From Heliocidaris erythrogramma (lineage: Eukaryota; Echinodermata; Echinoidea; Camarodonta; Echinometridae): a stretch of 64,000 bases of DNA. The translations under genes and the position numbers were made by a program. The notes under the pieces are model-generated. The model was not told where the DNA came from and did no database searches. It saw only the letters and a program-made list of their open reading frames with translations. Positions 1-64,000 of this stretch are shown piece after piece. Every line of letters begins with the position of its first letter. Positions within the stretch are counted from its first letter, which is position 1. The stretch lies in NCBI GenBank assembly GCA_025617745.1, contig CM046871.1, positions 32,061,579-32,125,578 on the forward strand. The letters are read 5' to 3'.

Positions 1-37
1 CATTGAAATTGTTTGTGCGTTTTTGTCTTATCTACAG

Positions 38-119
38 GTGCCTGTTACGAAAACCTTTGCGAATATTTGTCTAGGAGTGTTACTGGAGGCAAATTGTGAT
101 TTTATTTAACATTACAAAG
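38..119 (+). other. Possible 5' noncoding exon of Helentron copy 1
   Basis: A pyrimidine-rich stretch ending in tctacag precedes base 38, and AAAG|GTAAGA, a near-consensus donor, follows base 119. The same acceptor-like and donor-like pair recurs in copy 2 (35802-35878). A plausible reading is a 5' UTR exon spliced to a site close to the ATG at 2165, for example ttacaag at about 2152, with the minisatellite and purine-rich leader as intron. This is inference; there is no transcript evidence. Confidence 0.35.
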
Positions 120-154
120 GTAAGAAGCAGTAAGCTTCTGGTAATAGGATATAT

Positions 155-520
155 AAACCACTGAGGAAGCTCGTGGAAAAAATACTTAGCAGCCACTGAG
201 GAAGCTCGTGGGAAAAACACTTAACAACCACTGAGGAAGCTCGTGGAAAAAACACTTAACCACTGAGGAAGCTCGTGGAAGAAACATTTAACAACCACTG
301 AGGAAGTTCGTGGTAATAGTATTTAACAACCACTGAGGAAGCTTGTGGAAAAAAACACTTAACAGCCACTGAGGAAGCTCGTGGAAAAAACACTTAACAG
401 CCACTGAGGAACCTCGTGACAAAGCTTGTGATGATAAGTGGAAATAACATTTAACAATTACTGACAAGACTTGTGATTATATTATTTAACGACCACTGAA
501 GAGGTTCGTGGTAATAGCAT
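155..520 (+). repeat. Minisatellite, ~35-bp unit, about 10 copies
   Basis: The core cactgaggaagctcgtgg recurs about every 35 bp, joined by a short A-rich spacer ending in acttaac or atttaac. The last units (from about 405) are diverged. The unit contains a small ccac...gtgg self-complementary core. Copy 2 carries about 16 units at the same place, so the array has expanded or contracted since the duplication. Confidence 0.93.
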
Positions 521-2164
521 TAAGAGAGTAAGAAAGAAAGAGTTTTAAAAGTTTGATTGATATAAGAGATAAGAGTTGGAAGGAAAATCCACAAATAAAA
601 CACTGACTGCTAGTAGAGGGGAGAATTAGAAGCAAAATACAAAGAAAAGATTTGAGTCAGGATATACAGAATTGTAGAAATATAAGTGAGCTAGACTCAT
701 TGCAAAGAGTAAAAAGAAGTGAATTTTAGTGATCGGAAAGAGTAAGAAAAAGCGACCTTAATTGATTGCAAAGAGTGTAGGAAAGAAATTTGGATCACAA
801 TATACAACGTTCTAGAAATAGAAGTGAACGTGAGTGTTAAGGAAATTTGGGTCAGGATATAAAGAGTTGTGGAAATACAAGTGAGTTTGATTGATAACAG
901 AGAGGAGAAAGGAGGATTTGATTAGAGAAGAGTAAGAAAGAAATTTAGGTTCGGATATACAAAGTTCTTGAAATAAAATTGTGCTTGTGTGATTACAAAA
1001 AAGGAAGAAGAAAATTTGGGTCAGGAAATACAAAGTTTTAGAAAAACAGTGAGCTTCTTTACACTTAAAGGTTTTGAGAAAAACCACACTTTGAGAACTT
1101 CATCTAGAACTTCATCAGAACTCCATTGAATGTACTTACCTAAACTGAAAGCACTTGCCTAAACTGAAAGAATTCTTGAAACTGTTGAAACGCTTGAAAC
1201 GCATGAAAAACATTGTTTAAGAACAGTTTGTTTGTTTTCTTTATACAGCTGATTTGATTGAGTATCTCAATATATGTGATTTTATGAAAGAGGGAACAAG
1301 CTTAGTACATTTAGAGTTGTAGGAATACAAGTGAGCGTGATTGATTACAAAGAGAGAAATAACTTTGGTTGAGGATATTGGAAATTTGTAAACAAGTGAT
1401 TAGGGTGAGTAATTGGAAGAAGGAGGATATTTGGGTGTTTATGTACAGAGATTTGAAAAAGAGAAGTGAGCTTGATAAATTGCAGAAAGAGTAAGCAAAA
1501 TTGAAGTAAGAGAACAACATTGAGAAATAGAAGTGAGTTTGAATAGTTGGAAAGAGAGTAGGAAAGACACTTGGGTCAGAATCCATTTATAACTAATCTA
1601 GAAAATACAGCTAAATTCCATTTATAAAGAAGAGAGTAAGAAAGAAATTTTTGGAGGAAATACAGGGTTTTTACAAAATCAAGTAAGTTTGATTACAAGA
1701 TAACCAAGTAATAATTTTCGGTCCAGAAATATAAGTCTACTTTATTGACAAAGACAGATCAAAAGGAAATTGGGTCAGGATATAAAGTGAGCTTGTTTGC
1801 AGAGAGAGTAAGAAAGAAATTAGCAATTTTGGTACATATAAGCCTACAGTACATTTAGGCTATTATAAAGCTACTCATAATTTTGATAAAGAGCGCCATC
1901 TTGAGACAAAAGCATTATAGTTCCTTACACAGTACAAGTGTATATAAATCTAGGCTATTGAAATACCATAGAGTTTAATATTAGTAAGGATTGTTTTATA
2001 ATTGACAACAGTAATTTTATTTAAGCAATAGACTTTTGGAGTAAGGAATATATACACAACATTATATATCAACATTAGAAATCTGTTAAGAGAAACTCTA
2101 ACTTGTTTACCTGTAATTATTAACTGGAATCGTTGCAAGTTTTGTATTACAAGCAAAATTTACC
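521..2164 (+). repeat. Purine-rich leader of diverged 75-90-bp repeats
   Basis: Between the minisatellite and the ATG there is no gene. Recurring words are gtgagcttgattgattg, aaagagagtaagaaagaaa, tttgggtcaggatatac and gttgtagaaatacaag, which return in the same order many times with drift. This indicates an old tandem array. Copy 2 has the same array at 36491-38155 with some units missing. A pyrimidine tract followed by tatacag near 1230-1248 looks like a 3' splice site but is not preserved in copy 2. It could be an intron, a promoter region, or the subterminal repeats of the transposon. Confidence 0.7.
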
Positions 2165-5100
2165 ATGATGGATATAATTGAATTTAAGGAAGTACTTGAT
2201 GAAATCTTAGATATACTGACTAGTTGTGCATTGGTGACCAACCCAGAGCTTAATGAATGTTGTGTCTGTAGCAATGAAATCAAAGAAATTGAAAGTGATG
2301 CAACATGTGAGTGTTGTAGTAAGCATTTTCATGTGACATGTATGGGATTCCCTTGTGAAGACAAACTTACTGACCAGAGATTGATTTGGATTTGCTCATG
2401 CTGTGGTAGTAGCAACATTGGTCATCGAATCTTTGACAAAGTATGTATTCCATGTCATTATAACAGATACGAGCCTCTCAGGATACCTGATGATGATGAT
2501 GATAATCAACAGTATGTGGAACCGATCAAACAGACAACAAGAAAAATTTGGAGATCAAAGAAGAGGTATGTTAACAAAGGACAAAAGGGCACTAAGTGTG
2601 CAGCAAGAGAAAGTAAATACGATATGAGAACTAGTGAAAGTAGCAGGTGTGAGCATGATTATTTGAAAGATCAGAATGTACCCACTGGATCACTCGACAA
2701 TAACTGGGTCAAGGTGAAATGCAAGAGAACAAACTTGATGGACAAAAGAAGAGAAGGAATATCACATTCAAGTTCAAAAGAAGAGTACAAACCAGACAAA
2801 AAACACACAAGATCAATCAATGGTGTATTTTTGGAACCGGGTGTTACATACATTGGCAAAGCAATGAAGACATTCCATGAAAACCGTAAAAGGAAAGAAA
2901 GAAACCCAAAGAAACATGTACATGTATATAAGGAAAAGAAGGATGTGAACTGTGAAAGAACAGAAGATACCAGTTTGCAGACTTATACCGAAACTCTCCT
3001 GAATGTATACGCATACAGTGTGCAGTCCCCGCATGCAATGAAGTTGTACAATGAAACATGTGGGCGGATTGAAAGAATGCAGACTCGATGTTGGGCCGAT
3101 GTTGCTAATAATTTATCTTCTTTATCAAGAACAGAGTCGAGTGTTGATACTGATGCAGATGCTTGGAATCTTTTTGAACAGATGCAGGATCTACGAACAT
3201 TCAGAGTACATGCTGGTGGTAAGAAAAGACAACGTCAAGGAAGGAACAAGAAGGGACAGTTTGAAAAGAAGGACAAAGGTAATGATGAAAAGAATTGTTT
3301 TGATGTGTCCAAGAAGTGCAAGAATGAAGACAAAAAGGAATCAATCAACAAGAAGTTGAATGATGAGGATCCTGTTTCTAATCTGAAGAATTCTGATAAA
3401 TTGATTAGGTTAGATAAAGAAAATGGAATAGGCTTAGGCTTAGACTTGACCGATTCGAATAACAAACATGTTCCTAAGACATTTCCGGTTAAAAGTGATC
3501 AAGTAGATTCAAGTGCATGTCCAGTGGAGGAAAAGTCAGAACAGCATATTTGCAACATGGAAAGCAAGAATGATACAGATAGAGTTATGCAAGCTGAACC
3601 AGAGATAAATCTTGAAGAAACTGAGGATAGTGGCAGTGACATTGATATACAAGTCAAACGTATCTGTGGAAAAAACTATGTAGAATCTGATACAGACACA
3701 AGTCTTGAATGTGATTTATTTCTTCCCATCAATTTGGCTGAAAGCGAGAAGTCAAGTCAGTGTATGAGTACAAATGATCCAGAGGATGTCATGTGTCATA
3801 TTGAAAGCACTCCAGAAATGATACTGAATGAAGATAGCAGCAATACACCGTTTGATAAAGAAAAACAACATGATCACTTTCTATCAACTAATTCCTTGCA
3901 GTCTCTTTCAAAAGCAAAAAGCAAAGATGAAATTACTAGAGAAGCAAAAGTCAAAGATGAAATTACTAAAGAAGCAAAAGTAGATACTATGTTCACATGT
4001 TCGGATGAATCAGGAGAGGAAATAGAATTTGTATCAAATCTTGGAATGTGTGATCGACCAGACCAGTCTTTCAAATTTTCACCTGTTGAAGTAAATGAAA
4101 AACACAACATCTGTAAGAAATTAAACATTCGCTATACAGGTAGAAGTTGTGATGCAAAGTTAAACAGAGATGGGTTCATCGGAGTTCCTTCACGTATTGA
4201 AAAAATAATTGGAGATGGGAACTGTTTCTTTCGTGCAATTTCATATGTCATTTCTGGAACTGAATCTTACCATAAACTTTTAAGGAAGGCTACCGTTGAA
4301 CATTTGTTACAAACGAATGATATGTTTAGAAATACATTGAGAAGAGAGTTCACAACAGTCAGAGAATATGTTATGGAAAGAAGAATAATTGAAGATGGAA
4401 CTTGGGCTACAGATACCGAAATAAGTGCATTGGCAAATTTGATTGGTAGTGATATTTATTCATACAATGATCAAGTACCCTGTTGGCAGTTGTACTCTGC
4501 AAAGAAGCCTGGAAGAATAAATGTTAAAACATCTGACAGTGGAATATACATACAGTACACAGGAAATGTTCATTTTAACGTTGTGGAATCAGTTAGCACT
4601 ACCATTGTGGATACATCAGAACAGTCAAGAATAACAGATGACAAAAGTGTAGCAGTCAACGCCCAAATAAAACTAATTTGTCAAGGAACATTTAATCAAG
4701 GCCATAGAAAATTTGGTTATTCAGCAGGAAAGCAGTGTGTTGCTAATTCATTATCTGCTCTGTTGTATAGCAAAGTGAAAAATGCTAAAGATTGGAACTG
4801 TAAAGATTTAGACAGGATTCTTATTAATGGTGATGAATTGTATCGTTACATCAGGCAATATGTTTCACATGAAGAGGAATATTTATTAATTTCTGATTTA
4901 CTTGAACACCTAGAGACATATGATGAATTATTTGAGATAAAGTACCATGAATCAGTACCTGGATTATTGGAAGGAGATGGAACAACACTGGAAGAATCTC
5001 TGTCAATGCCATTAAAGCAAGCTCTTCAGCAAGAAATTCATAGTACTGCCAATGCATGTTTTGTAACATTTGGTGGAAATACTTTTGTCATCATATCTGG

Positions 5101-8100
5101 TTATGATTCTTTCTTCATATTTGATTCACATTCTAGGAACAGTGGAGGATTAGTTATTGACAATGGCTACAGTGTGCTTCTCAGAACTCCAAGTTGGCAA
5201 GGTGTCTACAAACACTGTATGAGGCTGGCAAGAACAATGGGATGTTCACAACACACTCAATATGAAGTAACAAGTGTATGTGCGAAAGCATTTTCAGGTA
5301 AAGATGAAACAGTGAAAGGCCATCCACAGTTAGATTACAATTCCTTGAGGCCATCACCATTGGATACTAACAACCAACAAAATTTCCCAATTTCTGAATG
5401 TTCCATGAATTACGAAAGCTGTGATGTAGCTGAGAATTTGAATGATTGCATATTCTCCAAAGAAGAAATCACTGAAAATAGTTCATTCAAATTTAGTCAA
5501 AACTCAAATGAAACAATGAATTTGAATTTACAGGATCACATTCAGCAACAGAAATCGCAAAGTATGTCAGCAGATTTCATGAAATTGAATGAAGACATAC
5601 ATGACAGATGTCTCTCAGAAGGAAATGGTTCTACCGAAACAGTAAATGTCAATGAGCAAATAGATTCAAAAAACTGTAATACATGCCAAAATGAGTCTAA
5701 GAAATTGAATCCAATGAACAACATGCAAAATTTCAATATTTCAGGTAGAAAACGTAAACTGAATGAGTTCGAAAACGATTCTAAAGTTGATGGTGACATA
5801 TGCAGAGAAGTTCATAAAACTAAATTGGCAAAAGTCAGTGAGAATGATTTTTCTACAGTCCATGACCGTAATGATAGCAGTGATCTTAATGATCATTTAA
5901 TGGTAAATGGAGAGGGTCATTCTAAATTTTTGTTTGATGAAAGAAAAGAGAAAGAATGTTTGGAAAGAATGGACATTGGAGATATTTCTAAAGAAAGAAA
6001 TCATAATGGAATTAAGGATGTTAAAACTACTTGCAGTTTTAAGAAGAAGCGAAGAACTAGGAAAAGTTATAAACGGCAGAATGATATTAAAAAAAAACAA
6101 CTAAGAAAAAGGCGAGCTCTGAAAAATACAACAGATAATGATGAGAAAGGGAAAAAATATGAAAATTGCAAAGAGAGTGCCAGAGAGAGGGAAAAAAGAA
6201 ACTTAAATGTGAACCGAAAATATCATACTGATCTCAAATACAGGCAAAGAATGCTCAATTCCTTAAATGAAAAATATCGATTAAATAAAGAATTTAGACA
6301 AAATTTAATAGGGGTGAGGAGGAAAAGATATCAGACAGATGAACTGTTTAAAGAATCAAAGAAGACTAGTATGAGAAATGTGATGAAAAATAAGTACAGA
6401 GATGCACACTTTAAAGAATCACAGAAGAATACTATGAGAAATGTGATGAAAAATAAGTACAGGGATGCAGAGTTTAGGGAATCAAAAAAGACTACTATGA
6501 GAAATGTAATGAAAAATAAGTACAGGGATGCAGAGTTTAAAGAATCACAGAAGACTACTATGAGAATGAAATATCAAAAAGATGTATATTTCAAAGAATC
6601 ACAGAAGACTACTATGAGAATGAAATATCAAAAAGATGTATATTTCAAAGAATCGCAGAAGACTACTATGAGAAATGTAATGAAAAATAAGTACAGAAAT
6701 GTGCAGTTTAAAGAATCAAAGAAGACTTCTATGAGAATGAAATATCAGAATGATGATTCTTTTAAACAAACAAAATTGCTAAGGTTAAAACATAAGTACC
6801 AACATAAAGATAGTTACAGGAATCAAATAAAGAAACACAACCGTAAAAAAAGAATAGTTAAAACATTGAAAATGTCACAGTTTGATAATGTTTTGCAAGA
6901 TTTTAGGTTGGTTATTTGCCATGGCCCAGAATATGTGTGTTGTGTTTGCCTTAAACTTCTCTTTGAAAACCAGGTAATAAAATGCATAAAAAGCAACTAT
7001 AAGATCCAGACATGTATATGTGAAAAGTATTTGCATGCTTGCGATTCAGAATGTCGATCAGAATGTCAAATAGATCAATCAGTGAGATCATGTTTGTGGA
7101 TATGCTACACTTGTCACAGAAAGCTGAAATCTGGAAAGGTCCCTGCGGAAGCACATACTAATAATTTGCAGCTACATGATATTCCAGAAGAACTTGCCTG
7201 TTTAAATTCTTTAGAACAACATTTGATTGCACTTAACATTCCATTTATGAAATTGATGGCATTACCCAAAGGTGGTCAAAATGGAGTACATGGTCCAGTT
7301 GTATGTGTTCCGTCAGATACAGCTAAAACAGTACATATATTGCCGAGACCTGAAACAGATGATCAGTTGATTCGTGTCAAATTGAAAAGGAAGTTATGTT
7401 ATAAAAGTGACTATGAGTACAAATTTGTAGATAAATCTAAGTTGCTGAATGCTTTACAGTATTTGAAAATTAATAATAGGTATTATTTTGATATTTCAAT
7501 TAATAATCAGTGGGAAAATGCAATGGAAAGGAACAAAGAAGATAATGAAAGTGAAGAGGATGTGCCAACATGTAGTAAAGCTCATTTGAAGAAACATTGG
7601 GAAAAGATTGATAAATTGTTGGATGAATATGTTTTAGGAAGTGAAAATGTAGATGAAATCACACAAAGAAACACGGAAACACTCAAAAGCCAACCAGATG
7701 ATAATGATGAAGAACGTTTAAATGGGATGCACTTGGATTCATGCTTACAGCCAGCCGATATTGGACAGGAAATTTTAGATCAGTATTTTGAAGATATAAT
7801 ATGTTGTGCACCATGTGAAGGAAAAAGCCCTGTATCAGTATTGCAGAGTGAAAGCAATGAGGCAAAATGTTTTCCAGTATTATTTCCTCAAGGTCAGGCA
7901 ACGTTTCATGATATACGAAATGAAAAAATAACGTTAGGACGTTATTTGCACAATCGACTGATGCACGTTGATAACAGATTTGCACAGAATACAGATTATA
8001 TCTTTTATGCGCAGTATATTTATGAAGTTCAACAAGTTATGTCACAAGTTTCTATTGCTTTAAGACAAAGTAAGGACAAAAAAGATGACCATTCATTGAT

Positions 8101-11100
8101 AAGTGCCAAGGATTTGAAAAATGCTGAGAAGGTTCAGAACATTTTAAAGGCAGACAAGGGATATAAGTTTCTGAAGCAGATTCGTGGAACACCTCCTTAT
8201 TGGCAGAAGACGCAAAAAGATGTATTGGCAATGGTAAGACAACTTGGGAAACCAACATGGTTTGCATCATTTTCATGCGCAGATATGAGATGGCCAGAAT
8301 TACTCCATACTTTGCTGAGACAGAGAGGAGATACCAGGAAACCAAATGAATTAGGTTGGGCAGATAAATGTGATCTTATTAAGTCAAATCCAGTAACGGT
8401 TGCTAGAATGTTTGATAGGAGATTTCATACTTTTCTTAACAAAGTTATTCTATCCCCAGCTGCACCAATAGGAACTTGTGTTGATTATTGTTATCGAATT
8501 GAATTTCAGTCCAGAGGATCGAGCCATGTACACATGTTATTGTGGGTAGAACAAGCTCCGCAATTAGGAAAAGATAAAGATGATGATGTAGCACATTTCA
8601 TAGATAAGTATGTTTCTTGTGAAAAACCTGATGAGGAAGAAGATCCAGAACTGTATGAAATGGTGAAATCCGTACAACAACATAGTAAGAAACATTCAAA
8701 ATCTTGCAAGAAAAAAGGCACTACTTGTAGATTCAATTTCCCAAGACCACCTTCAGAGAGAACCTTTATTATTAAACCTGCTGATAACAGTGAACTAAAA
8801 TGTAAAAAAAATAAGACCAATCCCAAATTGAAAAATGAGAATGAGGCTGAAGTTTCTGAAAAATCTAAAAGGAAAGAAAAGGCAAAGGAAGTATTAAATT
8901 CTGTAAAGGATGCACTATCTGATGGGAATGAATATAATAGTGTAGAGCAACTTTTTGAGAAACTGGGCATAACACAAAATCAGTTTGAAAATGCACATAA
9001 TGAGAATGCTTCACAGGAAAGTGTAATCATCAAAAGAAAGCCACAGGATGTATGGGTGAATCAATACAATCCGGATTTGCTTCGGGCCTGGAACGCAAAT
9101 ATGGATCTGCAATATGTTACAAACGCATATGCATGTGTAGTTTATATTGTTTCCTATATGTCGAAGGCTGAACGTGAAATGGGAATGCTATTGAATCATA
9201 CATTATCAGAAATGAAAGAAGGAAATACAGATGCAAAGGAAAGCATGAAAAAAATTGGTCAAGCTTACTTGCAAAATCGTGAAGTGTCCGCTCAAGAAAG
9301 TGTGTATCGTGTCTGTAGTCTTAGATTAAAAGAGAGCTCGCGAAAAGTAGAATTTATACCTGTTGGACCTGATCCTGTTAGAATGAGTTTGCCATTAAGT
9401 GTCATTAAGAACAGATCAGAATGTGATCATGATGATGATCAGAATATATGGATGCCCAGCAAACTGGACAGATACAAAGCTAGACCAAGAAATAAAAAAT
9501 TTGCTGATTTGTGTCTTGCAATGTTTTGTTCTCAATATCGAATTTTAACCAAATCACAAGTGAAAAATACACGTAATGAAAATGTCTTTGAATTGGATGA
9601 CAACTTGGGATATATACAGAAACGTACACGTGGAAAAGATGCAGTTGTACGATATCCTCGATTCTCTCCTGTTGTTTCACCTGAAAACTATTATTTGAGC
9701 ATTTTGCAACTATTTTTACCACATTATGCAGATGACCAGTTAAAGCCTCCAACATTTCAAACATACCGAGAGTTCTATGAAACAGGCTTTGTGACAATAC
9801 ATGGTTCTGAATTGGAGAAAGTAAGCTCAATTGTTTGTACAAATCGACAAAAATTTGAAGTAAATGCTGATTCAATTGATCAAGCTGAAGCATATTTAGA
9901 AGAATTTGGTGTACAGGAAGATGCCTGGAGTCTTTTATGCCCTGAAAGTGAACTTGAACGCCATGAGCATCCAAAACAACAAGTAGATATGGAAGATTGT
10001 GATGAAAATACTGATTTTCCTGATCTGAAAGATTCTTCTAAAAAACAGGATTACGGCGTAGAATTGCGATCATCCAAAATCTCTATACATGATAGACATT
10101 CTATGATGAGAGGTTTGAATGAAAAACAAAGGTCTGTTTTTTACAAAGTACGACAATGGTGTTTAGATAAAGTGAATGGAAAATTGGTTGAGCCTTTTCA
10201 TGTATTCATCACTGGTGGTGCAGGAACAGGAAAAAGTCATTTAATTAAGTGCATTTACTATGAAGCAACACGTATACTAGCTCGAATGTTAGAGCATCCA
10301 GATGATGTCTCAATTTTAAAAGTGGCTCCAACAGGAGTAGCAGCATACAATATCGATGGCCATACTATTCACCATACTTTCTCAATTCCAATTAAAGTGC
10401 AATTGCCCTACAAGCCATTAAGTGAAGAGAAAATTAATGCCCTTCGCAGCAAATTAAATCAGTTGCAAATTTTGATTATAGACGAGATATCAATGGTAGA
10501 TCAAAAGTTGATTTGTTATATCCATAGTCGTCTTCGACAAATAAAGCAATCACGTGATGAAACTCCTTTTGCTGGTATTGCTGTTATTGCAGTTGGAGAT
10601 ATGTACCAGTTACCTCCAGTCTTTGGAAAACCCCTGTATAAAGATACACTTGAAGGTGCATTATGGAATGATAATTTCAAGAAAATTGAATTGGAAGAAA
10701 TTATGAGGCAGAAAGATGATACAGAGTTTGCCTGTCTCTTAAACAGACTACGCCTTAAAGAACAGCCTGATAAACTCTGTGATGAAGATCTAGCAATACT
10801 GAAATCGCGTGAAACGGGTGAAGAATTTGAAGATGATCTTCATATCTATTCATGTAATAAAGATGTAGATGCTTGGAATAAAGCAATATTGCATAAAAAA
10901 TGTGAAGGTGTAATATGTATAAAAGCAGAAGACATTGGACAAGATGCCAGTAAAGGAAATGTAGTCCGTGAAAAACCGTGTACACGCTATAGAAGCCAAT
11001 TGCCTAATTATCTCTGGATTGCAGTGAAAGCGAGAGTAATGTTGCTGAAGAATCTTGATGTTAGCAAAGGTCTGATTAACGGTTCTTTTGGAAATGTAAC

Positions 11101-12142
11101 TGAAATTGTAATGGATAGCAAAAAATCGAAACCAGTTTGCATCAGGGTTGAATTTGAAAAAAGTGATATTGGCATTCAGTGCATTGAAAAGTCTCAAGAA
11201 TTTCTTGGAAACAAATATGTCAGAAAACAATTTCCTCTTAAACTTGCTTATGCATGCACGATTCATAAAGTACAGGGTTTGTCATTAGACAGAGCTGTAG
11301 TGTCATTGAAAAATATTTTTGAATCTGGACAAGCATATGTTGCCTTAAGTCGTGTTACTTCATTATCTGGACTAGTAATACAAAACTTTGATCAGAGACG
11401 TATACATTGTAATCCTGAAATAAAAGAAAGATCAGATATTATGCTTCCATTTATTGATGCTATCTCCACTCTTGAAAGAAATTCACATGGGTTCTCTATG
11501 ATTTTACATAATGTACAAGGGTTAAAGCAGCATTATCAAGATGTTGTATCACAAAAACAACTCCTGAATGTGGATTGTTTATGCTTGACCGAAACATGGA
11601 TAAGAGATGATAATGTGTATGATGTTTGTATTGATAACTTCACATTTTACCATCAGTCAAGATATCTTTCATATAGTGAAACTGGACCTGTTACCAAATT
11701 CAAAGACCAATCACATGGAGGTGTTGGAATGTATGTGAAGGACATGAACTCTCATAGATTAAACATACGTGTTGAGAACCTTGAATTTATTGCAATTCAT
11801 GTTACATCACCCATTTCTTTTATTGCTTCAGTTATATATAGACCTCCATCTTATGATATTAAATCATTTTGTGAATGTTTAGAAAAACTGCTTAAGGAAT
11901 TACAAGAAAAATGTATGAAATGTATTGTGATGGGTGACTTTAATGAAGATTTATTTAAACGTACTTCTAAGATAGAACAACTAATGCATGATAAAGGTTA
12001 CAAACAACATGTTGTCGATGCAACAACTGAAAATGGAACATTAATTGATCATGTCTACAGCATAGGAATAAATTCATTGCAAACAGAAATCATGCCTACA
12101 TATTACAGTTATCATGAAGCCATTAAAATAGTGATCACTTAG
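2165..12142 (+). CDS. Helentron (Helitron2-type) Rep/helicase polyprotein, copy 1, 3325 aa
   Basis: Replicase-transposase of a rolling-circle DNA transposon. Domains in order: PHD-like zinc finger (about 32-80); acidic/basic low-complexity linker; OTU protease (about 676-806; D684, C687, H803); a second cysteine-protease-like domain (about 840-1030; C858 in GKQC, D987 and H989 in FDSH) resembling herpesvirus tegument peptidase C76; seven basic KES..MR repeats (about 1394-1540); DUF6570-like cysteine-rich region (about 1589-1780); Helitron_like_N and Rep, with HUH at H2121/H2123 and paired tyrosines Y2327/Y2331 followed by K2334; Pif1-like helicase with Walker A K2690 and DE at 2773-2774; C-terminal AP-endonuclease-like (EEP) domain with HN at 3115, E3143, GDFN D3258, D3295/H3296 and H3317. 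The usual SDH motif of the EEP family reads SYH. The ATG pair has a favourable context (acc before the first). There is no stop or intron over 10 kb, so it is probably recent or active. The Rep, helicase, OTU and EEP calls are firm; the C76-like call is an inference from motifs. Confidence 0.95.
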   Translation: MMDIIEFKEVLDEILDILTSCALVTNPELNECCVCSNEIKEIESDATCECCSKHFHVTCMGFPCEDKLTDQRLIWICSCCGSSNIGHRIFDKVCIPCHYNRYEPLRIPDDDDDNQQYVEPIKQTTRKIWRSKKRYVNKGQKGTKCAARESKYDMRTSESSRCEHDYLKDQNVPTGSLDNNWVKVKCKRTNLMDKRREGISHSSSKEEYKPDKKHTRSINGVFLEPGVTYIGKAMKTFHENRKRKERNPKKHVHVYKEKKDVNCERTEDTSLQTYTETLLNVYAYSVQSPHAMKLYNETCGRIERMQTRCWADVANNLSSLSRTESSVDTDADAWNLFEQMQDLRTFRVHAGGKKRQRQGRNKKGQFEKKDKGNDEKNCFDVSKKCKNEDKKESINKKLNDEDPVSNLKNSDKLIRLDKENGIGLGLDLTDSNNKHVPKTFPVKSDQVDSSACPVEEKSEQHICNMESKNDTDRVMQAEPEINLEETEDSGSDIDIQVKRICGKNYVESDTDTSLECDLFLPINLAESEKSSQCMSTNDPEDVMCHIESTPEMILNEDSSNTPFDKEKQHDHFLSTNSLQSLSKAKSKDEITREAKVKDEITKEAKVDTMFTCSDESGEEIEFVSNLGMCDRPDQSFKFSPVEVNEKHNICKKLNIRYTGRSCDAKLNRDGFIGVPSRIEKIIGDGNCFFRAISYVISGTESYHKLLRKATVEHLLQTNDMFRNTLRREFTTVREYVMERRIIEDGTWATDTEISALANLIGSDIYSYNDQVPCWQLYSAKKPGRINVKTSDSGIYIQYTGNVHFNVVESVSTTIVDTSEQSRITDDKSVAVNAQIKLICQGTFNQGHRKFGYSAGKQCVANSLSALLYSKVKNAKDWNCKDLDRILINGDELYRYIRQYVSHEEEYLLISDLLEHLETYDELFEIKYHESVPGLLEGDGTTLEESLSMPLKQALQQEIHSTANACFVTFGGNTFVIISGYDSFFIFDSHSRNSGGLVIDNGYSVLLRTPSWQGVYKHCMRLARTMGCSQHTQYEVTSVCAKAFSGKDETVKGHPQLDYNSLRPSPLDTNNQQNFPISECSMNYESCDVAENLNDCIFSKEEITENSSFKFSQNSNETMNLNLQDHIQQQKSQSMSADFMKLNEDIHDRCLSEGNGSTETVNVNEQIDSKNCNTCQNESKKLNPMNNMQNFNISGRKRKLNEFENDSKVDGDICREVHKTKLAKVSENDFSTVHDRNDSSDLNDHLMVNGEGHSKFLFDERKEKECLERMDIGDISKERNHNGIKDVKTTCSFKKKRRTRKSYKRQNDIKKKQLRKRRALKNTTDNDEKGKKYENCKESAREREKRNLNVNRKYHTDLKYRQRMLNSLNEKYRLNKEFRQNLIGVRRKRYQTDELFKESKKTSMRNVMKNKYRDAHFKESQKNTMRNVMKNKYRDAEFRESKKTTMRNVMKNKYRDAEFKESQKTTMRMKYQKDVYFKESQKTTMRMKYQKDVYFKESQKTTMRNVMKNKYRNVQFKESKKTSMRMKYQNDDSFKQTKLLRLKHKYQHKDSYRNQIKKHNRKKRIVKTLKMSQFDNVLQDFRLVICHGPEYVCCVCLKLLFENQVIKCIKSNYKIQTCICEKYLHACDSECRSECQIDQSVRSCLWICYTCHRKLKSGKVPAEAHTNNLQLHDIPEELACLNSLEQHLIALNIPFMKLMALPKGGQNGVHGPVVCVPSDTAKTVHILPRPETDDQLIRVKLKRKLCYKSDYEYKFVDKSKLLNALQYLKINNRYYFDISINNQWENAMERNKEDNESEEDVPTCSKAHLKKHWEKIDKLLDEYVLGSENVDEITQRNTETLKSQPDDNDEERLNGMHLDSCLQPADIGQEILDQYFEDIICCAPCEGKSPVSVLQSESNEAKCFPVLFPQGQATFHDIRNEKITLGRYLHNRLMHVDNRFAQNTDYIFYAQYIYEVQQVMSQVSIALRQSKDKKDDHSLISAKDLKNAEKVQNILKADKGYKFLKQIRGTPPYWQKTQKDVLAMVRQLGKPTWFASFSCADMRWPELLHTLLRQRGDTRKPNELGWADKCDLIKSNPVTVARMFDRRFHTFLNKVILSPAAPIGTCVDYCYRIEFQSRGSSHVHMLLWVEQAPQLGKDKDDDVAHFIDKYVSCEKPDEEEDPELYEMVKSVQQHSKKHSKSCKKKGTTCRFNFPRPPSERTFIIKPADNSELKCKKNKTNPKLKNENEAEVSEKSKRKEKAKEVLNSVKDALSDGNEYNSVEQLFEKLGITQNQFENAHNENASQESVIIKRKPQDVWVNQYNPDLLRAWNANMDLQYVTNAYACVVYIVSYMSKAEREMGMLLNHTLSEMKEGNTDAKESMKKIGQAYLQNREVSAQESVYRVCSLRLKESSRKVEFIPVGPDPVRMSLPLSVIKNRSECDHDDDQNIWMPSKLDRYKARPRNKKFADLCLAMFCSQYRILTKSQVKNTRNENVFELDDNLGYIQKRTRGKDAVVRYPRFSPVVSPENYYLSILQLFLPHYADDQLKPPTFQTYREFYETGFVTIHGSELEKVSSIVCTNRQKFEVNADSIDQAEAYLEEFGVQEDAWSLLCPESELERHEHPKQQVDMEDCDENTDFPDLKDSSKKQDYGVELRSSKISIHDRHSMMRGLNEKQRSVFYKVRQWCLDKVNGKLVEPFHVFITGGAGTGKSHLIKCIYYEATRILARMLEHPDDVSILKVAPTGVAAYNIDGHTIHHTFSIPIKVQLPYKPLSEEKINALRSKLNQLQILIIDEISMVDQKLICYIHSRLRQIKQSRDETPFAGIAVIAVGDMYQLPPVFGKPLYKDTLEGALWNDNFKKIELEEIMRQKDDTEFACLLNRLRLKEQPDKLCDEDLAILKSRETGEEFEDDLHIYSCNKDVDAWNKAILHKKCEGVICIKAEDIGQDASKGNVVREKPCTRYRSQLPNYLWIAVKARVMLLKNLDVSKGLINGSFGNVTEIVMDSKKSKPVCIRVEFEKSDIGIQCIEKSQEFLGNKYVRKQFPLKLAYACTIHKVQGLSLDRAVVSLKNIFESGQAYVALSRVTSLSGLVIQNFDQRRIHCNPEIKERSDIMLPFIDAISTLERNSHGFSMILHNVQGLKQHYQDVVSQKQLLNVDCLCLTETWIRDDNVYDVCIDNFTFYHQSRYLSYSETGPVTKFKDQSHGGVGMYVKDMNSHRLNIRVENLEFIAIHVTSPISFIASVIYRPPSYDIKSFCECLEKLLKELQEKCMKCIVMGDFNEDLFKRTSKIEQLMHDKGYKQHVVDATTENGTLIDHVYSIGINSLQTEIMPTYYSYHEAIKIVIT
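6340..6785 (+). repeat. Coding tandem repeat in Helentron copy 1 (7 units)
   Basis: Seven in-frame units begin FKES(Q/K)KTTMR. They come in two lengths, one with NVMKNKYRDAE and one with MKYQKDVY. Each is strongly basic and likely helical. Similar lysine-rich repeats sit before DUF6570 in other Helitron polyproteins. Copy 2 has six units in a different order of long and short types, so the array changes by unequal exchange while keeping the frame. Confidence 0.85.
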
Positions 12143-12144
12143 AT

Positions 12145-12165
12145 GTTTAAATTTGCCATTTAAAC
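12145..12165 (+). other. Perfect 8-bp hairpin just after the Helentron stop codon
   Basis: gtttaaat and atttaaac flank a 5-nt loop, two bases after the TAG stop. The same hairpin follows the stop in copy 2 (48022-48042) with no change. It may be an RNA 3'-end signal or part of the transposon's replication signals. Confidence 0.6.
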
Positions 12166-12985
12166 CAGGATTTTCAGCCAGAGAAAAGTCAAGGAATTTG
12201 ATAAGCTGCCCAAAATTAGGTTAGTTTGATGTGCCCATAAATCTAAGTAGTCAGTCTGGGCGTAACAAATTCAAATCAAATTTTGTCTTTACAACTGTTC
12301 CCAATATGTCCTATATCAATTGGTATATAAGTCTTTGCTGAAAAGAATACAGGTATGGTAGGTAGGTCATTAGGTTCCAGTCTGAACCTATGAGGAACCG
12401 GTGCACTAGGGTTGTGGAATTGGCAAACTTGTGTCACTATCAGTGGGTATGTCTAAGTGTGACCAGTCCAACAACAGGTAATGCAGTTAATCCTGATATG
12501 TCCTGTATCAGTTATGTGTGTGGCTTGATGTGTAGGTTCTATAACCATTAAGGTGTATCAGATGAAGTTTAGGCTTCAAAGACGCAGGACCTGAGTGGAG
12601 AAAGAACTCGCGTTGGTCTTTAACCTTGTATCAGGAGGTTTTATGTCAGTTTATACATACTGACCTTAAACTTTTTGAGGAAACCCTGGATTGCTATAAA
12701 GTTAATAATGTAATTTGGATTAGAACGAATCTAGTACTAGTACCATATACCCAATGGTACTAGACCTACATGTATGTGTCCAGTGATGAGTAAGGCACGT
12801 GGATAACGAATAGAGTTCGTAATCCGAAGTTGCCATAGTCTGAGGACACTGATATTGTTGTGTGTACACATATTAATATTCTTGTCTTGTTCTCTTTAAG
12901 TTCTATGTTCCAGGATTTACACAGTTACAGTTTAGACTCTAGGGATTGCCAGGCGGGCAAGTTTCCAAAGGCTGAATGACCTACA
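12166..12985 (+). other. 3' noncoding DNA shared by both Helentron copies
   Basis: No gene is seen. The stretch aligns to 48043-48834. It contains two variants of a tatgtcct(a/g)tatca word (about 12306 and 12497) and a 9-bp hairpin, ctagtacca...tggtactag, at 12737-12763. The hairpin is conserved in copy 2 at 48598-48624 despite a change in its loop. The stem could be a terminal hairpin of the transposon, but no terminus can be proved. Confidence 0.55.
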
Positions 12986-13349
12986 TGTACATTGATGGTA
13001 AGTGCCAAGTCTTCAGGGATCTCGGAGACTAGAGAGGGAGTCAAAAAGCAGCTTATTTTACCTTATCAGTCAGACTCTTTTATATTTTGTTGCATATCAA
13101 AACAACATCAGTTGGATGCCTGTCTATGACATTACTATTTCTCTTTGTAATCTCTTTGTAGTGCATAATGACCTAAATATAGAGTGTAGATAATTTTAAA
13201 CATTTATTGTGTACAAAATGTAAAAAGGGAGCCTTGCTCCTTCCCTCCAGACCATATGTTTCTTTCACCATGATGGGAAATTGTGGAGATTGTGGCCCAC
13301 GCTGAAGCTGTGGTATGTAAGGAGAAGAGTTGAGCAGAGTAAAATTCTG
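12986..13349. other. Copy-1-specific noncoding DNA
   Basis: This replaces unrelated sequence found at the same place in copy 2. I see no gene, repeat or RNA in it. Confidence 0.5.
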
Positions 13350-13684
13350 TTAAAGGGAGCGACAAGTCGCAATCTATGGGCGCTTTTACAGTTGGCTGCT
13401 CCTTTCTCTGGATCAAAGTTCAAAGCGACTTCAATTTATCGTGCGCAGCTAATAAAAGTTTGCACATTGACCCAAATTTGAGTAAACAAGATCGCACGTT
13501 CTTTATTCCAGTATTTGAATCTCATTGGTCGGTTGCGTATGGAGGGATTCGAGTTAACGATCGTGCGAGGAATCCGGCAATAACATTCCTTCGGTAGCGC
13601 ACGATTGGACCTTATTGTATCCGAATTTCCCCGAGTCAGGCCAACTGGTCAGGACCATGGATTACGACTTGCCACTCCCTTTAA
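13350..13684. mobile_element. TTAA-flanked MITE (~335 bp)
   Basis: Inverted ends of about 30 bp begin gggagcgacaagtcgcaatc on the left and match the right end (gattacgacttgccactccc) with a few differences. The target TTAA is present on both sides (13350-13353 and 13681-13684). TTAA duplication is typical of piggyBac and Kolobok elements. There is no coding capacity. Confidence 0.85.
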
Positions 13685-14356
13685 TATCCAAAGCTGAAAA
13701 TGCCAATAATCACAGAAGAACTGATGCTTCAAAAATTAAATATTGGTATTTCTGTGTTCTTCAAAAATATTGTCAGTGACAAACCTGTTCAGTTTTAGTT
13801 TGAAACATTTCTGCTTCTCTTGCATTGTCAAAATTTGTCAACCTGTATAAGTCCTTTTTATTTTGTTGAATGTGCATGTATTGGGTATTTGATTGTTTTC
13901 ATTGGGGTGTGTGTCAGTGTATTACAGAATTTAATTTTGGTAATAAATTAAACATAAAACATAAAATTTTGTACAATGTGAACTCTTAAACATTCAGTAA
14001 TGTACGCACATTACTAAAATATATGTAAACATGTTTTAATATTGTTTTCTAAAGAACATAGAAGTCACTGTAATGAGATATCAGTTATATGAAAATGATG
14101 TGATATGCCACAGGATTGTATACATGTACGTATAAGAGTATTGATCTCAAGAAATTTATGTGTTAACAATGATGACAACTTGATGAAAGAATAAATCTTG
14201 GACGTCACTATATAAAAAATGTTAAGTTCTGTAATCTCTGTATACCTCTTTATGTCTACATGTACAACATGATGACTAAACCTGCAATAGAGGTTTTCCA
14301 GTGACGTCAGTCATGTGCCATGTTGGAAGACAAGCCTATGTCCATCAAGCCTGTAG

Positions 14357-14645
14357 AAGTGTCGTGGCCCAGTGGATACGTCACCGGACTGTGGATCACA
14401 TGGTTTGCGGTTCAATTCCCGCCACGGCACTAATGTCCTTTGGCAAGACATTCATCTACATTTGCCACTCTCCACCCAGGTGAAGTAAATGGGTACCCGG
14501 TAGGAAGAAATTCCTTAAATGCTCTAGCACTTATCGTGGCAGCTCGGCTAAAGCCGGGGTAATAATGTGATACTTTGTATTAAGCGCAGTAGAGTATATT
14601 CATATAGTAGCTGCGCTATATAAGTGGAACATATTATTATTATTA
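14357..14645 (+). mobile_element. tRNA-derived SINE, full length, with TATTAT tail
   Basis: The head (14359-14430) is tRNA-like, with outer ends gtgtcgtgg and ccacggcac and a B-box-like ggttcaattccc. A conserved body follows (cctttggcaagacattcat, ccactctccacccaggtg), then gcgctatataagtgg and a TAT-repeat tail. Copy 2 lacks it: at about 50797 the flanks run straight on. It therefore inserted here after the duplication, or was lost cleanly there. A truncated relative lies in copy 2 at 49694-49830. Confidence 0.88.
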
Positions 14646-14913
14646 TCCTTTTATGTCATGGTCTGATGCACGGGTTTCTCTTTGTTTTATCCTCCAAAAT
14701 GGCCAACTGTGACGTCACGCAAAACAACTTTATAAAGTCATGATGTGCCTTTAATTACGCTTAAACCCATGCCCAAACTCATTACCCTTTGAAGGGTTTG
14801 GTTGGGAGGCAAATATATAGAATGATGTCAGGATGGAAATTTATTCCCATTTTATTTTTTGTATTAATCAAATATGGTAAAAGAATAAACAATCTTGGTG
14901 GGACCTCCAAATT

Positions 14914-15220
14914 AGGGACTTTTCGATTTGCACGTTCACTAGTCGACTGCTACGTGTGGTTATTCAATGGACTGCTTTGTGTTAATGGTATACAAAGCCG
15001 GTGAAGCGAGGCACCACGCTTTGTGCCAGAGCGGCTCACACGTCCACTGCCTTGAGAACAACCAGGATTTCCACCCACACAGGGCAGTGGACGAGGGAGC
15101 CGTTCTTGCACAAAGCGTTGTGCCTCGCTTCACCGACTTTGTATACCATTAACACAAAGCAGTCCATTGAATTACCGCACGTAGCAGTCGACTTGTGAAC
15201 GTGCAAATCGAAAAGTCCCT
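14914..15220. mobile_element. MITE with ~110-bp terminal inverted repeats
   Basis: The left arm begins agggacttttcgatttgcac, and the right arm is its near-perfect reverse complement. The arms run to the gcacaaagcg word around 15110, leaving a short centre. Copy 2 carries an uninterrupted site at about 51070 (caaattatcac). The target is A/T-rich, probably TA or TTA. Short ORFs inside are palindrome artefacts. Confidence 0.9.
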
Positions 15221-15349
15221 TATATCACATAGGCGATTAAGCTCGATTTGTTTATTACATGGTTGTACAATTTTGTAAGTTATAAAAACATAAAAAAATA
15301 AAGAAAGTTGGAACTAAACCTAAACTATAACTGTATTAATGGTGATGAT

Positions 15350-16250
15350 AAAGAAGTTTGTGATATGATGATGATGATGAAGTTTGTGATATAATGATGC
15401 TGGTGATGATATTATGATTCTGACAATGACAATGATCATAATGGTGATGGTGATGGTGATGGTGCTGATGATGGCAAAGATGATGATAATGAAACAGTGA
15501 TTATGATGATAATGATGAAGATGGTGATATGATGATGATATGATTGTGATAATGATGAGAATGACGATAATAGTGATAATGAAGAGTAGAATGGTGATAA
15601 TGGTGATAATGAATGAGAATGATAATGGTGAATATGATGAGCAGAAGGATGAAGATAATGGTGATAATGATGAGCAGAATGATAATGGTAAATAAAATAA
15701 AAATGCAGGATGATAACTGGTGAATGTGATGAGCAGAACGATGATGGAAATAATGAAGATGAAAATGATGAATGTAATGATGAAAATGATGAAAATGATG
15801 AAAATAATGAAGAAAATAATGAAAATAATGATGAGCAGATGGATTATAATGGTGAATATGATGAGCATAATGATAATGGTGAAAACGATCATCATTCTGA
15901 TAATGGTTATAATGATGATAATAGTGATAATGAGCAGATGGATGATCAGAATGATGAAGATGAGTAGATGGATGATGATAATTGTGAATATGCTGAAAAG
16001 AAGAATGATCTTTGTGATTATGAGGAGCAGAATGATGATAATGATGGGGACAATATGATGATAATGGTGATAATGAGCAGAATTATAATAATGGTAAATA
16101 CGATAAGCAGAAAGATGATAACTATGATGAATGTGATGAGCAGAATGATGATGGAAATGAGTGGAATGTTGATGGTAATGAGCACAATTATGATGATAAT
16201 GGTGATAATCGTGAATATTATAACCATAATGATGACGTAATGGTGAATAT
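15350..16250. repeat. GAT/GATAAT-type microsatellite, ~900 bp
   Basis: Imperfect trinucleotide and compound repeats (gatgat, gataatggt, gatgagcag). They give spurious long ORFs rich in His/Ile on one strand and Asp/Glu/Asn/Met on the other. The array is shorter in copy 2 and interrupted by a MITE. Confidence 0.92.
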
Positions 16251-16257
16251 GATATGA

Positions 16258-16515
16258 AATATATCAATATGAAATAAATGAATAAAATAAATTAAAGAAA
16301 TAAAATAAAATGAATAAATAAAAAATGAATGAATGGAATCAAATGAAATAAATAAAATAAATCAGTAAATTAAGTACATGAAATAAACAAAATAATGAAA
16401 TAAATGAAAATAAATCAATAACATGAATATAATAACAAAATAAAATAAAGAAATAAAATAAATAAATCGAATTCGTGAAATGAATAAAATAAATAAGATA
16501 AAAATATAAATAATC
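16258..16515. repeat. AAATA-rich simple repeat
   Basis: Degenerate (aaata/aaat/gaaat)n array. It is absent or very reduced at the matching place in copy 2. Confidence 0.8.
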
Positions 16516-16689
16516 CAAAGAGAGACAGAAATTAATGTATTTGCCATAGAAAATACATGTAAAAATGATTACAAATTATAAATTTTCTTTTTTTTTTAGA
16601 CTAATTACTTCCATATTTAATGTTGCAATGTCCATTAAATATAATAGGGTAAAAAGATGAAAGAGGAAAAAAGGGAGAAAAAAAATCGG

Positions 16690-16736
16690 CCCTCCAAGCT
16701 GGGATTCGAACCCGGGTATTGCCACTGGCAGATCAT
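16690..16736 (-). other. tRNA-like fragment next to a T tract
   Basis: On the minus strand, cccgggttcgaatccc is a good T-arm/B box, followed by gggccga and a T run as in other tRNA-like modules here. The 5' half does not fold as a tRNA. Copy 2 lacks it at the matching place. Confidence 0.5.
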
Positions 16737-17202
16737 GACTATGACTGAAATGACATTGATCTTAGCCATGCCAAATATGAAAGAGAAATGAAATTTAGTG
16801 AAGAAGATACGACCATAAGTTGATTTTTACAAAATGACACCTGGATGGCGTCACAATAATCTTATGACCTTGAAAAAGATGCAGGGACTTGACCTTATTA
16901 GGATTGATAACTGACGAAAATTTGAAGATAATTGACTATGCCAACTTTGAGGAATTGTGATATCAAATAGCACTATATGAGATATAGCAGGATACTTGGG
17001 AGATAAAGCCCGTATAGCTCTAATACACGACAGGGAATCACGATTTCCATAGGGTTATACATAAACTACTGCACACTACTTTCCAATAGACATAACACGC
17101 AAAATAAGGCAGTTTATTACTTGGTTTGTGATTGTATATGTTAAAATAGTCGAACAAGATGGTAAAATGAAAGGCAAAAAGAAGGAAATTTTTTTTTTTT
17201 AA

Positions 17203-17271
17203 TGGCCCCACCGGGGATCGAACCTGGGTCACTGGAGTGAGAGGCAAGTGCTTTGACGTTTATGACCAATA
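17203..17271 (-). other. tRNA-like module (Glu-CTC-like) in unit 1, copy 1
   Basis: The minus strand reads gcctctca around a CTC anticodon and then aggttcgatccccggtgggg, a perfect B box, followed by a long T run. The 5' acceptor strand does not pair, so it is a pseudogene or SINE head rather than a working tRNA. Confidence 0.6.
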
Positions 17272-17579
17272 TACCAAAATATTTCCCATAGAGATAACAC
17301 GTAAACGAAAAACATGATTCTCAAATCCCATTTTGTAGTGAAAAATTGGGCATGATCCCGACATCTGATCAAAAATTGGAGACCACACTTGTAAAAGCTT
17401 ATAGTCCCAGCTATAACATACTAAAATATGGAAGGAAATAGACCAAAAATAACTGAGAAACTGCTCAGAGAACGATGTCATGTAGATTCATGATTCGAAA
17501 AAAAATCATCTTCCATAGACATAACACGCAAATAGGGAAAATTCTGACATGGCATCTTTAATTGAAAATTTCACTGTGA

Positions 17580-18352
17580 TGACGTCATCAAAATGAAAAA
17601 TGGTGGTGACTGATTTTGTAGGAAATTGCCTCAGCTACAACATATTAAAATCTGGGCGAAAAACAACCAATAATTACGAATATAGAGCCAAATTTGCGTA
17701 AATGTGATGACGTCAAAACATGAAAAATTGAAATTTTGACTTCTGGCGCCATTTTGATGACGTCATAATGTTTATAAGGGTCAAATGATACATGAAATGC
17801 CATCTACGATTCATACCCTACCTGATGATGACAAAAAATTTGGGGGTCAACGGACTATCTAACGAGCTACAGTGAATTTTGTATAGGCATGTTTTTTCCC
17901 ATATATGGCCTATAGTGAGGGATCGCGCCCGCGCGTGCTGCAAACTTTGACGGACGATAATTTCCTTATTAATGGTCGTAGAAAGTTAAAAAGGGTATCA
18001 AATTGCTCAGAATTTTATGTTCTATGAGAGTACACAAGAAAAAACGGCGAGTTTAGGCTCCGTCATGGTGGAATACGGGAAAATGCGCGCGCACCCTTGT
18101 GTGCGCGCAAATTTTTGAAATGCTCAAAATGACCTGAAACGTGTGCAGACTTGATCCTACGTGATTTTGAGCATTTTTAAATTTTGACGCGCGCGTACGC
18201 GCACGTCCTGACCTCTAGATGACCTGTGAAGACATGACTTGATGACCTGTCCAGTGAAGTTTATGTGATGTAAATATAGTTGATTTTTGATGATCGATTA
18301 TGAAGATATAATCGATCTTGTAAATTTACAAAATGGCGTCTTGATGACGTCA
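17580..18352. promoter_or_regulatory. Cluster of four CRE-like palindromes (TGACGTCA)
   Basis: Perfect TGACGTCA octamers lie at 17580-17587, 17708-17715, 17758-17765 and 18345-18352. Their surroundings are kept in the sister units apart from single-base decay. CREB/ATF proteins bind this octamer in animals. Function here is unproven; the sites may only reflect repeat ancestry. Confidence 0.35.
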
Positions 18353-18528
18353 CGATGACCTGATGACCTCCAAAAGCTTAATGGACCATGTCCATGATTG
18401 ACCTCATACATGACATGAAACTTGATGATATTGACCTGGCCGATTTTGAGATTTAGTGGGAACAAAAATTTGTAATAAAAAGAAATAAAGAAATAATAAT
18501 AAAGAAGAAAAATCTTGACAAAATTAAA

Positions 18529-18605
18529 AGGAGGTCTGTCATAAATGACAGACCACCTAATAACTAGAATTTAATTCGTCATGAGGACGAATTAGGTGGT
18601 CTGTC
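18529..18605 (+). other. Terminal hairpin with a competing downstream pairing
   Basis: aggaggtctgtca pairs with tgacagaccacct around a short loop (18529-18558). The right half, gacagaccacct, can instead pair perfectly with aggtggtctgtc at 18594-18605, enclosing an 8-bp hairpin, aattcgtc/gacgaatt (18573-18593). The two outer pairings exclude each other. Confidence 0.75.
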
Positions 18606-19084
18606 TTTCAATTGGTATGATCATCATTGTAATCAGGATGATCATAATAATGGGGAAATACTAAACTGAAGATAGGAAGTCAAGAATGCCACGCATGGAG
18701 ATGCTTCTTGAGGACAGGAATGTAGAAAATGTGTGGAACGGTCATTGGAAGATGTGATAATATTTGTGCAAGATAACAATCATGATAATGGTGATGATTA
18801 TCATGATGAAGGTGATATAATGATGGTGATGACAATAATAATAGCAATGATGATCATGACGGTGATGATATTATATCATCATCATCATCATGAATATCAT
18901 CATGACAGTGCTGATGATAATGATGTTGATGATAATCATCATTATCATTATCATCATCATCATCATCATGAATATCATGACAGTGATGAAGATATTGATG
19001 TTGATGATTATCATGATAATGATATAATGATGATGATGATGATAATGGTGATCATCATCATGATTATCATCAACATCATTATCA
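18606..19084. repeat. Spacer with GAT/ATC microsatellite
   Basis: Non-repetitive up to about 18775, then imperfect gatgat and atcatc tracts to 19084. Bases 18606-18720 match copy 2 (about 54092-54210). No gene is seen. Confidence 0.8.
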
Positions 19085-19318
19085 TTTTGAGAAATTGTGA
19101 TATCAAATAGGACTAATGATATTGCAGGATAGCTTTAATACACTTCAGGGAATCAGATTTTCCATAGGGTTATACATAAACTACTGCACACTACTTTCTA
19201 ATAGACATAACATGCAAAATAAGACATTTTATTACTTTGTTTGTGATTGCTTATGTTATAATAGTCGAAGAAGATGGTAAAATGAAAGGCAAAAAGAAGC
19301 AAAAAAAAAAAAATTTAA

Positions 19319-19382
19319 TGGACCCATCGGGGATCGAACCTGGGTCACCGGAATGAGAGGCAAGTGCTTTGACCAATATACC
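19319..19382 (-). other. tRNA-like module (Glu-CTC-like) in unit 2, copy 1
   Basis: The minus strand has gcctctcattccgg, then gacccaggttcgatcccc and a T run. It is almost identical to the module at 52646-52710. The acceptor 5' strand is missing. Confidence 0.55.
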
Positions 19383-20628
19383 AAAACATTTCCCATAGAG
19401 ATAACACGTAAACGAAAAACGGGATTCTGAAATTCCATTTTGTAGTGAAAAATTGGGCATGATCCCTACATCTGATCAAAAATTGGAGACCACATTTGTA
19501 AAAGCTTATAGTCTCAGCTATAACATACTAAAATCTGGAAGAAAATAGACCAAAAACAACTGAGATACAGCTCAGAGAACAATGTCATGTAGATTCATGA
19601 TTCGAAAAAAAATCATCTTCCATAGACATAACACGCAAATAGGGAAAATTCTGACATGGCATCTTTAATTGAAAATTTCACTGTGATGACGTCATCAAAA
19701 TGAAAAACCGTGATGATTGATCTTGTAGAGAATTGTCTCAGCTATGACATAGCAAAATCTGGGCGAAAAACGACTAATAATTACGAATCTAGAGCCAAAT
19801 TTGCATAAATGTGATGACGTGAAAACATGAAAAATGGAAATTTTGACTTCTGGCGCCATTTTGATGACGTCATAATGTTTATAAGGGTCAAATGATACAT
19901 GAAATGAAATCTATGATTCATACCCTACGTGATGATGACAAAAAAATTGGGGATTTGTGGACTATTTAAAGAGCTAGAGTTAATTTTGTAGAGGCATGTT
20001 TTTGCACGTTTTTACGTTATTTTCGACATAGACGCGCGCACGGATTTTGAACTTTGACGCGCCCGTACGACCTTATTATTGATTGAAATTGATTCCAAGT
20101 TGATGGAAATGATGAAGAAAAGTGTCAGGATTGCAAATCAATCGAAAAAACAGCGATTTAACGTTATTTACGACTTGTGCGCGCGTAAAACGCGCGCGCG
20201 GACGCTTACGTACGGATATTTTTGAAATGCTCAAAATGACCTGAAACGTGTGCAGACTTGATCCTATGTGATTTTGAGCATTTTTAAATTTTGACGCGCG
20301 CGTACGCGCACGTCCTGACCTCTAGATGACCTGTGAGGACATGACTTGATGACCCGTCATGTGAAGTTTATGTGATGTGAATATAGTTGATTTTTGATGA
20401 TCGATTATGAAGATATAACCGATCTTGTAAATTTACAAAATGGCGTCTTGATGACGTCACGATGACCTGATGACCTCCAAAATGTTAATGGATCATGTCC
20501 ATAATTGACCTCATACATGACAGGAAACTCGATGATATTGACCTTGCCGATTTTGAGATTTGGTGGGTACAAAAATTTGTAATAAAAATAAATAAATAAA
20601 AATAAAGAAAAATCTTGACAAAATTAAT

Positions 20629-20775
20629 AGGTGATCTGTCGATACCGACAGACCACCTAAAAATAAAGAAAATCTTGACAAAATTAAAAGGAGGTCTGTC
20701 ATAAATGACAGACCACCTAATAAAGAAAATCTTGACAAAATTAAAAGGAGGTCTGTCATAAATGACAGACCAACC
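20629..20775 (+). other. Array of three ~57-60-bp hairpin repeats
   Basis: Hairpins lie at 20629-20658, 20689-20718 and 20746-20775, each preceded by aatcttgacaaaatta. The first uses tctgtcg/cgacaga around its loop and the others tctgtca/tgacaga, so the closing pair has changed on both sides. The duplicated unit ends here. Confidence 0.8.
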
Positions 20776-20867
20776 AATAAAGGCAGAATGTGACAAGAAG
20801 ATGATACGAGCTATCCATACATCCTACGCTCAATTCATGGCCTTGTTCTCGCACCTTCTTTTAAAAA

Positions 20868-21040
20868 TCTTTAGCCTTGGTCACATTTGACCGATGACGA
20901 TAACGATAACGAGCTTTTCAATCAACGTTTGAGTATATGATCGTGTCTGTTAATAGCAGGGCAGCTCTTGTGTGTACCCAGGGTGTACCTTTTATGAAAA
21001 ATATCGTTTTCGTTATCATTATCGGCCAAATGTGACCCAC
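20868..21040. mobile_element. Small MITE
   Basis: ggtcacatttgaccgatgac near the left end matches the reverse complement of the right end (atcggccaaatgtgacc), and both arms continue into cgataacg words. A 10-bp direct repeat, cttttaaaaa, flanks it (20858-20867 and 21041-21050), probably the target duplication. Confidence 0.7.
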
Positions 21041-21050
21041 CTTTTAAAAA

Positions 21051-22697
21051 GATCGGTGCCTCCCTGTTGCTCCCTTTGTCAACAATGCCTCTTCAACGGC
21101 TGGAACCACACTATGCCACGGGCCCCAACAAAAGTTATAGAAAGAGGGTTAATTTTTATTATTTATTAGATAGGCCTATTGGGCCTTTACTCCATACAGC
21201 TAACAGAGTGAACAAGCTTATTCCTAAAAGTCTATCAGTTCTGGCACTATTTTGCCTGGCGTAGACCACCTGTTCATGTTAATCATTGTTTCTCGACCAA
21301 TCTCATGGGCGCTATCATAATAGCTACACGTTCAACAGAGGGATGGGCGACCACCTTGACCCAGCTTGTGTATTCGCATTATAGTCTAATTTCTGTCTCT
21401 GCCACCTCCCTGCATGTTCTAACAATACCATATGCAGTGGCACAACTATACGAGTAGGGCTGGGTGGAGATGGGGCTTGTCCCACCAAATTTGTTCCTTA
21501 CCAAACTTATACGTCCGTTGCAAACCGTGAGATGTCTGAATGCTTTCTATGCATACACAGGTAGAATAGAAAGATTGGACGTTGAATGGTCAAGTTAATT
21601 TCTTGTACTTGTTATGTTTGATTTGGTTTGAATAAACTATCTATCTATCTATTTATATAATGGGATTTTAAAATAACAGACTGTTTTCACAGAAATTTAT
21701 TGCCTACTCTTGAAGAGCAAGGAGACAATGCATGCTATACATTCAATCACAGCTCATCATCATAAGAAGTGCACTTTATAAGAAAATAAATCTCTCAATC
21801 TTTCAAGAAAATGATGAGATGCAACGTCTAAATAAATTATGTAATATCGTGTTCTCAGTTGCGCATTAGAATAGTCATTTACATGCGCGTAATTAGAAAA
21901 CAAAAGTGGAGTATACCAAAAGGTATATTTTTTCTGAAAACGCTTGTGGCCAAACCAAAACAATGTATAACTGGAATCGCCCACAGTCTTAAAATATGAT
22001 ATACCCAATTTAGTAAGAACTTGTCATTAAAAGTTGTGGATAAATTTTAAAGCGAAGAAGCAAACACAAATTAAAGATCTTGACTATAACACTTTTACAT
22101 GTCATATAATTACAAGAAATTCCATTTGGTGTTGCATGCATGGTTACATGTAAAGGTTATCCCCAAAATCATCAACTCAAAAAACCTCTTATGTCGATGA
22201 AATTTTAAAATTATCACTCGTGACTTTTAAGAATCCTTTTTCTTTTATTGCCCGTGACGTCATAAAGGGCATCTCTTTTTGTAACCATGGAATTGGCATG
22301 ATTTTGTGCAATTTTACTCAACAACATAAAAAATGCATATCCAATCACTTCTATCTTTCAATGGAGAGTCCCAAATGACCGAAGATACCTAAAGGAAAGA
22401 CTTCCGCTGTTTTTGTTTTTGAGTTACGGTATAGTTTGTTCTTTGAACCATATGCTTCGTAGTATTCAATTTTTTTAAGGACTTTTTACGGTTCAGATAA
22501 CTTTTTAAATCCCGAGTAAAAAGGAACCTCGGTATGAAGCGATGGTCGCTCGGATGTTTGTAATATCATTAACATTAGAATTTGATTTAAATTGAACTTG
22601 AACTTTATTTTCCACTTTCAAGGGAACAACTTAATATAGGGGTTCAACAGACCCAACAGGCTGACAATGTCGATCTCGTGGGCTGTCGGTCTACTGG
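21051..22697. other. Gene-free unique DNA
   Basis: No gene or structured RNA recognised. It holds a short CTAT microsatellite (about 21638-21655). The small ORFs on either strand have no recognisable domain. Confidence 0.5.
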
Positions 22698-22830
22698 GAG
22701 CGTTTCATGAAAGGACTTGTCAGATATTTTATCCGACAAATTTGCTCTCAGCCAATCAGATGCAATGATTTCAGTAGCTTATAACAGTTGTGGGATAAAA
22801 TATCCGACAACTTCCTTTCATGAAACGCTC
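22698..22830. mobile_element. Short MITE (~133 bp) with ~38-bp inverted ends
   Basis: gagcgtttcatgaaagga at the left is mirrored by tcctttcatgaaacgctc at the right. Both arms continue into gtcngatattttatcc, with one or two mismatches. The centre is about 55 bp. No clear target duplication was found. Confidence 0.8.
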
Positions 22831-22904
22831 TGCTGGAATGTCCCGCCTCATAAACTTGTAATATAAGTTAAAATTTGATTATTTTTTTCGAATACAAATA
22901 TACT

Positions 22905-23070
22905 GCGTCCCCGTCCCCCCCCCCCCCCACTCTCTCTCTCTTTCTCTATCTCTCCCTTTCTCTCTTCCTCTCTTTTTCCTTTTCTCTCGTTTTCTTTTTT
23001 CTTCTCTATCGCCCCCCCCCCTGTGTAATTTGTCTCCCTCTTTATTCTCTTTCTCTTTCTCTCTCCAATA
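22905..23070. repeat. C- and CT-rich low-complexity tract
   Basis: Poly-C runs and (tctc)n stretches. The ORF through it is compositional. Confidence 0.85.
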
Positions 23071-23918
23071 AATTTCTTTTTGTAAGGGTTGTTAAGGGAG
23101 TTTTTATCGAGCCCCTGTGTTGACTTACGTCAGTTATTCTCTTGCTCGTTTAAAATTAATCGCTCAATAAATCCAAGCTTTCAAGGAAATTTACTAAGTG
23201 AATGAATATCAGTCAGAAAATAGAATTTACAAAGTACGGAAAGGTCATTAGCGGAAGAAAAACGCCACAGAGGCTACAAGGCTGATAAATTGACGAATCC
23301 ATTTACTAAAAATTGAAGGAAATCATCGCTCCCACGTACAACGTACAGCTTGACCTCACCTGTATAAAGCATGTCACTGATCCTGACTTGTTTTTTAGCC
23401 TTCTCGCCATTTTAAGTCACGGCAACCTGTTTTATCCTGACCAAATGATATGGCATGCATCACTTTTAGGCGATCATTATGGTGTGCCTTTCTATTTATA
23501 AAGCAAATGCGTTATACCACTGTATGTCTTGTTATTTTCATCCCTGAACCATTATGTTGATCATTACTCTTCATCCTAACATAAAGTGGACTGTCGCGTA
23601 AAATGGTGAGCCGTACATGTCAATGCATTAAGAGCCAATTAATTATCTATTCTTAGAATCGCTCATAATTCCATAGCATAGGTACAAGATGGAACAGTGC
23701 ATGGAGTTAACTTATAGTATATACATGCCCTAGCCTCAAGAGGGCTAATAAAAAGAAAACTTTATTAATTTACAAAACAAAACAAATCAATCGACTGTTA
23801 GCATATCATAGTCGGCACTGCGATCATGAGATTGGTTTCCTGGTAAATGACAATGTTTTTAAATTCTAGTGAAAATAATATCTAAGAGTTCAAATATCAA
23901 AGTTCTCGGACAAAAATT
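23071..23918. other. Gene-free unique DNA
   Basis: Nothing recognised on either strand. Confidence 0.45.
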
Positions 23919-24121
23919 GGTGATGATGATGATGATGATTACGGTGAAGAAAAAGAGGATAATGACCATGATGATTATAATGAGGACGATGAGGGGAATT
24001 TGATGATGATGATGATGATGATGAGAATAAGGAGGAGGAGGAGGATAATGATGATGATAATAATTATGATAATGATAATGATGATGATGATGATGATGAT
24101 GATGGAGGTGGTGGTGGTAGT
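23919..24121. repeat. GAT/GAG/GGT microsatellite
   Basis: Long gatgat runs grading into gaggag and ggtggt. The antisense His-rich ORFs come from this composition. Confidence 0.9.
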
Positions 24122-24828
24122 GGTGGTAATGGTTTTCACGACATAGCCGATGGGGAAACCCGGCAAAGCGCACACCCCTCCTTTTTTTTGGGGGGGGGGG
24201 GGTGTGGTGGTCATTTTCGGTGCAGCTTTAAATACATGCATATTTTGTTTCTGAGCCTTCAAATGGGAAAGTGGCGCTGGGCCGGGGTTACAACCCTCTT
24301 TTCTTTGACGGTATAATTCATAAGCACACCCCCCCCCCCCCCAACCTTCCCCATGGACAAGGTGATTTTCCGCACAGACCTCAGCCACTTATCTTGTGGA
24401 TGACACGGTTTGAACCTGGAGCACAACTTTCACTCTTCATTATGTCGAGCATAGACTAACAGAAGGAATTGATAAAATCTCATATCGTCAAACTCTAGAA
24501 AAAACACATTTTCAGTCAGTCATCTCAAACCAGACCACCCAAGGGAGATGGAATACTCAGAAATACTATAAGATTGATGTTATCCATGCCTATATCACAA
24601 AGGTGTAGCTTGAAAATTGTTACAAATAAAGTAACCAATACCCAGCGTGTTCCCAGCACGTGTTCCTAACACAACATACCCACTTCACATTTATCCGCTA
24701 ATCCCATATACCCTTTATAGCTGATTAGTAGGGATTTAATGCTTGGGCTTAATTTGTAAAAAAAAATTACAATTTGATAAAAATGTTGAATAATGTATTA
24801 TTTTTCTTATTTCAGTTGATATATAGGG
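24122..24828. other. G/C-run-bearing noncoding DNA
   Basis: Contains a T8G12 run (about 24182-24202) and a C15 run (about 24328-24342) about 145 bp apart in opposite sense, as in other foldback elements here, but I could not define inverted ends. No gene is seen. Confidence 0.4.
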
Positions 24829-24853
24829 AGAGAGAGAGAGAGAGAGAGAAATA

Positions 24854-24891
<38 letters not shown>
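24829..24891. repeat. (GA)n and (TA)n microsatellite
   Basis: agagag followed by atatat tracts. Confidence 0.9.
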
Positions 24892-24893
<2 letters not shown>

Positions 24894-25064
24894 GTTAAAG
24901 GAAATGAGAGAATAATGGTTGCGTAACTTAAATCAAAGTTCCCCAGAGCTGTCCTCCCTTTTTGAATTTTTTTTTGGCAAAAGCTCAAAAAATGTCTCCG
25001 CCGGGAATCGAACCCGGGTCGTTGGCTTAGAACGCCAATGCCTTAACCACTAGACCACGGAGAC
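24892..25064 (-). mobile_element. SINE-like repeat with intact tRNA-like head
   Basis: On the minus strand a tRNA (25064-24994) is followed by about 100 bp containing aaagggaggacagctctggg. That body recurs without the tRNA at 25299-25380, which marks the unit as a repeat and not a single-copy tRNA gene. A T-rich run separates head and body. Confidence 0.65.
24994..25064 (-). tRNA. tRNA-Arg(TCT)-like gene or SINE head
   Basis: It folds completely: acceptor gtctccg/cggagac 7 bp; D stem gtct/aggc; anticodon stem ttggc/gccaa with loop gttctaa (anticodon TCT); T stem ccggg/cccgg with loop ttcgatt. The discriminator base is A and no CCA is encoded. A and B boxes are good. The short 4-nt variable loop is normal for arginine. 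Whether it is a functional gene or a very young SINE head is open. Confidence 0.7.
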
Positions 25065-25298
25065 GGGTCAGTGGTTTCGGCGACACCAGATTCAATTGAA
25101 CGACAAATTGACAAATCTTCAACCTTATTAATTAATTCCTATGCCGGGGGCAGGTGAGTTTTCAACAAAGACAAGCCGCGTGCCTCAGCTGGATCTAAGC
25201 GAAATGCTTTGACTTGAGATACATTAGAATAATTATTAACAATATTGTAAGGAAATAACATATACAACAGCTTTGACAACTCACGTGGAAATAAATAC

Positions 25299-25380
25299 AA
25301 TGTGAAAGGAAATGAGAGAATAATGGTTACGTAACTTAAATTAAAGTTCCCCAGAGCTGTCCTCCCTTTTTGATTTTTTT
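25299..25380 (-). repeat. Second copy of the SINE body without its tRNA head
   Basis: About 80 bp nearly identical to 24892-24972 in the same orientation. A CA microsatellite starts where the tRNA would be. Confidence 0.8.
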
Positions 25381-25412
25381 ATACACACACACACAGACAC
25401 ACACACACACGC
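25381..25412. repeat. (CA)n microsatellite
   Basis: acacac tracts. A second, smaller one lies near 25605-25640. Confidence 0.9.
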
Positions 25413-28058
25413 ACACAGTCTTGTATTGCTTTATTTCCGAGGACAAGTATTGTTCCTCTATTGTTCCTCCGTCCTCGGACAGTCGACGGAATAAAGGACA
25501 AATTCATTGTTCGACGTTCGAGGACTATTGTCCGGCTTCCGAGGACCATTGTTGTCATGATTTTTTTTTTGTTCTCTGTCCGAAAATGTCCTCGGACATA
25601 CTGCTAAACACGCACACACTCACGCCACACACACACACAGGCAATGCGCGAGAGGGAGAGAGAGAGGGGGGCGGGGATATAGGGAGTGATAGATACAGAT
25701 AATTTTATGAGATTACGGTTGATACGGATATTAAGGTTAGTAGAAGGGATATTTTTAAATTATCAGGATATAAGATTAACTCAAATATGAAATGAGTTTT
25801 GTCATATCCCACATTCTTTGGGCACACCTTATCAATACCCTAAATAAATATTTTGTGCTCATTTTTATCTAGCACTTTTGTGGTCTCTGGATTTAGAGAG
25901 AACACTCTTGGCTAGGCGAAACTGCAGGCAGTAAATTATTATGGTTATTTATTTATACTTTTTACGAAATATTCACCACTAATGATCACTGTTATTTGTC
26001 CGAGTTCTATAGAAAGTTCTTAGAAAGTAAATGTTTAAAAAATGTAACATCTCAAACATAATAATACTAGAAAGAGAAGAGAAATATACCCGAAATGAAA
26101 GGTATAGCCTGATGTTTTGTGGGTCTTCAAACGGGATGTGGGACACAGACCGTGTCCATTGGATACGTCATGAGTCATTAGTATACACCAAACAGTCCAA
26201 GATGGAGATAATGCTATTTTTACAACCCCTTTTCCTCTTCCACGCGGTCTACAGCCATCCCTAAGTACCATTCACATGAATAAATCAAGATGACCCTCAC
26301 TAAATGTTGAAATCGGAGGATGTTTTTGACGAAATAATCTGCTGGGGGCAATTCAATATCGACGAAAACAAATTCAAATTATCTCTTGTGAAATGTTTAT
26401 CCTCTACCGCGGCATAAGACCCCGGAAATATTCCGTTATTGAGCCCTCTACGTCAGTGGAAATAATGGCTATTTCCATTAATAGTAGACACCTCTTCTAT
26501 TTGTGGATATCAAATTTTAATGCAATTTTTTTTGTTTGCTGTCAATTTTGCTAATCAATGGTAGATAATCCAGCTCGATTATCATTATGAATCCATAGTT
26601 TTTATACGTCCGTTCTTCATTATTGTCACGAAGAGATAATTATGTGTATACTATGGGAGAGTGTCCTTTTCGTGATGTCGGGGGGGGGGGGGGGGTAGAA
26701 AATCACTAATTTTATTACATTTATTAAAATGACGATCGTTTTTTAGAACCTGTTATTCTTACTTTAAGATTATATTCAGCAGCCGAACCTATTTACACTT
26801 TGGACATGAGAGGGAATGGGTCTGCCATTCCAATTTGCCGGGTTGGAAGAGAGCAAAAGAGAGTAAAAGTGAAAGGGCACAAGGAAACGTGAAAAGAAGA
26901 TGATACAACTTCTTCCCATAATTCCCGCTGACCTTGTTTCTAAAGCATGTCATCAACCGTCTATAGGAAGATCGTGCCGCCCCCTATATCACAATCATCC
27001 ATACATAGGGTTTGGTCAACTCGGGTTCAGTTGGGCATAATATGGTGTATACTCCCTTATTCCATGCTTTCCTAACAAAGCGACATGCTCCATAACATAC
27101 CTAATGGAACCGAATTGGCAAAACTATGCCTGTCTAGATGGCTCTCTGGCCCTAGGAGTTCTGTGCTCTGGCCCCTGTGAGCACCCTCACTGTCTGGCGG
27201 AACCCACACCCCGCCCTTGGTGTAGGTGTTAGAAGAACAGGTTAAAAGGCACGTACATGTATACAGTCCTTCAGGTATCTTTGTTATCTTCGTTGTCATT
27301 TTGGCTACGCCTATACATGTAATAATCTTTGATGAGACATTGTTGTGAGTCATCAGGTGAATGATTATGAAATGAAAAACATTTTATACTGATCTCTCTG
27401 ATACTGAACATCTCTTTTGGCTTATATATGCCTATTTCTTTGGCATCGTAAAGATATAATGAGCTTTAAAATTCAGGAAAAAATTATCTATAAATTCTTT
27501 TGAAATTAACAACAGCAACAACAAAAAATGATATTGACCTGTATACACGACCTGACATAGCAATATTATGGCGCATGTACTTCATTAACCTCCCATATTA
27601 TTTGATTATAATATGCTTTCTCAGTAATAGGACCATAATCACATGCTACAGTCATGCTTTCGATTGGAAAGACGATCTTTGTAATTCATACATTGGGTGT
27701 CTCATGCACAGTCCATTCAACTGCCACGGTGTCATTTGGGATATCATTCCGATTTCAATGTAGAAAGTAAACATTGCAAATGTGATGCACGTGCGTCTAA
27801 CCATGCAGACGAGGGTACATCATCATAACGGTGTACCAAAACATAGCGACAGAACGAGAATGTCGCAGTGCCATCAGAGGGGAGGGGGGGGGGGGTGCGT
27901 CTCTAGAATAATCTAAAAAGAGCGGGGCTGTTGAGGGACAAAATATTGTAGTGATTAGTCGTCATAAATTTGAATTGGAGGGATGACACATGCATGCACG
28001 CACCCCTCCCCACTGTGTACACGCTCCTGGCTACCACTATGATAGGTTTAAGTGGGGC
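25413..28058. other. Gene-free unique DNA
   Basis: Bases 25430-25600 carry repeated cgaggac and gtcctcgg words in both senses, which suggests a decayed foldback. G runs lie at about 26681-26696 and 27885-27895. No coding exon, tRNA or long repeat recognised. Confidence 0.45.
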
Positions 28059-28386
28059 GGGGGGGGGGGGGCACTCAGATATATGGGTGTACACATGCGT
28101 GTCCATGGGTTTTCAAAATACCCCCTAAACAGGTTTTATACTTGGATGAAAAAAAAACCCTAAACGAGGATTTTTGCGCGGTTTTTCATCATCCAACCCC
28201 CCTAAACAGGTTTGACTTCGGCCAGATTAGTCAAAAGCACCCCTTTTTATTGAAAATCAGCGTTTTTGGACCCCTTAACGCGTAACGCGCGTTACGCGTT
28301 CCACCTGAAAAAAGGACCCCTTTTTACGCGTTTTCTTGGACGCGCATGTGTACACCCATATATCTGAGTGCCCCCCCCCCCCCCCC
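28059..28386. mobile_element. MITE with ~39-bp inverted ends capped by G/C runs
   Basis: gcactcagatatatgggtgt on the left is mirrored by acacccatatatctgagtgc on the right, and the arms continue inward with about one mismatch. The arms end in a G13 run and a C16 run. The centre has aacgcgtaacgcgcgttacg, itself palindromic. No coding capacity. Confidence 0.85.
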
Positions 28387-29022
28387 GGGACACATACTCA
28401 AAAGTACCGTGATAGTACAATGCTCCATGACACGAGAAGGCATGCACACGAGTTTCTAATCACGTCAACTTGCATGCACTCTGTCCAACCACGTCCTATT
28501 GATATTGAACATAACACGCTCTGAATACGATGCTACCTTAATTGATAATATCGGCTTTCGTGAAGAAAATTGATTTTAGCCATGCATGTGAGACCTTAAC
28601 ATACTTAACTGACCACCTTTATTATCAGAGCGTAACCAATAGTATGTTGTATTCACCTTTCTTTAGAGTGAAAGCTTTCAACCGAGAAAATCTGTCATAA
28701 GAGAGTTATTCTCGTATCTTTGGGTAGACCGAAATTATATATGAATTCAACAAAGCCTATATATCAGCCGATAGGTTATCAAATTAATGGAACTCCCAAT
28801 CAGTATAATAAACATTTATGTCGCTGCCCCGACATAGCAACCAATGAACACCAGTGGTTTGCAATAAACGTGTAACATCAGAAAGGGGAGACTTCGATGT
28901 CTTCACAGCCTTGGTTAAAATAGATGTGAGATTGTTGATGTCTCAGCTGATCTTCTTTGAGAAAATAAAATAATGTTAATTTGAATTGAAATAAATTGCA
29001 TGCATCTTCCTACCACCCGCCT
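28387..29022. other. Gene-free unique DNA
   Basis: Nothing recognised. Confidence 0.45.
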
Positions 29023-29361
29023 ACCACATCACCACCAATACCACATCACCACCAATACCACCACCACAATTGCAGCATCATCGCCATCATCATTATCATT
29101 ATCATCATTATCATCATTATCATCATTATTAATATCATCATCATCATTATCATTATCATCATTATCATCATCATCATCATTATTATCATCATTATTATCA
29201 TTATCACCATTATCATCATTATCATCATCACCACCACGATCATTCAGATGCGGCGGAACGTCGGGCTTGGACGATGTAAGTGGGGGCACCTTTTGTCCGC
29301 CAAACAAAAGGTGCCTCCCCTCCACTTCCATTGTTCGAGTCACGATCATCATCGTCATCAA

Positions 29362-29396
<35 letters not shown>

Positions 29397-29445
29397 GTAT
29401 CATCATTATTGTCATCATTATTGTAACCATCAACATCAACATCGT
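29023..29445. repeat. CAT/ATT microsatellite interrupted by a foldback
   Basis: Two atcatt/atcatc tracts (29023-29232 and 29346-29445) flank a segment with an 11-bp perfect stem, gcaccttttgt/acaaaaggtgc, at 29286-29314. Long ORFs in several frames are microsatellite artefacts. Confidence 0.85.
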
Positions 29446-29654
29446 ACCATCATTATCAAAGTCATTTTTTCTTTTTCCACGTCAATATTACCCACATTAT
29501 GATTAGCTGTTTAGTTCCGCAGTACGTATGTAGGTTCCCCTCCCTCTATTTTCCCCTCTCGACCTGTCTTAATTAAATTATCTCAAAAGAATTACGATTT
29601 TATTCAGTGATCTAAATGTTTTGAAGCTCATTCAGGGGTGTCGATCCGTGTTCA

Positions 29655-29879
29655 CGATTAGGGGGGAGGTGGGAATGACCGGCAAGGGAGCGAAGCCAGT
29701 GGCGTATCTAGGGCTTATGAAGTTATCCCCCCCCCCCCCCCGAGTGCCCAAACTTATCTACGTTAGCGAGGGAGCAAAGCGACCGAGCGGGAAATTTTTC
29801 AATTTTTAACCCTAAAAAACGCAATTTCTTGTGCATTTTACCAGGAAATTTTGCAACTGACCACCGCAATTGAGCGGTA
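29655..29879. repeat. 225-bp direct repeat, copy A1
   Basis: Nearly identical to 30013-30236, including the left end of the hAT-like element and a C14 run. The copies are separated by a 133-bp block that itself recurs at 31475-31608. Confidence 0.9.
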
Positions 29880-30012
29880 TCATTCTCTACAACCATGACA
29901 ACCGAACAAGCTATACAAGAATTATTAATGACATAATATTATACTCTTTAAAAAAAAAATCGAGCGATCACTGACGTCACTCCCTGCATGGGGGAGTGAA
30001 AATAGAGTGAAA
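29880..30012. repeat. 133-bp dispersed repeat, copy X1
   Basis: Begins tcattctctacaaccatgac and is almost identical to 31475-31608. It contains a CRE-like ctgacgtcac. A shorter relative lies at about 31668-31720. Confidence 0.9.
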
Positions 30013-30236
30013 CGATTAGGGGGGAGGGGGAATGACCGGCAAGGGAGCGAAGCCAGTGGCGTATCTAGGGCTTATGAAGTTATCCCCCCCCCCCCCCCGA
30101 GTGCCCAAACTTATCTACGTTAGCGAGGGAGCAAAGCGACCGAGCGGGAAATTTTTCAATTTTTAACCCTAAAAAACGCAATTTCTTGTGCATTTTACCA
30201 GGAAATTTTGCAACTGACCACCGCAATTGAGCGGTA
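30013..30236. repeat. 225-bp direct repeat, copy A2
   Basis: Second copy of 29655-29879. This one continues without a break into the downstream sequence (ggtagagaaactcg). Confidence 0.9.
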
Positions 30237-30786
30237 GAGAAACTCGAATTTTATGCATTGATAAACGGTTTTCTATTCACTCACTTCTACAATCGGGAGC
30301 AAAATTAACGAAAACCCTATATAGGCTTGAGAAAGAGTCTAGAAATTCAGAAAGGCTACCTAAAGTTGAGATTTCTTTCAAAAGTTGAACCTTTGCAAAT
30401 GCTGTTTTATACACTTTATCCTATATTGGGGGCGCAATATTTAGCAGGAGTCAAAGCAATTACATCTTTATTTTTCAGATTTTGAACCCTTTTAGCCATT
30501 TAAGAACTATATAGGCCTACTAGGCGCGAAATTACGAGATCCTGAAAGAAAATAATTATGCGAGGGAGCAAAGCGACCCTTTCACTCGAGGGAGCAAAGC
30601 AACCCTTCAAAAACGATTTTTTAGTGCGTTTACCCTGCGGATTTGGGTGCGCATATAATCCGTAAGGATTATGATTTTTCTTCATTTCCCCTTTTTTTCT
30701 TTCTCTCCTTTGCATTTTTTGCGCCCCACCAAGTACCGCCCGGGGCACGTGCCCCCTGGCCCCCTAGATACGCCACTGAGCGAAGC

Positions 30787-31474
30787 GACCGAGCGGGGGA
30801 GGGTGTGGGAGGGGGTATCCCCCTTCCCACACCAGGGACTTTGTCCAAAAATCTGTCTATAAAACTTGCATTTTAGAGCATCCCAAAATGGTTTTAAATG
30901 AAAAGAAGGAATGCACGGATCTACGCCAATGGACGGAACCCCTCAATTGAGAATAACAATGAGAGCGAACGAATTTTCTTCGATATTTTCGCATTGAATT
31001 ATGGAATTTCTTATTTCCTTACTTCTAATCATTAAAGAATGTGATGGTATTTCAAGGTCAAATATATTGAGTTTGGATAATTATTAGTTTTAAGTTAATG
31101 TATCATAATTCTTATTTATTTTATCCAAATATATTGGGGGATGATAATACAGGCCACCCCACCTCTATTTTTTTTTTTTTTTTTGGGAGGGGGGGGGGGA
31201 TATATAATACCCCATCCCCCGGGGATCGACACCCATGAGCTTATTCATGGTATCATCCTGATTAGAAAGGGGATGGTGTTTTTTTGGATTAGAAAGGGGG
31301 ATTGTGTTTTTGGAAAAGGTCCATCAATAGCTGTATTTCGTAGCCAAAGGAGAATTGCAGAAATGCAGAAATATCAATCAAAAATGTAAAAACTAGTTTG
31401 CATTGCTCACTTGAATTATCTGATCAAAAACAACGGGTAAACCTATATAATGTCCATTTCATTTGGATTTCATA
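30787..31474. other. Gene-free DNA
   Basis: Contains a T18/G10 tract near 31167-31199. No gene or RNA recognised. Confidence 0.45.
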
Positions 31475-31608
31475 TCATTCTCTACAACCATGACAACCGA
31501 ACAAGCTATACAAGAATTATTAATGACATAATAATATACTCTTTAAAAAAAAAATCGAGCGATCACTGACGTCACTCCCTGCATGGGGGAGTGAAAATAG
31601 AGTGAAAC
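31475..31608. repeat. 133-bp dispersed repeat, copy X2
   Basis: Matches 29880-30012 almost base for base, with only one or two differences visible. Confidence 0.9.
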
Positions 31609-32225
31609 TCTACTCTTTTCCTCTTAGAGAGCACTGGATAGTCACTCGATATTCACTCCTAAACAGGTGATCACTGACGTCACTCCCGGGGGAATGAAAA
31701 TAATATATAAAAATTCACTCTTTTTTTTTACAGAGTAGGCCTAAGTTATCATCTTTCTATGAACATGATGAAGATGACGACAATGATAAAGAATACAAAA
31801 ATTAGACATGCAGTGGCGTAGCCGCCGTAGCGTGATGTGACGGGCTGTAGATATATAATTATGTTATTATGAATGATTTTTCATGTGAACATCTTCGGGA
31901 CGAGATGTTTTGAATATCGAGAGAGATTCAACATCGGCGATTTAATAACTTACAACCGGTTTGACAGAGTATCTTTTGTTGTGCTGTCTTCGTATAGGGA
32001 ATAAAATGGGATCAATTATTTAGGCTTTGTATAAGAATCCCCCTTTTTTATCTCCTTATGTAATATATATAAGGCTTTGTCTGCTCACAGAAAAACAAAG
32101 TAGATAATTAAGTCATAAAAAGCTTGTTTTTTTTAACAACGCAACTGAGATGGCGTAAATATTCATATTTTGAACGAAAGCGCCGTAAAAACTAAAAACA
32201 ACAAACAACTAACAAGGAGTGACCC
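31609..32225. other. Gene-free DNA
   Basis: A cagtggcgtagccgc word at about 31810 may be a relic of a hAT-type end. Nothing else is seen. Confidence 0.4.
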
Positions 32226-32233
32226 GTAAATAT

Positions 32234-32300
32234 CGGGGCTTATCCGGGAGTCGAACCCTGGACCTTCGAGCCTTATCAGTAGACTGCTGCGAGAAGGTCA
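32234..32300 (-). other. tRNA-like fragment
   Basis: On the minus strand, cagggttcgactcccgg is a T-arm/B-box match and agtct/aggct can form an anticodon stem, but the D and acceptor arms do not close. Probably a SINE head. Confidence 0.35.
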
Positions 32301-32490
32301 TTAGATTAGTGGGGGAGTTGAAGGTGGGGGTCGGCTCCTGGTCAGATTGTATGATCAGAGTGATCGATATCTTTTCAAGTTGCCTCCCATTCTTCCTTTC
32401 GCTCTCTCTCTCTCTGTTGCCATTCAATTGATAGTAGAATCGAAGTTTCATAATTATAGTGATCCAGCTAGCACCATCATTGATGATGAT

Positions 32491-32674
32491 CAGGCGCGGA
32501 TCCAGGGGGGGGGGGGGGCGCAAGGGGCGTGCGCCCCCGTTTTGTCTGACAAAGTATGCCCCCGGACCCCGGACTCCCTAGATGGCCGTTTGGCTTCGTC
32601 AAACGGAGGGTTCCTCAGTGTGCGCCCCCTTTCTGAAATGCGCCCCCTTTCTGAAAATCCTGTATCCGCCCCTG
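32491..32674. mobile_element. hAT-type MITE (CAGG-CGGATCCAGG family)
   Basis: The ends are caggcgcggatccagg and cctgtatccgcccctg, flanked by atgatgat on both sides (32483-32490 and 32675-32682), an 8-bp duplication. The site is a GAT microsatellite, which weakens the test. The element at 61650-62089 has the same ends and a cleaner duplication. Confidence 0.75.
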
Positions 32675-32675
32675 A

Positions 32676-32770
32676 TGATGATCATCATCACCATGCACCA
32701 CCACATCATCACCATCATCATCACCACCACTATCATCATCATTACCATCATCTTCATCATTAACATAATT

Positions 32771-32801
<31 letters not shown>

Positions 32802-32819
32802 CAACACCACCACCTCATC

Positions 32820-32851
<32 letters not shown>

Positions 32852-32880
32852 CACCATCCTCATCATCATCAGTTCATCAC
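32676..32880. repeat. CAT/CAC microsatellite
   Basis: catcatcacc tracts. Both strands give artefact ORFs (His-rich and Met-rich). Confidence 0.9.
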
Positions 32881-33363
32881 CGCGATTATATCCGTCTGCA
32901 AATTTAGAACTGCCTTGGCCTTATTTAAAACTGCTGATGGGGTATCAGGATCAGTATTATTATTTGACGTTCAAAAGTGAAGCTCAAGGGTAACTAAAGA
33001 GGGGGGAAAGAGAGATAGTGTATGGTGTAAGTGGAAGGCGGGAAGGTTTGCTACTATAATGAAACTGGATATTGAGATAATATTGTGATATCTCGTCTAA
33101 TATTATGTGATTTTTTTAAAGCAGAAATAGAAACATGACTGAAACCCACGTGCATTGTTGTTTCCGACCTAACAATTATTATTATTTCAAAAAAATTCTT
33201 TTCTATCAATTCGTTTTGTTTTTGGAGTCTTCAACGTTCAGAATAAATTTTGTTTGGTCTGTAATTCGTATTATCTCTACCAACCACAAACGATCTGGTT
33301 CTACAAAATCTATCAACCGTTTCAGTTTAAAAAATCCAATCAATAAATCACTAATAATCAATT
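32881..33363. other. Gene-free DNA
   Basis: Nothing recognised. Confidence 0.4.
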
Positions 33364-33775
33364 AAAGCATCAATCAATCAATAAATCGACAAATAAATAA
33401 ATAAATCATATCAATCAATGGTCAGTCAATGAGTCAAAGAATGAACAATCAATCAATGAGTCAAAGAATCAATCAATCAATCAATCAGTCAAAGAATGAA
33501 TGATCAATCAAAGAATCAATCAATCAATCAGTCAAAGAATTAATCAATCGATCAATCAGTCAAAGAATTAATCAATCAATCAATCAGTCAAAGAATCAAT
33601 CAATCAAACAAACAAACGGTCAAAGAATGAACAATCAATCAATCAATCAGACAAAGAATGAACAATCAATCAATAAGTCAAAGAATCAATCATTCAATTA
33701 ATCAATCAATCAGTCAAAGAATGAACAATCAATCTATCAAAGATTCATTCAATAAATCAATTAGTCAGTCACTCA
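33364..33775. repeat. CAAT-based minisatellite with ~24-bp higher-order unit
   Basis: Runs of caat are punctuated every 20-40 bp by cagtcaaagaat(gaa). The array reaches almost to the assembly gap, so its true length is unknown. Confidence 0.9.
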
Positions 33776-33809
33776 TGATTGATGGATGTTTAATATATCG
33801 GCGTTTGAT

Positions 33810-34309
33810 NNNNNNNNNNNNNNNNNNNNNNNNNNNNNNNNNNNNNNNNNNNNNNNNNNNNNNNNNNNNNNNNNNNNNNNNNNNNNNNNNNNNNNNNNNN
33901 NNNNNNNNNNNNNNNNNNNNNNNNNNNNNNNNNNNNNNNNNNNNNNNNNNNNNNNNNNNNNNNNNNNNNNNNNNNNNNNNNNNNNNNNNNNNNNNNNNNN
34001 NNNNNNNNNNNNNNNNNNNNNNNNNNNNNNNNNNNNNNNNNNNNNNNNNNNNNNNNNNNNNNNNNNNNNNNNNNNNNNNNNNNNNNNNNNNNNNNNNNNN
34101 NNNNNNNNNNNNNNNNNNNNNNNNNNNNNNNNNNNNNNNNNNNNNNNNNNNNNNNNNNNNNNNNNNNNNNNNNNNNNNNNNNNNNNNNNNNNNNNNNNNN
34201 NNNNNNNNNNNNNNNNNNNNNNNNNNNNNNNNNNNNNNNNNNNNNNNNNNNNNNNNNNNNNNNNNNNNNNNNNNNNNNNNNNNNNNNNNNNNNNNNNNNN
34301 NNNNNNNNN
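33810..34309. other. Assembly gap (exactly 500 N)
   Basis: The round length suggests a placeholder of unknown true size. It begins right after the CAAT minisatellite, a likely cause of the break. The distance between the two Helentron copies is therefore uncertain. Confidence 0.98.
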
Positions 34310-34481
34310 CAATGACTGATGACAGAGCCTGACAGAACATGTACTATGTAAGAATGAAGTGATTACATTTTAGGTTGAGAGGATCAAAAGTCAAAGATCA
34401 AAGGTCACAGGGCTGGAAACTTGTAAAAAATATTGTATGAACATGATGTAAGAATGAACTGATTAAATTTTTGGAGTAGTC

Positions 34482-34646
34482 TAGCCAGGATTAGCTTCGT
34501 GAATGTAAAAAAAAAAAAAATGGCTATACGCCTTCTATATCACGAAGCCAGGCGTTCTTACCCAGGAATCTAATTCAGCACGGGTTAGTACGACATGAAA
34601 AATGCCCTGAAATCACACTTTTCTGATAATTTCCGCCACCCACAGG
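34482..34646. repeat. 165-bp tandem repeat, unit 1, self-complementary
   Basis: Begins tagccaggattagcttcgtg and ends ccgccacccacag. Inside, ggattagcttcgtga and tcacgaagcc form an inverted pair around an A14 run. Confidence 0.85.
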
Positions 34647-34815
34647 TAGCCAGGATTGGTTTCGTGAATGTAAAAAAAAAAAAAAAATGGCTATACGCCT
34701 TCTACATCACGAAGCCAGCGTTATTCGTTATTCCCAGCAATCTATTGAGCACGGGGTAGTACGACATGAAAATGCCCTGAAATGACACTTTCCTGATGTT
34801 TTCCGCCACCCACAG
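34647..34815. repeat. 165-bp tandem repeat, unit 2
   Basis: Direct neighbour of the previous unit with the same internal inverted pair and A run. It differs at scattered bases. Confidence 0.85.
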
Positions 34816-35765
34816 CCCTTCTACGCAGCGTTTCCTCCTAGGGAAACGTTTGGAAACAAAGTTGTTTTTTGATTCACTGTCTTTTCTGTTAAAAAGCCCT
34901 AAAAAGATGATAAAAATTTCAGAAAACTCACCAGCGTTTGCGTATCCATGCCTCCGAGGTCATTTGCATATCCAAAATGGCGGCACTGTCGATAATCGGA
35001 ATTATCGAAACTATGAGGTGCAGTTTGTAAATTTATTATTGAGCTCAATTATTTACATAGAATTCACTATTTAGCTCTTTTCTACGATTATTATGCTATA
35101 AAATGACATAAAGGATACAATGTTTTATAAATAATGAATTTTGCAATTTCCATAATTGTTATATATGAATTTGTGAAATCATTATTTATAAATAATGGAA
35201 ACTGCAAAAATTCATTGTTTATATATAATAATATTGTAAAATCATTATTTAAAAAAATGCAATTTTTGCAAAATGTTTTCAATTATGGAATGCCCTTTAA
35301 ATATCATCCTCTTAAAGTAACAATTTGTTTAAATATTTATTTATATCCTGTGTTATTTTTTCTCTCCAGGTCAGTTTATGACAGTTTGGGAGAGTAAGAG
35401 AACCTGCTTTGAAGCCTCTATCGTTTCTTTGTAAAGGTACAAAAACAAGTTTCATATTGTCATGATCTCCTTGAAGTGAAATAAGGTCAAGGGTGAATGT
35501 GAAACTTTTATACTGCATTTGCATTAATGATTTATAATATGGTTATGATGTGGTTTTTTAACCAGATTTAGATGTTGCAGTAGATAGCATTTGGGGAATT
35601 CTTGGTTACCACAACGTTAAATTATTGGTTAAGTTGGTATGTTGTTTATTGATGAATAAAATATTTTTGTTTTGTCTGTTGTTCTATTGCTATGTCCAAG
35701 AAATCTTTATTTTCAAAATTTTTATTGTGGAAAAGTACTGAAAAAATTTTTTAGATGAAATTATC
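34816..35765. other. A/T-rich DNA upstream of copy 2
   Basis: Bases 35130-35260 are rich in partly palindromic words such as aatcattatttataaataatg. A good acceptor-like tttttctctccag lies near 35357-35370, and taagag follows at 35394. Comparison with copy 1 is impossible because that copy starts at base 1. No gene recognised. Confidence 0.45.
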
Positions 35766-35801
35766 ATTGAAATTGTTCGTGCGTTTTTGTCTTATCTACA
35801 G

Positions 35802-35878
35802 GTGCCTGTTACGAAAACCTTTCCAAATATTTGTCTACATGTAGGAGTGTTACTGAGGCAAATTGTGATATTAGAAAG
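35802..35878 (+). other. Possible 5' noncoding exon of Helentron copy 2
   Basis: The acceptor-like cttatctacag and donor AAAG|GTAAGA seen in copy 1 are both kept, although the sequence between them has several changes and an indel. Confidence 0.35.
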
Positions 35879-35917
35879 GTAAGAAGCAGTGAGTAAGCTT
35901 CTGGTAATAGGATATAT

Positions 35918-36490
35918 AAACCACTGAGGAAGCTCGTGGTAATAGCATTTAACAACCACTGAGGAAGCTCGTGGTAATAGCATTTAACAACCGCTGAGGA
36001 AGCTCGTGGTAATAGCATTTTAGAACCACTGAGGAAGCTCGGGGTAATAGCATTTTAGAACCACTGAGGAAGCTCGTGGTAATAGGCTTTTAGAACCACT
36101 GAGGAAGCTTGTGGTAATAGCATTTTAGAACCACTGAGGAAGCTCGTGGTAATAACATTTATCAGCTACTGAGGAAGCTCGTAATAGCATTTAACAACCA
36201 CTGAGGAAGCTCGTGGAAAAAACACTTAACAACCACTGAGGAAGCTCGTGGAAAAAGCACCTAATAGCCACTGAGGAAGCTCGTGAAAAAAACGCTTTAA
36301 CAACCACTGAGGAAGCTCTTGGAAAAAGCACTTAACAGCCACTGAGGAAGCTCTTGGAAAAAGCACTTAACAGCCACTGAGGAAGCTTGTGACAAAACTT
36401 GTGATAATAAGTGGAAATAACATTTAACAATTACTGACAAGACTTGTGATTATATCATTTAACAACGACTGAAGAGGTTCGTGGTAATAG
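35918..36490 (+). repeat. Minisatellite, ~35-bp unit, about 16 copies
   Basis: Same cactgaggaagctcgtgg core as copy 1. Most of the extra units carry a ggtaatagcattt spacer that is rare in copy 1, so the expansion here amplified one subtype. Confidence 0.93.
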
Positions 36491-38155
36491 TATTAAGAGA
36501 GCAAGAAAGAAAGAGTTTTAAAAGTTTGCTTGATATAAGAAATAAGAGTTGGAAGGAAAATCCACAAATAAATCACTGACTGCTAGTAGAGAGGAGAATT
36601 AGAAGCAAAATACAAAGAAATAAAGGATTTGAGTCAGGATATACAGAATTGTAGAAATATAAGTGAGCTAGACTCATTGCAAAGAGTAAAAAGAGGTGAG
36701 GTTAACTGATTAAAAAAAGAATAAGAGGAAGAAGTGAAGTTGACTGATTGTAAAGAGTGTAAGAAGAAGTGAATTTTATTGATTGGAAACAGTAAGAAAA
36801 AGTGACCTTAATTCATTGGAAAGAGAGTGGGAAAGAAAAAGCAGTGAATGTGAGTGTTTAGAAAAAGAAAGGAAATTTGGGGAAGGATATACAGAGTTGT
36901 AGAAATACAAGTGAGTTTGATTGATAACAGAGAGGAGAAAGGAGGATTTGATTAGAGAAGAGTAAGAAAGAAATTTAGGTTCGGATATACAAAGTTCTTG
37001 AAATAGAATTGAGCTTGTGTGATTACAAAAAAGGAAGAAGAAAATTTGGGTCAGGAAACACAAAGTTTCAGAAAAACAGTGAGCTTCTTTACACTTAAAG
37101 GTTTTGAGAAAAAACACTCATTGAGAACTTCATCTAGAACTTCATCAGAACTCCATTGAAAGCACTTACCTAAACTGAAAGAACTCTTGAAACGCATTAG
37201 AAACATTGTTTAAGAACAGTTTGTTTTCTTTATAAAGCTAATTTGATTGAGTATCTCAATATATGTGATTTTGTGAAAGAGGGAACAAGCTTAGTACATT
37301 TAGAGTTGTAGGAATACAAGAGAGCGTGATTGATTACAAAGAGAGAAATAACTTTGGTTGAGGATATTGGAAATTTGTAAACAAGTGATTAGATTGAGTA
37401 ATTGGAAGAAACAGAAGATCTTTGGGTATTTATGTACAGAGATTTGAAAAAGAGAAGTGAGCTTGATAAATTGCAGAAAGAGTAAGCAAAATTGAAGTAA
37501 GAGAACAACATTGAGAAATAGAAGTGAGTTTGAATAGTTGGAAAGAGAGTAGGAAAGACACTTGGGTCAGAATCCATTTATAACTAATCTAGAAAATACA
37601 GCTAAATTCCATTCATAAAGAAGAGAGTAAGAAAGAAATTTTTGGAGGATATACAGGGTTTTTACAAAAGCAAGTAAGTTTGATTACAAGATAACCAAGT
37701 ATTAATTTTCGGTCCAGAAATATAAGTCTACTTTATTGACAAAGACAGATCAAAAGGAAATTGGGTCAGGATATAAAGTGAGCTTGTTTGCAGAGAGAGT
37801 AAGAAAGAAATTAGCAATTTCGGTACATATAAGCCTACAGTACATTTAGGCTATTATAAAGCTACTCATAGTTTAGATAAAGACGCCATCTTGAGACAAA
37901 AGCATTATAGTTCCGTACACAGTATAAGTGTATATAAATCAAGGCTACTGAAATACCATAGAGTTTAATATTAGTAAGGATTGTTTCATAATTCACAACA
38001 GTAGTTTTATTTAAGCAATAGACTTTTGGAGTAAGGAATATATACACAACATTATATATCAACATTAAAAATCTGTTAAGAGAAAACTCTAACTTGTTTA
38101 CCTGTAATTATTAACTGGAATCGTTGCAAATTTTGTATTACAAGCAAAATTTACC
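36491..38155 (+). repeat. Purine-rich leader of diverged repeats, copy 2
   Basis: Colinear with 521-2164. The tatacag acceptor-like site of copy 1 reads tataaag here. Confidence 0.7.
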
Positions 38156-41100
38156 ATGATGGATACAATTGAATTTAAGGAAGTACTTGATGAAATCTTA
38201 GATATACTGACTAGTTGTGCATTGGTGACCAACCCAGAGCTTAATGAATGTTGTGTCTGTAGCAATGAAATCAAAGAAATTGAAAGTGATGCAACATGTG
38301 AGTGTTGTAGTAAGCATTTTCATGTGACATGTATGGGATTCCCTTGTGAAGGCAAACTTACTGACCAGAGATTGATTTGGATTTGCTCATGCTGTGGTAG
38401 TAGCAACATTGGTCATCGAATCTTTGACAAAGTATGTATTCCATCTCATTATAACAGATACGAGCCTCTCAGGATACCTGATGATGATGATGATAATCTA
38501 CAGTATGTGGAACCGATCAAACAGACAACAGGAAAAATTTGGAGATCAAAGAAGAGGTATGTTAACAAAGGACAAAAGGGCACTAAGTTTGCAGAAAGAG
38601 AAAGCAAATACGATATGAGAACTAGTGAAAGTAGCAGGTGTGAGCATGATCATTTGAAAGAACAGAATGTACCCACTGGATCACTCGACAATAACTGGGT
38701 AAAGGTGAAATGCAAGAGAACAAACTTCATGGACAAAAGAAGAGAAGGAATATCACATTCAAGTTCAAAAGAAGAGTACAAACCAGACAAAAAACACACA
38801 AGATCAATCAATGGTGTATTTTTGGAACCGGGTGTTACATACATTGGCAAAGCAATGAAGACATTCCATGAAAACCGTAAAAGGAAAGAAAGAAACCCAA
38901 AGAAACATGTATATAAGGAAAAGAAGGATGTGAACTGTGAGAGAACAGAAGATACCAGTTTGCAGACTTATACCGAAACTCTCCTGAATGTATACGCATA
39001 CAGTGTGCAGTCCCCGCATGCAATGAAGTTGTACAATGAAACATGTGGGCGGATTGAAAGAATGCAGACTCGATGTTGGGCCGATGTTGCCAATAATTTA
39101 TCTTCTTTATCAAGAACAGAGTTGAGTGTTGATACTGATGAAGATGCTTGGAATCTTTTTGAACAGATGCAGGATCTACGAACATTCAGAGTACATGCTG
39201 GTGGTAAGAAAAGACAACGTCGAGGAAGGAACAAAAAGGGACAGTTTGAAAAGAAGGACAAAGGTAATGTTGAAAAGAATTGTTTTGATGTGTCCAAGAA
39301 GTGCAAGAATGAAGACAAAAAGGAATCAATCAACAAGGAGTTGAATGATGAGGAACCTGTTTCTAATCTGAAGAATACTGATAAATTGATTAGGTTAGAT
39401 AAAGAAAATGGAATAGGCTTAGGCTTAGACTTGACTGATTCGAATAGCAAACATGATCCTAAGACATTTCCGGTTAAAAGTGATCAAGTAGATTCAAGTG
39501 CATGTCCAGTGGAGGAAAAGTCAGAACAGCATATTTGCAACATGGAAAGCAAGAATGATACAGATAAAGTTATGCGAGCTGAACCAGAGATAAATCTTGA
39601 AGAAACTGAGGATAGTGGCAGTGACATTGATACACAAGTCAAACGTATCTGTGGAAAAAACTATGTAGAATCTGATACAGACACAAGTCTTGAATGTGAT
39701 TTAGTTCTTCCCATCAATTTGGCTGAAAGCGAGAAGTCAAGTCAGTGTATGAGTACAAATGATCCAGAGGATGTCATGTGTCATATTGAAAGCACTCCAG
39801 AAATAATACTGAATGAAGATAGCAGCAATACATTGTTTGATAAAGAAAAACAACATGATCACTTTCTATCAACTAATTCCTTGCAGTCTCTTTCAAAGGC
39901 AAAAGTCAAAGATGAAATTACTAAAGAAGCAAAAGAAGATACTATGTTCACATGTTCGGATGAATCAGGAGAGGAAGTAGAATTTGTATCAAATCTTGGA
40001 ATGTGTGATAGACCAGACCAGTCTTTCAAATTTTCACCTCTTGAAGTAAATGAAAAACAGAACATCTGTAGAAAATTAAACATTCGCTATACAGGTAGAA
40101 GTTGTGATGCAAAGTTAAACAGAGATGTGTTCATCGGAGTTCCTTCACGAATCAAAAAAATAGTTGGAGATGGGAACTGTTTCTTTCGTGCAATTTCATA
40201 TGCCATCTCTGGAACTGAATCTTACCATAAACTTTTAAGGAAGGCTACCGTTGAACATTTGTTACAAACCAATGATATGTTTAGGAATACATTGAGAAGA
40301 GAGTTCACAACAGTCAGAGAATATGTTATGGAAAGAAGAATAATTGAAGATGGAACTTGGGCTACAGATACCGAAATAAGTGCATTGGCAAATTTGATTG
40401 GTAGTGATATTTATTCATACAATGATCAAGTACCCTGTTGGCAGTTGTATTCTGCAAAGAAGCCTGGAAGAATAAATGTCAAAACATGTGACAGTGGAAT
40501 ATACATACAGTACACAGGAAATGTTCATTTTAACGTTGTGGAATCAGTTAGCACTACCATTGTGGATACATCAGAACAGCCAAGAATAACAGATGACAAA
40601 AGTGTACCAGTCAACACCCAAATAAAACTAATTTGTCAAGGAACGTTTAATCAAGGCCATAGAAAATTTGGTCATTCAGCAGGAAAGCAGTGTGTTGCTA
40701 ATTCATTATCTGCTCTGTTGTATAGCAAAGTGAAAAATGCTAAAGATTGGAACTGTAAAGATTTAGACAGGATTCTGATTAATGGTGATGAATTGTATCG
40801 TTACATCAGGCAATATGTTTCACATGAAGAGGAATATTTATTAATTTCTGATTTACTTGAACACCTAGAGACATATGATGAATTATTTGAGATAAAGTAC
40901 CATGAATCAGTACCTGGATTATTGGAAGGAGATGGAACAACACTGGAAGAATCTCTGTCAATGCCATTAAAGCAAGCTCTTCAGCAAGAAATTCATAGTA
41001 CTGCCAATGCATGTTTTGTAACATTTGGTGGAAATACTTTTGTCATCATATCTGGTTATGATTCTTTCTTCATATTTGATTCACATTCCAGGAACAGTGG

Positions 41101-44100
41101 AGGATTAGTTATTGACAATGGCTACAGTGTGCTTCTCAGAACTCCAAGTTGGCAAGGTGTCTACAAACACTGTATGAGGCTGGCAAGAACAATGGGATGT
41201 TCACAACACACTCAATATGAAGTAACGAGTGTATGTGCGAAAGCATTTTCAGGTAAAGATGAAACAGTGAGAGGCCATCCACAGTTAGATTACAATTCTT
41301 TGAGGCTATCACCATCGGATACCAACAACCAAGAAAATTTCCAAATTTCTGAATGTTCCATGAATTACGAAAGCTCCGATATAGCTGAGAATCTGAATGA
41401 TTGCATATTCTCCAAAGAAGAAATTAGTGAAAATAGTTCATTCAAATTTAGTCAAAACTCAAATGAAACGATGAATTTGAATTTACAGGATCACATTCAG
41501 CAACAGAAATCCCAAAGTATGTCAGCAGATTTCATGAAATTGAATGAAGACATACATGACAGATGTCTCTCAGAAGGAAATGGTTCTACCAAAATAGTAA
41601 ATGTCAATGAGCAAATAGATTCAAAAAACTGTAATACGTGCCAAAATGAGTCTAAGAAATTGAATCCAATGAACAACATGCAAAATTTCAATATTTCAGG
41701 TAGAAAACGTAAACTGAATGAGTTCGAAAACGATTCCAAAGTTGATGTTGACATATGCAGAGAAGTTCATAAAACTAAATTGGCAAAAGTCAGTGAGAAT
41801 GATTTTTCAACAGTCCATGACCGTAATGATAGCAGTGATCTTGATGATCATTTAATGGTAAATGGAGAGGGTCATTCTAAATTTTTGTTTGATGAAAGGA
41901 AAGAGAAAGAATGTTTGGAAAGAATGGACATTGGAGATATTTCGAAAGAAAGAAATCATAATGGAATTAAGGATGTTAAAACTACTTGCAGTTTTAAGAA
42001 AAAGCGCAGAACTAGGAAAAGTTATAAACGGCAAAATGATTTAAAAAAAAAACAACTAAGAAAAAGGCGAGCTCTGAAAAATACAACAGATAAAGATGAG
42101 AAAAAGAAAAAATATGAAAATTGCAAAGAGAGTGCCAGAGAGAGGGAAAAAAGAAACTTAAATGTGAACCGAAAATATCATACTGATCTCAAATACAGAC
42201 AAAGAGTGCTCAATTCCTTAAATGAAAAATATCGATTAAATAAAGAATTTAGACAAAATTTAATAGGGGTGAGGAGGAAAAGATATCAGACAGATGAACT
42301 GTTTAAAGAATCAAAGAAGACTACTATGAGAAATGTGATGAAAAATAAGTACAGAGATGCAGAATTTAAAGAATCACAGAAGAATACTATGAGAATGAAA
42401 TATCAAGAAGATGCTCAATTCAAAGAATCACAGAAGACTACTATGAGAATGAAATATCAAGAAGATGCTCGATTCAAAGAATCGCAGAAGACTACTATGA
42501 GAATGAAATATCAAAAAGATGTACATTTCAAAGAATCGCAGAAGACTACTATGAGAAATGTAATGAAAAATAAGTACAGAAATGCGCAGTTTAAAGAATC
42601 AAAGAAGACTTCTATGAGAATGAAATATCAGAATGATGATTCTTTCAAACAAACAAAATTGCTAAGGTTAAAACATAAGTACCAACATAAAGATAGTTAC
42701 AGGAATCAAATAAAGAAACACAACCGTAAAAAAAAAATAGTTAAAACATTGAAAATGTCACAGTTTGATAATATTTTGCAAGATTTTAGGTTGGTTATTT
42801 GCCATGGCCCAGAATATGTGTGTTGTGTTTGCCTTAAACTTCTCTTTGAAAACCAGGTAATGAAATGCAAAAAAAGCAACTATAAGATCCAGACATGTAT
42901 CTGTGAAAAGTATTTGCATGCTTGCGATTCAGAATGCCGATCAGAATGTCAAATAGATCAATCAGTGAGATCATCTTTGTGGATATGCTACACTTGTCAC
43001 AGAAAGTTGAAATGTGGAAAGGTCCCTGCGGAAGCACATACTAATAATTTGCAGCTACATGATATTCCAGAAGAACTTGCCTGTTTAAATTCTTTAGAGC
43101 AACACTTGATTGCACTTAACATTCCATTTATGAAATTGATGGCATTACCCAAAGGTGGTCAAAATGGAGTACATGGTCCAGTTGTATGTGTTCCCTCAGA
43201 TACAGCTAATACAATACAGATATTGCCTAGACCTGAAACAGATGATCAGTTGATTCGTATCAAATTGAAAAGGAAGTTATCTTACAAAGGTCACTATGAG
43301 TACAAATTTGTAGATAAATCTAAATTGCTGAATGCTTTACAGTATTTGAAAATTAATAATAGGTATTATTTTGATATTTCAATCAATGATCAGTGGGAAA
43401 ATGCAATGGAAAGGAACAAAGAAGATAATGAAAGTGAAGAGGATGTGCCAACATGTAGTAAAGCTCATTTGAAGAAACATTGGGAAAAGATTGATAGATT
43501 GTTGGATGAATATGGAAGTGAAAATGCAGATGAAAGCACACAAAGAAACACGGAAACACTCAAAAGCCAACCAGATGATAATGATGAAGAACGTTTAAAC
43601 GGGATGCACTTGGATTCATGCTTACAGCCTGCCGATATTGGACAGGAAATTTTAGATCAGTATTTTGAAGATATAATATGTTGTGCACCATGTGAAGGAA
43701 AAAGCCCTGTATCAGTATTGCAGAGTGAAAGCAATGAGGCAAAATGTTTTCCAGTATTATTTCCTCAAGGTCAGGCAACGTTTCATGATAAACGAAATGA
43801 AAAAATAACATTAGGACGTTATTTGCACAATCGACTGATGCACGTTGATAACAGATTTGCTCAGAATACAGATTATATCTTTTATGCGCAGTATATTTAT
43901 GAAGTTCAACAAGTTATATCACAAGTTTCTATTGCTTTAAGACAAAGTAAGGACAAAAAAGATGACCATTCATTGATAAGTGCCAAGGATTTGAAAAATG
44001 CTGAGAAGGTTCAGAACATTTTAAAGGCAGACAAGGGATATAAGTTTTTGAAGCAGATTCGTGGAACACCCCCTTATTGGCAGAAGACGCAAAAAGATGT

Positions 44101-47100
44101 ATTGGCAATGGTAAGACAACTTGGGAAACCAACATGGTTTGCATCATTTTCATGCGCAGATATGAGATGGCCAGAATTACTCCATACTTTGCTGAGACAG
44201 AGAGGAGATACCAGGAAACCAAATGAATTAACTTGGGCAGATAAATGTAATCTTATTAAGTCAAATCCAGTAACGGTTGCTAGAATGTTTGATAGGAGAT
44301 TTCATACTTTTCTTAACAAAGTTATTCTATCCCCAGCTGCACCAATAGGAATTTGTGTTGATTATTGTTACCGCATTGAATTTCAGTCTAGAGGATCGAG
44401 CCATGTACACATGTTATTGTGGGTAGAACAAGCTCCGCAATTAGGAAAAGATAAAGATGATGATGTAGCACGTTTCATAGATAAGTATGTTTCTTGTGAA
44501 AAACCTGATGAGGAAGAAGATCCAGAACTGTACGAAATGGTGAAATCCGTACAACAACATAGTAAGAAACATTCAAAATCTTGCAAGAAAAAAGGCACTA
44601 TTTGTAGATTCAATTTCCCAAGACCACCTTCAGAGAGAACCTTTATTATTAAACCTGCTGATAACAATGAACCAAAATGTAAAAAAAATAAGACCAATCC
44701 CAAATTGAGAAATGAGAATGAGGCTGAAGTTTCTGAAAAATCTAAAAGGAAAGAAAAGGCAAAGGAACTATTAAATTCTGTAAAGGATGCACTATCTGAT
44801 GGGAATGAATATAATAGTGTAGAGCAACTTTTTGAGAAACTGGGCATAACACAAAATCAGTTTGAAAATGCACATAATGAGATTGCTTCACAGGAAAGTG
44901 TAATCATCAAAAGAAAGCCACAGGATGTATGGGTTAATCAATACAATCCGGATTTGCTTCGGGCCTGGAACGCAAATATGGATTTGCAATATGTTACAAA
45001 CGCATATGCATGTGTAGTTTATATTGTTTCCTATATGTCGAAGGCTGAACGTGAAATGGGAATGCTATTGAATCATACATTATCAGAAATGAAAGAAGGA
45101 AATACAGATGCAAAGGAAAGCATGAAAAAAATTGGTCAAGCTTACTTGCAAAATCGTGAAGTGTCCGCTCAAGAAAGTGTGTATCGTGTCTGTAGTCTTA
45201 GATTAAAAGAGAGCTCGAGAAAAGTAGAATTTATACCTGTTGGACCTAATCCTGTTAGAATGAGTTTGCCATTAAGTGTCATTAACAACAGATCAGAATG
45301 TGATCATGATGATGATCAAAATATATGGATGCCCAGCAAACTTGACAGATACAAAGCTAGACCAAAAATTAAAAAATTTGCTGATTTGTGTCTTGCAATG
45401 TTTTGTTCTCAATATCGAATTTTAACCAAATCACAAGTGAAAAATACACGAAATGAAAATGTCTTTGAATTGGATGACAACTTGGGATATATACAAAAAC
45501 GTACACGTGGAAAAGATGCAGTTGTACGATATCCTCGATTCTCTCCTATTGTTTCACCTGAAAACTATTATATGAGCATTTTGCAACTATTTTTACCACA
45601 TTATGCAGATGACCAGTTAAAGCCTCCATCATTTCAAACATATCGAGAGTTCTATGAAACAGGCTTTGTGACAATACATGGTTCTAAATTGGAGAAAGTA
45701 AGCTCAATCGTTTGTACAAATCGACAAAAATTTGAAGTAAATGCTGATACAATTGATCAAGCTGAAGCATATTTAGAAGAATTTGGTGTACAGGAAGATG
45801 CCTGGAGTCTTTTATGCCCTGAAAGTGAACTTGAACGCCATGAGCATCCAAAACAACAAGTAGATATGGAAGATTGTGATGAAAATACTGACTTTCCTGA
45901 TCTAAAAGATTCTTCTAAAAAACAGGATTATGGCGTAGAATTGCGATCATCCAAAATCTCTATACGTGATAGACATTCTATGATGAGAAGTTTGAATGAA
46001 AAACAAAGGTCTGTTTTTTACAAAGTACGACAATGGTGTTTAGATAAAGTGAATGGAAAATTGGTTGAGCCTTTTCATGTATTCATCACTGGTGGTGCAG
46101 GAACAGGAAAGAGTCATTTAATTAAATGCATTTACTATGAAGCAACACGTATACTAGCTCGAATGTTAGAGCATCCAGATGATGTCTCAATTTTGAAAGT
46201 GGCTCCAACAGGAGTAGCAGCATACAATATCGATGGCCATACTATTCACCATACTTTCTCAATTCCAATTAAAGTGCAATTGCCCTACAAGCCATTAAGT
46301 GAAGAGAAAATTAATGCCCTTCGCAGCAAATTAAATCAGTTGCAAATTCTGATTATAGACGAGATATCAATGGTAGATCAAAAGTTGATTTGTTATATCC
46401 ACAGTCGTCTTCGACAAATAAAGCAATCACGTGATGAAACTCCTTTTGCTGGTATTTCTGTTATTGCAGTTGGAGATATGTACCAGTTACCTCCAGTCTT
46501 TGGAAAACCCCTGTATAAAGATACACTTGAAGGTGCATTATGGAATGATAATTTCAAGAAAATTGAACTGGAACAAATTATGAGGCAGAAAGATGATACA
46601 CAGTTTGCTTGTCTCTTAAACAGACTACGCCTTAAAGAACAACCTGATAAACTCTGTGATGAAGATCTAGCAATACTGAAATCATGTGAAACGGGTGAAG
46701 AATTTGAAGATGATCTTCATATCTATTCATGTAATAAAGATGTAGATGCTTGGAATAAAGCAATATTGCATAAAAAATGTGAAGGTGTGATATGTATAAA
46801 AGCAGAAGATATTGGACAAGATGCCAGTAAAGAAAATGTAGTCCGTGAAAAACCATGTACACAATATAGAAGCCAATTGCCTAATTATCTCTGGATTGCA
46901 GTGAAAGCGAGAGTAATGTTGCTGAAGAATCTTGATGTTAGCAAAGGTCTGATTAACGGTTCTTTTGGAAATGTAACTGAAATTGTAATGGATAGCAAAA
47001 ATCCGAAACCAGTTTGCATCAGGGTTGAATTTGAAAAAAGTGATATTGGCATTCAGTGCATTGAAAAGTCTCAAGAATTTCTTGGAAACAAATATGTCAG

Positions 47101-48019
47101 AAAACAATTTCCTCTTAAACTTGCTTATGCATGCACTATTCATAAAGTACAGGGTTTGTCATTAGACAGAGCTGTAGTGTCATTGAAAAATATTTTTCAA
47201 TCTGGACAAGCATATGTTGCTTTAAGTCGTGTTACTTCATTATCTGGACTCGTAATACAAAACTTTGATCAGAGACGTATACATTGTAATCCTGAAATAA
47301 AAGAAAGATTAGATATTATGCTTCCATTTATTGATGCTATCTCCACTCTTGAAAGAGATTCACATGGTTTCTCTATGATTTTACATAATGTACAAGGGTT
47401 AAAGCAGCATTATCAAGATCTTGTATCACAAAAACAACTCCTGAATGTGGATTGTTTATGCTTGACCGAAACATGGATAAGAGATGATAATGTGTATGAT
47501 GTTTGTATTGACAACTTCACATTTTACCATCAGTCAAGATATCTTTCATATAGTGAAACTGGACCTGTTACCAAATTCAAAGACCAATCACATGGAGGTG
47601 TTGGAATGTATACAAAAGACATGAACTCTCATAGATTAAACATATGTGTTCAGAACCTAGAATTTATTGCAATTCATGTTACATCACCTATTTCTTTTAT
47701 TGCTTCAGTTATATATAGACCTCCATCTTATGATATTAAATCATTTTGTGAATGTTTAGAAAACCTCCTTAAAAAATTACGAGAAAAATGTACAAAATGT
47801 ATTGTGATGGGTGACTTTAATGAAGATTTATTTAAAGGTACTTCTAAGATAGAACAACTAATGCATCATAATGGTTACAAACAACATGTTGTTGATGCAA
47901 CAACTGAAAATGGAACATTAATTGATCATGTCTACAGCATAGGAATAAATTCATTGCAAATAGAAATCATGCCTACATACTATAGTTATCATGAAGCCAT
48001 TAAAATAGTGATCACTTAG
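38156..48019 (+). CDS. Helentron (Helitron2-type) Rep/helicase polyprotein, copy 2, 3287 aa
   Basis: Same architecture as the ORF at 2165, 38 residues shorter through small in-frame losses: HV near residue 270, an acidic linker repeat near 590, one basic KES repeat unit, and two residues near 1800. Key residues by position: PHD-like Cys/His 32-80; OTU D672, C675, H791; C76-like C846, D975, H977; HUH H2083/H2085; tyrosines Y2289/Y2293; Walker A K2652; DE 2735-2736; EEP H3077, E3105, D3220, H3279. In the first 120 residues about six positions differ from copy 1, and the linkers vary more than the catalytic blocks. The frame is open throughout. Two intact copies of a 10-kb ORF after visible drift suggest either recent duplication or continuing selection. 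The SYH variant in the last EEP motif is shared with copy 1, so it is ancestral and not decay. Confidence 0.95.
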   Translation: MMDTIEFKEVLDEILDILTSCALVTNPELNECCVCSNEIKEIESDATCECCSKHFHVTCMGFPCEGKLTDQRLIWICSCCGSSNIGHRIFDKVCIPSHYNRYEPLRIPDDDDDNLQYVEPIKQTTGKIWRSKKRYVNKGQKGTKFAERESKYDMRTSESSRCEHDHLKEQNVPTGSLDNNWVKVKCKRTNFMDKRREGISHSSSKEEYKPDKKHTRSINGVFLEPGVTYIGKAMKTFHENRKRKERNPKKHVYKEKKDVNCERTEDTSLQTYTETLLNVYAYSVQSPHAMKLYNETCGRIERMQTRCWADVANNLSSLSRTELSVDTDEDAWNLFEQMQDLRTFRVHAGGKKRQRRGRNKKGQFEKKDKGNVEKNCFDVSKKCKNEDKKESINKELNDEEPVSNLKNTDKLIRLDKENGIGLGLDLTDSNSKHDPKTFPVKSDQVDSSACPVEEKSEQHICNMESKNDTDKVMRAEPEINLEETEDSGSDIDTQVKRICGKNYVESDTDTSLECDLVLPINLAESEKSSQCMSTNDPEDVMCHIESTPEIILNEDSSNTLFDKEKQHDHFLSTNSLQSLSKAKVKDEITKEAKEDTMFTCSDESGEEVEFVSNLGMCDRPDQSFKFSPLEVNEKQNICRKLNIRYTGRSCDAKLNRDVFIGVPSRIKKIVGDGNCFFRAISYAISGTESYHKLLRKATVEHLLQTNDMFRNTLRREFTTVREYVMERRIIEDGTWATDTEISALANLIGSDIYSYNDQVPCWQLYSAKKPGRINVKTCDSGIYIQYTGNVHFNVVESVSTTIVDTSEQPRITDDKSVPVNTQIKLICQGTFNQGHRKFGHSAGKQCVANSLSALLYSKVKNAKDWNCKDLDRILINGDELYRYIRQYVSHEEEYLLISDLLEHLETYDELFEIKYHESVPGLLEGDGTTLEESLSMPLKQALQQEIHSTANACFVTFGGNTFVIISGYDSFFIFDSHSRNSGGLVIDNGYSVLLRTPSWQGVYKHCMRLARTMGCSQHTQYEVTSVCAKAFSGKDETVRGHPQLDYNSLRLSPSDTNNQENFQISECSMNYESSDIAENLNDCIFSKEEISENSSFKFSQNSNETMNLNLQDHIQQQKSQSMSADFMKLNEDIHDRCLSEGNGSTKIVNVNEQIDSKNCNTCQNESKKLNPMNNMQNFNISGRKRKLNEFENDSKVDVDICREVHKTKLAKVSENDFSTVHDRNDSSDLDDHLMVNGEGHSKFLFDERKEKECLERMDIGDISKERNHNGIKDVKTTCSFKKKRRTRKSYKRQNDLKKKQLRKRRALKNTTDKDEKKKKYENCKESAREREKRNLNVNRKYHTDLKYRQRVLNSLNEKYRLNKEFRQNLIGVRRKRYQTDELFKESKKTTMRNVMKNKYRDAEFKESQKNTMRMKYQEDAQFKESQKTTMRMKYQEDARFKESQKTTMRMKYQKDVHFKESQKTTMRNVMKNKYRNAQFKESKKTSMRMKYQNDDSFKQTKLLRLKHKYQHKDSYRNQIKKHNRKKKIVKTLKMSQFDNILQDFRLVICHGPEYVCCVCLKLLFENQVMKCKKSNYKIQTCICEKYLHACDSECRSECQIDQSVRSSLWICYTCHRKLKCGKVPAEAHTNNLQLHDIPEELACLNSLEQHLIALNIPFMKLMALPKGGQNGVHGPVVCVPSDTANTIQILPRPETDDQLIRIKLKRKLSYKGHYEYKFVDKSKLLNALQYLKINNRYYFDISINDQWENAMERNKEDNESEEDVPTCSKAHLKKHWEKIDRLLDEYGSENADESTQRNTETLKSQPDDNDEERLNGMHLDSCLQPADIGQEILDQYFEDIICCAPCEGKSPVSVLQSESNEAKCFPVLFPQGQATFHDKRNEKITLGRYLHNRLMHVDNRFAQNTDYIFYAQYIYEVQQVISQVSIALRQSKDKKDDHSLISAKDLKNAEKVQNILKADKGYKFLKQIRGTPPYWQKTQKDVLAMVRQLGKPTWFASFSCADMRWPELLHTLLRQRGDTRKPNELTWADKCNLIKSNPVTVARMFDRRFHTFLNKVILSPAAPIGICVDYCYRIEFQSRGSSHVHMLLWVEQAPQLGKDKDDDVARFIDKYVSCEKPDEEEDPELYEMVKSVQQHSKKHSKSCKKKGTICRFNFPRPPSERTFIIKPADNNEPKCKKNKTNPKLRNENEAEVSEKSKRKEKAKELLNSVKDALSDGNEYNSVEQLFEKLGITQNQFENAHNEIASQESVIIKRKPQDVWVNQYNPDLLRAWNANMDLQYVTNAYACVVYIVSYMSKAEREMGMLLNHTLSEMKEGNTDAKESMKKIGQAYLQNREVSAQESVYRVCSLRLKESSRKVEFIPVGPNPVRMSLPLSVINNRSECDHDDDQNIWMPSKLDRYKARPKIKKFADLCLAMFCSQYRILTKSQVKNTRNENVFELDDNLGYIQKRTRGKDAVVRYPRFSPIVSPENYYMSILQLFLPHYADDQLKPPSFQTYREFYETGFVTIHGSKLEKVSSIVCTNRQKFEVNADTIDQAEAYLEEFGVQEDAWSLLCPESELERHEHPKQQVDMEDCDENTDFPDLKDSSKKQDYGVELRSSKISIRDRHSMMRSLNEKQRSVFYKVRQWCLDKVNGKLVEPFHVFITGGAGTGKSHLIKCIYYEATRILARMLEHPDDVSILKVAPTGVAAYNIDGHTIHHTFSIPIKVQLPYKPLSEEKINALRSKLNQLQILIIDEISMVDQKLICYIHSRLRQIKQSRDETPFAGISVIAVGDMYQLPPVFGKPLYKDTLEGALWNDNFKKIELEQIMRQKDDTQFACLLNRLRLKEQPDKLCDEDLAILKSCETGEEFEDDLHIYSCNKDVDAWNKAILHKKCEGVICIKAEDIGQDASKENVVREKPCTQYRSQLPNYLWIAVKARVMLLKNLDVSKGLINGSFGNVTEIVMDSKNPKPVCIRVEFEKSDIGIQCIEKSQEFLGNKYVRKQFPLKLAYACTIHKVQGLSLDRAVVSLKNIFQSGQAYVALSRVTSLSGLVIQNFDQRRIHCNPEIKERLDIMLPFIDAISTLERDSHGFSMILHNVQGLKQHYQDLVSQKQLLNVDCLCLTETWIRDDNVYDVCIDNFTFYHQSRYLSYSETGPVTKFKDQSHGGVGMYTKDMNSHRLNICVQNLEFIAIHVTSPISFIASVIYRPPSYDIKSFCECLENLLKKLREKCTKCIVMGDFNEDLFKGTSKIEQLMHHNGYKQHVVDATTENGTLIDHVYSIGINSLQIEIMPTYYSYHEAIKIVIT
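42295..42650 (+). repeat. Coding tandem repeat in Helentron copy 2 (6 units)
   Basis: Six FKES..MR units with three consecutive short MKYQ types in the middle, against two in copy 1. The sequence identity between neighbouring units exceeds that between the copies in places, which indicates local homogenisation. Confidence 0.8.
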
Positions 48020-48021
48020 AT

Positions 48022-48042
48022 GTTTAAATTTGCCATTTAAAC
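48022..48042 (+). other. Post-stop hairpin, copy 2
   Basis: Identical stem and loop to 12145-12165. Confidence 0.6.
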
Positions 48043-48834
48043 CGGGATTTCCAACCAGAGAAAAGACAAGGAATTTGATAAAACTGCCAAAAATTAGGTT
48101 AGTTTGATGTGCCCATAAATCTAAGTAGTCAGTTTGATTGTAACAGGTCCAAATCACATGCCGTCTTTACAACTGTTCCCAATATGTCCTATATCAATTG
48201 GTATAAATCTTTGCTGAAAAGAATAGAGGGATATGTAGTAGGTCATTAGGTTCCAGTCTGAACCCATGAGGAACCAATGCACTAGGGTTATTGTGTCACT
48301 ATCAGTGGGTATGTCTAAGTGTGACCAGTCCTACAACAGGTAATGCACTTAATCCTGATATGTCCTGTATCACTTATGTGTGTGGCTTGATGTGTAGGTC
48401 CCATAACCATTAAGGTGTATCAGTTGAAGTTTAGCCTTGAAAGAGGCAGGACCTGAGTGGAGAAAGAACTCTCGTTGGTCTTTAACCTTGTATCAGGAGG
48501 TTTTATGTCAATTTATACATACTGACCTTACACTGGTCAAGGAAGCCCTGGATTGCTCTAAAGTTAACAATGTAATTTGGATTAGAATGATCTAGTACTA
48601 GTACCAGATACCCAATGGTACTAGACCTACGTGTCCAGTGATGAGTCAGGCACGTGGATAATGAATAGAGTTCGTAATCCAAAGTTGCCACAGTCTGAGG
48701 ACACTGATATTTATATTCTTGTGAGTATTAATATTCTTGTCTTGTTCTCTTTATGTTCTATGTTCCAGGATTTGCACAGTTATAGTTTAGACTCTAGGGA
48801 TTGCCAGGCGGGCAAAGCTCCAAAGGCTTTGGTT
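48043..48834 (+). other. 3' noncoding DNA of Helentron copy 2
   Basis: Colinear with 12166-12985. The 9-bp hairpin is at 48598-48624. No gene. Confidence 0.55.
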
Positions 48835-48889
48835 TGAAGACTTTTTTTCTTCTAACTCTTGCATAACTTTCCACGCCATTTTTAATTAT

Positions 48890-49047
48890 GAAGTGAAAAA
48901 TGAGCAAAGAAAACGGGATTCCAGCGGGACATGAACCCGAGACTGGGGTATTCCATAGCTCAGTCGGTAGAGCGCCGGTCTGGCAATCCGGAGGTCTCTG
49001 GTTCAAGTCCCGCTGGAATCCTGTTTTCTTTGCTCATTTTTCACTTC
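48890..49047 (+). mobile_element. Long hairpin formed around a tRNA-like unit
   Basis: The left arm (48891-48943, beginning aagtgaaaaatgagcaaag) is the reverse complement of the right arm (48995-49047) with about three mismatches in 53. The right arm includes the T-arm and acceptor of a tRNA-like sequence (48949-49020). It looks like a tRNA-derived SINE that has acquired an inverted copy of its 3' half. Confidence 0.75.
48949..49020 (+). other. tRNA-like unit (GGC anticodon position, Ala-like), probably a pseudogene
   Basis: Acceptor tattcca/tggaatc pairs 6 of 7; D stem gctc/gagc; anticodon stem ccggt/tccgg 4 of 5 with loop ctggcaa; T loop ttcaagt but only 3 of 5 T-stem pairs. GGC is an uncommon alanine anticodon in animals, which with the weak stems argues against a working tRNA. 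Confidence 0.5.
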
Positions 49048-49693
49048 ATTATATATTTCTGGTCAGTTTCCCCTACTCGAATTTATTTTATTTTAATTAT
49101 GTAACATTTAAAACAATGCAGGCTTAAAAACTGGAAATTTTCTGATTTTCTGAATTTCAATGAATGGGAAATGGCATTTTGTACTACAATTGCATTTTAG
49201 GATTTAAAACGAGGTTGAAAGCCTTTATTATGGGTAATATTAGCGTTATATTATCCTCATTTTTGTCCATTCACACCTTTATGTATTAGAAAGAGACTTT
49301 ACTACTTTTAATATCATTGTAAGTACAGTTGTGCTGATTAAACTCCCTATGATATGTAGATCTAAAGGTCTCTGCCTATTCCACTGCAAACCAGTTTTGA
49401 AATTATCACATTTAGCATAGTGTGTTGTGATTCAATGATTACCTTTGATTACCTTGAATCAGCTTGTGTATTAAAGAGAGGAAAGGATGGCTGTAAGGGG
49501 AGAAGGGAGGCCATTTCATGCCTGTGTAAAAATACTATATAGTTTTACATAACATTGTGTTTTTGTGTGACGTCACAGTCAGTCATTTTCGAGGGCAGTA
49601 CAAAGAGAGACACGTGCATTAGATCATAAAAACAATGGATTGCCGTAGGCTGCTTCACATAAGCTCATTGTTTGTCCTCCATTATGGCAGTAG

Positions 49694-49830
49694 AGGTGTT
49701 GTGGATCAGTGGATAAGTCCCCGGACTGTGAACCACGAGGTCCGGGGTTCGAATCCCACAGCAGCACTAGCGTCCTTTGGCAAAACGTCAATCTACATTT
49801 GCCACTCTCCACCCAGGTGTTAAATGAAGT
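49694..49830 (+). mobile_element. tRNA-derived SINE, 3'-truncated
   Basis: gtgttgtggatcagtggata head with ggggttcgaatccc B box, then cctttggcaaaacgtcaat and ccactctccacccaggtg, the same body as the SINE at 14357. It lacks the gcgctatataag and TAT tail. Confidence 0.8.
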
Positions 49831-50150
49831 TGATATTTAATCACTGTGATGTGAAATCTTGTATACATTTCTACCACACTTTTGTGTATTCATGGAAGGA
49901 TTTTAATAGGGATTTCCAGCAGTTTTTATTTTAGTCTTCCTGATGTCATCCACATCCTAAAAACGGGCCACATGATGTCAGTAAGCTTTGCGAAAAGGGA
50001 AAGTTATCCTGAGCGAGATTTAGTGAGCAGGGACGCTGTTAAAGCCCAGCGATATTGTTTACAATCTACAGCTGTTAGACTTTCTGGCACATTGACTTTT
50101 AGAAGCAGCACAACTTTTTCTGAACAAGGAAATGTTTGTCATCTGACTGC

Positions 50151-51186
50151 TTAAAAGAACTGATGCTTCAAAAATTAAATATTGGTATTTCTGTGTTCTT
50201 CAAAAATATTGTCAGTGACAAACCTGTTCAGTTTTAGTGAGAAACATTTCTGCCTCTCTTGCATTGTCAAAATTTGTCAACCTGTATAAGTGCTTTTTAT
50301 TTTGTTGAATGTGCATGTATTGGGTATTTGATTGTTTTAATTGGGGTGTGTGTCAGTGTATTACAGAATTTAATTTTGGTAATAAATTACACATAAAACA
50401 TAAAATTTGTACAATGTAAACTCTTAAACATTCAGTAATGTACGCATATTACTAAAATGTATGTAAACATGTATTAGCATTGTTTTGTAAAGAACATAAA
50501 AGTCACTGTAATGAGATATCAGATATATCAAAATGTTGTGATATGCCACAGGATTGTATACATGTAAAGTATAAGAGTATTGATCTCAAGAAATTTATGT
50601 GTTAACAATGATGACAACTTAAAAAAAGAATAAATTTTGGACGTCACTATACAAAAAGTCTTAAATGCTGTAATCTCTGTATACCTCTTTATGTCTACAT
50701 GTAGAACATGATGACTAAACCTGCAATAGAGGGTTTCCATTGACATCAGTCATGTGCCATGTTGGAAGACAAACAAGCCCATGTCCATCAGCCTGTGGCT
50801 ATCCTTTTATGTCATGGTCTGATGCACGGGTCTCTCTTTGTTTTATCCTCCAAAATGGCCAACTGTGACGTCATACGAAAGAATTTTATAAAGTCACGAT
50901 GTGCCTTTAATTACGCTTAAACCCATGCCTAAACTCATTACCCTCTGAAGGGTTTGATTGGGAGGCAAATATATAGAATGATGGTGTCAGGATGGAAATT
51001 TATTCCCATTTTATTTTTTGTATTAATCAAATATGTTGAAAGAATAAACAATCTTGGTGGGACCTCCAAATTATCACGTAGGTGATTAAGCTCGATATGT
51101 TTATTACATGACTACATTTTTGTAAATTATAAAAACATTAAAAAAATAAAGAAAGTTGGAACTAAACCAAAACTATAACTGTATTA
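50151..51186. other. Noncoding DNA shared with copy 1 (13715-15350)
   Basis: Colinear apart from the SINE and MITE present only in copy 1, so it supplies the empty sites for both. No gene. Confidence 0.7.
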
Positions 51187-51545
51187 ATGCTGATGATTGA
51201 TAATGATCATATGATGATGAAGAAGTTTGTGATATGATGATGGTGATGATGAAGTATGTGATATAATGATGTTGGTGATGATATTATGATTCTGACAATG
51301 ACAATGATATGATCATGGTGGTGGTGGTGATATTGGTGATGGTAATGATGGTGCTGATGATGAGAAAGATGGTGATAATGATGAAACAATGATTATGATA
51401 ATGATGAAAATGGTAATATAATGATATTACAATGATTGTGACAATGATAATGATATGATAATGGTGATAATGATGAGCAGATGGATGACAAATGGTGATA
51501 ATGAGCAGAATGATAATGGTGATAATGATGGATGATAATTGAGAT
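51187..51545. repeat. GAT-type microsatellite
   Basis: Counterpart of 15350-16250, shorter. Confidence 0.9.
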
Positions 51546-51551
51546 AATGAT

Positions 51552-51777
51552 AACACTATGAACATGACAAACAAAGAAGCGGACAATTTATGCTGCTCCT
51601 CATTGTACCCTTCCCAATTGCACTGGTTAACAAAAGAACATCCATTCATTACTGTGTAGAACGGTGTCACATAATAGCCGTGAAGGGATGTCCTTTTGTC
51701 TACTAGAGGTATTGTGGAGGGTACAATGAGGAGCTGCATAATTTGTCCGCTCTCTTTATCACCGTGTTCATAGTGTA
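51552..51777. mobile_element. MITE with ~58-bp inverted ends
   Basis: cactatgaac at the left and gttcatagtg at the right, continuing to gcggacaa..tatg and cctcattgtaccc with several mismatches. It sits in the microsatellite and is absent from copy 1. Confidence 0.85.
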
Positions 51778-51778
51778 A

Positions 51779-52205
51779 GGATGAGTACAAGAATGATAAT
51801 GAAAATGATAAAGATGAGCAGATGGATGATGGTAATGGTGAATATGATCAGCAGAAGAATGATCTGTTTGATGATGAGTGGAATGATGATAATGGTAATA
51901 ATGAGTAAAATGATGATAATGGTGATAATGATGAGTAGAAGGATCATATTCAGAAGCAGAGGGATGATAAAGGTGAACTGGTAAATTGTTTTGTAAGATA
52001 TAATGATTGGGCAAGATAGTAATCGTGATAAAATCGACGACAATGATGGTAAAATGGTGATTATGCTCATGATTATGGTGATAATGATGATGATAATCAT
52101 TATTATCATCATCATCATGAATATCATGACAGTGATGATGATAATGATGTTGATGATTATCATGATGATGATATAATGATGATGATGATGATGATGATAA
52201 TGGTG
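51779..52205. repeat. GAT/ATC-type microsatellite, continued
   Basis: Imperfect gatgat and atcatc tracts up to 52205, interrupted by a unique stretch at about 51960-52075. Confidence 0.85.
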
Positions 52206-52410
52206 ATGACCATGACTGAAATGACATTGATCTTAGCCCTTCCAAATATGAAAGAGAAATGACATTTTGTGAAGAAGATACGACCATAAGTTGATTTGTA
52301 CAAAATGGCGCCTAGATGACGTCACGATAACCTGATGACCTTGAAAAAGATGTAAGAACTTGACCTTATTAGGACCGATGACTGACGAAAATTTGAAGAT
52401 AATTGAGTAA

Positions 52411-54090
52411 GCCAATTTTGAGAAATTGTGATATCAACTAGCACTAATGATATTGCAGAATAGCTTTAATACACGTCAGGGAATCAGATTTTCAAAAGGG
52501 TTGTACATTAATTTGCACACTACTTTCCAATAGACATAACACGCAAAATAAGGCAGTTTATTACTTGGTTTGTGATTTTTTATGTTACAATAGTCAAAGA
52601 GGATGGTAAAATGACAGGCAAAAATAAGCAAAAAAAAATTGTTATGGACCCACCGGGGATCGAACCTGGGTCACCGGAATGAGAGGCAAGTGCTTTGACC
52701 AATATACCAAAACATTTCCCATAGAGATAACACGTAAACGAAAAACGGGATTCTCAAATCACATTTTGTAGTTCAAAATTGGGCATGATCCCGACAGCTG
52801 ATCAAAAATTGGAGACCACACTTGTAAAAGCTTATAGTCTCAGCTACAACATATTAAAATCTGGAAATAAATAGACCAAAAACAACTGAGATACAGCTTA
52901 GAGAACAATGTCATGTAGATTCATGATTCGAAAAAAAAATCATCTTCCATAGACATAACACGCAAATAGGGAAAATTCTGACATGGCATATTTAATTGAA
53001 AATTTCACTGTGATGACTTCATCAAAATAAAAAATGGTGGCAAATGATTATGTAGAGAATTGTCTCAGCTATAACATATTAAAATCTGGGCGAAAAACGA
53101 CCAATAATTACGAATCTAAAGCCAAATTTGCATAAATGTGATGACGTCAAAACATGAAAAATGGAAATTTTGATTTCTGGCGCCATTTTGATGACATCAT
53201 AATGTTTATAAGGGTCAAATGATACATGAAATGAAATCTGTGATTCATACCCTACCTGATGATGACAAAAAATTAGGGGGTTTGTGGACTATTTAAAGAG
53301 CTAGAGTTAATTTTGTAGAGGCATGTTTTTGCGCGTTTTTACGTTATTTTCGCCATAGATGCGCGCACGGATTTTGAACTTTGACGCGCCCGTACGACCT
53401 TATTATTGATCAAAATTGATTCCAAGTTGATGGAAATGATGAAGAAAAGTGTCAGGATTGGAAATCAATCGAAAAAACAGCGTTTTAACGTTATTTACGA
53501 CTTGCGCGCGTGTAAAGCGCGCGCGCGGACGCTTACGCACGGACATTTTTTAAATGCTCAAAATGACCTGAAACGTGTGCAGACTTGATCCTACGTAATT
53601 TTGAGCATTTTTAAATTTTGACGCGCGCGTACGCGCACGTCCTGACCTCTAGATGACCTGTGACGACATGACTTGATGACCCGTCATGTGAAGTTTATGT
53701 GATGTGAATATAGTTGATATTTGATTATCGATTATGAAGATATAATCAATCTTGTAAATTTACAAAATGGCGTCTTGATGACGTCACGATGACCTGATGA
53801 GCTCCAAAAGCTTAATGGACCATGTCCATGATTGACCTCATACATGACATGAAACTCGATGATATTGACCCGGCCGATTTTGAGATTTATTGGGAACAAG
53901 AATTTGTAATAAAAAGAAATATTAAAAATAAAGAAGAAAATTCTGACAAAATTAATAGGTGTTCTGTCGATACCGACAGATCACCTAATAAAGAAGAAAA
54001 TTCTGACAAAATTAATAGGTGTTCTGTCGATACCGACAGATCACCTAACTAGAATTTAATTCGTCATGAGGACGAATTAGGTGGTCTGTC
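52411..54090. repeat. Unclassified 1.65-kb repeat, unit 1 of copy 2
   Basis: Same landmarks as 16940-18605, but with the cgcacggattttgaactttg middle segment found in the other two conventional units. Its 5' end resembles unit 2 of copy 1. Confidence 0.85.
52646..52710 (-). other. tRNA-like module (Glu-CTC-like) in unit 1, copy 2
   Basis: Nearly identical to 19319-19382: CTC anticodon region, good B box, T run on its 3' side. Confidence 0.55.
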
Positions 54091-54091
54091 C
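53957..54091 (+). other. Two identical 60-bp hairpin repeats plus competing stem
   Basis: Hairpins 53957-53986 and 54017-54046 (tctgtcg/cgacaga) are exact copies. The second can alternatively pair with ggtggtctgtc at 54081-54091 across aattcgtc/gacgaatt, as in copy 1. Confidence 0.75.
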
Positions 54092-54343
54092 TTCAATTGG
54101 TACGATCATGATTGTAATCAGGATGATCATAATAATGGGGAAATACTAAACTGAAGATAGGATGTCAAGAATGCCATGAATGGAGGTCCTTCTTGAGGAC
54201 GGGAATGTAGCAAAATGTGTAACGGTCATTGTAAAATGATTATGGTGATGATGATAATGGAGATTATGATGATTATAATGATATATGATGGCGATGATAT
54301 AATAGCGATGATGATCAGGACGGTGATGATAATAATGATGATG
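54092..54343. repeat. Spacer with GAT microsatellite
   Basis: Matches the first part of 18606-19084. The microsatellite here is shorter. Confidence 0.8.
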
Positions 54344-54566
54344 ATACAGGATACTTGGCAGATTAACCCCTTAGCTCTAATACAGGACAGGAAATCACAA
54401 TTTCCATAGGGTTGTACACAAAACTACTGCACACTACTTTCTAATAGACATAATACGGGAAAATAAGGCAGTTTATTACATGATTTGTGATTTTTTATGT
54501 TATACTAGTCGAAGAGGATTGTAAAATGACAGGCAAAAAGAAGCAAAAAAAAAAAAAAAAAAAATC

Positions 54567-54628
54567 GGCCCCGGGGATCGAACCAGGTACCTTGACCATG
54601 GTAGTCATGTGCTTTACCGATAGACCAG
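54567..54628 (-). other. Divergent tRNA-like module in unit 2, copy 2
   Basis: The B box, ggttcgatccccgggg, is kept and a long T run follows, but the anticodon half (catgactaccatggtcaag) is unrelated to the CTC modules at the same place in the sister units. Confidence 0.55.
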
Positions 54629-55877
54629 AATATTTCCCATAGAGATAACACGTAAACGAAAACGGGATTCTCAAATCACATTTTGTACTGAAAAATTGGG
54701 CATGATCCCGACATTTGATCAAAAATTGGAGACCACACTTGTAAAAGCTTATAGTCTCAGCTACAACATATTAAAATCTGGAAGAAAATAGACCAAAAAT
54801 AACTGAGATACTGCTCAGAGAACGATGTCATGTAGATTCATGATTCGAAAAAAAGTCATCTTCCATAGACATAACACGCAAATAGGGAAAATTCTGACAT
54901 GGCGTCTTTAATTGAAAATTTCACTGTGATGACGTCATCAAAATGAAAAATGGTGGCAACTAATTTTGTAGGAAATTGCCTCAGCTATGACATATCAAAA
55001 TCTGGGCGAAAAAAGACCAATAATTACGAGTCTAGAGCCAAATTTGCATAAATGTGATGACGTCAAAACATGAAAAATGGAAATTTGGATTTCTGGTGCC
55101 ATTTTGATGACGTCATAATGTTTATAAGGGTCAAATGATACATGAAATCATATCTATGATTCATACCCTACCTGATGATGACAAAAAATTGGGGATTTAT
55201 GGACTATTTAAAGAGCTAGCTTTAATTTTGTAGAGGCATGTTTTTGCACGTTTTTACGTTATTTTCGCCATAGATGCGCGCACGGATTTTGAAGTTTGAC
55301 GCGCCCGTACGACCTTATTATTGATTGAAATTGATTCCAAGTTGATGGAAATGATGAAGAAAAGTGTCAAAATTGCAAATCAATCGAAAAAACAGTGTTT
55401 TAACGTTAGTTACGACTTCCGCGCGCGTAAAACGCGCGCGCGGACACTTACGCACGGACATTTTTGAAATGCTCAAAATGACCTGAAACGTGTGCAGACT
55501 TGATCCTACGTGATTTTGAGCATTTTTAAATTTTGACGCGCGCGTACGCGCACGTCCTGACCTCTAGATGACCTGTGAGGACATTGCTTGATGACTCGTC
55601 ATTTGAAGTTTATGTGATGTGAATATAGTTTATTTTTGATGATCGATTATGAAGATATAATCGATCTTGTAAATTTACAAAATGGCGTCTTGATGACGTC
55701 ACGATGACCTGATGACCTCCAAAAGCTTAGATGACCATGTCCATGATTGACCTCATACATGACATGAAACTCGATGATATTGACCTGGCCGATTTTGAGA
55801 TTTGGTGGGAACAAACATTTGCTATAAAAAGAAGAAATATTAAAAATAAAAATAAAGAAAATCTTGACAAAATTAAA

Positions 55878-55964
55878 AGGAGGTCTGTCATAAATGACAG
55901 ACCACCTAATAAAGAAAATCTTGACAAAATTAAAAGGAGGTCTGTCATAAATGACAGACCACCT
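55878..55964 (+). other. Array of two 57-bp hairpin repeats
   Basis: Hairpins 55878-55907 and 55935-55964 with tctgtca/tgacaga stems. The duplication ends immediately after. Confidence 0.8.
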
Positions 55965-55970
55965 AATAAT

Positions 55971-56906
55971 ATTTCTTGTTTACCCAAGGAAGCCTAATCA
56001 GTACTAAATACTGTTCTCCCTGAGGGCCTTGCATATTATGTAGAAGTAATAGGTCGTTGTTCGGGCTTGAGTTTAAACCCGAAATTAATTTCTTTTCAGT
56101 CAAATAATCCGATGAAAAAGAATCTGTTGAAGCGTCTTCTGAATCAAAATCAAAGCGTAAATTCAGGTGTTTCGCAATTGTGTGTGACTTCATCAGTACG
56201 GATATTTTCAGCACGGAGTTGATTCAGCAAGGAGTTGGTAGTCAAGCTGTTATCAAGGGACTGAACAAAGGGTGCATTTACATGCGCGGAGTGTGCATAT
56301 CATTGGGTACTACACATAAGATATATATACTAGCAGAAGCATATCATTGGGTACTGCATATAAGATATATATTCAAGAAGTAGCAGGCCGTGGAAATCCA
56401 CGGGCGTTAGCTGTGTTTATAAATGATTAATCACCGTACCGTATATTTGTCAAAATAATCAAGTGAATAAAAAAAGTCGGGTAAAAGTGTTATTTTCTTT
56501 TAACAACGGTATGAGGGCCATTCTCCCCATTCATGTCAATTTAGTTGTTGATAGAATGATTTATGCGACAGCCATCCAAATGTGAGGTTAGGTAAACCCT
56601 AAACACCAACCCCAACACTAACCCTATATATTGTTTTCATTTTGGGTGTCTGTCGCAAAAGGAAGTTTACCCTAGTATATGCTTCCATGATATGAGTAAA
56701 AAGTCCTTAAGGACGTTCATCACTTATGTTTGTGCGCACCTCAGCTGCGCATCCTGGCTGGTTGTGTTACGTCATCACAGAGTATTGCGCGCAGTTAGGA
56801 CAATGTATACGCACATTTAACACAATGCTTAATAATGGGTACGCAAGTGTGCGCAGTAAGAAGAACCCGGTAAATATAGATGAAATCAATAATTCTGTAC
56901 CTGCGA
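55971..56906. other. Gene-free DNA right of the duplication
   Basis: One ~43-bp tandem pair lies at 56295-56338 and 56339-56378 (gcatatcattgggtact). No gene recognised. Confidence 0.5.
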
Positions 56907-56931
56907 AGTCTATTGTTAGTCGTTTCCTGTC

Positions 56932-57117
56932 TAATGGGGTGTTGCAAGAAAGTTGCAATCAATTGCAAATTGTAAAGCAAATTAGAACAACCATTCTGAA
57001 CCAATGGTTTAGGGTCTGCCCATTCAAGAAGATGCGCTTGCAACAATGATTTTGATTGGTCAGTACCGATCAGTTGGAACTTGCAATCAATCGCAACTTT
57101 CTCGCAACACCCCATTA
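56932..57117. mobile_element. 186-bp inverted-repeat element with a 24-bp direct flank
   Basis: taatggggtgttgcaagaaa at the left is mirrored by the right end (tttctcgcaacaccccatta), and the arms continue to ttgcaatcaa over about 37 bp with few mismatches. The flanks gtctattgttag...tcctgtc (56908-56931 and 57118-57141) are identical over 24 bp. Most DNA transposons duplicate 2-11 bp, so the class is uncertain. Confidence 0.8.
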
Positions 57118-57233
57118 GTCTATTGTTAGTCGTTTCCTGTCGCGTCCGTTAATCTGTTTAGAGATTATCGATTGGCGTAAAGGGGTGTGTTTGTGGGGGG
57201 GGGGGGGGGGGGGGTAAATGTAGTTTAATGTTG

Positions 57234-58283
57234 TTATGTACGTCTGTTTAGGAGAGGTCGCCAAATGTAGTTGATGACTAGTCTGCTGTCCTGTGGTACT
57301 GTGTTGTGTTGATGTATTTCGATGGCTTCTCGAACTCGTCTGGTGTGCCAGTGTTTGATGGAGGTGATGAGTTTCGTATTGGGCCAGTCGATAGGGTGAT
57401 TGAGTTGCTGGGCATGTTTGACAATTGCCGACTTTTCCCAATCGCTGTGTTTAAAGCTGGTCTGATGTTCCTTAAGTCTGGTTTTGAGGCTGCGTCCTGT
57501 CTCTCCGATCCTGTAAACTCCCGGGTAGGTGTCTGTGGGTTTCTTGTCCTTGTGAGTGAAGAGTGTCGAGTCAAGTTTGCCAAAAGAACGGTGTCTAACC
57601 TCGATGCTGACATTCCTGAGAATGCGTTGTATTTTGTGAGATGTGTGGCCTAAGTATGGGAGTACGACCGTGGCCAGCGCTGGTGGATCCGGGGCCCGGG
57701 CCCGAGGTAAGTTAGTCTTCACCTTGCGAGCTGGGTAACCGTTGATTGTCGTGAGTGCTGTTTTGATGTGATGCAGCTCCTGTTGAAGATGGTCCTGGTC
57801 GCTGATTGCGTGTGCCCTCCGGATGAGTGTGCTAGACACTGACTGAAGAACCGACGGGTGATGGAAAGATGTGTAGTTCAGGTATCTGTCTGTGTGTGTA
57901 GGTTTACGATAAACCTGGTGGGATGGATTCCCGGCTGCTGACCTTGTGATGAGTACGTCCAGGAATGGAAGGGATTGGTCCTTTTCCATTTCCATAGTAA
58001 ACTTGATGCTTGGATGGCGATGGTTGAGATGCTGAAGAAAGTCATCGATGTCAGATCTGCCGTGCTGCCACACTACGAAGATGTCGTCCACGTACCTAAC
58101 CCAAAGCTTTGGTGAGAGTGTTGCTGCCTCAAGTGCTGTTCTTTCGAATTCTTCCATGTAGATATTGGCAACTATAGGTGATAGAGGGGATCCCATCGCT
58201 GCGCCTTCTTGTTTGTAAAAGGAATATTTTACAAGGAGGGGATTCAAGTACCCTATGTACATGTATGCTTCAATGTTAATCAT
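57234..58283 (-). mobile_element. Penelope-like element, 5'-truncated RT plus GIY-YIG region
   Basis: A 349-codon minus-strand frame. Residues about 21-75 carry reverse-transcriptase blocks GAAMGSPLSPIVANIYME and RYVDDIFVVW. FLDV and VYRKPT follow, then a thumb and linker. From about 250 there is a GIY-YIG endonuclease region ending in TGRSLKTRLKEH. RT followed by GIY-YIG is diagnostic of Penelope-like retroelements. The RT fingers and everything upstream are missing, and the first 15 or so residues look like flanking DNA, so the 5' junction is near 58240. The GIY and YIG motifs run together as GVYRIGET without the usual cysteine-bearing spacer, so the nuclease core is shortened and the copy is most likely dead. 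A G22 run (about 57194-57215) lies just beyond its 3' side. Confidence 0.88.
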
Positions 58284-58560
58284 GTGCAGCTGTTCACTGC
58301 AACGATTGTGTATTTTTTCTCTGCCACTCCTTTTTATGTTATTCCCTTTTTTCTAACCACTTGGTTGGTAATTTGTTTTCAATCCCATCAATCGCTTGTA
58401 AATGTTATAAATTGTTTGTTGTAAATAATAAAGAGTTACAAATACATATATATATATATATATTCATAATTCATTACTTACAAAAAACATAATTTTGAGG
58501 ATTTGAAAAATAAAAGTACGTAGTATCAAAAGAAGTTTATTTTTTTTAACTTAAACATTT
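58284..58560. other. Noncoding DNA between the Penelope copy and the host gene
   Basis: aataaagag near 58428 and an AT microsatellite (58446-58464). On the plus strand this resembles the 3' end of a retroelement, but no family can be assigned. Confidence 0.35.
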
Positions 58561-58566
58561 TTTATT
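58561..58566 (-). terminator. Polyadenylation signal AATAAA
   Basis: AATAAA overlaps the TGA stop of the exon at 58566 by one base on the minus strand. A second AATAAA-like word lies about 25 bp further on. Confidence 0.5.
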
Positions 58567-58895
58567 CACAAAGAAAAAGTAAAGTGTGGAATAAGGGATA
58601 CATGCTCACCATGAGGAGTCAACATAGAGCTGTACTTGGTTGTTGACTGATCATATGCTGATGAATCGGGTCCCAAATCAAATTTATTTTTCTCCACTGC
58701 GGCTCCCACGACGTAGGCCATGAAAGGGATCTGAGGTTGCCGTCCCATGCCAGGGATGGGTGAGGAAGGCCTTGGTTTCATCGGAGATTCTTCTCTTTCA
58801 ACGGGTTTGCCTACATTGCTGAAAAGCTTTCTGTATATGTAGGACAGTGCATATGAGGGGCTTTGAATTACAGAACATGCAGACAAGTTTGCCAT
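58566..58895 (-). CDS. Probable last exon of an unrecognised host gene
   Basis: Open frame ending in TGA, encoding residues such as LSYIYRKLFSNVGKPVER and MKPRPSSPIPGMG. The codon use and composition are unlike the surrounding repeats. Three acceptor candidates exist: cactccag before 58895 (phase 0), caaag before 58860 and atatacag before 58830. The last two accept the phase-2 donor of the exon at 62298-62790 and keep the frame; the first would need another exon. No domain recognised. The proline/serine-rich centre suggests disorder. Confidence 0.5.
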   Translation of the reverse strand: MANLSACSVIQSPSYALSYIYRKLFSNVGKPVEREESPMKPRPSSPIPGMGRQPQIPFMAYVVGAAVEKNKFDLGPDSSAYDQSTTKYSSMLTPHGEHVSLIPHFTFSL

Positions 58896-59083
58896 CTGGA
58901 GTGAAAATTGTAAACGATCGTTAAATAATGCTAAAGAGAGAGGGTATAACATACATGTATACACCTCCTCTCGCGATATGAGCCCTAGGTGGCAGTGGCG
59001 TATCTACTGAGGGGGCAGAGGGGGCACGTGCCCCGGGAGCGTATTTTTTTCTGGCAGGACTTGCGCCATTTATGTAGGACTCC

Positions 59084-59895
59084 GGGGCGGTATTCTGAGA
59101 TTCATTTTATCTCAGTTAAAATCTGTGATTTTAAGTCAGTGAAATAAAATACCCTTAAATATTTTTAGACCGGTATTCTGAGAACCATTTTAGCGAGATT
59201 TTATCTCATCTAAAATACGCCCATTTATGATGCTTTAACCAATAAGAAATGTCGTTAGATTTCACTTTCATCATGCTCAACCAATATAGAATTGTTCTCT
59301 GTCTCTGGGGCAAGAGAGCGCGAATGCGCTATTTTTACAATTTTCAATACGCGTGCATCACAGGGCAAACGCGCTAGGATTTCATGAAAATGACGAAGGT
59401 ACTTTCCGATGATTTAGCTGTGCGTATCATGGGTGCAACATGAATAGGCACGCAAGAGGTAGGAGATAAAATATAAGATAAAATCCGAGATATCGTCTCT
59501 GAATACAAGCAACATTCTCATATGAGTATCGAATTCTATTACAAGATTTTTGCCAAATAATATCACACTTGCAATAATGCTTGTGATGGTCTTCTAAAAT
59601 CTCGGAAAGTACCATGTTGATGTATGTATATTGAAAATTGTAAAAATAGCGCATTTGCGCTCTCTTGCCCAAGAGACTGCTAGAGAGCAATTCTACTGGC
59701 TGAGCATGATGAAAGTGAAATTTAACGACATTTGTTATTGGTTAAGGCATCAAAAATGGGCATGTCTTAGATGAGATAAAATCTCGCTGAAATGGTTCTC
59801 AGAATACCGATTTAAAAATATTTTAAGGGTATTTTATTTCACTGACTTAAAATCAGATTTTACCTGAGATAAAATGAATCTCAGAATACCGCCCC
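59084..59895. mobile_element. Long foldback MITE (~812 bp)
   Basis: ggggcggtattctgaga begins the left arm and tctcagaataccgcccc ends the right. The arms pair for several hundred bases (gattttatctcatc, caataagaaatgtcg and their complements). The centre holds part of a second MITE (tgcgtgcc/taggcacgca words). Confidence 0.85.
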
Positions 59896-60652
59896 AGGGG
59901 TGGTATTCTGAGCATCATTTTATCTCTAAAAATCTTATCTTTTTGTATTCCGAGACCACATTTTATCTCGGATTTTATCTCATATTTTATCTCAATCTCC
60001 TACCTCTTGCGTGCCTATACATGTTCTACGCATGATATGCACAGCTTTAAACGCTTACGCCAATCATATTTGTGGGAAAGATAAAATAAAACTTAAAATA
60101 GGGTAGGGGCTATTTTATCTCTATAGGATACGCGTTGAGTGCGATATATTTGGACAAATATAATGCTAGTCCTGCGATCAAAATAAACAAAAAGATACTG
60201 AATACTGACTAATTTCTCAAGCAACATTATCATAATGATTATCGAATTCTATTACAAGATTTTTGCCAACTAATATCACACTTGCAATAATGCTCGTGAT
60301 GGCCTTCTAAAACCTCGGAAAGTACCCTAGTCGTTTTCATGAAATCCTAGCAAAAAGTGCAATTGCGCTTTGATGCACGCGTATTGAAAATTGTAAAAAT
60401 AGGGCATTTTCGCTCTCTTGGCCAAGAGACTGGCAGAGAGCAGTTCTATTGGCTGAGCATGGTGAAAGTGAAATTTAACGATGTTATTGGTTAAGGCATC
60501 ATGTCTTAGATGAGATAAAATCTCGCTGAAATGGTTCTCAGAATACCGATTTAAAAATATTTTAAGAGTATTTTATTTCACCGACTTAAAATCTCAGATT
60601 TTGTCTGAGATAAAATGAATCTCAGAATACCGCCCCAGAATACCACCCCTGG
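59894..60652. mobile_element. Related foldback MITE abutting the first
   Basis: It starts ccaggggtggtattctgag and ends agaataccacccctgg. Inside, the right part repeats the arm of the previous element, including ctcagaataccgcccc at 60621-60636. It is nested or recombined with its neighbour. Confidence 0.75.
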
Positions 60653-60963
60653 TCGAGAGGCCCCGTTTTGAAGATTTTGAGAGAGACTACAACTACAAAG
60701 AATTTTCCCAAAGTTTCCCCTATTTTTATTTCAGCACAAGAAAATTTTGTCAATACTCGCGTCACTTACATGACAAGCGCAACGTTTATCGTTTATAAAC
60801 GATGCGCAACACAAGCAACTGCTCGTTTATTATATCCCTACAATTTGTTTTTCATGAATATTCATGCCTAGTCTTGACGGAATAATACTGCCCTCTCTCG
60901 TCGGTGGCGCAAGTCCTGCCCCCAAAAACATATAGCGCACCTGAATAGGGACACCAACAAACA

Positions 60964-60996
<33 letters not shown>

Positions 60997-61649
60997 GAGA
61001 AAAGGAAGGAGCCTTGCTAAACTACTAATACATTTATTTAGGGTTTTCGCTCTTGCGTCCAGATTAAAGGAAGAAGTGAACATGGTGAGTAGATAAATAT
61101 ACTGTTCGAAATTAGAAAGAAAGCTCGGTCTATGTTCTCCCTTGCGAATTTTTCCTACAGGTAAAATGCATGAGATATTGCGTTTTTAAAGCGTGCAAAT
61201 TCTTTGATAGCTATTTTAATATCAAAATTTGGCTTCTGATCGCCGTTTAACTGCATCAAAAAATCATTTTCACGTTTTGCCATAATTTCAGAATTAAAAG
61301 CAGAATATCTGGTTTGAAATTTTTGAGCTGATATTCTTTGGGGGTAGGGGTGTTATTTCAATGTTTGCTCAGGGAGCCACAATCCCTAGATACGCCACCG
61401 ACTGATGGCACATGTACATTGGGAAATGGGGCAAAACAAAAGGATTACAAGCACCGGGAAGATTTTCCTTTAATATGTAAGAAAATATGCATTTCTGACA
61501 TCATTATCATTTTGCTCGCGGTTACATTATCTCATTATAATCTTGGATACGCATAATCATTCATGTATAGAAGTCAATTTTTAAGCACATAGTATCTGGA
61601 TCTTTAATCGATGACTTTGGGACAGGCCTAAACTGAAAATTATTCGGAA
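60653..61649. other. Intronic DNA with an A28 run
   Basis: Poly(A) at about 60962-60989. On the plus strand, attaaaggaagaagtgaac bounded by cgtccag and atg|gtgagt looks exon-like, but it is only about 22 nt and unsupported. Confidence 0.4.
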
Positions 61650-62089
61650 CATTGGCGGATCCAGGGGGGGGGGGCACAGCCGGCCCGTGCACCCCCCCCC
61701 CCCTTTGGAAGAGAAGTATGAATTTTGACCATAGACGATCCGCCATTTTCTCGATTGTGCCCCCCCCCCCTTTCAGACTGAGGACCTTTTTTTTTTTTTT
61801 GCTTGTCAGGAATTATGGAGGGAAACTGGGCCCCCATAACCCCTTACTGAGCGATTTTTGAAGGTGGCGAATTTTTTTTTTTGTCTCTACCCCCCCCCCC
61901 CCCCCTAACCCCTTACTGAGCGATTTTTGAAGGTTTGGCGAAATTGTTTTTTTGTCTCTACCCCCCCCCCCCCCTCCCCCGCTGAGCGACTTTTGGAGAA
62001 GCTGGCGAGACCCAAAAAATACGGGTCTACCTTTTGACAAACTTTCATTTTTGTGCCCCCTCTTTTACTCAATCCTGGATCCGCCCCTG
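61650..62089. mobile_element. hAT-type MITE (CGGATCCAGG family), ~440 bp
   Basis: The ends are cattggcggatccagg and cctggatccgcccctg, flanked by attcggaa at 61642-61649 and 62090-62097. The identity continues four more bases on the right by chance or drift. Interior C runs recur with tgagcgatttttgaagg, a small tandem repeat. Confidence 0.8.
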
Positions 62090-62297
62090 ATTCGGAACAT
62101 TACTTTATTATCTTTATCCATCTGTCTCTTTCTCCCACCACCCCACCCCCCCCCCCCCATTTTCTCGGTTTTCTCTCATCCCCTTCCCCATCTCTCTTTT
62201 CTCTCCTCTCCCCTCTCCCCTCCTCATTTTTGTATGATTTAGGCCTAGGTCTATATGTCGAAAAGATAATGTTCTCAAGAATGAATACAAAACTAAC

Positions 62298-62790
62298 CTT
62301 TTAGGATGATCATCTTCCATCTCTACTTCCTTTTGATATTCTTCTAGGCCTAATTCCCTCAACTCCTCCTCATCATCTCTCGATTCGTCTATAATGGTTG
62401 TTGTCATGGACTCTACGACGATTTCGGGCACACAAGTGACATCGTTTCGAGCCGCTCCTTCCCGCGTAATGTTCGATTCTTCTCCTGCCATTTCCTCTAC
62501 CACCTCAACCACCGGAGACCTTTCAGAATCGGGCGTGGCGGCGAATTGTCGTGGAGGATACCTCATCAACGGGCTCCACTCATTCTCTCCTCCATCCTGC
62601 TTTGGGTTCTCACTGACATCTACCCTCGGCAGACTCGTGCTACGATATAGTTCTGATGAGGTACGCTGGGGTGGTGAAGACCCGGCTCGACGGTGGTCGG
62701 CAGGAACATTGGTCGATATATTTTCATGGTTCATTGTATCGTTTCTTTCTCTAACCAATGGCGGAGCTGTTTTTGGTTTATTCGGTAGAT
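62298..62790 (-). CDS. Probable internal exon of an unrecognised host gene
   Basis: On the minus strand a strong acceptor (pyrimidine tract, then atcaccag) precedes 62790, and AAAAG|GTTAGT follows 62298. The 164-residue open stretch is acidic and serine-rich (DDEEELRELGLEEYQKE), with no repeat character and no known domain. It begins needing one base from the previous exon and ends leaving two. A start codon would not lie here if the first exon at 63862 is right; otherwise the ATG at 62734 is available. Confidence 0.55.
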
Positions 62791-63861
62791 CTGGTGATAA
62801 CAAAAGAAATCGTATTACTGGTAATTTCAAAGAGTCGAAGTGACACCAAGGATCATGGCTGCAGAAAAATGACCATTACATTTCGCGTTAGAAAACTTAA
62901 GAGCTACACTGCACTAGCTTAGCTTTATTTAGCTAATTAACTAGCCAAACAAAATCGCGTACAGACTTGGCGCGCGTGATGATGACGCGGTCTTGATTTT
63001 CATGGAATGCGCATATTTGGAGCTGGCAAAGGAAATTTATCAAGGCGGAATAATAAGCAAATAATTACCGTTGGTGAAGGTGATGGGAAACTTTCACTTC
63101 CGAGGCGATCTGGATGTAGCTATCTGTTCAGATCGCCAATGAAGTACTACGTACCGTAATGTCACCAGTCTTGGCGCAGCTTCATGCGGCAACGCCCTGT
63201 GTCAATTGCCCTATATAGCCTCTCCGGAGCGAAATGAACGGATGCCCTTGGCTCGCAGATATTGTATGGCCCAAGTCTGCGCACACGCATAACTGCGCGA
63301 TTCTAATGAAACAAAACACGCAACGAACACAAACTTTTCATCTTTATCATAGCGATACGTAGGCCTATTCATGCAAAAAACAAAAGAGTCAAAATAATGA
63401 AAAAATGGTCTTATTTCAGACATTTTATTCACAAGCCTCAAAACTGCGTGTAAAATGAATGAGTGCGCATGCAGATGTTGAAATGACACGGCCACCGTTT
63501 CTTGTGAAAATGGCATTGTTCTTGCTCTAATTTTGATGATTTTTTTTTTCAAACTTACTCTTTAGAATATCGGGAATAATATAAAATAAATCTTTAGGGG
63601 AATATTTTGTTCATTTACAGGTCAAAACCTTAGGTGCGCAGACATAGGGCTCCCCATCATACCACAATAAATAAGGAACAACTATGCGGCATTGCGCTGG
63701 CTGCCGATCGCGCAAAGAATGACGGCTGGAAAAGTTCGTTTCCAAAAAGAATTATCCACGGGGGTTTTCTCTGTTCTGCTAAATTTTTTGGTAAACAGAG
63801 AACTTCCTCTTTAGCAGACTGAAACAAAATAAATATTACTGCGCCACTCCTGCTCACTTAC
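62791..63861. other. First intron of the host gene model
   Basis: Nothing recognised apart from short open frames of no character. Confidence 0.4.
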
Positions 63862-63904
63862 ATCTTGAATTACAATTTTTACGTTTCATGAGGCCGCCAT
63901 GCAT
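63862..63904 (-). CDS. Possible first coding exon of the host gene
   Basis: The minus strand gives ATG CAT GGC... encoding MHGGLMKRKNCNSR, then AGAT|GTAAGTGAG, a consensus donor. It leaves one base (T), exactly the phase the exon at 62790 needs, giving a Tyr codon at the joint. It is short and would be unremarkable without the phase match. Confidence 0.4.
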
Positions 63905-64000
63905 CCATCTCCAGCCTAACCGCTCACGATGGCGGTCTCCTGCGTTCTAAAATAACTCTCTGGTTAATTGGATCATATTTACATAGGTAAATATATTCCT

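Follow-up and report, generated by a model that had tools for sequence, protein, structure and literature searches.

Why would a rolling-circle transposon encode two different cysteine proteases ahead of its own transposition enzymes? The question is raised by a 64-kb stretch of the Heliocidaris erythrogramma genome (hereafter the window), in which a single ATG-to-stop frame at 2165..12142 (+), preceded by an in-frame TAA at 2114, 16 codons ahead of the ATG, encodes a polyprotein of 3325 aa (copy A). Its domains lie in the order PHD-like finger, OTU, VTD/C76, DUF6570, HUH Rep, Pif1 helicase and EEP endonuclease. Six of the seven were detected by Pfam both here and in a second copy (copy B), the PHD finger being recognized instead by motif and through relatives. 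When the whole copy A protein was used as query, the OTU, Herpes_teg_N, DUF6570 (residues 1657-1782, E 3.4e-20), Helitron_like_N (1929-2126, E 9.7e-35), PIF1 (2651-2852, E 4.6e-29) and C-terminally fused Exo_endo_phos (3115-3297, E 1.1e-8) matches all exceeded the curated cut-offs. Copy A thus combines a Rep with HUH and two-tyrosine motifs, a Pif1-type helicase and a C-terminal AP-type endonuclease. Judged by its sequence, it is the polyprotein of an autonomous Helentron, a rolling-circle transposon, as a first-pass annotation of the window had proposed. The frame also contains a coding minisatellite of KYRDAxFKESQK-type Lys/Arg-rich repeats (6337-6755 in copy A, 42283-42655 in copy B), whose number depends on the copy. 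A KRAB match in the linker (E 0.0063) fell below its cut-off and was taken as chance.

Coordinates of the features of the two Helentron copies in the window
Feature	Position	Strand	Evidence
Helentron polyprotein copy A, 3325 aa	2165..12142	+	ORF, Pfam
PHD-like finger copy A, residues 32-80	2258..2404	+	spacing, shuffles, relatives' PF00628 matches, PDB profile
OTU copy A, residues 664-825 (D684, C687, H803)	4154..4639	+	Pfam; PDB 3tmo
VTD/Herpes_teg_N copy A, residues 830-1036 (Q845, C858, D987, H989)	4652..5272	+	Pfam; PDB 8add
In-frame 54-63 bp tandem repeats, Lys/Arg-rich coding	6337..6755	+	number unequal between copies
DUF6570, second Cys-rich cluster just ahead	7133..7510	+	Pfam
Rep (Helitron_like_N), HUH motif HVH at residues 2121-2123	7949..8542	+	Pfam, motif
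Two-tyrosine motif YIVSY, within residues 2325-2334	9137..9166	+	motif
Pif1-type helicase core	10115..10720	+	Pfam
C-terminal EEP (AP-type) endonuclease	11507..12055	+	Pfam
Helentron polyprotein copy B, 3287 aa	38156..48019	+	ORF, Pfam
PHD-like finger copy B	38249..38395	+	motif
OTU copy B	40109..40594	+	motif, Pfam
VTD copy B	40607..41227	+	motif, Pfam

The first of the two proteases has the DGNC motif and catalytic His of an OTU domain together with a profile match to Pfam OTU (residues 683-768, E 3.7e-8, 34.4 bits against a cut-off of 23.3 with the whole copy A protein; E 2.3e-10 with the domain alone). In the PDB it matched OTUD5 (3tmo, E 4e-8), and the residues D684, C687 and H803 previously assigned to it were exact. 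The second, which had been likened to C76 tegument proteases on account of its GKQC and FDSH motifs, indeed matched Herpes_teg_N above the cut-off (residues 844-993, E 1.8e-8, 34.7 bits against 25.0 with the whole protein; E 2e-10 with the domain alone), the profile of the herpesvirus large tegument deubiquitinase (MEROPS C76). Its catalytic set consists of C858 (GKQC, 855-858), D987 and H989 (FDSH, 986-989), with Q845 upstream. The best PDB match of this domain as a single sequence was 8add (E 4.3e-5). A profile built from eight domains (A3) found 8add at E 1.3e-13 and also reached herpesvirus large tegument proteins in the PDB (E 3.4e-6 and 7.7e-5), and PF04843 was matched by 8/8 members of the A3 alignment at E up to 0.01 (best 1.3e-13). 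Because the AlphaFold models were of no use (mean pLDDT 36.3 over residues 655-1040, computed from two near-identical rows), the papain-like fold of the VTD rests on sequence homology. In the single-sequence PDB alignment, inspected by eye, the zebrafish ubiquitin-binding pair D376-E377 aligns with S-D in the copy A VTD, so that one acidic residue is missing. The OTU and VTD represent two distinct cysteine protease families, and both most likely act as deubiquitinases.

The same window holds a second intact Helentron ORF (copy B), which has the same domains in the same order. The longest stretch common to the two copies spans 12.9 kb at 94.5% identity, and four stretches of their non-coding flanks are 91-96% identical. 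Across their 3287 aligned codons, 106 synonymous and 138 replacement changes separate the two ORFs (dN 0.0176, dS 0.0573, dN/dS 0.307; Fisher p 4.4e-18 on rounded counts), and the 38 gapped codons between them preserve the frame. Between copies A and B, dN/dS was 0.184 for the OTU (p 0.005), 0.087 for the VTD (p 0.03, from only 4 changes, 3 synonymous and 1 replacement), 0.318 for Rep, 0.190 for the helicase and 0.332 for the EEP domain; for the linker at residues 111-650 it was 0.73, not significantly different from neutral (p 0.31).

Relatives of the OTU-VTD stretch are numerous. A search of the animal's own genome (1.064 Gb, 26 contigs) gave at least 152 matches, a lower bound with 107 of 171 candidates scored; ten of the matches listed contain stops. 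We grouped the matches by identity into F1, the window's own group (97-100%, 11 full matches among those listed), F2 (72-75%, 18 full or nearly full among those listed), F3 (about 65% in the VTD and 71% in the OTU, with the domains spaced further apart) and F4 (about 45% in the VTD). Among the best 30 of the at least 152 matches (L001-L030), a choice that makes the sample lean towards intact copies, the OTU motifs DGNC and HFN and the VTD motifs TFNQG, GKQC and FDSH are kept in 29/29 loci with both domains (L001-L029), one of which carries a stop. The remaining locus, L030, has no OTU Cys part, and the VTD catalytic motifs are kept in all 30. Comparing 11 F1 with 16 F2 copies, with L028-L030 left out as shorter or containing a stop, gave dN/dS of 0.217 for the OTU and 0.249 for the VTD. 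Both domains are under purifying selection. No relatives were confirmed in collections of viral contigs and genome contigs.

The amino-terminal finger (residues 32-80) follows the C4HC3 spacing and has the conserved Trp two positions ahead of its penultimate Cys, a pattern that arose in 0/20000 shuffles of the first 110 aa and 0/2000 of the whole protein. No Pfam model matched the first 110 aa of copy A at E up to 5. PF00628 was matched by the four other members of a five-member alignment (A4) at E up to 1 (best 2.2e-7), and the profile retrieved PHD fingers from the PDB (best E 1.8e-4); as a single sequence, the copy A N-terminus gave a weak match to the Pygopus PHD (E 0.0033). The copy A domain shares 44% identity with its L033 counterpart (E 2.6e-18), and PHD fingers are also present in an F1 copy (L038), an F2 copy (L039), L034, L035, L031 and L036. 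A PHD or PHD-like finger occurs at every element N-terminus read, in degenerate form in L037 and in L032, where the His is not aligned. Between copies A and B the finger shows 0 synonymous and 2 replacement changes, too few to inform on selection, one of which alters a Cys outside the C4HC3 set. Spacing, shuffles and relatives thus bear out the N-terminal PHD finger of the first-pass annotation. The check proposed at the time, by structure or profile for residues 840-1030 and the PHD region, succeeded in part: Herpes_teg_N and OTU profiles matched, a PHD profile did not match the window's own sequence, and the models, including that of residues 1-110 (AlphaFold, two near-identical rows, mean pLDDT 33.9), were too poor for use.

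The deubiquitinase regions of six further elements, together with the window, revealed three domain orders in this genome. L034 has the same array as the window, PHD-OTU-VTD. Two longer Helentrons, on contigs C21 and C11 respectively, carry PHD-VTDi-PHD-OTU-VTD-OTU in one open frame (L035+L031) and VTDi-PHD-OTU-VTD-OTU over the region read, which begins downstream of the element's start (L036). The third order, PHD-VTDi-VTD-OTU, is that of L033, of L032 with its degenerate PHD, and of L037, in which the PHD-like stretch lies in another frame. In the additional VTDs (VTDi of L031, L033 and L036; the leading VTD of L032 and of L037) the Cys and Asp-x-His are retained but the NQ of GTFNQG is not, which makes the activity of these domains uncertain. 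Among the matches listed, a second OTU-like match lies downstream of the VTD at seven places, at six of which the three matches share one frame length, and at six other places a VTD is followed by an OTU with no upstream OTU listed; the arrays read cover two of the seven and three of the six.

Comparison of the arrays suggests that their modules have been exchanged. Alignment of L034 to L031 fails over the first 1237 bases and bases 5395-5879 (most of OTU2), that of L033 to L031 mainly over 1216-3986 (PHD2 and OTU1). Phylogenetic trees place OTU2 of L031 and L036 with the OTU of L033 (99/98), and OTU1 with that of L034 (99/100); a distinct cluster (97/96) unites VTDi with the first VTDs, subject to a long-branch warning. 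Synonymous divergence between L031 and L034 was 0.040 in OTU1 and 0.084 in the VTD as against 0.354 in PHD2 and 0.328 in the linker; between L031 and L033 it was 0.099 in OTU2, 0.307 in VTDi and 0.429 in the VTD. In 150-base blocks, L031 and L034 are 91-99% identical across OTU1-VTD and 86-88% from residue 1613 onward. Upstream blocks range over 62-99%: the first PHD block is 96% identical, subsequent blocks 62-85% with one at 93%, and identity reaches 94-99% from about residue 863, ahead of OTU1. Similarity in the OTU-VTD block thus far exceeds that in most of the flanking sequence (OTU1-VTD versus the whole upstream part, Fisher p 1.6e-31, with sites treated as independent). The pattern is best explained if a block surrounding OTU-VTD has undergone recombination or gene conversion. 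Misaligned low-complexity sequence in the linker may have widened the contrast, and the block lacks sharp edges. A tentative generalization, to which we give somewhat less than even credence, is that the deubiquitinase domains of these Helentrons behave as exchangeable cassettes, from which PHD-bearing arrays of two to four OTU/VTD units may have been built, duplicated, partly altered in their active sites (VTDi) and swapped between lineages. If true, this would suggest that the elements are in an arms race with a ubiquitin response of the host.

On the right, homology between the A and B blocks stops at tandem stem-loops (about 20629-20775 and 55878-55964; fold z -6.9 to -9.5), preceded in each block by two 1.6-kb repeats. 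These stem-loops could represent either the 3' termini of the Helentrons or repeats independent of them. No convincing inverted repeat was found as a left element end or matching subTIR; 3 kb further left, A/B homology continues, broken by insertions. The two blocks may be either two insertions of an element of about 20 kb or a segmental duplication. The 1.6-kb repeat occurs in four copies without long ORFs (16946-18563, 19084-20720, 52415-54048 and 54372-55966). A pair of them follows each Helentron ORF, in the ORF's orientation, and the copies terminate in stem-loops (GGTCTGTC...GACAGACC), of which some are tandem. The copy at 52415 is 92.5% identical to that at 19084 and 82.6% identical, over a longer stretch, to its positional counterpart. 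A 35-bp minisatellite, AACCACTGAGGAAGCTCGTGG..., lies upstream of both ORFs (156-418, 7.6 copies; 35890-36391, 14.4 copies). Rfam gave two tRNA matches in the window, 24993-25064 (-) and 48949-49021 (+), the latter inside a palindrome (48885-49052) between the copy B ORF and the downstream repeats. A reverse transcriptase ORF of 349 aa (57234-58283, -; RVT_1 E 9.6e-10) belongs, we presume from its look, to a Penelope-like element with a GIY-YIG end.

What, then, would the two proteases do for the element? The best explanation, which we hold at a probability of roughly 85%, is that this autonomous Helentron uses its OTU and VTD deubiquitinases to protect the transposase or its partners, with the PHD finger docking on chromatin. 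The HUH Rep, Pif1 helicase and EEP endonuclease would perform rolling-circle transposition; the OTU and VTD would strip ubiquitin off the transposase or off host proteins present where the element integrates or replicates, delaying proteasomal or repair-linked removal; and the N-terminal PHD finger would most likely dock the polyprotein on chromatin. SUMO, the other mark that had been raised as a target, is unlikely by analogy to be that of the VTD, because three zebrafish VTDs were unreactive with SUMO1 and SUMO3 probes in the available text of PMC9741609.

The domains could instead act through the PHD finger on ubiquitin or repair signals in chromatin, such as ubiquitinated histones or repair factors, rather than in protection from the proteasome. 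The recurrence of the finger at the element N-termini speaks for such a role; PHD fingers, however, also have ligands other than histones, and we consider this version on its own rather unlikely. It is in line with the repair role that Bao et al. 2010 proposed for transposon OTU and Ulp1 domains, and with the joint presence of PHD and Ulp1 in one Ginger1 family (PMC2836005, in the part available). Self-processing of the roughly 3300-aa product, suggested in the first-pass annotation, is retained as a less probable rival, in which the two proteases would release Rep, helicase and endonuclease as individual products. The long, weakly constrained linker ahead of the proteases would be compatible with cleavage, viral deubiquitinases often also process polyproteins, typically at di-glycine (PMC9741609, in part), and cleavage was suggested as a possible role of the Helentron OTU in the accessible portion of the DINE-1 paper (PMC4067079). 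Against this, no ubiquitin-like cleavage site is evident between the domains: each copy contains GG 6 times, with its sole [LIVM]xGG overlapping the Walker A motif, making this scenario improbable. The view of the proteases as passengers, host fragments that the element captured and does not use, is largely refuted, for although gene-fragment capture is frequent in Helitrons (PMC6431247, available part), the catalytic residues are kept in 29/29 sampled loci, dN/dS between subfamilies is 0.22-0.25 in both domains, and published Helitron VTDs are active (PMC9741609, available part).

The element bears on the open question of why transposons and herpesviruses carry deubiquitinases. Its many long-open-frame copies in at least three domain orders are natural variants for testing ubiquitin removal in transposition, and for asking if the OTU and VTD duplicate each other's work or share it out; the PHD finger offers a concrete, testable link to chromatin.

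How does this element compare with known systems? The large tegument deubiquitinase of herpesviruses likewise has the Cys...Asp-x-His order and an NQ..FG..GxQC..N stretch, and differs in being part of a virion protein. As a single sequence, the copy A VTD scores better against the zebrafish Helitron VTD (4.3e-5) than against herpesviral chains (0.082), and the same holds for the A3 profile (1.3e-13 as against 3.4e-6 and 7.7e-5). According to the available text of Erven et al. 2022 (PMC9741609), 1221 non-viral VTD homologs were retrieved, the majority in Helitrons, of the Helentron subclass, and 121 VTD Helitrons also carry an OTU; the hosts are vertebrates, insects, cnidarians and molluscs. 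The combination of OTU and C76 domains, thought undescribed when the window was first annotated, is therefore already published for Helentrons. The same source reports that the zebrafish DrT1 and DrT2 Helentrons likewise combine RepHel, an AP-type endonuclease and a VTD, with an added OTU in DrT2; that three zebrafish VTDs were assayed, one of them from the VTD+OTU element DrT2, with deubiquitinase activity seen for zebrafish Helitron VTDs; and that a Helitron VTD has been crystallized (8ADD, zebrafish DrT1-VTD2). Its authors suggest that VTDs prevent degradation of proteins needed for transposition. Unlike L031 and L036 here, no OTU-VTD-OTU array is described in the accessible part of that paper. 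Endonuclease-bearing Helentrons often have an OTU too (PMC5148889), and the OTU Helentrons of Thomas et al. 2014 (PMC4067079, in part) likewise combine Rep, helicase, endonuclease and an OTU cysteine protease; unlike for the domains here, the words tegument and PHD are absent from that main text.

A Helitron with a PHD finger, or with PHD and OTU, was not evident in the literature searched (titles and abstract openings), and the word PHD occurs 0 times in the main texts, figures and supplements aside, of PMC9741609, PMC4067079, PMC6431247 and PMC5148889. The nearest parallel for the finger is Ginger1 (Bao et al. 2010, PMC2836005), in which transposases are fused to OTU or Ulp1 and Ginger1-9_HM carries Ulp1 and PHD. 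Ginger1 differs in its integrase-like DDE transposase, which is not rolling circle, and, in the part of that paper available, in keeping OTU and Ulp1 apart and naming no VTD. To the published pairing of OTU and VTD, our results thus suggest adding an N-terminal PHD finger, catalytic residues kept under purifying selection, and reshuffled arrays with exchange of modules.
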